From Xestospongia bergquistia (lineage: Eukaryota; Porifera; Demospongiae; Haplosclerida; Petrosiidae): a stretch of 64,000 bases of DNA. The translations under genes and the position numbers were made by a program. The stretch lies in the NCBI GenBank assembly GCA_963965975.1, contig OZ014416.1, positions 3,844,001 to 3,908,000 on the forward strand, in the 5' to 3' direction. The notes below the pieces were generated by a model. That model was not told the origin of the DNA and did not search any database. It saw nothing but the letters and a program-made list of their open reading frames with translations. Positions 1-64,000 of the stretch are shown here, piece after piece (position 1 is the first letter of the stretch; each line of letters starts with the position of its first letter).

Positions 1-164
1 TGTATGCACTAAGAAGGCTCTTATAAGGGAGCTGACCATTTATATGTATGCACCTAGAATTGCTGGTCCCTAATCGCTGGGACTTCACTCCTATAACTGG
101 AGTAGTCCACCAACTTATTGTTCAATTAACTACTGACTAGCAATGAAGGTGATTACTTTGGGTG
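1..164. other. Unassigned left-edge sequence
   Basis: I see no recognisable gene, repeat unit or RNA here. The word TGTATGCA occurs twice (near 1 and 45), which is not enough to call a repeat. It probably flanks, or is a degraded lead-in to, the integrase fossil that follows. Confidence 0.4.
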
Positions 165-1122
165 TGAGAGGCCATGGTCGACCACCTTTAGACATATGTG
201 AGGATTAAGTTAGATTCTTGGATTTAAATAAACTTAGATTGCAGCACTGATAGGTTACTCTACACATATGATTCAAAGAAGACTAACAGAATTTGGAATT
301 GAATGTAATTGATTCAGTGAAATAACTAATCAACATTTGCATGACCTGGTTAACGAGATTGTAACACTCTTACCTGCTTGTGGTATACGATCAATACAGA
401 CCCTGCTTAAAGTTAATGGTGAGATATTGCAAAGAGAAAGAGTAAAAGAGTCTATTCATTGTGTTGACCCCTTGGGATTTGAAACTAGGCTACATAGAAC
501 TTTTCATTGTCAGCAATATAATGTTGGCAGATTGATGGATATCACAAAGTTATGAGGCGGCTATTAGTAATACATGAAGGAATAGATGGATATAGCCGAG
601 TTCCAGTTTACTTAAAAGTAGCCTCTACTAACAAAGCTGTGACTGCTTTAATGCATTTCTGCAAGGTGTCAAGTGTTATGGATTACCATCTCATGTACAT
701 TCGGAGTGTGGAGGAGAAAATATTCTAGTTGGACACTTCATGCTTGAGCATTTCAAGAAAGGTCTGGAGAGAGGAAGTTTCATCTGTGGTTGAAGTGTCC
801 ACAACCAAAGAATAGAACGTTTATGGAGAGAAGGTTGCATTAGATTCTATTACTTCCTGTTCTATTCACTGGAAGAAGTAGGTCTATTAGATTCAGTTAG
901 TGAAGTTGATATATGTGCCCTCAACTTTTTGTTTATCTACCAATTATACAATCTCAAGTAGACATGTTTCATGAGGCATGGTGTAATCATCCTCTACGTA
1001 CAGCACACAACCAAACACCACATCAGCTATGGGTTCTGAGAATGGCTCAAGCTAGGATGGAAACACCACAAACAGTTACAGAAACATTTCCCCCTTTTTT
1101 TGAAAATATGAATCCCTTCTAA
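165..1122 (+). pseudogene. Broken rve/DDE-type integrase fossil
   Basis: Fossil of a mobile-element integrase with an RNase H-like (rve) catalytic core, of the type seen in many copies in sponge, cnidarian and fish genomes. The clearest similarity runs from about 262 to 1122, with weaker similarity back to about 165. Segments that I recognise from the family are a CGIRSIQTLLKVNGE-like stretch followed by VDPLGF near 375-480, a VHNQRIERLWRE-like motif near 793-833, and the C-terminal WCNHPLRTAHNQTPHQLW motif near 978-1035. The order of these motifs is that of the intact family, so it looks like one collapsed copy rather than scattered pieces. It is clearly broken, with at least four interruptions, which suggests an old insertion. 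I found no long terminal repeats or inverted repeats flanking it in the sequence available, so the parent element (LTR-like, Ginger-like or other) is not settled. Confidence 0.75.
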
Positions 1123-1296
1123 AATATAAACAGATTGAATGTAAAATAAAAAAAATTACCAAAAATTTATCAGAAGTATACAAGCATTAGATAGACAATA
1201 CTATCAAAAAACATAAAATAAAATCAACATAAAATGAATACAAAGAGCATAAGATAAACTATCAAGAACATAAATATATATTGAATGTAACATTAA
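1123..1296. other. AT-rich spacer between two pseudogenes
   Basis: This short A-rich stretch lies between the end of the integrase fossil and the C-terminal end of the HECT pseudogene, which converge on it. It presumably includes the 3' untranslated region of the former HECT gene on the - strand. I saw no canonical AATAAA signal on that strand. Confidence 0.4.
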
Positions 1297-2607
1297 TCAA
1301 ACTACACCAAACCCACCATGACAAGTAAAGAAAGGCCTGATCAATTTTGAGCTTAAATTGATTATAGTCATTGTAGTATCATGTATGTAGAGTGAGTGAG
1401 AAAGTACATGTAGAGGCCGTTGGATAAACTACATTGTGACTGAATGACAGGGTTGGATCTATATCAAACCCGAATGGAGGTACAGCTGATGAACCAGTAA
1501 AGAAACACAGAATGTCCTTTAAGGAAACTTCATTACTCCCACCTGTAAGGAATGTAAAAGTATATTGAAAGTATCTAAACGGTGTATGCAAATTTTATAA
1601 CTAATTTTTGTGAATGTATACATTAAGTGACTAATGAAATGATATCAAAGAAATCACTAAAACAATAGAGGCTGAAAGCTACCTCAATTATGTAATTACT
1701 TAGTGAGCTATAAACCACAAGGCCAACCCCATCACCAGAAAGTATTGACATTGGCAAATGAATACAATACAAGGTTGTTGTTTTATTTTTAATAAATAGG
1801 ATGACTAAACTACTTACTTTTGCAATCCTCTAAATAGTCACCAAAAAGTATGTACGTTGACATGTCTTTCTCCTTTCTATGACTTGAATTCTCAGAGTAG
1901 TGAACTCGGTTTTGAAACAGTGACTAGATACTCACTATTAAAAATAAAAGAGCAAACCATTATCGCAAAGCACATGCACTATCGACTTTTCTATTCAATC
2001 AATACCTAGAGTCAATTCAGTAGGGTATGAAGGAGCAGTGAAGAGGGGTTCTAGACTATTCGGGTGAGACTTCATGGCATCTGCCACACCAAGAGTTTAT
2101 AGACCATTCAATAGTTGATCAAGCTCAGCTTTTGATTGAAGTATTGTATAGTACATTGTGATACTATGGACTAAGGTAGAACGATCTTCAAGTGTCAATG
2201 TTGTGGGACTCTTGTTGAACCCACAGTAAGACAGTACTTCTATTGCATCCATGGATTGGACTTGGATCTGCTCGTTGCTGACAGCATCGATCATCTAAGA
2301 CAACAATTAACAAGTCTATAAATAACAGAGATAGGAAAAGTGTCTCTAACTGCTAATAAGTAGGAAAATTGTAAACAAATTAAAAAGTTTTATTGTGGGA
2401 ATAGTACTGTCATTTTTCTTTTAACATAAGTTCAGGTTAGTTCAGTAAATCTAAGCTGAATACACTCTTAAATTAGAAGTACCTATAACATAGTCATCAT
2501 GACTTATTTACCTTGCTTACTAACAGATTGATGTCATAATCAGGTATAATAGTATAGTCAATAGTGTTTCGTTTAGCTCCATGCCACAAAGGTAATCGTA
2601 AACCCCT
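1297..2607 (-). pseudogene. HECT-type E3 ubiquitin ligase pseudogene (G2E3-like), 3' exons
   Basis: Remains of a host gene for a HECT-domain ubiquitin ligase, an enzyme that takes ubiquitin onto a cysteine and passes it to substrate proteins. Four exons can be read: 2607-2512, 2294-2006, 1934-1818 and 1542-1297. Introns are 217, 71 and 275 bp, with GT/AG ends and matching phases (0, 1, 1). Exon 2 gives a segment like AELDQLLNGL then TLGVADAMKSHPN and PLF; exon 3 gives VHYSENSSHRKEKD and GDYLEDCK; exon 4 gives FFTGSSAVPPFGF, then PTASTC with the catalytic-type Cys codon at 1408-1406, and DYNQFKLKID, ending HGGFGVV and a stop at 1299-1297. That ending is typical of HECT C-lobes. Decay is clear: in-frame stops at 2099-2097, 1926-1924 and 1381-1379, and a frameshift near 1320-1330 before the last seven residues. 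A TAA at 2610-2608 bounds the first exon call. A second donor (GTAAGC at 2520) is possible for that exon. Family assignment is firm; the closer G2E3-like label is from memory of similar invertebrate proteins. Confidence 0.8.
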
Positions 2608-3099
2608 TTACAGATATAAGGATAGCCTGATCCTTCCTTGACTAAGAGATACAGATATCAAATATACTAATTTCATTTCTGTTGAAGTAGACTTAAGAGA
2701 AAAGAGAGCGTGATAGAGAGAACACATCAGTTGTGTAGGTAGCAGGTAGGGGGACCAGTTGTGATAAAAATAGTAGGAGACCCAGCGTCATTCATAGCTG
2801 ACAAAAAGAGGAAGTAAATAATAAATGGATGGATTAATAGATAGGTAGAAAATTGCTAAAAACATGCACAAATTATAATAATTACTTTTCATAATTATCA
2901 GTCTCCAATGTTGTGGTGTGATATGTTTTTACCAGTTTGATAGACATTCTATTGTTAGGGAGCAAATCGCTCGCCAGTTTGAATATTTTCACTTTGATTT
3001 CCCATAACTCCCTCAACCCACTTATCAGAACAAGACTCAGGGAGCAACAAAGGACTACACACATGAGTATCAAGTAGATCATTTAACAAAAACCACTAT
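2608..3099 (-). other. Possible further HECT-gene remnants, unproven
   Basis: No gene can be firmly called. On the - strand there is an open stretch from 3082 to 2882 whose second half (RELWEIKVKIFKLASDLL and what follows) reads like coding sequence. It ends at a plausible GTAATT donor (2885-2884), and a good acceptor, a pyrimidine tract then CAG, ends at 2798. The reading after that acceptor does not match HECT sequence that I recognise, and the phase-consistent frame soon stops. This may be an upstream exon of the decayed ligase or chance. The satellite starts abruptly at the right edge of this stretch. Confidence 0.25.
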
Positions 3100-6000
3100 A
3101 AAGACTTTAGAAGGTTTAGACTATTAAGAGAAGTTTATAAAGTAAACTGCTCAGTCTAAAGGACTTTATGGCACTAACAAAATAAACAGCTATTAACAAT
3201 TTAGTAAATTAGTTTGTATTAACGCTCTAAAGTCTTTAAGTTAAAGACTTCAGAAGGTTTAGACCATCGAGTGAAGCTTATAAAGTAAACTGCTCAGTCT
3301 AAAGGACTTAATGGAACTAACTAAACAAACTGCTATTAACAAGTTAGTAAGTTTGTTTGCATTATCCTCTAAAGCCTTTAAGATAAAGACTTTAGAAGGT
3401 TTAGACTATTGAGTGAATTTTATAAAGTAAACTGCTCAGTCTAAAGGACTTTATGGCACTTCCTGAATAAACAGCTATTAACAGTTTAGTAAGGTAGTTT
3501 GCATTAATGCTCTAAAGTCTTTAAGTTAAAGACTTTAGTAGGTTTAGACTCTTGAGAGAATTTTATAAAGTAAACTGCTCAGTCTAAAGGACTTAATGGG
3601 ACTAACTAAGCACTCAGTTATTAACAGTTTAGAAAGTTAGTTTGCGTTAATGCCCTAAAGTCTTTAAGTTAAAGACTTTAGAAGGTTTAGACTATTGAGA
3701 GAAGTTTATAAAGTAAAATGCTCAGTCTAAAGGACTTTATGGCACTAACTAAATAAACAGTTATTAAAAGTTCAGAAAGTTAGTTTGCATTAACGCTCCA
3801 AAGTCTTTAAGTTAAAGACTTTAGAAGGTTTAGACTATTGAGAGAAGTTTATAAAGTAAACTGCTCAGTCTAAAGGACTTTATGGCACTAACTAAATAAA
3901 CAGCTATTAACAGTTTAGTAAGTTAGTTTGCATTAACGCTCTAAAGTCTTTAAGTTAAAGACTTTAGAAGGTTTAGACTTTTGAGAGAAGTTTATAAAGT
4001 AAACTGCTCAGTCAAAAGGACTTAATGGGACTAACTAAGCATTCAGTTATTAACAGTTTAGTAAGTTAGTTTGCATTAACGCTATAAAGGCTTTAAGTTA
4101 AAGACTTTAGAAGGTTTAGACTATTGAGAGAAGTTTATAAAGTAAACTGCTCAGTCTAAAGGACTTTATGGCACTAACTAAATAAACAGCTATTAACAGT
4201 TTAGTAAGATAGTTTGCATTAACGCTCTAAAGTCTTTAAGTTAAAGACTTTAGAAAGTTTAGACTATTGAGAGAAGTTTATAAAGTAAACTGCTCAGTCT
4301 AAAGGAGTTTATGGCGCTAACCAATTAAACACCTATTAACAGTTTAGTAAGTTAGTTTGCATTAACGCTCTAAAGACTTTAAGTTAAAGACTTTATAAGG
4401 TTTAGACTGTTGAGTGAACTTTATAAAGTAAACTCCTTAGTCTAAAGGACTTAATGGGACTAACTAAGCAAACTGCTACTAACAGTTTAGTAAGTTAGTT
4501 TGCATTAATGCTCTCAAGCCTTTTAGTTAAAGACTTTATAAGGTTTAGACTATTGACTGAAGTTTGTAAAGTAAAGTGCTTAGTAAAAAAATCTTTATGG
4601 CACTAACTAAGTAAACAACTCTTAAAAGTTTAGTAAGATTGTTTGCATTAACACTCTAAAGTCTTTAAGTTGAAGAGTTTAGAAAGTTTAAACTATTGAG
4701 TGAATTTTACAAAGTAAACAGCTCAGCCTAAAGGACTTTATGGCACTAACTAAATAAACAGCTATTAACAGTTTAGTAAGTTAGTTTGCATTAACGCTCT
4801 AAAGTCTTTAAGTTAAAGACTTTGAAAGTTTAGACTAATGAGAGAAGTTTATAAAGTAAACTGCTCAGTCTAAAGGACTTTATGGCACTAACTAAATAAA
4901 CAGCTATTAACAGTTTAGTAAGTTAGTTTGCATTAACGCTCTAAAGTCTTTAAGTTGAAGAGTTTAGAAAGTTTAAAATATTGAGTGAATTTTATAAAGT
5001 AAACAGCTCAGTCTAAAGGACTTCATGGCACTAACTAAATAAACAGCTATTAACAGTTTAGTAAGTTAGTTTGCATTAACGCTCTAAAGTCTTTAAGTTA
5101 AAGACTTTAGTAGGTTTAAACTATTGAGAGAAGTTTATAAAGTAAACTGCTCAGTCTAAAGGACTTTATCGCACTAACTAAGTAAACAGCTATTAACACT
5201 TTAGTAAGTTAGTTTGCATTAACGCTCTAAAGTCTTTAAGTTAAAGACTTTAGTAGGTTTAGACTTTTGAGAGAATTTTATAAAGTAAACTGCTCAGTCT
5301 AAAGGACTTAATGGGACTAACTAAGCACTCAGTTATTAACAGTTTAGAAAGTTAGTTTGCATTAATGCCCTAAAGTCTTTAAGTTAAAGACTTTAGAAGG
5401 TTTAAACTATTGAGAGAATTTTATAAAGTAAAATGCTCAGTCTATAGGACTTTATGGCACTAACTAAATAAACAGTTATTAACAGTTCAGAAAGTTAGTT
5501 TGCATTAACGCTCTAAAGTCTTTAAGTTAAAGACTTTAGAAGGTTTAGACTTTTGAGAAAAGTTTATAAAGTAAAGTGCTCAGTCAAAAGGACTTAATGG
5601 GACTAACTAAGCATTCAGTTATTAACAGGTTAGTAAGTTAGTTTGCATTAACGCTCTAAAGGCTTTAAGTTAAAGACTTTAGAAGGTTTAGACTATTGAG
5701 AGAAGTTTATAAAGTAAACTCCTCAGTCTAAAGGACTTTATGGCACTAACGAAATAAACAGTTATTAACAGTTCAGAAAGTTAGTTTGCATTAACGCTCT
5801 AAAGTCTTAAAGTTAAAGACTTTAGAAGGTTTAGACTATTGAGAGAAGTTTATAAAGTAAACTGCTCAGCCTAGAGGACTTTATGGCACTAACTAAATAA
5901 AGAGCTATTAACAGTTTAGTAAGTTAGTTTGCATTAACGCTCTAAAGTCTTTAAGTTAAAGACTTTAGAAGGTTTAGACTATTGAGAGAAGTTTATAAAG

Positions 6001-9000
6001 TAAACTGCTCAGTCAAAAGGACATAATGGGACTAACTAAGCATTCAGTTATTAACAGTTTAGTAAGTTAGTTTGCATTAACGCTCTAAAGTCTTTAAGTT
6101 AAAGACTTTAGAAAATTTACACTATTGAGAGAAGTTTATAAAGTAAACTGCTCAGTCTAAAGGAGTTTATGGCGCTAACCAATTAAACAGCTATTAACAG
6201 TTTAGTAAGTTAGTTTGCATTAACGCGCGACAGTCTTTAAGTTAAATACTTTAGAAGGTTTAGACTATTGAGAGAAGTTTATAAGGTAAACTGCTCAGTC
6301 TAAAGGACTTTATGGCACTAACAAAATAAACATCTATTAACAGTTTAGTAAGTTTGTTTGCATTAACGCTCTAAAGTCTTTAAGATGAAGACTTTAGACG
6401 GTTTAGACTATTGAGTGAAGTTTTTAAAGTAAACTGCTCAGTCTAAAGGACTTTATGGCATTAACTAAATAAACAGCTATTAACAGTTTAGTAAGTTAGT
6501 TTGCATTAACGCTCTAAAGTCTTTAAGTTAAAGACTTTAGAAAGTTTAGACTAATGAGAGAAGTTTATAAAGTAAACTGCTCAGTCTAAAGGACTTTATT
6601 GCACTAACTAAATAAACAGCTATTAACAGTTTAGTGAGTTAGTTTGCATTAACGCTCTAAAGTCTTTAAGTTGAAGAGTTTAGAAAGTTTACGATATTGA
6701 GTTAATTTTATAAAGTAAACAGCTCAGTATAAAGGACTTTATGGCACTAACTAAATAAACAGCTATTAACAGTTTAGTAAGTTAGTTTGCATTAACGCTC
6801 TAAAGTCTTTAAGTTAAAGACTTTGGTAGGTTTAGACCATTGAGAGAAGTTTATAAAGTAAACTGCTCAATCTAAAGGACTTTATGGCACTAACTAAATA
6901 AACAGCTATTAACAATTTAGCAAGTTTGCTTGCATTAACGCTCTAAAGTCTTTAAATTAATGACTTTAGAAGGTTTAGACTATATAAAGAAGTTTATAAA
7001 GTAAACTACTCAGTGTAAAGGACTTTATGGCACTAACTAAATAAACAGCTATTAACAGTTTAGTAAGTTAGTTTGCATTAACGCTCTAAAGTCTTTAAGT
7101 TAAAGACTTTAGTAGGTTTAAAGTATTGAGAGAAGTTTATAAAGTAAACTGCTCAGTCTAAAGGACTTTATGGCACTAACTAAGTAAACAGCTATTAAGA
7201 GTTTAGTAAGTTAGTTGGCATTAACGCTTTAAAGTCTTTAAGTTAAAGACTTTAGTAGGTTTAGACTCTTGAGATAATTTTATAAAGTAAACTGCTCAGT
7301 CTAAAGGACTTAATGGGACTAACTAAGCACTCAGTTACTAACTGTTTAGAAAGTTAGTTTGCATTAATGCCCTAAAGTCTTTAAGTTAAAGACTTTAGAA
7401 GGTTTAGACTTTTGAGAGAAGTTTATAAAGTAAAATGCTCAGTCTAAAGGACTTTATGGCACTAACTAAATAAACAGTTATTAACAGTTCAGAAAGTTAG
7501 TTTGCATTAACACTCTAAAGTCTTTAAGTTAAGACTTTAGAAGGTTTAGACTATTGAGAGAAGTTTATAAAGTAAACTGCTCAGTCTAAAGGACTTTATG
7601 GCACTAACTAAATAAACAGCTATTAACAGTTTAGTAAGTTAGTTTGCATTAACGCTCTAACGTCTTTAAGTTAAAGACTTTAGAAGGTTTAGACTTTTGA
7701 AGAGAATTTTATAAAGTAAACTGCTCAGTCAAAAGGACTTAATGGGACTAACTAAGCATTCAGTTATTAACAGTTTAGTAAGTTACTTTGCATTAACGCT
7801 CTAAAGGCTTTAAGTTAAAGACTTTAGAAGGTGTAGACTATTGAGAGAAGTTTATAAAGTAAGCTGCTCAGTCTAAAGGACTTTATGGCACTAACTAAAT
7901 AAACAGTTATTAACATTTCAGAAAGTTAGTTTGCATTAACGCTCTAAAGTCTTTAAGTTAAAGACTTTAGAAGGTTTAGACTATTGAGAGAAGTTTATAA
8001 AGTAAACTGCTCAGTCTAAAGGACTTTATGGCACTAACTAAATAAACAGCTATTAAGAGTTTAGTAAGTTAGTTTGCATTAACGCTCTAAAGTCTTTAAG
8101 TTAAAGACTTTAGAAGGTTTAGAGTTTTGAGAGAAGTTTATAAAGTAAACTGCTCAGTCAAAAGGACTTAATGGAACTAACTAAGCGTTCAGTTATTAAC
8201 AGTTTAGTAAGATAGTTTGCATTAACGCTCTAAAGTCCTTAAGTTAAAGACTTTAGAAAGTTTAGACTATTGAGAGAAGTTTATAAAGTAAACTGCTCAG
8301 TCTAAAGGAGTTTATGGCGCTAACCAATTAAACAGCTATTAACAGTTTAGTAAGTTAGTTTGCATTAACGCGCTAAAGTCTTTAAGTTAAAGACTTTAGA
8401 AGGTTTAGACTATTGAGAGAAGTTTATAAGGTAAACTGCTCAGTCTAAAGGACTTTATGGCACTAACTAAATAAACAGCTATTAACATTATAGTAAGTTT
8501 CTTTGCATTAACGCTCTAAAGTCTTTAAGTTAAAGACCTTAGAAGGTTTAGACAATTGAATTGAAGTTTATAAAGTAAACTGCTCAGTCTAAAGGACTTT
8601 ATGGCACTAACTAAATAAACAGCTATTAACAGTTTAGTAAGTTAGTTTGCATTAACGCTCTAAGTCTTTAAGTTAAAGGCTTTAGAAGGTTTAGACTGCT
8701 GAGGGATGTTTATAAAGTAAACTGCTCAGTCTAAAGGACTTTAAGGCTCTAAATATATAAACAGTTATTAACAGTTTAGTAAGTTAGTTTGCATTAACGC
8801 TCTAAAGTCTTTAAGTTAAAGACTTTAGAAGATTTAGACTATTGAGAGAAGTTTATAAAGTAAACTGCTCAGTCTAAAGGACTTTTTGGCACTAACTAAA
8901 TAAACAGCTATTAACAGTTTAGTAAGTTAGTTTGCATTAACGCTTTAAGTCTTTAAGTTAAGGACTTTAGAAGGTTTAGACTAATGAGAGAAGTTTATAA

Positions 9001-10600
9001 AGTAAACTGCTCAATCTAAAGGACTTTAAGGCACTAACTAAATAAACAGCTATTAACAGTTTATTATGTTCGTTTGCATTAACGCTCAAAAGTCTTTAAG
9101 GGAAACACTTTAGAAGGTTTAGAATATCGAGACAAGTTTATGAAGTAAACTGCTCAGTCTAAAGGACTTTATGGCACTAACTAAATAAACAGCTATTAAC
9201 ACTTTAGTAAGTTAGTTTGCATTAACGCTATAAAGTCTTTAAGTTAAAGACTTTAGTAGGGTTAGACTCTTGAGAGAATTTTATAAAGTAAACTGCTCAG
9301 TCTAAAGGAGTTAAAGGGACTAACTAAGCACTCAGTTATTAACAGTTTAGAAAGTTAGTTTGCATTAACGCCATAAAGTCTTTAAGTTAAAGACTTTAGA
9401 AGGTTTAGACTATTGAGAGAAGTTTATAAAGTATAATACTCAGTCTAAAGGAGTTTATGGCGCTAACCTATTAAACAGCTATTAACAGTTTAGTAAGTTA
9501 GTTTGCATTAACGCTCTAAAGACTTTAAGTTAAAGACTTTATAAGGTTTAGACTGTTGAGTCAACTTTATAAAGTAAACTGCTTAGTCTAAAAAACTTAA
9601 TTGGACTAACTAAACAAACTGCTACTAACAGTTTAGTAAGTTTGTTGGCATTAACGCTCTCAAGTCTTTAAGTTAAAGACATTAGTAGGTTTACACTATT
9701 GAATGAAGTTTGTAAAGTAAAGTGTTTAGTAAAAAAATCTTTATGGCACTAACTAAATAAACAACTATTAAAAGTTTAGTAGGTTGGTTTGCATTAACAT
9801 TCTAAAGTCTTTAAGTTGAAGAGTTTAGAAAGTTTAAACTATTGAGTGAATTTTATAAAGTAAACAGCTCAGCCTAAAGGACTTTATGGCACTAACTAAA
9901 TAAACAGCTATTAACAGTTTAGTAAGTTAGTTTGCATTAACGCTCTAAAGTCTTTAAGTTAAAGACTATAGAAAGTTTAGACTAATGAGAAAGTTTATAA
10001 AGTAACTGCTCAGTCTAAAGGACTAAATGCGACTCACTAAGCAAACTGCTATTAACGGTTTTATACGTTAGTTTGCATTAACGCTCTAAAGTCTTTAAGA
10101 TAAAGACCTTAGAAAGTTTAGACTATTGAGAGAAGTTTATAAAGTAAACTGCTCAGTCTAAAGGACTTTATGGCACTAACTAAATAAACAGCTATTAACA
10201 GTTTAGTAAGTTAGTTTGCATTTACGCTCTAAAGTCTTTAAGTTAAAGATTTTACAAGGTTTAGACTATTGACAGAAGTTTATAAAGTAAACTGCTTAGT
10301 CTAAAGGACTTTATGGCACTAACTAAATAAACAGCTATTAACAGTTTAGTAAGATAGTTTGCATTAACGCTCTAAAATCTTTAAGTTAAAGACTTTAGAA
10401 GGTTTAGACTATTGAGAGAAGTTTATAAAGTAAACTGCTCAGTCTAAAGGACTTTATGGCACTAACTAAATAAACAGCTATTAACAGTTTAGTAAGTTAG
10501 TTTGCATTAACGCTCTAAAGTCTTTAAGTGAAAGACTTTAGAAGGTTTAGACTATTGAGAGAAGAGTATAAAGTAAACTGCTCAGTCTAAAGGACTTTAT
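3100..10600 (+). repeat. Array zone A: heterogeneous left part with 12-14-mer spacing
   Basis: This part mixes the usual TTTATGGCACTAACTAAATAAAC monomer with a subtype carrying TTAATGGGACTAACTAAGCA followed by TCAGTTATTAACAG (reference unit 5243-5385). The rarer form with GCACTCAGTTA occurs at about 3610, 5325, 7327 and 9328. The spacings of 1,715, 2,002 and 2,001 bp correspond to 12, 14 and 14 monomers, so an old higher-order repeat of about 2 kb is still detectable. Monomers nearest the left edge and some around 4540-4640 and 9680-9800 are the most diverged, as expected for an array edge that is homogenised less often. Confidence 0.7.
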
Positions 10601-13600
10601 GGCTCGAATTAAATAAACAGCTATTAACAGTTTAGTAAGTTAGTTTGCATTAACGCAATAAAGTCTTTAAGTTAAAGACTTTAGTAGGTATAGACTATTG
10701 AGAGATGTTTATAAAGTAAACTGCTCAGTCTAAAGGTCTTTTAGGCACTAACTAAATAAACAGCCATTAACAGTTTAGTAAGTTAGTTTGCATTAACGCT
10801 CTAAAGTCTTTAAGTTAAAGACTTTAGAAGGTTTAGACTATTGAGAGAATTTTATAAAGTAAACTGCTTAGACTAAAGGACTTTATGGCACTAACTAAAT
10901 AAACAGCTATTAACAGTTTAGTAAGTTAGTTTCCATTAACGCTCTAAAGTCTTTAAGTGAAAGACTTTAGAAGGTTTAGACTATTGAGAGAAGAGTATAA
11001 AGTAAACTGCTCAGTCTAAAGGACTTTATGGCTCGAATTAAATAAAGAGCTATTAACAGTTTAGTAAGTTAGTTTGCATTAACGCAATAAAGTCTTTAAG
11101 TTAAAGACTTTAGTAGGTATAGACTATTGAGAGATGTTTATAAAGTAAACTGCTCAGTCTAAAGGACTTTTTGGCACTAACTAAATAAACAGCTATTAAC
11201 AGTTTAGTAAGTTAGTTTGCATTAACGCTCTAAAGTCTTTAAGTTAAAGACTTTAGAAGGTTTAGACTATTGAGAGAAGTTTATAAAGTAAACTGCTTCG
11301 ACTAAAGGACATTATGGCACTAACTAAATAAACAGCTATTAACAGTTTAGTAAGTTAGTTTCCATTAACGCTCTAAAGTCTTTAAGTGAAAGACTTTAGA
11401 AGGTTTAGACTATTGAGAGAAGAGTATAAAGTCAACTGCTCAGTCTCAAGGATTTATGGCACTAACTAAATAAACAGCTATTAACAGTTTAGTAAGTTAG
11501 TTTGCATTAACGCTCTAAAGTCTTTAAGTTAAAGACTTTAGAAGGTTTAGACTATTCAGAGAAGTTTATAAAGTAAACTGCTCAGTCTAAAGGACTTTAT
11601 GGCACTAACTAAATAAACAGCTATTAACAGTTTAGTAAGTTAGTTTGCATTAACGCTCTAAAGTCTTTAAGTTAAAGACTTTAGAATGTTTAGACTATTG
11701 AGAGAAGTTTATAAAGTAAACTGCTCAGTCTAAAGGACTTTACGGCACTAACTAAATAAACAGCTATCAACAGTTTAGTAAGTTAGTTTGCGTTAACGAA
11801 ATAAAGTCTTTAAGTTAAAGTCTTTAGTAGGTCCAGACTATTGAGAGAAGTTTATAAAGTAAACTGCTCAGTCTAAAGGACTTTTTGCTACAAACTAAAT
11901 AAACAGCTATTAACAGTTTAGTAAGTTAGTTTGCATTAACGCTCTAAAGTCTTTAAGTTAAAGACTTTAGAAGGTTTAGACTATTGACAGAAGTTTATAA
12001 AGTAAACTGCTTAGTCTAAAGGACTTTATGGCACTAACTAAATAAACAGCTATTAACAGTTTAGTAAGTTAGTTTGCATTAACGCTCTAAAGGCTTTAAG
12101 TTAAAGACTTTAGAAGGTTTAGACTATTGAGAGAAGTTTATAAAGTAAACTGCTTAGTCTAAAGGACTTTATGGCACTAACTAAATAAACAGCTATTAAC
12201 AGTTTAGTAAGTTAGTTTGCATTAAAGTTCTAAAGTCTTTAAGTTAAAGACTTTAGAAGGTTTAGACTATTGAGAGAAGTTTATAAAGTAAGCTGCTCAG
12301 TCTAAAGGACTTTATGGCACTAACTAAATAAACAGCTATTAACAGTTTAGTAAGTTAGTTTGCATTAGCGCTTTAAAGTCTTTAAGTTAAAGACTTTAGA
12401 AGGTTTAGACTATTGAGAGAAGTTTATAAAGTAAGCTGCTCAGTCTAAAGGACTTTATGGCACTAACTAAATAAACAGCTATTAACAGTTTAGTAAGTTA
12501 GTTTGCATTAGCGCTTTAAAGTCTTTAAGTTAAAGACTTTAGAAGGTTTAGACTATTCAGAGAATTTTATAAAGTAAACTGCTCAGTCTAAAGGACTTGA
12601 TGGCACTAACTAAATAAACAGCTATTAACAGTTTAGTAAGTTAGTTTGCATTAACGCAATAAAGTCTTTAAGTTAAAGACTTTAGTAGGTATAGACTATT
12701 GAGAGAAGTTTATAAAGTAAACTGCTCAGTCTAAAGGACTTTATGGCACTAACTAAATAAACAGCTATTAACAGTTTAGTAAGTTAGTTTGCGTTAACGA
12801 AATAAAGTCTTTAAGTTAAAGTCTTTAGTAGGTACAGACTATTGAGAGAAGTTTATAAAGTAAACTGCTCAGTCTAAAGGACTTTTTGCTACAAACTAAG
12901 TAAACAGCTATTAACAGTTTAGTAAGTTAGTTTGCATTAACGCTCTAAAGTCTTTAAGTTAAAGACTTTAGAAGGTTTAGACTATTGACAGAAGTTTATA
13001 AAGTAAACTGCTTAGTCTAAAGGACTTTATGGCACTAACTAAATAAACAGCTATTAACAGTTTAGTAAGTTACTTTGCATTAACGCTCTAAAGTCTTTAA
13101 GTTAAAGACTTTAGAAGGTTTAGACTATTGAGAGAAGTTAATAAAGTAAACTGCTTAGTCTAAAGGACTTTATGGCACTAACTAAATAAACAGCTATTAA
13201 CAGTTTAGTAAGTTAGTTTGCATTAAAGTTCTAAAGTCTTTAAGTTAAAGACTTTAGAAGGTTTAGACTATTGAGAGAAGTTTATAAAGTAAGCTGCTCA
13301 GTCTAAAGGACTTTATGGCACTAACTAAATAAACAGCTATTAACAGTTTAGTAAGTTAGTTTGCATTAGCGCTTTAAAGTCTTTAAGTTAAACACTTTAG
13401 AAGGTTTAGACTATTCAGAGAATTTTATAAAGTAAACTGCTCAGTCTAAAGGACTTTATGGCACTAACTAAATAAACAGCTATTAACAGTTTAGTAAGTT
13501 AGTTTGCATTAACGCTCTAAAGGCTTTAAGTTAAAGACTTTAGAAGGTTTAGACTATTGAGAGAAGTTTATAAAGTAAACTGCTTAGTCTAAAGGACTTT

Positions 13601-16600
13601 ATGGCACTAACTAAATAAACAGCTATTAACAGTTTAGTAAGTTAGTTTGCATTAAAGTTCTAAAGTCTTTAAGTTAAAGACTTTAGAAGGTTTAGACTAT
13701 TGAGAGAAGTTTATAAAGTAAGCTGCTCAGTCTAAAGGACTTTATGGCACTAACTAAATAAACAGCTATTAACAGTTTAGTAAGTTAGTTTGCATTAGCG
13801 CTTTAAAGTCTTTAAGTTAAAGACTTTAGAAGGTTTAGACTATTCAGAGAATTTTATAAAGTAAACTGCTCAGTCTAAAGGACTTGATGGCACTAACTAA
13901 ATAAACAGCTATTAACAGTTTAGTAAGTTAGTTTGCATTAACGCAATAAAGTCTTTAAGTTAAAGACTTTAGTAGGTATAGACTATTGAGAGAAGTTTAT
14001 AAAGTAAACTGCTCAGTCTAAAGGACTTTTTGGCACTAACTAAATAAACAGCTATTAACAGTTTAGTAAGTTAGTTTGCATTAACGCTCTAAAGTCTTTG
14101 AGTTAAAGACTTTAGAATGTTTAGACTATTGAGAGAAGTTTATAAAGTAAACTGCTCAGTCTAAAGGACTTTATGGCACTAACTAAATAAACAGCTATTA
14201 ACAGTTTAGTAAGTTAGTTTGCGTTAACGAAATAAAGTCTTTAAGTTAAAGTCTTTAGTAGGTACAGACTATTGAGAGAAGTTTATAAAGTAAACTGCTC
14301 AGTCTAAAGGAATTTTTGCTACAAACTAAGTAAACAGCTATTAACAGTTTAGTAAGTTAGTTTGCATTAACGCTCAAAAGTCTTTAAGTTAAAGACTTTA
14401 GAAGGTTTAGACTATTGACAGAAGTTTATAAAGTAAACTGCTTAGTCTAAAGGACTTTATGGCACTAACTAAATAAACAGCTATTAACAGTTTAGTAAGT
14501 TACTTTGCATTAACGCTCTAAAGTCTTTAAGTTAAAGACTTTAGAAGGTTTAGACTATTGAGAGAAGTTTATAAGGTAAACTGCTTAGTCTAAAGGACTT
14601 TATGGCACTAACTAAATAAACAGCTATTAACAGTTTAGTAAGTTAGTTTGCATTAAAGTTCTAAAGTCTTTAAGTTAAAGACTTTAGAAGGTTTAGACTA
14701 TTGAGAGAAGTTTATAAAGTAAGCTGCTCAGTCTAAAGGACTTTATGGCACTAACTAAATAAACAGCTATTAACAGTTTAGTAAGTTAGTTTGCATTAGC
14801 GCTTTAAAGTCTTTAAGTTAAACACTTTAGAAGGTTTAGACTATTCAGAGAATTTTATAAAGTAAACTGCTCAGTCTAAAGGACTTTATGGCACTAACTA
14901 AATAAACAGCTATTAACAGTTTAGTAAGTTAGTTTGCATTAACGCAATAAAGTCTTTAAGTTAAAGACTTTAGTAGGTATAGACTATTGAGAGAAGTTTA
15001 TAAAGTAAACTGCTCAGTCTAAAGGACTTTTTGGCACTAACTAAATAAACAGCTATTAACAGTTTAGTAAGTTAGTTTGCATTAACGCTTTAAGTCTTTA
15101 AGTTAAGGACTTTAGAAGGTTTTGACTATTCAGAGAAGTTTATAAAGTAAACTGCTCAGTCTAAAGGACATTATGGCACTGACTATATAAACAGCTATTA
15201 ACAGTTTAGTAAGTTAGTTTGCATTAACGCTCTAAAATCTTTAAGTTAAACACTTTAGTAGGTTTAAACCATTGAGAGAAGTTTATAAAGTAAACTGCTC
15301 AGTCTAAAGGACTTTATGGCACTAAATAAGTAAACAGCTATTAACAGTTTTGTAACTTAGTTTGCGTTAACGCTCTAAAGTCTTTAAGTTAAAGACTTTA
15401 GAAGGTTTAGACTATTGAGAGAAGTTTATAAAGTAAACTGCTCAGTCTAAAGGACTTTATGGCACTAACAAAATAAAGAGCTATTAACAGTTTCGTAAGT
15501 TAGTTTGCATTAACGCTCTAAAGTCTTTAAGTTAAAGACTTTAGTAGGTTTAGACTATTGAGAGAAGTTTATAAAGTAAACTGCTCAGTCTAAAGGACTT
15601 TACGGCACTAACTATGTAAACAGCTATTAACAGTTTAGTAAGTTAGTTTGCATTAACGCTATAAAGTCTTTAAGTTAAAGACTTTAGAAGGTTTAGACTA
15701 TTGAGAGAAGTTTGTAAAGAAAACTGCTCAGTCTAAAGGACTTTATGGCACTAACTAAATAAACAGCTATTAACAGTTTAGTAAGATTGTTTGCATTAAC
15801 GCAATAAAGTCTTTATGTTAAAGACTTTAGAAGGTTTAGACTATTTAAAGAAGTTTTTAAAGTAAACTGCTCACTCTAAAGGACTTTCTGGCACTAACTA
15901 CATAAACAGCTATTAACAGTTTAGTAAGTTAGTTTGCATTAACGCTCTAAATTCTTTAATTTAAAGGCTTCAGAAGATTTAGACTATTGAGAGAAGTTTA
16001 TAAAGTAAACTGCTCAGTCTAAAGGACTTTATGGCACTAACTAAATAAACAGCTATTGACAGTTTAGTAAGTTAGTTTGCATTAACGCTCTAAAGTCTTT
16101 AAGTTAAAGACTTTAGAAGGTTTAGACTATTCAGAGAAGTTTATAAGGAAAACTGCTCAGTCCAAAGGACTTTATGCCACTAACTAAGTGAACAGCTATT
16201 AACAGTTTAGTAAGTTAGTTTGCATTAACGCTCTAAAGTCTTTAAGATAAAGACTTTAGAAGGTTTAGACTATTTAGAGAAGTTTATAAAGTAAACTGCT
16301 CAGTCTAAAGGATTTATGGCACTAACTAAATAAACGGCTATTAACAGTTTAATAAGTTAGTTTGCATTAACGCTCTAAAGTCTTTAAGTTAAAGACTTCA
16401 GAAGGTTAAGACTATTGAGTGAAATTTATAAAGTAAACTGCTCAGTCTAAAGGACTTTATGGCACTAACTAAATAAACAGCTATTGACAGTTTAGTAAGT
16501 TAGTTTGCATTAACGCTCTACAGTCTTTAAGTTAAAGACTTTAGAAGGTTTAGACTATTCAGAGAAGTTTATAAAGTAAACTGCTCAGTCTAAAGGACTT

Positions 16601-19600
16601 TATGGCACTAACTAAATAAACAGCTATTAACAGTTTAGTAAGTTAGTTTGCATTAACGCTATAAAGTCTTTAAGTTAAAGACTTTAGAAGGTTTAGACTA
16701 TTGAGAGAAGTTTATAAGGAAAACTGCTCAGTCTAAAGGACTTTATGGCACTAACTAAGTAAACAGCTATTAACAGTTTAGGAAGTTAGTTTGCATTAAC
16801 GCTCTAAAGTCTTTAAGATAAAGACTTTAGAAGGTTTAGACTATTTAGAGAAGTTTATAAAGTAAACTGCTCAGTCTAAAGGATTTATGGCACTAACTAA
16901 ATAAACGGCTATTAACAGTTTAATAAGTTAGTTTGCATTAACGCTCTAAAGTCTTTAAGTTAAAGACTTTAGAAGGTTAAGACTATTGAGAGAAATTTAT
17001 AAATTAAACTGCTCAGTCTAAAGGACTTTTTGGCACTATCTAAATAAGCAGCTATTAACAGTTTAGTAAGTTAGTTTGCATTAACACTCTAAAGTCTTTA
17101 AGTTAAAGACTTTAAAAGGTTTAGACTATTTAGAGAGGTTTATAAAGTAAACTGCTCAGTCTAAAGGACTTTATGGCACTAACTAAATAAACAGCTATTA
17201 ACAGTTTAGTAAGTTAGTTTGCATTAACGCTCTAAACTCTTTAAGTTAAAGACTTTAGAAGGTTTAGACTATTGAGAGAGGTTTATAAAGTAAACTGCTC
17301 AGTCTAAAGGACTTTATGGCACTAGCTAAGTAAACAGCTATTAACTGTTTAGTAAGTTAGTTTGCATTAACGCTCTAAAGTCTTTAAGTTAAAGACTTTA
17401 GAAGGCTTATACTTTTTAGAGATGTTTATAAAGTAAACTGCTCAGTCTAAAGGACTTTATGGCACTAACTAAATAAACAGCTATTAACAGTTTAGTAAGA
17501 TTGCTTGCATTAACGCACTAAAGTCTTTATGTTAAAGACTTTTGAAGGTTTAGACTATTAAAAGAAGTTTATAAAGTAAACTGCTCAGTCTAAAGGACTT
17601 TATGGCTCTAACTAAATAAACAGCTATTAACAGTTTAGTAAGTTAGTTTGCATTAATGCTCTAAATTCTTTAATTTAATGACTTCAGAAGATTTAGACTA
17701 TTGAGAAGTGTTTATAAAGTAAACTGCTCAGTCTAAAGGACTTTATGGCACTAACTAAAGAAACAGCTATTAACAGTTTAGTAAGTTAGTTTGCATTAAC
17801 GCTCTAAAGTCTTTAAATTAAAGACTTTAGAAGGTTTAGACTATTGAGAGAAGTTTATAAAGTAAACTGCTCAGTCTAAAGGATTTTATGGCACTAACTA
17901 AGTAAACAGCTATTAACAGATTAGTAAGTTAGTTTGCATTAACGCTCTGAAGTCTTTAAGTTAAAGACTTTAAAGGTTTAAACTATTTAGAGAAGTTTAT
18001 AAAGTAAACTGCTCAGTCTAAAGGACTTTATGGCACTAACTAAATAACAGCTATTAACAGTTTAATAAGTTAGTTTGCATTAACGCTCTAAAGTCTTTAA
18101 GTTAAAGACTTTAGAAGGTTAAGACTATTGAGAGAAGTTTATAAAGTAAACTGCTCAGTCTAAAGGACTTTATGGCACTAACTAAGTAAACAGCTATTAA
18201 CAATTTAGCAAGTTTGTTTGCATCAACGCTCTAAAGTCTTTAAATTAATGACTTTAGAAGGTTTAGACTATATAAAGAAGTTTATAAAGTAAACTGCTCA
18301 GTCTAAAGGACTTTATGGCACTAACTAAATAAACAGCTATTAACAGTTTAGTAAGTTAGCTTGCATTAACGCTCTAAAGTCTTTAAGTTAAAGACTTTAG
18401 AAGGTTTAGACTATTGAGGGAAGTTTATAAAGTAAACTGCTCAGTTAAAGGACTTTATGGCACTAACTAAGTAGACAGCTATTAACAGTTTAGTAAGTTA
18501 GTTTGCATTAACGCTCTAAAGTCTTTAAGTTAAAGACTTTAGAAGGTTTAGACTATTCAGAGAATTTTATAAAGTAAACTGCTCAGTCTAAAGGACTTTA
18601 TGGCTCTAACTAAATAAACAGCTATTAACAGTTTAGTATGTTAGTTTGCATTAACGCAATGAAGGCTTTAAGTTAATGACTTTAGTAGGTATAGACTATT
18701 GGGAGAAGTTTATAAAGTAAACTGCTCAGTCTAAAGGACTTTAGGGCACTAACTAAGTAAACAGCTATTAACAATTTAGCAAGTTTGTTTGCATTAACGC
18801 TCTAAAGTCTTTAAAGTAATGACTTTAGAAGGTTTAGACTATATAAAGAAGTTTATAAAGTAAACTGCTCAGACTAAAGGACTTTATGGCACTAACTAAA
18901 TAAACAGCTATTAACAGTTTAGTAAGTTAGCTTGCATTAACGCTCTAAAGTCTTTAAGTTAAAGACTTTAGAAGGTTTAGACTATTGAGGGAAGTTTATA
19001 AAGTAAACTGCTCATTTAAAGGACTTTATGGCACTAACTAAGTAGACAGCTATTAACAGTTTAGTAAGTTAGTTTTCATTAACGCTCTAAAGTCTTTAAG
19101 TTAAAGACTTTAGAAGGTTTAGTCTATTGAGAGAAGTTTATAAAGTAAACTGCTCAGTCTAAAGGACTTTATGGCACTAGCTAAGTAAACAGTTATTAAC
19201 AGTTTAGTAAGTTAGTTTGCGTTAACGCAATAAAGTCTTTAAGTTAAAGACTTCAGAAGGTTTAGACTATTGAGAGAAGTTTATAAAGTAAACTGCTCAG
19301 TCTAAAGGACTTTATGGCACTAACTAAATAAACAGCTATTAGCAATTTAGTAAGTTAGTTTGCATTAACGCTCTAAAGTCTTTAAGTTAAAGACTTTAGA
19401 AGTTTTAGACTATTCAGAGAAGTTTATAAAGTACACTGCTCAGTCTAATGGACTTTATGGCACTAACTAAATAAACAGCTATTAACAGTTTAGTAAGTTT
19501 GTTTGCGTTAACGCTATAAAGTCTTTAAGTTAAAGACTTCTGAAGGTTTAGACTATTGAGAGAGTTTATAAAGTAAACTGCTCAGTCTAAAGGACTTTAT

Positions 19601-22299
19601 GGCACTAAATAAATAAACAGCTATTAGCAATTTAGTAAGTTAGTTTGCATTAACGCTCTAAAGTCTTTAAGTTAAAGACTTTAGAAGGTTTAGACTATTC
19701 AGAGAAGTTATAATGTAAACTGCTCAGTCTAAAGGACTTTATGGCACTAACTAAATAAACAGCTATTAACAGTTTAGTAAGTTAGTTTGCATTAACGCTC
19801 TAAAGTCTTTAAGTTAAAGACTTTAGAAGGTATAGACTATTGAGAGAAGTTTATAAAGTGAACTGCTCAGTCTAAAGGACTTTTTGGCACTAACTAAATA
19901 AGCAGGTATTAACAGTTTAGTAAGTTAGTGGCATTAACGCTCTAAAGTCTTTAAGTTAAGGACTTTAGAAGGTTTAGACTATTGAGAGATGTTCATAAAG
20001 TAAACTGCTCAGTCTAAAGGACTTTATGGCATTATCTAAGTAAACAGCTATTAATAGTTTAGTAAGTTAGTTTGCATTAATGCTCTAAAGTCTTTAAGTT
20101 AAAGTCTTTAGAAGGCTTAGACTTTTGAGAGAAGTTTATAAGGTAAACTGCTCAGTCGAAAGGACTTTATGGCACTAACTAAATAAACAGTTGTTAACAG
20201 TTTAGTAAGTTAGTTTGCATTAACGCTCTAAACTCTTTAAGTTAAAGACTTTAGAAGGTTTAGACTATTGAGAGAGGTTTATAAAGTAAACTGCTCAGTC
20301 TAAAGGACTTTATGGCACTAACTAAGTAAACAGCTATTAACAGTTTAGTAAGTTAGTTTGCATTAACGCTCTAAAGTCTTTAAATTAAAGACTTTAGAAG
20401 GTTTAGACTATTGAGAGAAGTTTATAAAGTAAAATGCTCAGTCTAAAAAATTTTATGGCACTAACTAAGTAAACAGCTATTAACAGTTTAGTAAGTTAGT
20501 TTGCATTAACGCTCTAGAGTCTTTAAGTTAAAGACTTTAAAGTTTTAAACTATTTAGAGAAGTTTATAAAGTAAACTGCTCAGTATAAAGGACTTTATGG
20601 CACTAACTAAATAACAGCTATTAACAGTTTAATAAGTTAGTCTGCATTAACGCTCTAAAGTCTTTAAGTTAAAGACTTTAGAAGGTTAACACTATTGAGA
20701 GAAGTTTATAAAGTAAACTGCTCAGTCTAAAGGACTTTATGGCACTAACTAAGTAAACAGCTATTAACAATTTAGCAAGTTTGTTTGCATTAACGCTCTA
20801 AAGTCTTTAAATTAATGACTTTAGAAGGTTTAGACTATATAAAGAAGTTTATAAATTAAACTGCTCAGTCTAAAGGACTTTATGGTACTAAGTAAATAAA
20901 CAGCTATTAACAGTTTAGTAAGTTAGCTTGCATTAACACTCTAAAGTCTTTAAGTTAAAGACTTTAGTAGGTTTAGACTATTGAGAGAAGTTTATAAAGT
21001 AAACTGCTCAGTTATAGGACTTTATGGCACTAACTAAGTGAACAGCTATTAACAGTTTAGTAAGTTAGTTTGCATTAACGCTCTACAGTCTTTAAGTGAA
21101 AGACTTTAGAAGGTTTAGACTATTGAGAGAAGTTTATAAAGTAAACTGCTCAGTCTAAAGGACTTTATGGCACTAACTAAGTAAACAGCTATTAACAGTT
21201 TAGTAAGTTAGTTTGCATTAACGCTCTAAAGTCTTTAAGTTAAAGACTTCAGAAGGTTTAGACTATTGAGAGAAGTTTATAAAGTAAACTGCTCAGTCTA
21301 AAGGACTTTATGGCACTAACTATATAAACAGCTATTAACAGTTTAGTAAGTTAGTTTGCATTAACGCTCTAAAGTCTTTAGTTAAAGACTTTAGAAGGTT
21401 TAGACTATTGAGACTAGTTTATAAAGTAAACTGCTCAGTCTAAAGGACTTTATGGCACTAACTAAATAAACAGCTATTAACAGTTCAGTAAGTTAGTTTG
21501 CATTAACGCAATAAAGTCTTTAAGTTAAAGACTTTAGCAGGTATAGACTATTGAGAGAAGTTTATAAAGTAAAATGCTCAGTCTAAAGGACTTTTTGGCA
21601 CTAACTAAATAAACAGCTATTAACAGTTTAGTAAGTTAGTTGGCATTAACGCTCTCAAGTCTTTAAGTTAAAGACTTTAGAAGGTTTAGACTATTGAGAG
21701 AAGTTTATAAAGTAAACTGCTCAGTCTAAAGGACTTTTTGGCACTAACTAAATAAACAGCTATTAACACTTTAGCAAGTTTCTTTGTATTAACGCTCAAA
21801 AGTCTTTAAATTAATGACTTTAGAAGGATTAGACTATATAAAGGACTTTATAAAGTAAACAGCTCAGTCTAAAGGACTTTATGGCACTAACCAAATAAAC
21901 AGCTATTAACAGTTTAGTAAGTTAGTTTGCATTAACGCTCTAAAGTCTTTAAATAAAAGACTTTAATAGGTTTAGACTATTGATAGAAGTTTATAAAGTA
22001 AACTGCTCAGTCTAAGGACTTTATGGCACTAACTAAGTAAACAGCTATTAACAGTTTAGTAAGTTAGTTTGCATTAACGCTCTAAAGTCTTTAAGTTAAA
22101 GAGTTTAGAAGGTTTAGACTATTGAGAGAAGTTTATAAAGTAAACTGCTCAGTCTAAAGGACTTTTTGGCACTAACTAAATAAACAGCTATTAACAGTTT
22201 AGTAGCTTAGTTTGCATTAACGCTCTAAAGTCTTTAAGTTAAAGACTTTAGAAGGTTTAGACTATTGAGAGAAGTTTATAAAGTAAACTGCTCAGTCTA

Positions 22300-22345
22300 A
22301 AGGACTTTATGGCACTAACTAAATTAAAGTTTTAAACTATTTAGA
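22300..22345 (+). repeat. Half-deleted monomer, copy 1
   Basis: The unit jumps from ACTAACTAAAT directly to TAAAGTTTTAAACTATTT, losing about 70 bases that include the right arm of dyad block 3 and the palindrome left arm. The undeleted parental right side is recognisable near 20533 (TTTAAAGTTTTAAACTATTT). The same junction recurs about 932 bp downstream. Confidence 0.75.
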
Positions 22346-23231
22346 GAAGTTTATAAAGTGAACTGCTCAGTATAAAGGACTTAATGGCACTAACTAAATA
22401 AACAGCTATTAACAGTTTGGTAAGTTAGTTTGCAATAACGCTCTAAAGTCTTTAAGTTAAAGACTTTAAAATGTATACACTATTGAGAGATGTTTATAAA
22501 GTAAACTGCTCAGTCTAAAGGACTTTATGTCACTAACTAAATAAACAGCTATTAACAGTTTAGTAAGTTAGTTTGCATTAACGCTCTAAAGTCTTTAAGT
22601 TAAAGACTTTAAAAGGTTTAGACTATTTAGAGAAGTTTATAAAGTATACTGCTTAGTCTAAAGGACTTTTTGGCACTAACTAAATAAACAGCTATTAACA
22701 CTTTAGCAAGTTTGTTTGTATTAACGCTCTAAAGTCTTTAAATTAATGACTTTAGAAGGTTTAGACTATATAAAGGAGTTTATAAAGTTAACTGCTCAGT
22801 CTAAAGGACTTTATGGCACTAACTAAATAAACAGCTATTAACAGTTTAGTAAGTTAGTTCGCATTAACGCTCTAAAGTCTTTAAATAAAAGACTTTAATA
22901 GGTTTAGACTATTGATAGATGTTTATAAAGTAAACTGCTCAGTCTAAAGGACTTTATGGCACTAACTAAGTAAACAGCTATTAACAGTTTAGTAAGTTAG
23001 TTAGCATTAACGCTCTAAAGTCTTTAAGTTAAAGAGTTTAGAAGGTTTAGACTATTGAGAGAAGTTTATAAAGTAAACTGCTCAGTCTAAAGGACTTTTT
23101 GGCCCTAACTATATAAACAGCTATTATAGTTTAGTAACTTAGTTTGCATTAACGCTCTAAAGTCTTTAAGTTAAAGACTTTAGAAGGTTTAGACTATTTA
23201 GAGAAGTTTATAAAGTAAACTGCTCAGTCTA

Positions 23232-23277
23232 AAGGACTTTAGGGCACTAACTAAATTAAAGTTTGAAACTATTTAGA
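23232..23277 (+). repeat. Half-deleted monomer, copy 2
   Basis: It carries the same truncation junction as the unit at about 22320, with one base differing (AAAGTTTGAAAC instead of AAAGTTTTAAAC). The offset of about 932 bp equals seven monomers less the deletion, so the rare deletion was copied with its surroundings. Confidence 0.75.
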
Positions 23278-25121
23278 GAAGTTTATAAAGTGAACTGCTC
23301 AGTATAAAGGACTTAATGGCACTAGCTAAATAAACAGCTATTAACAGTTTGGTAAGTTAGTTTGCATTAACGCTCTGAAGTCTTTAAGTTAAAGACTTTA
23401 AAAGGTATACACTATTGAGAGAAGTTTATAAAGTAAACTGCTCAGTCTAAAGGACTTTATGTCACTAACTAAATAAACAGCTATTAACAGTTTAGTAAGT
23501 TAGTTTGCATGAACGCTCTAAAGTGTTTAAGTTAAAGACTTTAGAAGGTTTAGACTATTGAGAGAAGTTTATAAAGTAAACTGCTTAGTCTAATGGACTC
23601 TATGGCACTAACTAAGTAAACAGCTATTAACAGTTTAGTAAGTTAGTTTGCATTAACGCTCTAAAGTCTTTAAGTTAAAGACTTTAGAAGGTTTAGACTA
23701 TTGAGAGAAGTTTATAAAGTAACCTGCTCAGTCTAAAGAACTTTATGGCACTAACTAAATAAACAGCTATTAACAGTTTAGTAAGTTAGTTTGCATTAAT
23801 GCTCTAAAGTCTTTAAGTTAAAGACTTTAGAAGGTTTAGACTATTGAGAGAAGTTTATAAAGTAAAGTACTTAGTCTAAAGGACTTTATGGCACTAACTG
23901 AATTAACAGCTATTAACAGTTTAGTAAGTTAGTTTGCATTAACTCTCTAAAATCTTTAAGTTAAAGACTTTAGAAGGTTTAGACTATTGAGAGAAGTTTA
24001 TAAAGTAAACTGCTCAGTCTAAAGGACTTTATGGCACTAACTAAATAAGCAGCTAATAACAGTTTAGTAAGTTAGTTTGCATTAACGCTCTAAAGTCTTT
24101 AAGTTAAAGACTTTAGAAGGTTTAGACTATTCAGAGAAGTTTATAAAGTAAACTGCTCAGTCTAAAGGACTTTATGGCTCTAACTAAATAAACAGCTATT
24201 AACAGTTTAGTAAGTTAGTTTGCATTAACGCAATAAAGTCTTTAAGTTAAAGACTTTAGAAGGTTTAGACAATTGAGAGAAGTTTATAAAGTAAACTTCT
24301 TAGTCTAAATGACTCTATGGCACTAACTAAGTAAAGGGCTATTAACAGTTTAGTAAGTTAGTTTGCATTAACGCTCTAAAGTCTTTAACTTAAAGACTTT
24401 AGAAGGTTTAGACTATTGACTGAAGTTTATAAAGTAAACTACTTAGTCTAAAGGACTTTATGGCAATAACTGAATTAACATCGATTAACAGTTTAGTAAG
24501 TTAGTTTGCATTAACTCTCTAAAATCTTTAAGTTAAAGACTGTAGAAGGTTTAGACTTTTGAGAGAAGTTTATAAAGTAAACTGCTCAGTCTAAAGGTCT
24601 TTATGGCACTAACTAAATAAACAGCTATTAACAGTTTAGTAAGTTAGTTTGCATTAACGCTCTAAAGTCTTTAAGTTAAAGACTTTAGAAGGTTTAGACT
24701 ATTCAGAGAATTTTATAAAGTAAACTGCTCAGTCTAAAGGACTTTATGGCTCTAAATAAATAAACAGCTATTAACAGTTTAGTAAGTTAGTTTGCATTAA
24801 CGCTCTAAAGTCTTTAAGTTAAAGACTTTAGTAGGTTCAGACTATTGAGAGAAGTTTATAAAGTAAACTGCTCAGTCTAAAGGACTTTATGGCACTAACT
24901 AAATAAAGAGCTATTAACAGTTTAGTAAGTTAGTTTGCATTAACGCTCTAAAGTCTTTAAGTTAAAGACTTTAGAAGGTTTAGACTATTGAGAGAAGTTT
25001 ATAAAGTAAACTGCTCAGTCTAAAGGACTTTATGGCACTAACTAAATAAACAGATATTAACAGTTTAGTAAGTTAGTTTGCATTAACGCTCTAAAGTCTT
25101 TAAGTTAAAGACTTTAGAAGG

Positions 25122-25167
25122 TTTAGACTATTGAGAGAAGTTTATAAAGTAAACTGCTCAGTCTAAA
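25122..25167. repeat. Nested dyad block 2 of the monomer
   Basis: Outer arms TTTAGACT and AGTCTAAA (unit positions 16-23 and 54-61) enclose inner arms AGTTTA and TAAACT (33-38 and 44-49) around a 5-base loop. The spacers between outer and inner arms differ (9 and 4 bases), so the structure would be a bulged hairpin. Both arm pairs are present in most monomers; the inner pair is the more constant. Confidence 0.8.
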
Positions 25168-25179
25168 GGACTTTATGGC

Positions 25180-25220
25180 ACTAACTAAATAAACAGCTAT
25201 TAACAGTTTAGTAAGTTAGT
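25180..25220. repeat. Dyad block 3 of the monomer
   Basis: Arms ACTAACTAAATAAAC and GTTTAGTAAGTTAGT (unit positions 74-88 and 100-114) are reverse complements with 2 mismatches in 15, around an 11-base spacer AGCTATTAACA. The AAAT within the left arm is the sequence duplicated by the transposon insertion described at 48482. Confidence 0.8.
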
Positions 25221-25233
25221 TTGCATTAACGCT

Positions 25234-25260
25234 CTAAAGTCTTTAAGTTAAAGACTTTAG
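25234..25260. repeat. 27-bp odd palindrome spanning each monomer junction
   Basis: Arms CTAAAGTCTTTAA and TTAAAGACTTTAG are perfect reverse complements around a single G, covering unit positions 128-143 and 1-11 of the next unit. The same palindrome, exact or with one or two changes, recurs about every 143 bp across the array. Common variants change the centre (AAGATAAAG, or AAATTAATGAC) or the left arm (GCAATAAAGTC, CTATAAAGTC). It could be a binding site for a dimeric protein or extrude as a hairpin; neither is shown here. Confidence 0.9.
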
Positions 25261-26299
25261 AAGGTTTAAACTATTCAGAGAAGTTTATAAAGTAAACTGC
25301 TCAGTCTAAAGGACTTTACGGCTCTAACTAAATAAACAGCTATTAACAGTTTAGTAAGTTAGTTGGCATTAACGTAGTAAAGTCTTTAAGTTAAAGACTT
25401 TTGTAGGTATAGACTATTGAGAGAAGTTTATAAAGTAAACTACTCAGTCTAAAGGACTTTTTTGCACTAACTAAATAAACAGCTATTAACAGTTTAGTAG
25501 GTTAGTTGGCATTAACGCTCTAAAGTCTTTAAGTTAAGGACTTTAGAAGTTTAGACTATTGAGAGTGGTTTATAAAGTAAACCGCTCAGTCTAAAGGACT
25601 TTATGGCACTAACTATATAAACAGCTATTAACAGTTTAGTAAATTAGTTTGCATTAACGCTCTAAAGTCTTTAAGTTAAAGACTATAGTAGGTTTAGACC
25701 ATTGAGAGAAGATTATAAAGTAAACTGTTCAGTCTAAAGGACTTTATGGCACTAACTAAATAAACAGCTATTAACAAATTAGCAAGTTTGTTTGCATTAA
25801 CGCTCTAAAGTCTTTAAGTTAATGACTTTGGAAGGTTTAGAATATATATAGAAGTTTATAAAGTAAACTGCTCAGTCTAAAGGACTTTATGGCACTAACT
25901 AAATAAGGAGCTATTAACAGTTTAGTAAGTTAGTTTGCATTAACGTTGTAAAGTCTTTAAGTTAAAGACTTTAGTAGGTTTAGAATATTGAGAGAAGTTT
26001 ATAAAGTAAACTGCTCAGTCTAAAGGACTTTATGGCACTAACTAAGTAAACAGCCATTAACAGTTTAGTAAGTTAGTTGGTATTAACGCTCAAAAGTCTT
26101 TAAGTTAAAGACTTTAGAAGGTTTAGACAATTGAGAGAAGAGTATAAAGTAAACTGCTCAGTCTAAAGGACCTTATGGCACTAACTGAATAAACAGCTAT
26201 TAACAGTTTAGTAGTTAGTTTGCATTAACGCTCTAAAGTCTTTAAGTTAAAGACTTTAGAAGGTTTAGACTATTTAGAGAAGTTTATAGGGTAAACTGC

Positions 26300-29200
26300 T
26301 CAGTCTAAAGGACTTTATGGCACTAACTAAATAAACAGCTATTAACAGTTTAGTAAGGTTGTTTGCATTAACGCTCTAAAGTCTTTAAGTTAAAGACTTT
26401 AGAATGTTTAGACTATAGAGAGAAGTTTATAAAGTAAACTGCTAAGTCTAAAGGACTTTATGGCACTAACTAAATAAACAGCTATTAACAGTTTAGTAAG
26501 TTAGTTTGCATTAACTCAATAAAGTCTTTAAGTTAAAGACTTTTACAGGTATAGACTATTGAGAGAAGTTTATAAAGTAAACTGCTCAGTCTAAAGGACT
26601 TTTTGCTACTAACTAAATAAACAGCTATTAACAGTTTAGTAAGTTAGTTTGCATTAACGCTCTAAAGTCTTTAAGTTAAAGACTTTAGAAGTTTTACACT
26701 ATTGAGAGAAGTTTATAAAGTAAACTGCTTAGTTTAAAGGACTTTATGGCACTCACTATATAAACAGCTATTAACAGTTTAGTAAGTTAGTTTGCATTAA
26801 CGCTCTTATGTCTTTAAGTTAAAGACTTTAGAAGGTTTAGACTATTGAGAGAATTTTGTAAAGTAAACTGCTTAGTCTAAAGGACTTTATGGCACTAAAT
26901 AAATAAACAGCTATTAACAGTTTAGTAAGTTTTTTTGCGTTAAAGTTCTAAAGTCTTTAAGATAAAGACTTTAGAAGGTTTAGACTATTGAGAGAAGTTT
27001 ATAAAGTAAACTGCTCAGTCTAAAGGACTTTATGGTACTAACTAAGTAAACAGCTATTAACAGTTTAGTAAGCTAGTTTGCATTAACGCTCTAAACTCTT
27101 TAAGTTAAAGACTTTAGAATGTTTAGACTACTGAGAGAAGTTTATAAAGTAAATTGCTCAGTGTAAACGACTTTATGGCACTAACTAAATAAACAGCTAT
27201 TAACAGTTTGGTATGTTAGTTTGCATTTACGCAATAAAGTCTTTAAGTTAAAGACTTTAGTAGGTATAGACTATTGAGAGAAGTTTATAAAGTAATCTGC
27301 TCAGTCTAAAGGACTTTATGGCACTAACTATATGAACAGCTATTAACAGTTTAGTAAGTTAGTTTGCATTAACGCTCTAAAGTCTTTAAGTTAAAGACTT
27401 TAGAAGGTTTAGAGTATTGACAGATGTTTATAAAGTAAACTGCTCAGTCTAAAGGACTTTATGGCACTAACTAAATAAACAGCTATTAACAGTTTAGTAA
27501 GTTAGTTTGCATTAAAGTTGTAAAGTCTTTAAGTTAAAGACTTTAGAAGGTTTAGACTATTGAGAGAAGTTTATAAGGAAAACTGCTCAGTCTAAAGGAC
27601 TTTATGGCACTAACTTAATAAACAGCTATTAACAGTTTAGTAAGTTAGTTTGCATTAACGCTCTAAAGTCTTTAAGTTAAAGACTTTAGAAGGTTTAGAC
27701 TATTGAGAGAAGTTTATAGGGTAAACTGCTCAGTCTAAAGGACTTTATGGCACTAACTAAATAAACAGCTATTAACAGTTTAGTAAGATTGTTTGCATTA
27801 ACGCTCTAAAGTCTTTAAGTTAAAGACTTTAGAATGTTTAGACTATAGAGAGAAGTTTATAAAGTAAACTGCTAAGTCTAAAGGACTTTATGGCACTAAC
27901 TAAATAAACAGCTATTAACAGTTTAGTAAGTTAGTTTGCATTAACTCAATAAAGTCTTTAAGTTAAAGACTTTTACAGGTATAGACTATTGAGAGAAGTT
28001 TATAAAGTAAACTGCTCAGTCTAAAGGACTTTTTGCTACTAACTAAATAAACAGCTATTAACAGTTTAGTAAGTTAGTTTGCATTAACGCTCTAAAGTCT
28101 TTAAGTTAAAGACTTTAGAAGGTTTAGACTATTGACAGAATTTTATAAAGTAAACTGCTAAGTCTAAAAGAACTTTACGGCACTCACTAAATAAACAGCT
28201 ATTAACAGTTTAGTAAGTTAGTTTGCATTAACGCTCTAAAGTCTTTAAGTTAAAGACTTTAGAAGGTTTAGACTATTGAGAGAATTTTATAAAGTAAACT
28301 GCTTAGTCTAAAGGACTTTATGGCACTAAATAAATAAACAGCTATTAACAGTTTAGTAAGTTTGTTTACGTTAAAGTTCTAAAGTCTTTAAGATAAAGAC
28401 TTTAGAAGGTTTAGACTATTGAGAGAATTTTATAAAGTAAACTGCTTAGTCTAAAGGACTTTATGGCACTAAATAAATAAACAGCTATTAACAGTTTAGT
28501 AAGTTTGTTTACGTTAAAGTTCTAAAGTCTTTAAGATAAAGACTTTAGAAGGTTTAGACTATTGAGAGAAGTTTATAAAGTAAACTGCTCAGTCTAAAGG
28601 ACTTTATGGTACTAACTAAGTAAACAGCTATTAACAGTTTAGTAAGCTAGTTTGCATTAACGCTCTAAAGTCTTTAAGTTAAAGACTTTAGAAGGTTTAG
28701 ACTACTGAGAGAAGTTTATAAAGTAAATTGCTCAGTGTAAACGACTTTACGGCACTAACTAAATAAACAGCTATTAACAGTTTGGTATGTTAGTTTGCAT
28801 TTACGCAATAAAGTCTTTAAGTTAAAGACTTTAGTAGGTATAGACTATTGAGAGAAGTTTATAAAGTAATCTGCTCAGTCTAAAGGACTTTATGGCACTA
28901 ACTATATGAACAGCTATTAACAGTTTAGTAAGTTAGTTTGCATTAACGCTCTAAAGTCTTTAAGTTAAAGACTTTAGAAGGTTTAGAGTATTGACAGATG
29001 TTTATAAAGTAAACTGCTCAGTCTAAAGGACTTTATGGCACTAACTAAATAAACAGCTATTAACAGTTTAGTAAGTTAGTTTGCATTAAAGTTGTAAAGT
29101 CTTTAAGTTAAAGACTTTAGAAGGTTTAGACTATTGAGAGAAGTTTATAAGGAAAACTGCTCAGTCTAAAGGACTTTATGGCACTAACTAAATAAACAGC

Positions 29201-32200
29201 TATTATCAGTTTAGTAAGTTAGATTGCATTAACGCTCTAAAGTCTTTAAGTTAAAGGCTTTAGAAGGTTTAGACTATTCAGAGAAGTTTATAAAGTAAAC
29301 TGCTCAGTCTAAAGGACTTTATGGCAATAACTAAATAAACAACTATTAACAGTTTAGTAAGTTAGTTTGCATTAATGCAATAATGTTTTTAAGTTAAAGA
29401 CTTTAGTAGGTATAGACTATTGAGTGAAGTTTATAAAGTAAACTACTCAGGCTAAAGGACTTTTTGGCACTAACTAAATAAACAGCTATTAACAGTTTAG
29501 TAAGTTAGATGGCATTAACGCTCTAAAGTCTTTAAGTTAAGGACTTTAGAAGGATTAGACTATTGAGAGAAGTTTATAAAGCAAACTGCTCAGTCTAAAG
29601 GACTTTATGGCACTAACTCTATAAACAGCTATTAACAGTTTAGTAAATTAGTTTGCATTAACGCTCTAAAGTCTTTAAGTTAAAGACTTTAGTAGGTATA
29701 GACTATTGAGTGATGTTTATAAAGTAAACTACTCAGTCTAAAGGACTTTTTGGCACTAACTAAATAAACAGCTATTAACAGTTTAGTAAGTTAGTTGGCA
29801 TTAACGCTCTAAAGTCTTTAAGTTAAGGACTTTAGAAGGTTTAGACTATTGAGAGAAGTTTATAAGGTAAACTGCTCAGTCTAAAGGACTTTATGGCACT
29901 AACTCTATAAACAGCTATTAACAGTTTAGTAAATTAGTTTGCATTAACGCTCTAAAGTCTTTAAGTTAAAGACTTTAGTAGTTTTAGAACATTGAGGGAA
30001 GTTTATAAAGTAAACTGCTCAGTCTAAAGGACTTTATGGCACTAACTAAATAAACAGCTATTAACAATTTAGCAAGTTTGTTTGCATTAACGCTCTAAAG
30101 TCTTTAAGTTAATGACTTTAGAAGGTTTAGACTATATAAAGAAGTTTATAAAGTAAACTGCTCAGTCTAAAGGACTTTATGGCACTAACTAAATAAACAG
30201 CTATTAACAATTTAGCAAGTTAGTTTGCATTAACGCTCTAAAGTCTTTAAGTTAAAGACTTTAGTAGGTTTAGACTATTGAGAGAAGTTTATAAAGTAAA
30301 CTGCTCAGTCTAAAGGACTTTATGGCACTAACTAAATAAACAGCTATTAACAGTTTAGTAAGTTAGTTTGCATTAACGCTCTAAAGTCTTTAAGTTAAAG
30401 ACTTTAGAAGGTTTAGACTATTGAGAGAAGTTTATAAAGTAAACTGCTCTGTCTAAAGTACTTTATGGCACTAACTAAATCAACAGCTATTAACAGTTTA
30501 GTAAGTTAGTTTGCATTAACGCTCTAAAGTCTTTAAGTTAAAGACTTTTGAAGGTTTAGACTATTGAGAGAAGTTTATAAAGTAAACTACACAGTGTAAA
30601 GGACTTTGTGGCACTAACTAAGTAAACAGCTATTAACAGTTTAGTAAGTTAGTTTGCATTAACGATCTAAAGTCTTTAAGATAAAGACTTTAGAAGGTTT
30701 ACACTATTCAGAGAAGTTTATAAAGTAAACTGCTCAGTCTAAAGGACTTTATGGCACTAACTAAGTAAACAGCTATTAACAGTTTAGAAAGTTAGTTAGC
30801 ATTAACGCTCTAAAGTCTTTAAGTTAAGGACTTTAGAAGGTTTAGACTATTGAGAGAAGTTTATAAAGTAAACTGCTCAGTCTAAAGGACTTTATGGCAC
30901 TAACTAAATAAACAGCTATTAACAGTTTAGTAAGTTAGTTTGCATTAACGCTCTAAAGTCTTTAAGTTAAAGACTTTAGAAGGTTTACACTATTCAGAGA
31001 AGTTTATAAAGTAAACTGCTCAGTCTAAAGGACTTTATGGCACTAACTAAATAAACAGCTATTAACAGTTTAGTAAGTTAGTTTGCATTAACGCAATAAA
31101 GTCTTTAAGATAAAGACTTTAGTAGGTTTAGACTATTGAGAGAAGTTTATAAAGTAAACTGCTCAGTCTAAAGGACTTTATGGCACTAACTAAATAAACA
31201 GCTATTAACAGTTTAGTAAGTTAGTTGGCATTCACGCTCTACAGTCTTTAAGTTAAAGACTTTAGTAGGTTCAGACTATTGAGTGAAGTTTATAAAGTAA
31301 ACTGCTCAGTCTAAAGGACTTTATGGCACTCACTAAGTAAACAGCTATCAACAATTTAGCAAGTTTGTTTGCATTAACGCTCTAAAGTCTTTAAATTAAT
31401 GACTTTAGAAGTTTTAGAGTATATAAAGTAGTTTATATAGTAAACTGCTCAGTCTAAAGGACTTTATGGCACTAACTAAATAAACAGCTATTAACAGTTT
31501 AGTAAGTTAGTTTGCATTAACGCTATAAACTCTTTAAGTTAAAGACTTTAGTAGGTTTAGACTATTCAGAGAAGTTTATAAAGTAAACTGCTTAGTCTAA
31601 AGGACTTTATGGCACTAACTAAATAAACAGCTCTTAACAGTTTAGTAAGTTTGTTTGCATTAACGCTATAAAGTCTTTAAGATAAAGACTTTAGAAGGTT
31701 TAGGCTATTTAGAGAAGTTTATAAAGTAAACTGCTCAGTCTAAAGGACTTTATGGCACTAACTAAGTAAACAGCTATTAATAGTTTAGTAAGTTAGTTTG
31801 CATTAACGCTCTAAAGTCTTTAAGTTAAAGACTTTAGAAGGTTTAGACTATTGACAGAAGTTTATAAAGTAAACTGCTCAGTCTTAAGGACTTTATGGCA
31901 CTAACTATATAAACAGCTATTAACAGTTTAGTAAGGTAGTTTGCATTAACGCTCTAAAGTCTTTATGTTAACGACTTTAGAAGGTTTAGACTATTGATAG
32001 AAGTGTATAAAGTAAACTGCTCAGTCTAAAAGACTTTATGGCACTAACTATATGAACAGCTATTAACAGTTTAGTAAGTTAGTTTGCATTAACGCTCTAA
32101 AGTCTTTAACTTAAAGACTTTAGAAGGTTTAGAGTATTGACAGATGTTTATAAAGTAAACTGCTCAGTCTAAAGGACTTTATGGCACTAACTAAATAAAC

Positions 32201-35200
32201 AGCTATTAACAGTTTAGTAAGTTAGTTTGCATTAAAGTTGTAAAGTCTTTACGTTAAAGACTTTAGAAGGTTTAGACTATTGAGAGAAGTTTATAAGGAA
32301 AACTGCTCAGTCTAAAGGACTTTATGGCACTAACTAAATAAACAGCTATTAACAGTTTAGTAAGTTAGTTTGCATTAACGCTCTAAAGTCTTTAAGTTAA
32401 AGACTTTAGAAGGTTTAGACTATTGAGAGAAGTTTATAGGGTAAACTGCTCAGTCTAAAGGACTTTATGGCACTAACTAAATAAACAGCTATTAACAGTT
32501 TAGTAAGATTGTTTGCATTAACGCTCTAAAGTCTTTAAGTTAAAGACTTTAGAATGTTTAGACTATAGAGAGAAGTTTATAAAGTAAACTGCTAAGTCTA
32601 AAGGACTTTATGGCACTAACTAAATAAACAGGTATTAACAGTTTGGTAAGTTAGTTTGCATTAACTCAATAAAGTCTTTAAGTTAAGGACTTTTACAGGT
32701 ATAGACTATTGATAGAAGTTTATAAAGTAAACTGCTCAGTCTAAAGGACTTTTTGCTACTAACTAAATAAACAGCTATTAACAGTTTAGTAAGTTAGTTT
32801 GCATTAACGCTCTAAAGTCTTTAAGTTAAAGACTTTAGAAGGTTTAGACTATTGAGAGAAGTTTATAAAGTAAACTGCTAAGTCTAAAGGACTTTATGGC
32901 ACTCACTAAATAAACAGCTATTAACAGTTTAGTAAGTTAGTTTGCATTAACGCTCTAAAGTCTTTAAGTTAAAGACTTTAGAAGGTTTAGACTATTGAGA
33001 GAATTTTATAAAGTAAACTGCTTAGTCTAAAGGACTTTATGGCACTAAATAAATAAACAGCTATTAACAGTTTAGTAAGTTTGTTTGCGTTAAAGTTCTA
33101 AAGTCTTTAAGATAAAGACTTTAGAAGGTTTAGACTATTGAGAGAAGTTTATAAAGTAAACTGCTCAGTCTAAAGGACTTTATGGTACTAACTAAGTAAA
33201 CAGCTATTAACAGTTTAGTAAGCTAGTTTGCATTAACGCTCTAAAGTCTTTAAGTTAAAGACTTTAGAAGGTTTAGACTACTGAGAGAATTTTATAAAGT
33301 AAATTGCTCAGTGTAAACGACTTTATGGCACTAACTAAATAAACAGCTATTAACAGTTTGGTATGTTAGTTTGCATTTACGCAATAAAGTCTTTAAGTTA
33401 AAGACTTCAGTAGGTATAGACTATTGAGAGAAGTTTATAAAGTAATCTGCTCAGTCTAAAGGACTTTATGGCACTAACTATATGAACAGCTATTAACAGT
33501 TTAGTAAGTTAGTTTGCATTAACGATCTAAAGTCTTTAAGTTAAAGACTTTAGAAGGTTTAGAGTATTGACAGATGTTTATAAAGTAAACTGCTCAGTCT
33601 AAAGGACTTTATGGCACTAACTAAATAAACAGCTATTAACAGTTTAGTAAGTTAGTTTGCATTAAAGTTGTAAAGTCTTTAAGTTAAAGACTTTAGAAGG
33701 TTTAGACTATTGAGAGAAGTTTATAAGGAAAACTGCTCAGTCTAAAGGACTTTATGGCACTAACTAAATAAACAGCTATTAACAGTTTAGTAAGTTAGTT
33801 TGCATTAACGCTCTAAAGTCTTTAAGTTGAAGACTTTAGAAGGTTTAGACTATTGAGAGAAGTTTATAGGGTAAACTGCTCAGTCTAAAGGACTTTATGG
33901 CACTAACTAAATAAACAGCTATTAACAGTTTAGTAAGATTGTTTGCATTAACGCTCTAAAGTCTTTAAGTTAAAGACTTTAGAATGTTTAGACTATCGAG
34001 AGAAGTTTATAAAGTAAACTGCTAAGTCTAAAGGACTTTATGGCACTAACTAAATAAACAGCTATTAACAGTTTAGTAAGTTAGTTTGCATTAACTCAAT
34101 AAAGTCTTTAAGTTAAAGACTTTTACAGGTATAGACTATTGAGAGAAGTTTATAAAGTAAACTGCTCAGTCTAAAGGACTTTTTGCTACTAACTAAATAA
34201 ACAGCTATTAACAGTTTAGTAAGTTAGTTTGCATTAACGCTCTAAAGTCTTTAAGTTAAAGACTTTAGAAGGTTTAGACTATTGAGAGAAGTTTATAAAG
34301 TAAACTGCTAAGTCTAAAGGACTTTATGGCACTCACTAAATAAACAGCTATTAACACTTTAGTAAGTTAGTTTGCATTAACGCTCTAAAGTCTTTAAGTT
34401 AAAGACTTTAGAAGGTTTGGACTATTGAGAGAATTTTATAAAGTAAACTGCTTAGTCTAAAGGACTTTATGGCACTAAATAAATAAACAGCTATTAACAA
34501 TTTAGTAAGTTTGTTTACGTTAAAGTTCTAAAGTCTTTAAGATAAAGACTTTAGAAGGTTTAGACTATTGAGAGAAGTTTATAAAGTAAACTGCTCAGTC
34601 TAAAGGACTTTATGGTACTAACTAAGTAAAAAGCTATTAACAGTTTAGTAAGCTAGTTTGCATTAACGCTCTAAAGTCTTTAAGTTAAAGACTTTAGAAG
34701 GTTTAGACTACTGAGAGAAGTTTATAAAGTAAATTGCTCAGTGTAAACGACTTTATGGCACTAACTAAATAAACAGCTATTAACAGTTTGGTTGTTAGTT
34801 TGCATTTACGCAATAAAGTCTTTAAGTTAAAGACTTTAGTAGGTATAGACTATTGAGAGAAGTTTATAAAGTAATCTGCTCAGTCTAAAGGACTTTATGG
34901 CACTAACTATATGAACAGCTATTAACAGTTTAGTAAGTTAGTTTGCATTAACGCTCTAAAGTCTTTAAGTTAAAGACTTTAGAAGGTTTAGAGTATTGAC
35001 AGATGTTTATAAAGTAAACTGCTCAGTCTAAAGGACTTTATGGCACTAACTAAATAAACAGCTATTAACAGTTTAGTAAGTTAGTTTGCATTAAAGTTGT
35101 AAAGTCTTTAAGTTAAAGACTTTAGAAGGTTTAGACTATTGAGAGAAGTTTATAAGGAAAACTGCTCAGTCTAAAGGACTTTATGGCACTAACTAAATAA

Positions 35201-38200
35201 ACAACTATTAACAGTTTAGTAAGTTAGTTTGCATTAATGCAATAATGTCTTTAAGTTAAAGACTTTAGAAGGGTTAGACTATTAAGAGAAGTTTATAAAG
35301 TAAACTGCTAAGTTTAAAGGACTTTATGGCACTAACTAAATAAGCAGCTATTAACAGTTTAGTAAGTTAGTTTGCATTAACGCTCTAAAGTCTTTAAGAT
35401 AAAGACTTTAGAATGTTTAGGCTATTGAGAGAAGTTTATAAAGTAAACTGTTCAGTCTAAAGGACTTTATGGCACTAACTAAATAAACAGCTATTAACAG
35501 TTTTGTAAGTTAGTTTGCATTAACGCTCTAAAGTCTTTAAGTTAAAGGCTTTAGAAGGTTTAGACTATTCAGAGAAGTTTATAAAGTAAACTGCTCAGTC
35601 TAAAGGACTTTATGGCAATAACTAAATAAACAACTATTAACAGTTTAGTAAGTTAGTTTGCATTAATGCAATAATGTCTTTAAGTTAAAGACTTTAGTAG
35701 GTATAGACTGTTGAGTTAAGTTTATAAAGTAAACTACTCAGTCTAAAGGACTTTTTGGCACTAACTAAATAAACAGCTATTAACAGTTTAGTAAGTTAGT
35801 TGGCAGTAACGCTCTAAAGTCTTTAAGTTAAGGACTTTAGAAGGATTAGACTATTGAGAGAAGTTTATAAAGCAAACTGCTCAGTCTAAAGGACTTTATG
35901 GCACTAACTCTATAAACAGCTATTAACAGTTTAGTAAATTAGTTTGCATTAACGCTCTAAAGTCTTTAAGTTAAAGACTTTAGTAGGTATAGACTATTGA
36001 GTGAAGTTTATAAAGTAAACTACTCAGTCTAAAGGACTTTTTGGTACTAACTAAATAAACAGCTATTAACAGTTTAGTAAGTTAGTTGGCATTAACGCTC
36101 TAAAGTCTTTAAGTTAAGGACTTTAGAAGGTTTAGACTATTGAGAGAAGTTTATAAGGTAAACTGCTCAGTCTAAAGGACTTTATGGCACTAACTCTATA
36201 AACAGCTATTAACAGTTTAGTTAATTAGTTTGCATTAACGCTCTAAAGTCTTTAAGTTAAAGACTTTAGTAGTTTTAGAACATTGAGGGAAGTTTATAAA
36301 GTAAACTGCTCAGTCTAAAGGACTTTATGGCACTAACTAAATAAACAGCTATTAACAATTTAGCAAGTTTGTTTGCATTAACGCTCTAAAGTCTTTAAGT
36401 TAATGACTTTAGAAGGTTTCGACTATATAAAGAAGTTTATAAAGTAAACTGCTCAGTCTAAAGGACTTTATGGCACTAACTAAATAAACAGCTATTAACA
36501 GTTTAGTAAGTTAGTTTGCATTAACGCTCTAAAGTCTTTAAGTTAAAGACTTTGGAAGGTTTAGACTATTGAGAGAAGTTTATAAAGTAAACTGCTCTGT
36601 CTAAAGTACTTTATGGCACTAACTAAATCAACAGCTATTAACAGTTTAGTAAGTTAGTTTGCATTAACGCTCTAAAGTCTTTAAGTTAAAGACTTTTGAA
36701 GGTTTAGACTATTGAGAGAAGTTTATAAAGTAAACTACTCAGTCTAAAGGACTTTATGGCACTAACTAAGTAAACAGCTATTAACTGTTTAGTAAGTTAG
36801 TTTGCATCAACGATCTAAAGTCTTTAAGATAAAGACTTTAGAAGGTTTAGACTATTCAGAGAAGTTTATAAAGTAAACTGCTCAGTCTAAAGGACTTTAT
36901 GGCACTAACTAAGTAAACAGCTATTAACAGTTTAGAAAGTTAGCTAGCATTAACGCTCTAAAGTCTTTAAGTTAAGGTCTTTAGAAGGTTTAGACTATTG
37001 AGAGAAGTTTATAAAGTAAACTGCTCAGTCTAAACGACTTTATGGCACTAACTAAATAAACAGCTATTAACAGTTTAGTAAGTTAGTTTGCATTAACGCT
37101 CTAAAGTCTTTAAGTTAAAGACTTTAGAAGGTTTACACTATTCAGAGAAGTTTATAAAGTAAACTGCTCAGTCTAAAGGACTTTATGGCACTTACTAAAT
37201 AAACAGCTATTAACAGTTTAGTAAGTTAGTTTGCATTAACGCAATAAAGTCTTTAAGATAAAGACTTTAGTAGGTTTAGACTATTGAGAGAAGTTTATAA
37301 AGTAAACTGCTCAGTCTAAAGGACTTTATGGCACTAACTAAATAAACAGCTATTAACAGTTTAGTAAGTTAGTTGGCATTCACGCTCTAAAGTCTTTAAG
37401 TTAAAGACTTTAGTAGGTTCAGACTATTGAGTGAAGTTTATAAAGTAAACTGCTCAGTCTAAAGGACTTTATGGCACTCACTAAGTAAACAGCTATCAAC
37501 AATTTAGCAAGTTTGTTTGCATTAACGCTCTAAAGTCTTTAAATTAATGACTTAGAAGTTTTAGAGTATATAAAGTAGTTTATATAGTAAACTGCTCAGT
37601 CTAAAGGACTTTATGGCACTAACTAAATAAACAGCTATTAACAGTTTAGTAAGTTAGTTTGCATTAACGCTATAAACTCTTTAAGTTAAAGACTTTAGTA
37701 GGTTTAGACTATTCAGAGAAGTTTATAAAGTAAACTGCTTAGTCTAAAGGACTTTATGGCACTAACTAAATAAACAGCTCTTAACAGTTTAGTAAGTTTG
37801 TTTGCATTAACGCTATAAAGTCTTTAAGATAAAGACTTTAGAAGGTTTAGACTATTTAGAGAAGTTTATAAAGTAAACTGCTCAGTCTAAAGGACTTTAT
37901 GGCACTAACTAAGTAAACAGCTATTAATAGTTTAGTAAGTTAGTTTGCATTAACGCTCTAAAGTCTTTAAGTTAAAGACTTTAGAAGGTTTAGACTATTG
38001 ACAGAAGTTTATAAAGTAAACTGCTCAGTCTTAAGGACTTTATGGCACTAACTATATAAACAGCTATTAACAGTTTAGTAAGGTAGTTTGCATTAAGGTC
38101 TAAAGTCTTTATGTTAACGACTTTAGAAGGTTTAGACTATTGATAGAAGTGTATAAAGTAAACTGCTCAGTCTAAAAGACTTTATGGCACTAACTATATG

Positions 38201-41200
38201 AACAGCTATTAACAGTTTAGTAAGTTAGTTTGCATTAACGCTCTAAAGTCTTTAACTTAAAGACTTTAGAAGGTTTAGAGTATTGACAGATGTTTATAAA
38301 GTAAACTGCACAGTCTAAAGGACTTTATGGCACTAACTAAATAAACAGCTATTAACAGTTTAGTAAGTTAGTTTGCATTAAAGTTGTAAAGTATTTAAGT
38401 TAAAGACTTTAGAAGGTTTAGACTGTTGAGAGGAGTTTATAAGGAAAACTGCTCAGTCTAAAGGACTTTATGGCACTAACTAAATAAACAGCTATTAACA
38501 GTTTAGTAAGTTAGTTTGCATTAACGCTCTAAAGTCTTTAAGTTAAAGACTTTAGAAGGTTTAGACTATTGAGAGAAGTTTATAGGGTAAACTGCTCAGT
38601 CTAAAGGACTTTATGGCACTAAATAAATAAACAGCTATTAACAGTTTAGTAAGATTGTTTGCATTAACGCTCTAAAGTCTTCAAGTTAAAGACTTTAGAA
38701 TGTTTAGACTATAGAGAGAAGTTTATAAAGTAAACTGCTAAGTCTAAAGGACTTTATGGCACTAACTAAATAAACAGCTATTAACAGTTTGGTAAGTTAG
38801 TTTGCGTTAACTCAATAAAGTCTTTAAGTTAAAGACTTTTACAGGTATAGACTATTGAGAGAAGTTTATAAAGTAAACTGCTCAGTCTAAAGGACTTTTT
38901 GCTACTAACTAAATAAACAGCTATTAACAGTTTAGTAAGTTAGTTTGCATTAACGCTCTAAAGTCTTTAAGTTAAAGACTTTAGAAGGTTTAGACTATTG
39001 AGAGAAGTTTATAAAGTAAACTGCTTAGTCTAAAGGACTTTATGGCACTCACTAAATAAACAGCTATTAACAGTTTAGTAAGTTAGTTTGCATTAACGCT
39101 CTAAAGTCTTTAAGTTAAAGACTTTACAACGTTTAGACTATTGAGAGAATTTTATACAGTAAACTGCTTAGTCTAAAGGACTTTATGGCACTAACTAAAT
39201 AAACAGCTATTAACAATTTAGCAAGTTAGTTTGCATTAACGCTCTAAAGTCTTTAAGTTAAAGACTTTAGTAGGTTTAGACTATTGAGAGAAGTTTATAA
39301 AGTAAACTGCTCAGTCTAAAGGACTTTATGCACTAACTAAATAAACAGCTATTAACAGTTTAGTAAGTTAGTTTGCATTAACGCTCTAAAGTCTTTAAGT
39401 TAAAGACTTTAGAAGGTTTAGACTATTGAGAGAAGTTTATAAAGTAAACTGCTCTGTCTAAACTACTTTATGGCACTAACTAAATCAACAGCTATTAACA
39501 GTTTAGTAAGTTAGTTTGCATTAACGCTCTAAAGTCTTTAAGTTAAAGACTTTTGAAGGTTTAGACTATTGAGAGAAGTTTATAAAGTAAACTGCTCAGT
39601 CTAAAGGACTTTATGGCACTAACTAAGTAAACAGCTATTAACAGTTTAGTAAGTTAGTTTGCATTAACGATCTAAAGTCTTTAAGATAAAGACTTTAGAA
39701 GGTTTAGACTATTCAGAGAAGTTTATAAAGTAAACTGCTCAGTCTAAAGGACTTTATGGCACTAACTAAGTAAACAGCTATTAACAGTTTAGAAAGTTAG
39801 TTAGCATTAACGCTCTAAAGTCTTTAAGTTAAGGACTTTAGAAGGTTTAGACTATTGAGAGAAGTTTATAAAGTAAACTGCTCAGTCTAAAGGACTTTAT
39901 GGCACTAACTAAATAAACAGCTATTAACAGTTTAGTAAGTTAGTTTGCATTAACGCTCTAAAGTCTTTAAGTTAAAGACTTTAGAAGGTTTACTCTATTC
40001 AGAGAAGTTTATAAAGTAAACTGCTCAGTCTAAAGGACTTTATGGCACTAACTAAATAAACAGCTATTAACAGTTTAGTAAGTTAGTTTGCATTAACGCA
40101 ATAAAGTCTTTAAGATAAAGACTTTAGTAGGTTTAGACTATTCAGAGAAGTTTATAAAGTAAACTGCTCAGTCTAAAGGACTTTATGGCACTAACTAAAT
40201 AAACAGCTATTAACAGTTTAGTAAGTTAGTTGGCATTCACGCTCTAAAGTCTTTAAGTTAAAGACTTTAGTAGGTTCAGACTATTGAGTGAAGTTTATAA
40301 AGTAAACTGCTCAGTCTAAAGGATTTTATGGCACTCACTAATTAAACAGCTATAAACAATTTAGCAAGTTCGTTTGCATTAACGCTCTAAAGTCTTTAAA
40401 TTAATGACTTTAGAAGTTTTAGAGTGTATAAAGTAGTTTATATAGTAAACTGCTCAGTCTAAAGGACTTTATGGCACTAACTAAATAAACAGCTATTAAC
40501 AGTTTAGTAAGTTAGTTTGCATTAACGCTATAAACTCTTTAAGTTAAAGACTTTAGTAGGTTTAGACTATTCAGAGAAGTTTATAAAGTAAACTGCTTAG
40601 TCTAAAGGACTTTATGGCACTAACTAAAAAAACAGCTCTTAACAGTTTAGTAAGTTTGTTTGCATTAACGCTATAAAGTCTTTAAGATAAAGACTTTAGA
40701 AGGTTTAGACTATTTAGAGAAGTTTATAAAGTAAACTGCTCAGTCTAAAGGACTTTATGGCACTAACTAAGTAAACAGCTATTAATAGTTTAGTAAGTTA
40801 GTTTGCATTAACGCTCTAAAGTCTTTAAGTTAAAGACTTTAGAAGGTTTAGACTATTGACAGAAGTTTATAAAGTAAACTGCTCAGTCTTAAGGACTTTA
40901 TGGCACTAACTATATAAACAGCTATTAACAGTTTAGTAAGGTAGATTGCATTAACGCTCTAAAGTCTTTATGTTAACGACTTTAGAAGGTTTAGACTATT
41001 GATAGAAGTTTATAAAGTAAACTGCTCAGTCTAAAAGACTTTATGGCACTAACTAAATAAACAGCTCTTAACAGTTTAGTAAGTTTGTTTGCATTAACGA
41101 AATAAAGTCTTTAAGTTAAAGACTTTAGAAGGTATAGACTATTGAGAGAATTTTATAAAGTAAACTGCTCAGTCTAAAGGACTTTATGGCACTAACTAAA

Positions 41201-44200
41201 TAAACAGCTATTAACAGTTTAGTAAGTTAGTTTGCATTAACGCTCTAAAGTCTTTAAGTTAAGGACTTTAGAAGGTTTAGACTATTGAGAGAAGTTTATA
41301 AAGTAAATTGCTCAGTGTAAACGACTTTATGGCACTAACTATATAAACAGCTATTAACAGTTTGGTATGTTAGTTTGCATTTACGCAATAAAGTCTTTAA
41401 GTTAAAGACTTTAGAAGGTTTAGACTATTGAGAGAAGTTTATAAATAATCTGCTCAGTCTAAAGGACTTTATGGCACTAACTATATGAACAGCTATTAAC
41501 AGTTTAGTAAGTTAGTTTGCATTAACGCTCTAAAGTCTTTAAGTTAAAGACTTTAGAAGGTTTAGAGTATTGACAGATGTTTATAAAGTAAACTGCTCAG
41601 TCTAAAGGACTTTATGGCACTAACTAAATAAACAGTTATTAACAGTTTAGTAAGTTTGTTTGCATTAAAGTTGTAAAGTCTTTAAGTTAAAGACTTTAGA
41701 AGGTTTAGACTATTGAGAGAAGTTTATAAGGAAAACTGCTCAGTCTAAAGGACTTTATGGCACTAACTAAATAAACAGCTATTATCAGTTTAGTAAGTTA
41801 GATTGCATTAACGCTCTAAAGTCTTTAAGTTAAAGGCTTTAGAAGGTTTAGACTATTCAGAGAAGTTTATAAAGTAAACTGCTCAGTCTAAAGGACTTTA
41901 TGGCAATAACTAAATAAACAACTATTAACAGTTTAGTAAGTTAGTTTGCATTAATGCAATAATGTCTTTAAGTTAAAGACTTTAGTAGGTATAGACTATT
42001 GAGTGAAGTTTATAAAGTAAACTACTCAGTCTAAAGGACTTTTTGGCACTAACTATATAAACAGCTATTAACAGTTTAGTAAGTTAGTTGGCATTAACGC
42101 TCTAAAGTCTTTAAGTTAAGGACTTTAGAAGGTTTAGACTATTGAGAGAAGTTTATAAGGTAAACTGCTCAGTCTAAAGGACTTTATGGCACTAACTCTA
42201 TAAACAGCTATTAACAGTTTAGTAAATTAGTTTGCATTAACGCTCTAAAGTCTTTAAGTTAAAGACTTTAGTAGGTATAGACTATTGAGTGAAGTTTATA
42301 AAGTAAACTACTCAGTCTAAAGGACTTTTTGGCACTAATTAAATAAACAGCTATTAACAGTTTAGTAAGTTAGTTGGCATTAACGCTCTAAAGTCTTTAA
42401 GTTAAGGACTTTAGAAGGTTTAGACTATTGAGAGAAGTTTATAAAGTAAACTGCTCAGTCTAAAGGACTTTATGGCACTAACTCTATAAACAGCTATTAA
42501 CAGTTTAGTAAATTAGTTTGCATTAACGCTCTAAAGTCTTTAAGTTAAAGACTTTAGTAGTTTTAGAACATTGAGGGAAGTTTATAAAGTAAACTGCTCA
42601 GTCTAAAGGACTTTATGGCACTAACTAAATAAACAGCTATTAACAATTTAGCAAGTTTGTTTGCATTAACGCTCTAAAGTCTTTAAGTTAGTGACTTTAG
42701 AAGGTTTAGACTATATAAAGAAGTTTATAAAGTAAACTGCTCAGTCTAAAGGAGTTTATGGCACTAACTAAATAAACAGCTATTAACAATTTAGCAAGTT
42801 AGTTTGCATTAACGCAATAAAGTCTTTAAGTTAAAGACTTTAGTAGGTTTAGACTATTGAGAGAAGTTTATAAAGTAAACTGCTCAGTCTAAAGGACTTT
42901 ATGGCACTAACTAAATAAACAGCTATTAACAGTTTAGTAAGTTAGTTTGCATTAACGCTCTAAAGTCTTTAAGTTAAAGACTTTAGAAGGTTTAGACTAT
43001 TGAGAGAAGTTTATAAAGTAAACTGCTCTGTCTAAAGTACTTTATGGCACTAACTAAATCAACAGCTATTAACAGTTTAGTAAGTTAGTTTGCATTAACG
43101 CTCTAAAGTCTTTAAGTTAAAGACCTTTGAAGGTTTAGACTATTGACAGAAGTTTATAAAGTAAACTGCTCAGTTTAAAGGACTTTATGGCACTAACTAA
43201 GTAAACAGCTATTAACAGTTTAGTAAGTTAGTTTGCATTAACGATCTAAAGTCTTTAAGATAAAGACTTTACAAGGTTTAGACTATTCAGAGAAGTTTAT
43301 AAAGTAAACTGCTCAGTCTAAAGGACTTTATGGCACTAACTAAGTAAACAGCTATTAACAGTTTAGAAAGTTAGTTAGCATTAACGCTGTAAAGTCTTTA
43401 AGTTAAGGACTTTAGAAGGTTTAGACTATTGAGAGAAGTTTATAAAGTAAACTGCTCAGTCTAAAGGACTTTATGGCACTAACTAAATAAACAGCTATTA
43501 ACAGTTAGTAAGTTAGTTTGCATTAACGCTCTAAAGTCTTTAAGTTAAAGACTTTAGAAGGTTTACACTATTCAGAGAAGTTTATAAAGTAAACTGCTCA
43601 GTCTAAAGGACTTTATGGCACTAACTAAATAAACAGCTATTAACAGTTTAGTAAGTTAGTTTGCATTAACGCAATAAAGTCTTTAAGATAAAGACTTTAG
43701 TAGGTTTAGACTATTGAGAGAAGTTTATAAAGAAAACTGCTCAGTCTAAAGGACTTTATGGCACTAACTAAATAAACAGCTATTAACAGTTTAGTAAGTT
43801 AGTTGGCATTAACGCTCTAAAGTCTTTAAGTTAAAGACTTTAGTAGGTTCAGACTATTGAGTGAAGTTTATAAAGTAAACTGCTCAGTCTAAAGGACTTT
43901 ATGGCACTCACTAAGTAAACAGCTATCAACAATTTAGCAAGTTTGTTTGCATTAACCCTCTAAAGTCTTTAAATTAATGACTTGAGAAGTTTTAGAATAT
44001 ATAAAGTAGTTTATATAGTAAACTGCTCAGTCTAAAGGACTTTATGGCACTAACTAAATAAACAGCTATTAACAGTTTAGTAAGTTAGTTTGCATTAACG
44101 CTATAAACTCTTTAAGTTAAAGACTTTAGTAGGTTTAGACTATTCAGAGAAGTTTATAAAGGAAACTGCTTAGTCTAAAGGACTTTATGGCACTAACTAA

Positions 44201-45440
44201 ATAAACAGCTCTTAACAGTTTTGTAAGTTTGTTTGCATTAACGCTATAAAGTCTTTAAGATAAAGACTTTAGAAGGTTTAGACTATTTAGAGAAGATTAT
44301 AAAGTAAACTGCTCAGTCTAAAGGACTTTATGGCACTAACTAAGTAAACAGCTATTAATAGTTTAGTAAGTTAGTTTGCATTAACGCTCTAAAGTCTTTA
44401 AGTTAAAGACTTTAGAAGGTTTAGACTATTGACAGAAGTTTATAAAGTAAACTGCTCAGTCTTAAGGACTTTATGGCACTAACTATATAAACAGCTATTA
44501 ACAGTTTAGTAAGGTAGTTTGCATTAACGCTCTAAAGTCTTTATGTTAACGACTTTAGAAGGTTTAGACTATTGATAGAAGTTTATAAAGTAAACTGCTC
44601 AGTCTAAAAGACTTTATGGCACTAACTAAATAAACAGCTCTTAACAGTTTAGTAAGTTTGTTTGCATTAACGCAATAAAGTCTTTAAGTTAAAGACTTTA
44701 GAAGGTATAGACAATTGAGAGAATTTTATAAAGTAAACTGCTTAGTCGAAAGGACTTTATGGCACTAAATAAATAAACAGCTATTAACAGTTTAGTAAGT
44801 TAGTTTGCATTAACGCTCTAAAGACTTTAAGTTAAAGACTTTAGTAGGTTTAGACCATTGAGAGAAGTTTATAAAGTAAACTGCTCAGTCTAAAGGACTT
44901 TTTGGCACTAACTAAATAAACAGCTTTTATCACTTTAGCAAGTTTGTTTACATTAACGCTCTAAAGTCTTTAAATTAACGACTTTAGAAGGTTTAGACTA
45001 TATAAAGAAGTTTATAATATAAACTGCTCAGTCTAAAGGACTTTACGGCACTAACTAAATAAACAGCTATTAACAGTTTAGTAAGTTAGTTTGCATTAAC
45101 GCTCTAAAGTCTTTAAGTTAAAGACTTTAGAAGGTTTAGACTATTGAGAGAAGTTTATAAAGTAAACTGCTCACTCTAAAGGACTTTATGGCACTAACTA
45201 AATAAACAGCTATTAACAATTTAGCAAGTTTGTTTGCATTAACGCTCTAAAGTCTTTAAATTAATGACTTTAGAAGGTTTAGACTATATAAAGAAATTCA
45301 GAAAGTAAACTGCTCAGTCTAAAGGACTTTATGGCACTAAGTAATTAAACAGCTATTAACAGTTTAGTAAGTTAGTTTGCATTAACGCTCTAAAGTCTTT
45401 AAGTTAAAGACTTTAGAAGGTTTAGACTATTCAGAGAATT
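26300..45440 (+). repeat. Array zone C: about 6.15-6.29 kb super-repeat in about three copies
   Basis: The marker AGAATGTTTAGACTATAGAG (or one base off) occurs at 26401, 27831, 32551, 33981 and about 38697, giving 1,430-bp pairs repeated at 6,150 and about 6,146 bp (43 monomers). The marker GTTTTAGAACATTGAGGG occurs at 29981, 36272 and 42560, spaced 6,291 and 6,288 bp (44 monomers). The difference of one monomer between these intervals reflects whole-unit gains and losses between super-repeat copies. A sub-block marked by AACTAAATCAACAG appears four times, at 30473, 36621, 39478 and 43052. Confidence 0.75.
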
Positions 45441-45445
45441 TTATA

Positions 45446-48400
45446 AAGTAAACTGCTTAGTTTAAAGGACTTTATGGCACTAATTAAATAAACAGCTATT
45501 AACAGTTTAGTAAGTTCGTTTGCATTAACGCTATAAAGTCATTAAGTTAAAGACTTTAGAAGGTTTAGACTATTGAGAGAAGTTTATAAAGTAAACTGCT
45601 CAGTCTAAAGGACTTTATGGCACTAACTAAGTAAACAGCTATTAACAGTTTAGTAAGTTAGTTTCCATTAACGCTCTAAAGTCTTTAAGATAAAGACTTT
45701 AGAATGTTTAGACTATTGAGAGAAGTTTATAAAGTAAACTGCTCAGTCTAAAGGACTTTATGGCACTAATTAAATAAACAGCTATTAACAGTTTAGTAAG
45801 TTAGTTTGCATTAAGTCTCTAAAGTCATTAAGTTAAAGACTTTAGAAGGTTCAGAGAAGTTTATAAAGTAAACTGCTTAGTCTAAATGACTTTATGGTAC
45901 TAACTAAATAAAAAGCTATTAACAGTTTAGTAAGTTTGTTTGCATTAACACTCTAAAGTCTTTAAGTTAAACACTTTAGAAGGTTTAGACTATTCAGAGA
46001 ATTTTATAAAGTAAACTGCTTAGACTAAAGGACACTATAGCACTAATTAAGTAAACAGCTATTAACAGTTTAGTAAGTTAGTTTGCATTAACGATCTAAA
46101 GTCTTTAAGATAAAGACTTTAGAAGGTTTAGACTATTGAGAGAAGTTTATAAAGTAAACTGCTAAGTCTAAAGGACTTTATGGCACTAACTAAGTAAACA
46201 GCTATTAACAGTTTAGTAAGTTAGTTTGCATTAACGCTCTAAAGTCTTTAAGTTAAAGACTTTAGAAGGTTTAGACTATTCAGAGAAGTTTATAAAGTAA
46301 GCTGCTCAGTCTAAAGGACTTTATGGCACTAACTAAGTAAACAGCTATTAACAGTTTAGTAAGTTAGTTTGCATTAACGCTCTAAAGTCTTTAAGTTAAA
46401 GACTTTAGAAGGGTTAGACTATTAAGAGAAGTTTATAAAGTAAACTGCTAAGTCTAAAGGACTTTATGGCACTAACTAAATAAGCAGCTATTAACAGTTT
46501 AGTAAGTTAGTTTGCATTAACGCTCTAAAGTCTTTAAGATAAAGACTTTAGAATGTTTAGGCTATTGAGAGAAGTTTATAAAGTAAACTGTTCAGTCTAA
46601 AGGACTTTATGGCACTAACTAAATAAACAGCTATTAACAGTTTAGTAAGTTAGTTTGCATTAACGCTCTAAAGTCTTTAAGTTAAATACTGTAGAAGGTT
46701 TAGACTATTGAGAAAAGGTTATAAAGTAAACTGCTCAGTCTAAAGGACTTTATGGCATTAACTAAATAAACAGCTATTAACAGTTTAGTAAGTTAGTTTG
46801 CATTAACGCAATAAGGTCTTTAAGTTAAAGACTTTAGTAGGTATAGACTATTAAAAGAAGTTTATAAAGTAAACTGCTCAGTCTAAAGGACTTTTTGCTA
46901 CGAACTAAATAAACAGCTATAAACAGTTTAGTAAGTTACTTTGCATTAACGCTCTAAAGTCTTTAAGTTAAAGACTTTAGAAGGTTTAGACTATTGAGAG
47001 AAGTTTATAAAGTAAACTGCTCAGTCTAAAGGACTTTATGGCACTAACTAAATAAACAGCTATTAACAGTTTAGTAAGTTTGTTTGCATTAACGCTCTAA
47101 AGTCTTCAAGTTAAAGACTTTAGAAGGTTTAGACTATTCGGAGAAGTTTATAAAGTAAGTGCTTAGTCTAAAGGAGTTTATGGCACTCACTAAATAAACA
47201 GCTACTAACAGTTTAGTAAGTTAGTTTGCATTAACGCTCTAAAGTCTTTAAGTTAAAGACTTTAGAAGGTTTATACTATTGAGAGATGTTTATAAACTAA
47301 ACTGCTCAGTCTAAAGGACTTTATGGCACTAACTAAGTAAACAGCTATTAACAGTTTAGTAACTTAGTTTGCATTAACGCTCTAAAGTCTTTAAGAAAAG
47401 ACATTAGAAGGTTTAGGCTATTGAGAGAAGTTTATAAAGTAAACTGTTCAGTCTAAAGGACTTTATGGCACTAACTAAATAAACAGCTATTAACAGTTTA
47501 GTAAGTTAGTTTGCATTAACGCTCTCAAGTCCTTAAGTTAAAGACTTTAGAAGGTTTAGACTATTGAGAGAAGTTTATAAAGTAAACTGCTCAGTCTAAA
47601 GGACTTTATAGCACTAACTAAATAAACAGCTATTAACAGTTTATTAAGTTAGTTTGCATTAACGCTCTAAAGTCTTTAAGTTAAAGACTTTAGAAGGTTT
47701 AGACTATTGACAGAAGTTTATAAAGTAAACTGCTAAGTCTAAAGGACTTTATGGCACTAAATAAATAAACAGCTATTAACAGTTTAGTAAGTTAGTTTGC
47801 ATTAACGCTCTAAAGTCTTTAAGTTAAAGACTTTAGAAGGTTTAGACTATTGAGAAAAGTTTATAAAGTAAACTGCTCAGTCTAAAGGACTTTATGGCAT
47901 TAACTAAATAAACAGCTATTAACAGTTTAGTAAGTTAGTTTGCATTAACGCAATAAGGTCTTTAAGTTAAAGACTTTAGTAGGTATAGACTATTGAGAGA
48001 AGTTTATATAGTAAACTGCTCAGTCTAAAGGACTTTTTGCTACTAACTAAATAAACAGCTATAAACAGTTTAGTAAGTTAGTTTGCATTAACGGTCTAAA
48101 GTCTTTAAGTTAAAGACTTCAGAAGGTTTAGACTATTGACAGTAGTTTATAAAGTAACCCGCTTAGTCTAAAGGACTTTATGGCACTAACTAAATGAACA
48201 GCTATTAACAGTTTAGTAAGTTAGTTTGCATTAACGCTCTGAAGTCTTTAAGTTAAAGACTTTAGAAGGTTTAGACTGTTCAGAGAAGTTTATAAAGTAA
48301 ACTGCTCAGTCTAAAGGACTCTATGGCACTAACTAAGTGAACAGCTATTAACAGTTTAGTAAGTTAGTTTGCATTAACGCTCTAAAGTCTTTAAAATAAA

Positions 48401-50945
48401 GACTTTAGAAGGTTTAGACTATTCAGAGAAGTTTATAAAGTAAAATGCTCAGTCTAAAGGACTTTATGGCTCTAACTAAATGTGACCGGATATGCAAAAA
48501 GGGACCACTTGAGTCATTTCTGTCATTTTCACTTTTTCATACCATTTTAAAGTGTAGATAATTCTGAATTGTTTGATACCTTGGATAAATGCATGCGTTG
48601 CTCAAGACACGAGATATAAACGGAAATAGAGTGGCTACTACCAAAAATTAATTTTGAGATAAGTGGAATTTAATTTTCCACCCCCGCATCCCGTACACTA
48701 ATATTTGATAACGCGAACGCTTCTACGTGCAAAGCTAGAAAGAACTTTCGCTTTTTAGACGCTTCAAAATGACTGTCAGGAACTATTCTCTTCGTTTTTT
48801 GGTTTAACTCAAATTCTCAAAAAGATTGAAACCATCACTTTTTCTGTCCATACTGAAATTTTTGTTTTTGACAGAAGTGGTCCCTTTTCGCAAATCCGGT
48901 CACAAATAAACAGCTATTAACAGTTTAGTAAGTTAGTTTGCATTAACGCTCTAAAGTCTTTAAGTTAAAGACTTTAGAAGATTAAGACTATTGAGAGAAG
49001 TTTATAAAGTAAACTGTTTAGTCTAAAGGACTTTATGGCACTAACTAAGTAAACAGCTATTAACAGTTTAGTAAGTTAGTTTGCATTAACGCTATAAAGT
49101 CTTTATGTTAAAGACTTCAGAAGGTTTAGACTATTGAGAGAAGTTTATAAAGTAAACTGCACAGTCTAAAGGACTTTATCGCACTAACTAAATAAACAGC
49201 TATTAACAGTTTAGTAAGTTAGTTTGCATTAGCGCTCTAAAGTCTTTAAGTTAAAGACTTTAGAAGGTTTAGACTATTGAGAGAGTGTATAAAGTAAACG
49301 GCTTAGTCTAAAGGACTTTAAGGCTCTAACTAAATAAACAGCTATTAACAGTTCAGAAAGTTAGTTTGCATTAACGCTCTAAACTCTTTAAGTTAAAGAC
49401 TTTAGAAGGTTTAGACAATTGAGAGAAGTTTAAAAAGTAAACTGCTTAGTCTAAAAAACTTTACGGCACTAATTAAAGAAACAGCTATGAACAGTTTAGT
49501 AAGTTTGTTTGCATTAACGCTCTAAAGTCTTTAAGTTAAAGACTTTAGAAGGTTTAGACTATTCAGAGAACTTTATAAAGTAAACTGCTTAATCTAAAGG
49601 ACTTTATGGCACTAACTAAATAAACAGCTATTAACAGTTTAGTAAGTTAGTTTGCATTAACGCTATAAAGTCTTTAAGATAAAGACTTTAGAAGGTTTAG
49701 ACTATTGAGAGAAGTTTATAAAGTAAACTGCTCAGTCTAAAGGACTTTATGGCACTAACTAAATAAACAGCTATTAACAGTTTAGTAAGTTAGTTTGCAT
49801 TAACGCTCTAAAGTCTTTAAGATAAAGACTTTAAAAGGTTTAGAATATTCAGAGGAGTTTACAAAGTAAACTGCTTAGTCTAAAGGACTTTATGGCACTA
49901 ACTAAATAAACAGCTATTAACAGTTTAGTAAGTTAGTTTGCATTAACGCTCTAAACTCTTTAAGTTGAAGACTTTAGAAGGTTTAGAGTATTCAGAGAAG
50001 TTTATGAAGTAAACTGCTCAGTCTAAAGGACTTTATGGCACTAACTAAATAAACAGCTATTAACAATTGAGTAAGTTAGTTTGTATTAACGCAATAAAGT
50101 CTTTAAGTTAAAGACTTTAGAAGGTTCAGACTATTGAGAGAAGTTTGTAAAGTAAAATGCTCAGTCTAAAGGACTTTATGGCACTAACTAAATTAACAGC
50201 TATTAACAGTTTAGTAAGTTAGTTTGTATTAACGCTCTAAAGCCTTTAAGTTCAATACTTTAGAAGATTAAGACTATTGAGAGAAGTTTATAAAATAAAC
50301 TGTTTAGTCTAAAGGACTTTATGGCACTAACTAAGTAAGAAGCTATTAACAGTTTAGTAGTTAGTTTGCATTAACTCTATAAAGTGTTTATGTTAAAGAC
50401 TTCAGAAGGTTTAGACTGCTGAGAGAAGTTTATAAAGTAAACTGCTCAGTCTAAAGGACTTTATGGCACTAACTTAATAAACAGCTATTAAGAGCTTAGT
50501 AAGTTAGTTTGCATTAGTGCTCTAAAGTCTTTAAGTTAAAGACTTTAGAAGGCTTAGACTATTGAGAGAGTTTATAAAGTAAACGGCTTAGTCTAAAGGA
50601 CCTTAAAGCTCTAACTAAATAAACAGCTATTAACAGTTGGGAAAGTTAGTTTGCATTAACGCTCTAAACTCTTTAAGTTAAAGACTTTAGAAGGTTTAGA
50701 CAATTGCGTGAAGTTTAAAAAGTAAACTGCTTAGTCTAAAGGACTTTATGGCACTAATTAAATAAACAGCTATTAACTGTTTAGTAAGTTTGTTTGCATT
50801 AACGCTCTAAAGTCTTTAAGTTAAAGACTTTAGAAGGTTTAGACTATTCAGAGAAGTTTATAAAGTAAACTGCTTAGTCTAAAGGACTTTATGGCACTAA
50901 CTAAATAAACAGCTATTAACAGTTTAGTAAGTTAGTTTGCATTAA
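45446..50945 (+). repeat. Large array duplication, copy 1 (offset 9,267 bp), carrying MITE
   Basis: From about 45446 the sequence of monomer variants matches that starting near 54713 almost base for base, with a 9,267-bp offset. Upstream of this point the two diverge (ACTATTCAGAGAATTTTATAA versus a unit with AATTGAGAGAAGTTTAAAAA). Shared rare features include the shortened unit near 45811, the MITE, and units with AACAGTTGGGAAAG. A single-base deletion near 50355 shifts the offset to 9,268 afterwards. The match is interrupted after about 50945 by a 1-kb tandem block present only in copy 2, then resumes more weakly (50941 corresponds to 61209). Confidence 0.85.
48482..48903. mobile_element. 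MITE-like DNA transposon, copy 1 (422 bp)
   Basis: A non-satellite insert in the array with terminal inverted repeats of 29 bp (48482-48510 and 48875-48903), 27 of 29 matching, beginning GTGACCGGAT and ending ATCCGGTCAC. It is flanked by a direct AAAT (48478-48481 and 48904-48907), and removing the element and one AAAT restores a normal monomer (CTAACTAAATAAACAG). That is the mark of a true transposition with a 4-bp target duplication. It has no coding capacity and is much richer in CpG than the satellite. The superfamily is not clear: a 4-bp duplication fits several cut-and-paste groups. Just inside both repeats the word CTGTCA recurs, 9 bases further in on the left. Confidence 0.92.
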
Positions 50946-51029
50946 CGCTATAAAGTCTTTATGTTAAAGACTTTAGAAGGTTTAGACTATTGAGAGAAGT
51001 TGATAAAGTAAACTACTCAGTCTAAAGGA

Positions 51030-54000
51030 CTTTATGGCACTAACTAAATAAACAGCTATTAACAGTTTAGTAAGTTAGTTTGCATTAACGCTCTAAAGTC
51101 TTTAAGATAAAGACTTTAAAAGGTTTAGAATATTCAGAGGAGTTTACAAAGTAAACTGCTTAGTCTAAAGGACTTTATGGCACTAACTAAATAAACAGCT
51201 ATTAACAGTTTAGTAAGTTAGTTTGCATTAACGCTCTAAACTCTTTAAGTTGAAGACTTTAGAAGGTTTAGAGTATTCAGAGAAGTTTATGAAGTAAACT
51301 GCTCAGTCTAAAGGACTTTATGGCACTAACTAAATAAACAGCTATTAACAATTGAGTAAGTTAGTTTGTATTAACGCAATAAAGTCTTTAAGTTAAAGAC
51401 TTTAGAAGGTTCAGACTATTGAGAGAAGTTTGTAAAGTAAAATGCTCAGTCTAAAGGACTTTATGGCACTAACTAAATTAACAGCTATTAACAGTTTAGT
51501 AAGTTAGTTTGTATTAACGCTCTAAAGCCTTTAAGTTCAATACTTTAGAAGATTAAGACTATTGAGAGAAGTTTATAAAATAAACTGTTTAGTCTAAAGG
51601 ACTTTATGGCACTAACTAAGTAAGAAGCTATTAACAGTTTAGTAAGTTAGTTTGCATTAACTCTATAAAGTGTTTATGTTAAAGACTTCAGAAGGTTTAG
51701 ACTACTGAGAGAAGTTTATAAAGTAAACTGCTCAGTCTAAAGGACTTTATGGCACTAACTTAATAAACAGCTATTAAGAGCTTAGTAAGTTAGTTTGCAT
51801 TAACGCTCTAAATTCTTTAATTTAAAGACTTCAGAAGATTTAGACTATTGAGAGAATTTTATAAAGTAAACTGCTCAGTGTAAAGGATTTTATGGCACTT
51901 GCTAAATAAACAGCTATTAACAGTTTAGTTAGTTAGTTTGCATTAACGCTCTAAAGTCTTTAAGTTAAGGACTTTAGAAGGTTTAGACTATTGAGAGAAG
52001 TTTATAAAGTAAACTGCTCAGTCTAAAGGACTTTATCGCACTAACTAAATAAACAGCTATTAACAGTTTAGTTAGTTAGTTTGCATTAGCGCTCTAAAGT
52101 CTTTAAGTTAAAGACTTTAGAAGGTTTAGACTATTGAGAGAGTTTATAAAGTAAACGGCTTAGTCTAAAGGACTTTAAGGCTCTAACTAAATAAACAGCT
52201 ATTAACAGTTCAGAAAGTTAGTTTGCATTAACGCTCTAAACTCTTTAAGTTAAAGACTTTAGAAGGTTTAGACAATTGAGAGAAGTTTAAAAAGTAAACT
52301 GCTTAGTTTAAAGGACTTTATGGCACTAATTAAATAAACAGCTATTAACAGTTTAGTAAGTTCGTTTGCATTAACGCTATAAAGTCATTAAGTTAAAGAC
52401 TTTAGAAGGTTTAGACTATTGAGAGAAGTTTATAAAGTAAACTGCTCAGTCTAAAGGACTTTATGGCACTAACTAAGTAAACAGCTATTAACAGTTTAGT
52501 AAGTTAGTTTCCATTAACGCTCTAAAGTCTTTAAGATAAAGACTTTAGAATGTTTAGACTATTGAGAGAAGTTTATAAAGTAAACTGCTCAGTCTAAAGG
52601 ACTTTATGGCACTAACTAAATAAACAGCTATTAACAGTTTAGTAAGTTAGTTTGCATTAAGTCTCTAAAGTCATTAAGTTAAAGACTTTAGAAGGTTCAG
52701 AGAAGTTTATAAAGTAAACTGCTTAGTCTAAATGACTTTATGGCACTAACTAAATAAAAAGCTATTAACAGTTTAGTAAGTTTGTTTGCATTAACACTCT
52801 AAAGTCTTTAAGTTAAACACTTTAGAAGGTTTACACTATTCAGAGAAGTTTATAAAGTAAACTGCTTAGACTAAAGGACACTATAGCACTAATTAAGTAA
52901 ACAGCTATTAACAGTTTAGTAAGTTAGTTTGCATTAACGATCTAAAGTCTTTAAGATAAAGACTTTAGAAGGTTTAGACTATTGAGAGAAGTTTATAAAG
53001 TAAACTGCTAAGTCTAAAGGACTTTATGGCACTAACTAAGTAAACAGCTATTAACAGTTTAGTAAGTTAGTTTGCATTAACGCTCTAAAGTCTTTAAGTT
53101 AAAGACTTTAGAAGGTTTAGACTATTCAGAGAAGTTTATAAAGTAAGCTGCTAGGTCTAAAGGACTTTATGGCACTAACTAAGTAAACAGCTATTAACAG
53201 TTTAGTAAGTTAGTTTGCATTAACGCTCTAAAGTCTTTAAGTTAAAGACTTTACAAGGGTTAGACTATTAAGAGAAGTTTATAAAGTAAACTGCTAAGTC
53301 TAAAGGACTTTATGGCACTAACTAAATAAGTAGCTATTAACAGTTTAGTAAGTTAGTTTGCATTAACGCTCTAAACTCTTTAAGTTGAAGACTTTAGAAG
53401 GTTTAGAGTATTCAGAGAAGTTTATGAAGTAAACTGCTCAGTCTAAAGGACTTTATGGCACTAACTAAATAAACAGCTATTAACAGTTTAGTAAGTTAGT
53501 TTGCATTAACGCTCTAAAGTCTTTAAGATGAAGACTTTAAAAGGTTTAGAATATTCAGAGGAGTTTACAAAGTAAACTGCTTAGTCTAAAGGACTTTATG
53601 GCACTAACTAAATAAACAGCTATTAACAGTTTAGTAAGTTAGTTTGCATTAACGCTCTAAACTCTTTAAGTTGAAGACTTTAGAAGGTTTAGAGTATTCA
53701 GAGAAGTTTATGAAGTAAACTGCTCAGTCTAAAGGACTTTATGGCACTAACTAAATAAACAGCTATTAACAATTGAGTAAGTTAGTTTGTATTAACGCAA
53801 TAAAGTCTTTAAGTTAAAGACTTTAGAAGGTTCAGACTATTGAGAGAAGTTTGTAAAGTAAAATGCTCAGTCTAAAGGACTTTATGGCACTAACTAAATT
53901 AACAGCTATTAACAGTTTAGTAAGTTAGTTTGTATTAACGCTCTAAAGCCTTTAAGTTCAATACTTTAGAAGATTAAGACTATTGAGAGAAGTTTATAAA

Positions 54001-55800
54001 ATAAACTGTTTAGTCTAAAGGACTTTATGGCACTAACTAAGTAAGAAGCTATTAACAGTTTAGTAAGTTAGTTTGCATTAACTCTATAAAGTGTTTATGT
54101 TAAAGACTTCAGAAGGTTTAGACTACTGAGAGAAGTTTATAAAGTAAACTGCTCAGTCTAAAGGACTTTATGGCACTAACTTAATAAACAGCTATTAAGA
54201 GCTTAGTAAGTTAGTTTGCATTAACGCTCTAAATTCTTTAATTTAAAGACTTAAGAAGATTTAGACTATTGAGAGAATTTTATAAAGTAAACTGCTCAGT
54301 GTAAAGGATTTTATGGCACTTGCTAAATAAACAGCTATTAACAGTTTAGTTAGTTAGTTTGCATTAACGCTCTAAAGTCTTTAAGTTAAAGACTTTAGAA
54401 GGTTTAGACTATTGAGAGAAGTTTATAAAGTAAACTGCTCAGTCTAAAGGACTTTATCGCACTAACTAAATAAACAGCTATTAACAGTTTAGTTAGTTAG
54501 TTTGCATTAGCGCTCTAAAGTCTTTAAGTTAAAGACTTTAGAAGGTTTAGACTATTGAGAGAGTTTATAAAGTAAACGGCTTAGTCTAAAGGACTTTAAG
54601 GCTCTAACTAAATAAACAGCTATTAACAGTTCAGAAAGTTAGTTTGCATTAACGCTTTAAACTCTTTAAGTTAAAGACTTTAGAAGGTTTAGACAATTGA
54701 GAGAAGTTTAAAAAGTAAACTGCTTAGTTTAAAGGACTTTATGGCACTAATTAAATAAACAGCTATTAACAGTTTAGTAAGTTCGTTTGCATTAACGCTA
54801 TAAAGTCATTAAGTTAAAGACTTTAGAAGGTTTAGACTATTGAGAGAAGTTTATAAAGTAAACTGCTCAGTCTAAAGGACTTTATGGCACTAACTAAGTA
54901 AACAGCTATTAACAGTTTAGTAAGTTAGTTTCCATTAACGCTCTAAAGTCTTTAAGATAAAGACTTTAGAATGTTTAGACTATTGAGAGAAGTTTATAAA
55001 GTAAACTGCTCAGTCTAAAGGACTTTATGGCACTAATTAAATAAACAGCTATTAACAGTTTAGTAAGTTAGTTTGCATTAAGTCTCTAAAGTCATTAAGT
55101 TAAAGACTTTAGAAGGTTCAGAGAAGTTTATAAAGTAAACTGCTTAGTCTAAATGACTTTATGGCACTAACTAAATAAAAAGCTATTAACAGTTTAGTAA
55201 GTTTGTTTGCATTAACACTCTAAAGTCTTTAAGTTAAACACTTTAGAAGGTTTAGACTATTCAGAGAAGTTTATAAAGTAAACTGCTTAGACTAAAGGAC
55301 ACTATAGCACTAATTAAGTAAACAGCTATTAACAGTTTAGTAAGTTAGTTTGCATTAACGATCTAAAGTCTTTAAGATAAAGACTTTAGAAGGTTTAGAC
55401 TATTGAGAGAAGTTTATAAAGTAAACTGCTAAGTCTAAAGGACTTTATGGCACTAACTAAGTAAACAGCTATTAACAGTTTAGTAAGTTAGTTTGCATTA
55501 ACGCTCTAAAGTCTTTAAGTTAAAGACTTTAGAAGGTTTAGACTATTCAGAGAAGTTTATAAAGTAAGCTGCTAGGTCTAAAGGACTTTATGGCACTAAC
55601 TAAGTAAACAGCTATTAACAGTTTAGTAAGTTAGTTTGCATTAACGCTCTAAAGTCTTTAAGTTAAAGACTTTAGAAGGGTTAGACTATTAAGAGAAGTT
55701 TATAAAGTAAACTGCTAAGTCTAAAGGACTTTATGGCACTAACTAAATAAGCAGCTATTAACAGTTTAGTAAGTTAGTTTGCATTAACGCTCTAAAGTCT
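51030..55800 (+). repeat. 2,421-bp tandem duplication, two copies
   Basis: Sequence from about 51030 to 53370 repeats at about 53450 to 55790 with an offset of 2,421 bp, confirmed by three markers: AGGTTTAGAATATTCAGAGG at 51121 and 53542, AACTTAATAAACAG at 51757 and 54178, and TTAAGTCTCTAAAGTC at 52657 and 55078. The length is 17 monomers less about 10 bases, because the repeat contains a unit with a 9-base deletion (GGTTCAGAGAAG in place of the usual GGTTTAGACTATTCAGAGAAG). Confidence 0.8.
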
Positions 55801-58800
55801 TTAAGATAAAGACTTTAGAATGTTTAGGCTATTGAGAGAAGTTTATAAAGTAAACTGTTCAGTCTAAAGGACTTTATGGCACTAACTAAATAAACAGCTA
55901 TTAACAGTTTAGTAAGTCAGTTTGCATTAACGCTCTAAAGTCTTTAAGTTAAATACTGTAGAAGGTTTAGACTATTGAGAAAAGGTTATAAAGTAAACTG
56001 CTCAGTCTAAAGGACTTTATGGCATTAACTAAATAAACAGCTATTAACAGTTTAGTAAGTTAGTTTGCATTAACGCAATAAGGTCTTTAAGTTAAAGACT
56101 TTAGTAGGTATAGACTATTAAAAGAAGTTTATAAAGTAAACTGCTCAGTCTAAAGGACTTTTTGCTACGAACTAAATAAACAGCTATAAACAGTTTAGTA
56201 AGTTACTTTGCATTAACGCTCTAAAGTCTTTAAGTTAAAGACTTTAGAAGGTTTAGACTATTGAGAGAAGTTTATAAAGTAAACTGCTCAGTCTAAAGGA
56301 CTTTATGGCACTAACTAAATAAACAGCTATTAACAGTTTAGTAAGTTTGTTTGCATTAACGCTCTAAAGTCTTCAAGTTAAAGACTTTAGAAGGTTTAGA
56401 CTATTCAGAGAAGTTTATAAAGTAAGTGCTTAGTCTAAAGGAGTTTATGGCACTCACTAAATAAACAGCTACTAACAGTTTAGTAAGTTAGTTTGCATTA
56501 ACGCTCTAAAGTCTTTAAGTTAAAGACTTTAGAAGGTTTATACTATTGAGAGATGTTTATAAACTAAACTGCTCAGTCTAAAGGACTTTATAGCACTAAC
56601 TAAGTAAACAGCTATTAACAGTTTAGTAACTTAGTTTGCATTAACGCTCTAAAGTCTTTAAGAAAAGACATTAGAAGGTTTAGGCTATTGAGAGAAGTTT
56701 ATAAAGTAAACTGTTCAGTCTAAAGGACTTTATGGCACTAACTAAATAAACAGCTATTAACAGTTTAGTAAGTTAGTTTGCATTAACGCTCTCAAGTCCT
56801 TAAGTTAAAGACTTTAGAAGGTTTAGACTATTGAGAGAAGTTTATAAAGTAAACTGCTCAGTCTAAAGGACTTTATAGCACTAACTAAATAAACAGCTAT
56901 TAACAGTTTATTAAGTTAGTTTGCATTAACGCTCTAAAGTCTTTAAGTTAAAGACTTTAGAAGGTTTAGACTATTGACAGAAGTTTATAAAGTAAACTGC
57001 TAAGTCTAAAGGACTTTATGGCACTAAATAAATAAACAGCTATTAACAGTTTAGTAAGTTAGTTTGCATTAACGCTCTAAAGTCTTTAAGTTAAAGACTT
57101 TAGAAGGTTTAGACTATTGAGAAAAGTTTATAAAGTAAACTGCTCAGTCTAAAGGACTTTATGGCATTAACTAAATAAACAGCTATTAACAGTTTAGTAA
57201 GTTAGTTTGCATTAACGCAATAAGGTCTTTAAGTTAAAGACTTTAGTAGGTATAGACTATTGAGAGAAGTTTATATAGTAAACTGCTCAGTCTAAAGGAC
57301 TTTTTGCTACTAACTAAATAAACAGCTATAAACAGTTTAGTAAGTTAGTTTGCATTAACGGTCTAAAGTCTTTAAGTTAAAGACTTCAGAAGGTTTAGAC
57401 TATTGACAGTAGTTTATAAAGTAACCCGCTTAGTCTAAAGGACTTTATGGCACTAACTAAATGAACAGCTATTAACAGTTTAGTAAGTTAGTTTGCATTA
57501 ACGCTCTAAAGTCTTTAAGTTAAAGACTTTAGAAGGTTTAGACTGTTCAGAGAAGTTTATAAAGTAAACTGCTCAGTCTAAAGGACTCTATGGCACTAAC
57601 TAAGTGAACAGCTATTAACAGTTTAGTAAGTTAGTTTGCATTAACGCTCTAAAGTCTTTAAAATAAAGACTTTAGAAGGTTTAGACTATTCAGAGAAGTT
57701 TATAAAGTAAAATGCTCAGTCTAAAGGACTTTATGGCTCTAACTAAATGTGACCGGATATGCAAAAAGGGACCACTTGAGTCATTTCTGTCATTTTCACT
57801 TTTTCATACCATTTTAAAGTGTAGATAATTCTGAATTGTTTGATACCTTGGATAAATGCATGCGTTGCTCAAGACACGAGATATAAACGGAAATAGAGTG
57901 GCTACTACCAAAAATTAATTTTGAGATAAGTGGAATTTAATTTTCCACCCCCGCATCCCGTACACTAATATTTGATAACGCGAACGCTTCTACGTGCAAA
58001 GCTAGAAAGAACTTTCGCTTTTTAGACGCTTCAAAATGACTGTCAGGAACTATTCTCTTCGTTTTTTGGTTTAACTCAAATTCTCAAAAAGATTGAAACC
58101 ATCACTTTTTCTGTCCATACTGAAATTTTTGTTTTTGACAGAAGTGGTCCCTTTTCGCAAATCCGGTCACAAATAAACAGCTATTAACAGTTTAGTAAGT
58201 TAGTTTGCATTAACGCTCTAAAGTCTTTAAGTTAAAGACTTTAGAAGATTAAGACTATTGAGAGAAGTTTATAAAGTAAACTGTTTAGTCTAAAGGACTT
58301 TATGGCACTAACTAAGTAAACAGCTATTAACAGTTTAGTAAGTTAGTTTGCATTAACGCTATAAAGTCTTTATGTTAAAGACTTCAGAAGGTTTAGACTA
58401 TTGAGAGAAGTTTATAAAGTAAACTGCACAGTCTAAAGGACTTTATCGCACTAACTAAATAAACAGCTATTAACAGTTTAGTAAGTTAGTTTGCATTAGC
58501 GCTCTAAAGTCTTTAAGTTAAAGACTTTAGAAGGTTTAGACTATTGAGAGAGTGTATAAAGTAAACGGCTTAGTCTAAAGGACTTTAAGGCTCTAACTAA
58601 ATAAACAGCTATTAACAGTTCAGAAAGTTAGTTTGCATTAACGCTCTAAAGTCTTTAAGTTAAAGACTTTAGAAGGTTTAGACAATTGAGAGAAGTTTAA
58701 AAAGTAAACTGCTTAGTCTAAAAAACTTTACGGCACTAATTAAAGAAACAGCTATGAACAGTTTAGTAAGTTTGTTTGCATTAACGCTCTAAAGTCTTTA

Positions 58801-60212
58801 AGTTAAAGACTTTAGAAGGTTTAGACTATTCAGAGAACTTTATAAAGTAAACTGCTTAATCTAAAGGACTTTATGGCACTAACTAAATAAACAGCTATTA
58901 ACAGTTTAGTAAGTTAGTTTGCATTAACGCTATAAAGTCTTTAAGATAAAGACTTTAGAAGGTTTAGACTATTGAGAGAAGTTTATAAAGTAAACTGCTC
59001 AGTCTAAAGGACTTTATGGCACTAACTAAATAAACAGCTATTAACAGTTTAGTAAGTTAGTTTGCATTAACGCTCTAAAGTCTTTAAGATAAAGACTTTA
59101 AAAGGTTTAGAATATTCAGAGGAGTTTACAAAGTAAACTGCTTAGTCTAAAGGACTTTATGGCACTAACTAAATAAACAGCTATTAACAGTTTAGTAAGT
59201 TAGTTTGCATTAACGCTCTAAACTCTTTAAGTTGAAGACTTTAGAAGGTTTAGAGTATTCAGAGAAGTTTATGAAGTAAACTGCTCAGTCTAAAGGACTT
59301 TATGGCACTAACTAAATAAACAGCTATTAACAATTGAGTAAGTTAGTTTGTATTAACGCAATAAAGTCTTTAAGTTAAAGACTTTAGAAGGTTCAGACTA
59401 TTGAGAGAAGTTTGTAAAGTAAAATGCTCAGTCTAAAGGACTTTATGGCACTAACTAAATTAACAGCTATTAACAGTTTAGTAAGTTAGTTTGTATTAAC
59501 GCTCTAAAGCCTTTAAGTTCAATACTTTAGAAGATTAAGACTATTGAGAGAAGTTTATAAAATAAACTGTTTAGTCTAAAGGACTTTATGGCACTAACTA
59601 AGTAAGAAGCTATTAACAGTTTAGTAAGTTAGTTTGCATTAACTCTATAAAGTGTTTATGTTAAAGACTTCAGAAGGTTTAGACTACTGAGAGAAGTTTA
59701 TAAAGTAAACTGCTCAGTCTAAAGGACTTTATGGCACTAACTTAATAAACAGCTATTAAGAGCTTAGTAAGTTAGTTTGCATTAGTGCTCTAAAGTCTTT
59801 AAGTTAAAGACTTTAGAAGGCTTAGACTATTGAGAGAGTTTATAAAGTAAACGGCTTAGTCTAAAGGACCTTAAAGCTCTAACTAAATAAACAGCTATTA
59901 ACAGTTGGGAAAGTTAGTTTGCATTAACGCTCTAAACTCTTTAAGTTAAAGACTTTAGAAGGTTTAGACAATTGCGTGAAGTTTAAAAAGTAAACTGCTT
60001 AGTCTAAAGGACTTTATGGCACTAATTAAATAAACAGCTATTAACTGTTTAGTAAGTTTGTTTGCATTAACGCTCTAAAGTCTTTAAGTTAAAGACTTTA
60101 GAAGGTTTAGACTATTCAGAGAAGTTTATAAAGTAAACTGCTTAGTCTAAAGGACTTTATGGCACTAACTAAATAAACAGCTATTAACAGTTTAGTAAGT
60201 TAGTTTGCATTA
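54713..60212 (+). repeat. Large array duplication, copy 2, carrying MITE
   Basis: This is the partner of 45446-50945 at an offset of 9,267 bp. Its left part overlaps the second 2,421-bp copy, so the two duplication events are nested. Divergence from copy 1 is low, only scattered single-base differences, which points to a recent event relative to the spread among ordinary monomers. Confidence 0.85.
57749..58170. mobile_element. MITE-like DNA transposon, copy 2 (422 bp)
   Basis: Same length as the element at 48482 and, by reading, identical to it, with the same inverted repeats (57749-57777 and 58142-58170) and the same AAAT flanks (57745-57748 and 58171-58174). The flanking monomers carry the same rare variants on both sides (TTATGGCTCTAACTAAAT to the left, TTAGAAGATTAAGACTATTG in the unit to the right). 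This copy therefore arose by duplication of array DNA, not by a second transposition. Confidence 0.92.
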
Positions 60213-61215
60213 ACGCTCTAAACTCTTTAAGTTGAAGACTTTAGAAGGTTTAGAGTATTCAGAGAAGTTTATGAAGTAAACTGCTCAGTCTAAAGGACTT
60301 TATGGCACTAACTAAATAAACAGCTATTAACAATTGAGTAAGTTAGTTTGTATTAACGCAATAAAGTCTTTAAGTTAAAGACTTTAGAAGGTTCAGACTA
60401 TTGAGAGAAGTTTGTAAAGTAAAATGCTCAGTCTAAAGGACTTTATGGCACTAACTAAATTAACAGCTATTAACAGTTTAGTAAGTTAGTTTGTATTAAC
60501 GCTCTAAAGCCTTTAAGTTCAATACTTTAGAAGATTAAGACTATTGAGAGAAGTTTATAAAATAAACTGTTTAGTCTAAAGGACTTTATGGCACTAACTA
60601 AGTAAGAAGCTATTAACAGTTTAGTAAGTTAGTTTGCATTAACTCTATAAAGTGTTTATGTTAAAGACTTCAGAAGGTTTAGACTACTGAGAGAAGTTTA
60701 TAAAGTAAACTGCTCAGTCTAAAGGACTTTATGGCACTAACTTAATAAACAGCTATTAAGAGCTTAGTAAGTTAGTTTGCATTAGTGCTCTAAAGTCTTT
60801 AAGTTAAAGACTTTAGAAGGCTTAGACTATTGAGAGAGTTTATAAAGTAAACGGCTTAGTCTAAAGGACTTTATGGCACTAACTAAATAAACAGCTATTA
60901 ACAGTTTAGTAAGTTAGTTTGCGTTAACGCTCTAAAGTCTTTAAGTTAAAGACTTTAGAAGGTTTAGACAATTGCGTGAAGTTTAAAAAGTAAACTGCTT
61001 AGTCTAAAGGACTTTATGGCACTAATTAAATAAACATCTATTAACTGTTTAGTAAGTTTGTTTGCATTAACGCTCTAAAGTCTTTAAGTTAAAGACTTTA
61101 GAAGGTTTAGACTATTCAGAGAAGTTTATAAAGTAAACTGCTTAGTCTAAAGGACTTTATGGCACTAACTAAATAAACAGCTATTAACAGTTTAGTAAGT
61201 TAGTTTGCATTAACG
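59220..61215 (+). repeat. 1,000-bp (7-monomer) tandem duplication
   Basis: Seven-monomer blocks are repeated back to back: AACTCTTTAAGTTGAAGAC at about 59221 and 60221, and AACTTAATAAACAG at 59739 and 60739, each 1,000 bp apart. Copy 1 of the larger duplication has only one of these blocks, so this event is younger than, or independent of, the 9,267-bp copy. Confidence 0.8.
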
Positions 61216-64000
61216 CTATAAAGTCTTTATGTTAAAGACTTTAGAAGGTTTAGACTATTGAGAGAAGTTGATAAAGTAAACTACTCAGTCTAAAGGACTT
61301 TATGGCACTAACTAAATAAACCGCTATTTACAGTTTAGTAAGTTAGATTGCATTAACACTCTAAAGTCTTTAAGTTAAAGACTTTAGAAGGTTTAGACTA
61401 TTCAGAGGAGTTTACAAAGTAAACTGCTTAGTCTAAAGGACTTTATGGCACTAACTAAATAAACAGCTATTAACAGTTTAGTAAGTTAGTTTGCGTTAAC
61501 GCTCTAAAGTCTTTAAGTTAAAGACTTTAGAAGCTTTAGAGTATTCAGAGAAGTTTAGAAAGTAAACTGCTCAGTCTAAAGGACTTTATGGCACTAACTA
61601 AATAAACAGCTATTAACAGTTTAGTAAGTTAGTTTGCATTATCGCAATAAAGTCTTTAAGTTAAAGACTTTAGTAGGTATAGACTACTGAGAGAAGTTTA
61701 TAAAGTAAACTGCTAAGTCTAAAGGACTTTTTGCTACTAACTACATAAAGAGCTATTAACAGTTTAGTAAGTTACTTTGCATTAACGCTCTAAAGTCTTT
61801 AAGTTAAAGACTTCAGAAGGTTTAGACTATTCAGAAAAGTTTATAAAGTAAACTGCTCAGTCTAAAGGACTTTATGGCACTAACTAAGTAAACAGCTATT
61901 AACAGTTTAGTAAGTTAGTTTGCATTAACGCTGTAATGTCTTTAAGATAAAGACTTTAGAATGTTTAGGCTATTGAGAGAAGTTTATAAAGTAAACTGTT
62001 CAGTGTAAAGGACTTTATGGCACTAACTAAATAAACAGCTATTAACAGTTTAGTAAGTTAGTTTGCATTAACGGTCTAAAGTCTTTAAGTTAAAGACTTT
62101 AGAAGGTTTAGACTATTAAGAGAAGTTTATAAAGTAAACTGCTCAGTCTAAAGGACTTTATGGCACTAACTAAATAAAAAGCTATTAACAGTTTAGTAAG
62201 TTAGTTTGCATTAACGCTCTAAAGTCTTTAAGTTAAAGACGTTAGAAGGTTTAGACTATTAAGAAAAGTTTATAAAGTAAACTGCTCAGTCTAAAGGACT
62301 TTATGGCACTAACTAAATATACAGCTATTAACAGTTTAGTAAGTTAGTTTGCATTAACGCTCTAAAGTCTTTAAGTTAAAGACTTTAGATGGTTTAGACT
62401 ATTCAGAGAAGTTTATAAAGTAAATTGCTTAGTCTAAGGGACTTTATTGCACTAACTAAATAAACAGCTGTTAGCAGTTTAGTAAGTTAGTTTGCATTAA
62501 CGCTATAAAGTCTTTAAGTTAAAGACTTTAGAAGGTTTAGACTATTGAGAGAAGTTTATAAAGTAAACTGCTTAGTCTAAAGGACTTTATGGCACTAATT
62601 AAGTAAACAGCTATTAACAGTTTAGTAAGTTAGTTTGCATTAACGCTCTAAAGTCTTTAAGATAAAGAGTTTAGAAGGTTTAGATTATTGAGAGAAGTTT
62701 ATAAAGTAAACTGCTTAGTCTAAAGGACTTTATGGCACTAACGAAGTAAACAGCTATTAACAGTTTAGTAAGTTAGTTTGCATTAACGCTCTAAAGTCTT
62801 TAAGATAAAGACTTTAGAAAGTTTAGACTATTGATATAGGTTTATAAACTAAACTGCTAAGTCTAAAGGACTTTATGGCACTAACTAAATAAGCAGCTAT
62901 TAACAGTTTAGTAAGTTCGTTTCCATTAACGCTCTAAAGTCTTTAAGTTAAAGACTTTAGAAGGTTTAGACTATTGAGAAAAGTTTATAAAGTAAACTGC
63001 TCATTCTAAAGGACTTTATGGGACTAACTAAATAAACAGCTATTAACAGTTTAGTAAGTTAGTTAGCATTAACGCAATAAAGTCTTTAAATTAAACACTT
63101 TAGTAGGTATAGACTATTGAGAGAAGTTTATAAAGTAAACTGCTAAGTCTAAAGGACTTTTTGCTACTAACTACATAAAGAGCTATTAACAGTTTAGTAA
63201 GTTAGTTTGCATTAACGCTCTAAAGTCTTTAAGTTAAAGACTTCAGAGGTTTAGACTATTCAGAAAAGTTTATAAAGTAAACTGCTCAGTCTAAAAGACT
63301 TTATGGCACTAACTAAGTAAACAGCTATTAACAGTTTAGTAAGTTAGTTTGCATTAACGCTCTAATGTTTTTAAGATAAAGACTTTAGAATGTTTAGGCT
63401 ATTGAGAGAAGTTTATAAAGTAAACTGTTCAGTGTAAAGGACTTTATGGCACTAACTAAATAAACAGCTATTAACAGTTTAGTAAGTTAGTTTGCATTAA
63501 CGCTCTAAAGTCTTTAAGTTAAAGACTTTAGAAGGTTTAGACTATTAAGAGAAGTTTATAAAGTAAACTGCTTAGTCTAAAGGACTTTATGGCACTAACT
63601 AAATAAACAGCTATTAACAGTTTAGTAAGTTAGTTTGCATTAACGCTCTAAAGTCTTTATGTTAAAGACTTCAGAAGGTTTAGACTATTGAGAGAAGTTT
63701 ATAAAGTAAACTGCTCACTCTAAAGGACTTTATGGCACTAAGTAAGCAAACAGCTATTAACAGTTTAGTAAGTTTGTTTGCATTAACGCTCTAAAGTCTT
63801 TAAGATAAAGACTTTAGAAGGTTTAGACTATTGAGAGAAGTTTATAAAGTAAACTGCTCAGTCTAAAGGACTTTATGGCACTAACTAAATAAAAAGCTAT
63901 TAACAGTTTAGTAAGTTAGTTTGCATTAACGCTCTAAAGTCTTTAAGTTAAAGACGTTAGAAGGTTTAGACTATTAAGAAAAGTTTATAAAGTAAACTGC
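61216..64000 (+). repeat. Array right part, continuing past the window
   Basis: Ordinary 143-bp units continue to the last base with no sign of an array end. An internal repeat is visible: the run TTTTTGCTACTAACTACATAAAG occurs near 61727 and 63158, followed each time by a unit with TTTAGGCTATTGAG and then one with ACTATTAAGA. The spacing is about 1,430 bp, again 10 monomers. Confidence 0.7.

Follow-up and report, generated by a model that had tools for sequence, protein, structure and literature searches.

The 143-bp satellite array

From base 3099 to its end at base 64000, the window (the whole stretch of 64,000 bases analysed here) is filled by a 143-bp satellite arranged head to tail. Tandem Repeats Finder reported 426.4 copies of period 143 with 89% matches, and a wrap-around alignment divided the array into 427 full rows and one partial row at the window end, a few of the 427 corresponding to fragments of a 422-base insert or to monomers shortened by deletions. 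The consensus of this alignment was identical to the starting consensus of the 143-bp monomer. Random row pairs of the array share a mean identity of 0.90. Such a long head-to-tail array of near-identical units is the arrangement expected of satellite DNA. An anchor search of both strands, allowing up to 4 substitutions, found no reversed unit in the window. Inverted subarrays, i.e. macro-dyads of the Tribolium type, were not found in the window either, and the GC skew was positive in 32 of 32 bins. The features of the array and of the monomer described in the sequence-only reading are as follows.

3099-64000, + strand: 143-bp satellite array (Tandem Repeats Finder, two-strand anchor search, wrap-around alignment)
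25106-25248, + strand: monomer of the sequence-only reading, in the frame set by the first base of the array
25122-25167: block B, nested inverted repeats, 46 bp
25180-25220: block C, 41-bp inverted repeat, 15-base arms with 2 mismatches
25234-25260: block A, 27-bp palindrome CTAAAGTCTTTAAGTTAAAGACTTTAG with perfect 13-base arms

The three dyad blocks lie where the sequence-only reading had placed them and together (27 + 46 + 41) occupy 114 of the 143 bases, about 80% of the unit. Palindrome A, whose preceding copy is found at 25091-25117, consists of two TAAAGNCTTTA words in a row, each of which is itself a dyad, and one additional T-A pair lengthens it to 29 bp (25233-25261). Block B combines outer arms of 8 bases (25122-25129 and 25160-25167) with inner arms of 10 bases and 1 mismatch (25135-25144 and 25150-25159). 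Read directly, the consensus gives palindrome A 13 pairs (14 with the extra T-A), block B 17 and block C 16. Complete pairing in single rows, counted over 426 rows including the aberrant ones, was present in 144 rows for A (13 of 13 pairs), 95 rows for B (17 of 17) and 144 rows for C (16 of 16). Symmetry is a property of the consensus more than of the individual copies.

The first base of the array, 3099, lies two bases beyond the centre of palindrome A. An array boundary set by the palindrome is a weak proposal, since about 15 of the 143 positions are equally near one of the three centres and the coincidence may be due to chance.

Symmetry compared with shuffled monomers

A symmetry beyond that of shuffled monomers was borne out by DNA folds as well as by inverted-repeat scores. 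Folded as DNA, one monomer reached -23.8 kcal/mol compared to -12.1 kcal/mol (sd 2.4) in 200 dinucleotide shuffles, none of which was as stable (z -4.9). For the consensus, z values of -5.5, -5.6 and -5.2 were obtained against shuffles keeping 2-, 3- and 4-letter words, respectively (0 of 300 each). The three best separate inverted repeats had a summed score of 30, whereas the means of these shuffles were 17.4, 18.3 and 19.6 (0 of 300 each). Since the excess persists against all three types of shuffles, the symmetry is more than an effect of repeated short words. When the blocks were folded singly, A and B exceeded 500 of 500 of their own shuffles and C was equalled by 7 of 500. The serial hairpins envisaged in the sequence-only reading are predicted by folding for the monomer as single-stranded DNA.

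Substitutions in arms and spacers

For this comparison 426 rows were placed in a frame that keeps each block whole. After 11 rows with more than 20 differences had been dropped, 415 rows were left, representing 337 distinct sequences. Of the dropped rows, that at 4385 had 21 differences, four (22097-23172) surround two 75-base units, and six came from the insert, at 48397-48694 and 57664-57961. The 75-base units themselves (approximately 22240-22400 and 23172-23330) apparently go back to a common 68-base deletion that removed the right half of C together with palindrome A.

Among the 337 distinct rows, substitution amounted to 0.0448 in the 90 paired columns and 0.0445 in the 53 others (Mann-Whitney p 0.49), and 75 of the 143 rotations of the mask did as well as the true mask of paired columns. 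The ratio of paired to other columns was 1.01 (95% interval 0.73-1.40), with 1.00-1.01 for each of A, B and C. Counted by approximate independent events it was 1.05 (0.87-1.26), with 0.90 for A, 1.12 for B and 1.10 for C, every interval including 1. The arms mutate as freely as the spacers, an outcome that the sequence-only reading had itself named as speaking against selection for symmetry. The proposed selection found no support: arms change as fast as spacers, and paired changes show no excess beyond one linked haplotype, at a power for detecting weak selection that is low because the copies are homogenised.

Several apparent differences between arms and spacers did not hold. A lower rate in the arms (0.044 vs 0.052), obtained with the insert pieces included, was gone once the 11 of 426 rows had been dropped and one A pair added. 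Indels driven by hairpins were rejected, since paired columns hold the starting point of 72 of the 106 distinct kinds of indel in the uncleaned rows (0.68 vs 0.66 expected). By row counts, complement-type transversions were more frequent in paired columns of the uncleaned rows, but this excess was absent from kinds found in 1-2 rows (19 of 86 paired vs 12 of 40 other) and slight in kinds found in 3-10 rows (52 of 124 vs 24 of 65), and it was dropped. When single substitutions of the uncleaned rows were relocated, pairs appeared to be kept slightly better in the array (3 of 200), an effect that disappeared when entire columns were taken as the units (256 of 1000).

The core of palindrome A varies less than the rest of the unit. 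Its 24 columns show 0.031 compared to 0.047 elsewhere (ratio interval 0.43-0.92). With base composition matched, p was 0.059 by frequency and 0.10 by events, for a core that was picked after the profile had been inspected. None of the 12 pairs of the core showed a double change on the cleaned rows. This hints at a mild constraint which, if real, would suit a protein-binding word equally well as a hairpin. The dyads might accordingly be read as binding sites for a dimeric protein, with words such as TAAAGNCTTTA, present twice in A, being conserved rather than the pairing. TAAAG and CTTTA add up to 7 copies per monomer and to 2.0 in shuffles (3 of 2000 shuffles reach 7), TAAAGNCTTTA has 637 matches in the window, and the mild conservation of the core is unaccompanied by pair-keeping double changes, all of which would be in line with protein binding. 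The word counts, however, come from a tandem array and are not independent, and the conservation of the core is of borderline significance. We know of no protein for the word TAAAGNCTTTA and regard a binding-site role of the dyads as quite improbable.

Paired changes

Covariation was evaluated over 45 pairs (14 in A, 17 in B and 14 in C, two pairs beside the centre of C being omitted). These showed 51 double changes compared to 39.5 expected; 28 were of the Watson-Crick type, and when 45 complementary column pairs were drawn at random 2000 times, 93 draws gave at least as many. Columns 8-36, which form the outermost pair of A, were the source of 25 of the 51 double changes and of 22 of the 28 Watson-Crick ones. 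Without this pair, 26 double changes are left compared to 33.0 expected, and only 6 of the 26 are Watson-Crick, compared to 39% over all complementary column pairs. The change of 8-36 from T-A to A-T is present in 28 of the 415 rows, in all 28 of which the adjoining pair 9-35 is broken, and it is associated with changes in columns 9, 41 and 93. It represents a subfamily haplotype. Before cleaning, 606 column associations had at least 4 joint changes; among the 45 strongest of them, 8-36 was the sole one in register.

A sample of 52 monomers (49 distinct), taken as every eighth of the 411 monomers of 140-145 bases, gave a similar picture. Only 2 of the 45 pairs had a kept change on both sides, which was reached by 464 of 500 shuffles, and six slid registers gave 6 to 11. 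Some summary measures leaned towards structure, namely the percentage paired (reached by 21 of 500 shuffles), the covariation score (22 of 500) and the number of cells changed on both sides (57 of 500). Of these cells, 8 of 9 belong to pair 8-36, and values of this kind can arise from relatedness of the sequences in the absence of structure. These measures may be due to the linked 8-36 haplotype. RNAalifold predicted 14 pairs in total, which include of the three dyads only the 5 inner pairs of A, and none of the 14 had a kept change on both sides. An absence of paired changes had also been named in the sequence-only reading as contrary to selection, and with it two of the three refuting outcomes listed there have come about. 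Over the 45 pairs there is no excess of them and no covariation that keeps base pairs, as used to recognise structured RNAs, with the exception of 8-36, which rides on a pair-breaking haplotype.

These data also bear on transcripts of the array, which might form a series of hairpins and either give rise to small RNAs or function as a structured RNA. Computed RNA folds would permit this: the linear consensus is predicted to reach -39.1 kcal/mol, and the circular monomer shows a stability excess with RNA energies that is smaller than that with DNA (z -3.3; 2 of 1000 dinucleotide shuffles as stable). Apart from the paired changes, the Rfam search is at odds with such a role, since no family reached its gathering score over the 64000 bases and 15 weak hits in 601 bases were all far below it. 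In addition, changes that leave a G-U pair on one or other strand are no commoner in the arms; in the uncleaned rows transitions made up 468 of 1452 substitutions in paired columns and 376 of 809 in the others. A function at the RNA level is very improbable.

Dyad density and a possible centromeric function

By a count of our own modelled on the EMBOSS settings quoted in the available text of PMC9070824, two stretches of the array had dyad densities of 0.75 and 0.69, their shuffles (5 each) 0.52 and 0.48, and the flank 0.25. The shuffled array is also dyad-dense, and hence part of the density is due to composition. No match to the 17-bp CENP-B box (up to 3 mismatches) or to its core (up to 1 mismatch) was found in the window, where few would be expected by chance.

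A published model (PMC9070824 and PMC8122249, in the portions available) would make this a centromeric satellite, whose dyads form cruciforms that assist in positioning centromeric chromatin, a role suggested for centromeres that are rich in dyads and have no CENP-B boxes. A dyad density above both shuffles and flank, the predicted DNA hairpins and the missing CENP-B box fit this model. Against it stand the lack of visible constraint on pairing in the array and the partly compositional nature of the density; furthermore, the accessible part of PMC9070824 describes the centromeres of human, great apes, mouse and D. melanogaster (except the Y) as showing no dyad excess. Centromeric function is unlikely, even if it comes first among the alternatives considered here. 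Its more far-reaching version, in which a dyad-dense satellite, having a conserved TAAAGTCTTTAAGTTAAAGACTTTA core and three hairpins over about 80% of its unit, would form regular cruciforms, three per nucleosome-sized unit, and so mark a CENP-B-box-free centromere in an animal lineage, is highly doubtful.

Repeat lags, duplication, insert and flank

Among lags of 1 to 149 monomers, a lag of 65 had the highest mean identity (0.918 vs 0.900 for random pairs). The array contains a duplication with an offset of 9267 bases (approximately 45571-50290 and 54838-59557), the two parts being more than 98.5% identical over 33 consecutive 143-base steps. The peak at 65 monomers is consistent with this duplication.

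A 422-base insert is located in block C of a monomer, at 48482-48903 and again at 57749-58170. It has 29-base terminal inverted repeats (27 of 29 matching) and a 4-base AAAT target duplication, and it resembles a non-autonomous DNA transposon. Its two copies lie in identical 620-base stretches; thus the insert was probably duplicated along with the array.

Bases 1-3098 do not belong to the satellite and contain remnants of decayed coding sequence. A fragmented and decayed rva_4 integrase core was detected at 522-1122 on the + strand in several frames (Pfam, four of the six frames sent, E 4e-12 to 2e-8), and a HECT-domain fragment at 1379-1594 on the - strand remained just under the cut-off (21.7 of 23.9 bits). 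Proteins of the rva_4 type occur in animals such as sponges and cnidarians. The array probably belongs to an animal, and the integrase would suggest one of these two groups.

That the monomer began as one end of a palindromic mobile element is given no direct support by these observations, as an element with terminal inverted repeats inserted in one monomer shows only that such elements exist in the genome. At 45 to 70 of the 143 columns the insert-bearing rows depart from the monomer, so that the insert shows no kinship with it, and neither Tandem Repeats Finder nor the anchor search found copies of the monomer in the 3098-base flank. A mobile-element origin is the least probable of the alternatives.

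Origin of the symmetry

What the array shows directly is that the unit is symmetric beyond its shuffles, that arms and spacers mutate alike and that paired changes are not in excess. In our interpretation the satellite probably inherited its symmetry passively, from a founder with three dyads that was copied by array turnover. The founding 143-bp monomer would already have possessed the three dyads and been rich in TAAAG and CTTTA, and would subsequently have been amplified head to tail. Unequal exchange and segmental duplication, to which the repeat lags and the 9.27-kb offset duplication point, may keep the copies alike, and with copies kept alike by turnover the symmetry would be inherited passively. 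Extruded hairpins, if any form, would be by-products or at most have aided the first amplification. All in all, the array looks like ordinary, though very symmetric, satellite DNA, presumably of the heterochromatin type.

How the founder acquired its symmetry was approached by self-comparison. Internal duplication was rejected, since the monomer compared with itself was no better than shuffles (direct orientation 226 of 500, reverse 131 of 500 as good). A common origin of B and C was likewise rejected (shuffles as good in 102 of 500 and 62 of 500), and for A versus B or C shuffles were as good in 171 to 410 of 500.

With several hundred copies and 45 predicted pairs, the satellite provides a clear test case within one array, and pairing shows no visible protection in it. 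Dyads kept in related species via compensated changes would make a strong case for a structural role.

Comparison with known satellites

The 143-bp satellite had no match in plasmids or phages, in collections in which eukaryotic DNA is hardly represented. Exact 27- and 30-base words were absent from viral contigs and a 37-base word from prokaryote genomes, again with hardly any eukaryotes among them. Our literature search found no paper on a 143-bp sponge satellite, on centromere tandem repeats in Porifera or on a palindromic 143-bp monomer.

Dyads and inverted repeats are named as features of various satellites in PMC8122249, and short inverted repeats are common in satellites according to the available text of PMC8122249, PMC8822648 and PMC7644632, the last of which reports them for about half of some studied satellites. 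PMC9070824 discusses, together with its limits, the idea that dyads contribute to specifying centromeres. Whether satellite dyads are selected or arise as by-products is debated in the parts of PMC9070824 and PMC8822648 available to us, and the test case described above relates to this debate.

With respect to size, the dyads discussed for centromeres are under 10 bp in the portions of PMC9070824 and PMC13081366 at hand, and the perfect 13-base arms of palindrome A exceed these. Longer inverted units have been published, namely 22 bp in Palorus subdepressus (PMC8122249, in part) and about 300 bp in TmSat2, one of the larger dyads described for Tribolium in the available text of PMC13081366. 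The dyad-rich centromeric satellites of the Kasinathan and Henikoff model (PMC9070824 and PMC8122249, as far as available) resemble the 143-bp repeat in their excess of inverted repeats and the absence of a CENP-B box. In contrast to them, the repeat described here has longer arms (13 perfect) and three dyads over 80% of the unit.

By its description in the accessible part of PMC8122249, the 72-bp satellite of Palorus subdepressus is likewise a short unit consisting largely of inverted repeats, and its 144-bp dimer comes near to 143 bp. Unlike that repeat, the 143-bp unit is without a significant duplication of two halves (226 of 500 shuffles as good). TmSat1 and TmSat2 of Tribolium madens (PMC13081366, in part) have dyads inside their subunits in common with our satellite, whereas their 600-bp and array-scale inversions have no counterpart in the window, where no reversed anchor was found. 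In two grasshoppers, inverted repeats were reported in all satellite families and attributed to stochastic processes (PMC8822648, available text). This view of stochastic evolution is close to the passive inheritance favoured here, although the symmetry of the 143-bp unit goes beyond shuffles. Dyad-rich satellites are a known kind of DNA, linked by others to centromeric cruciforms, and the 143-bp repeat is new to this kind only as a sequence.
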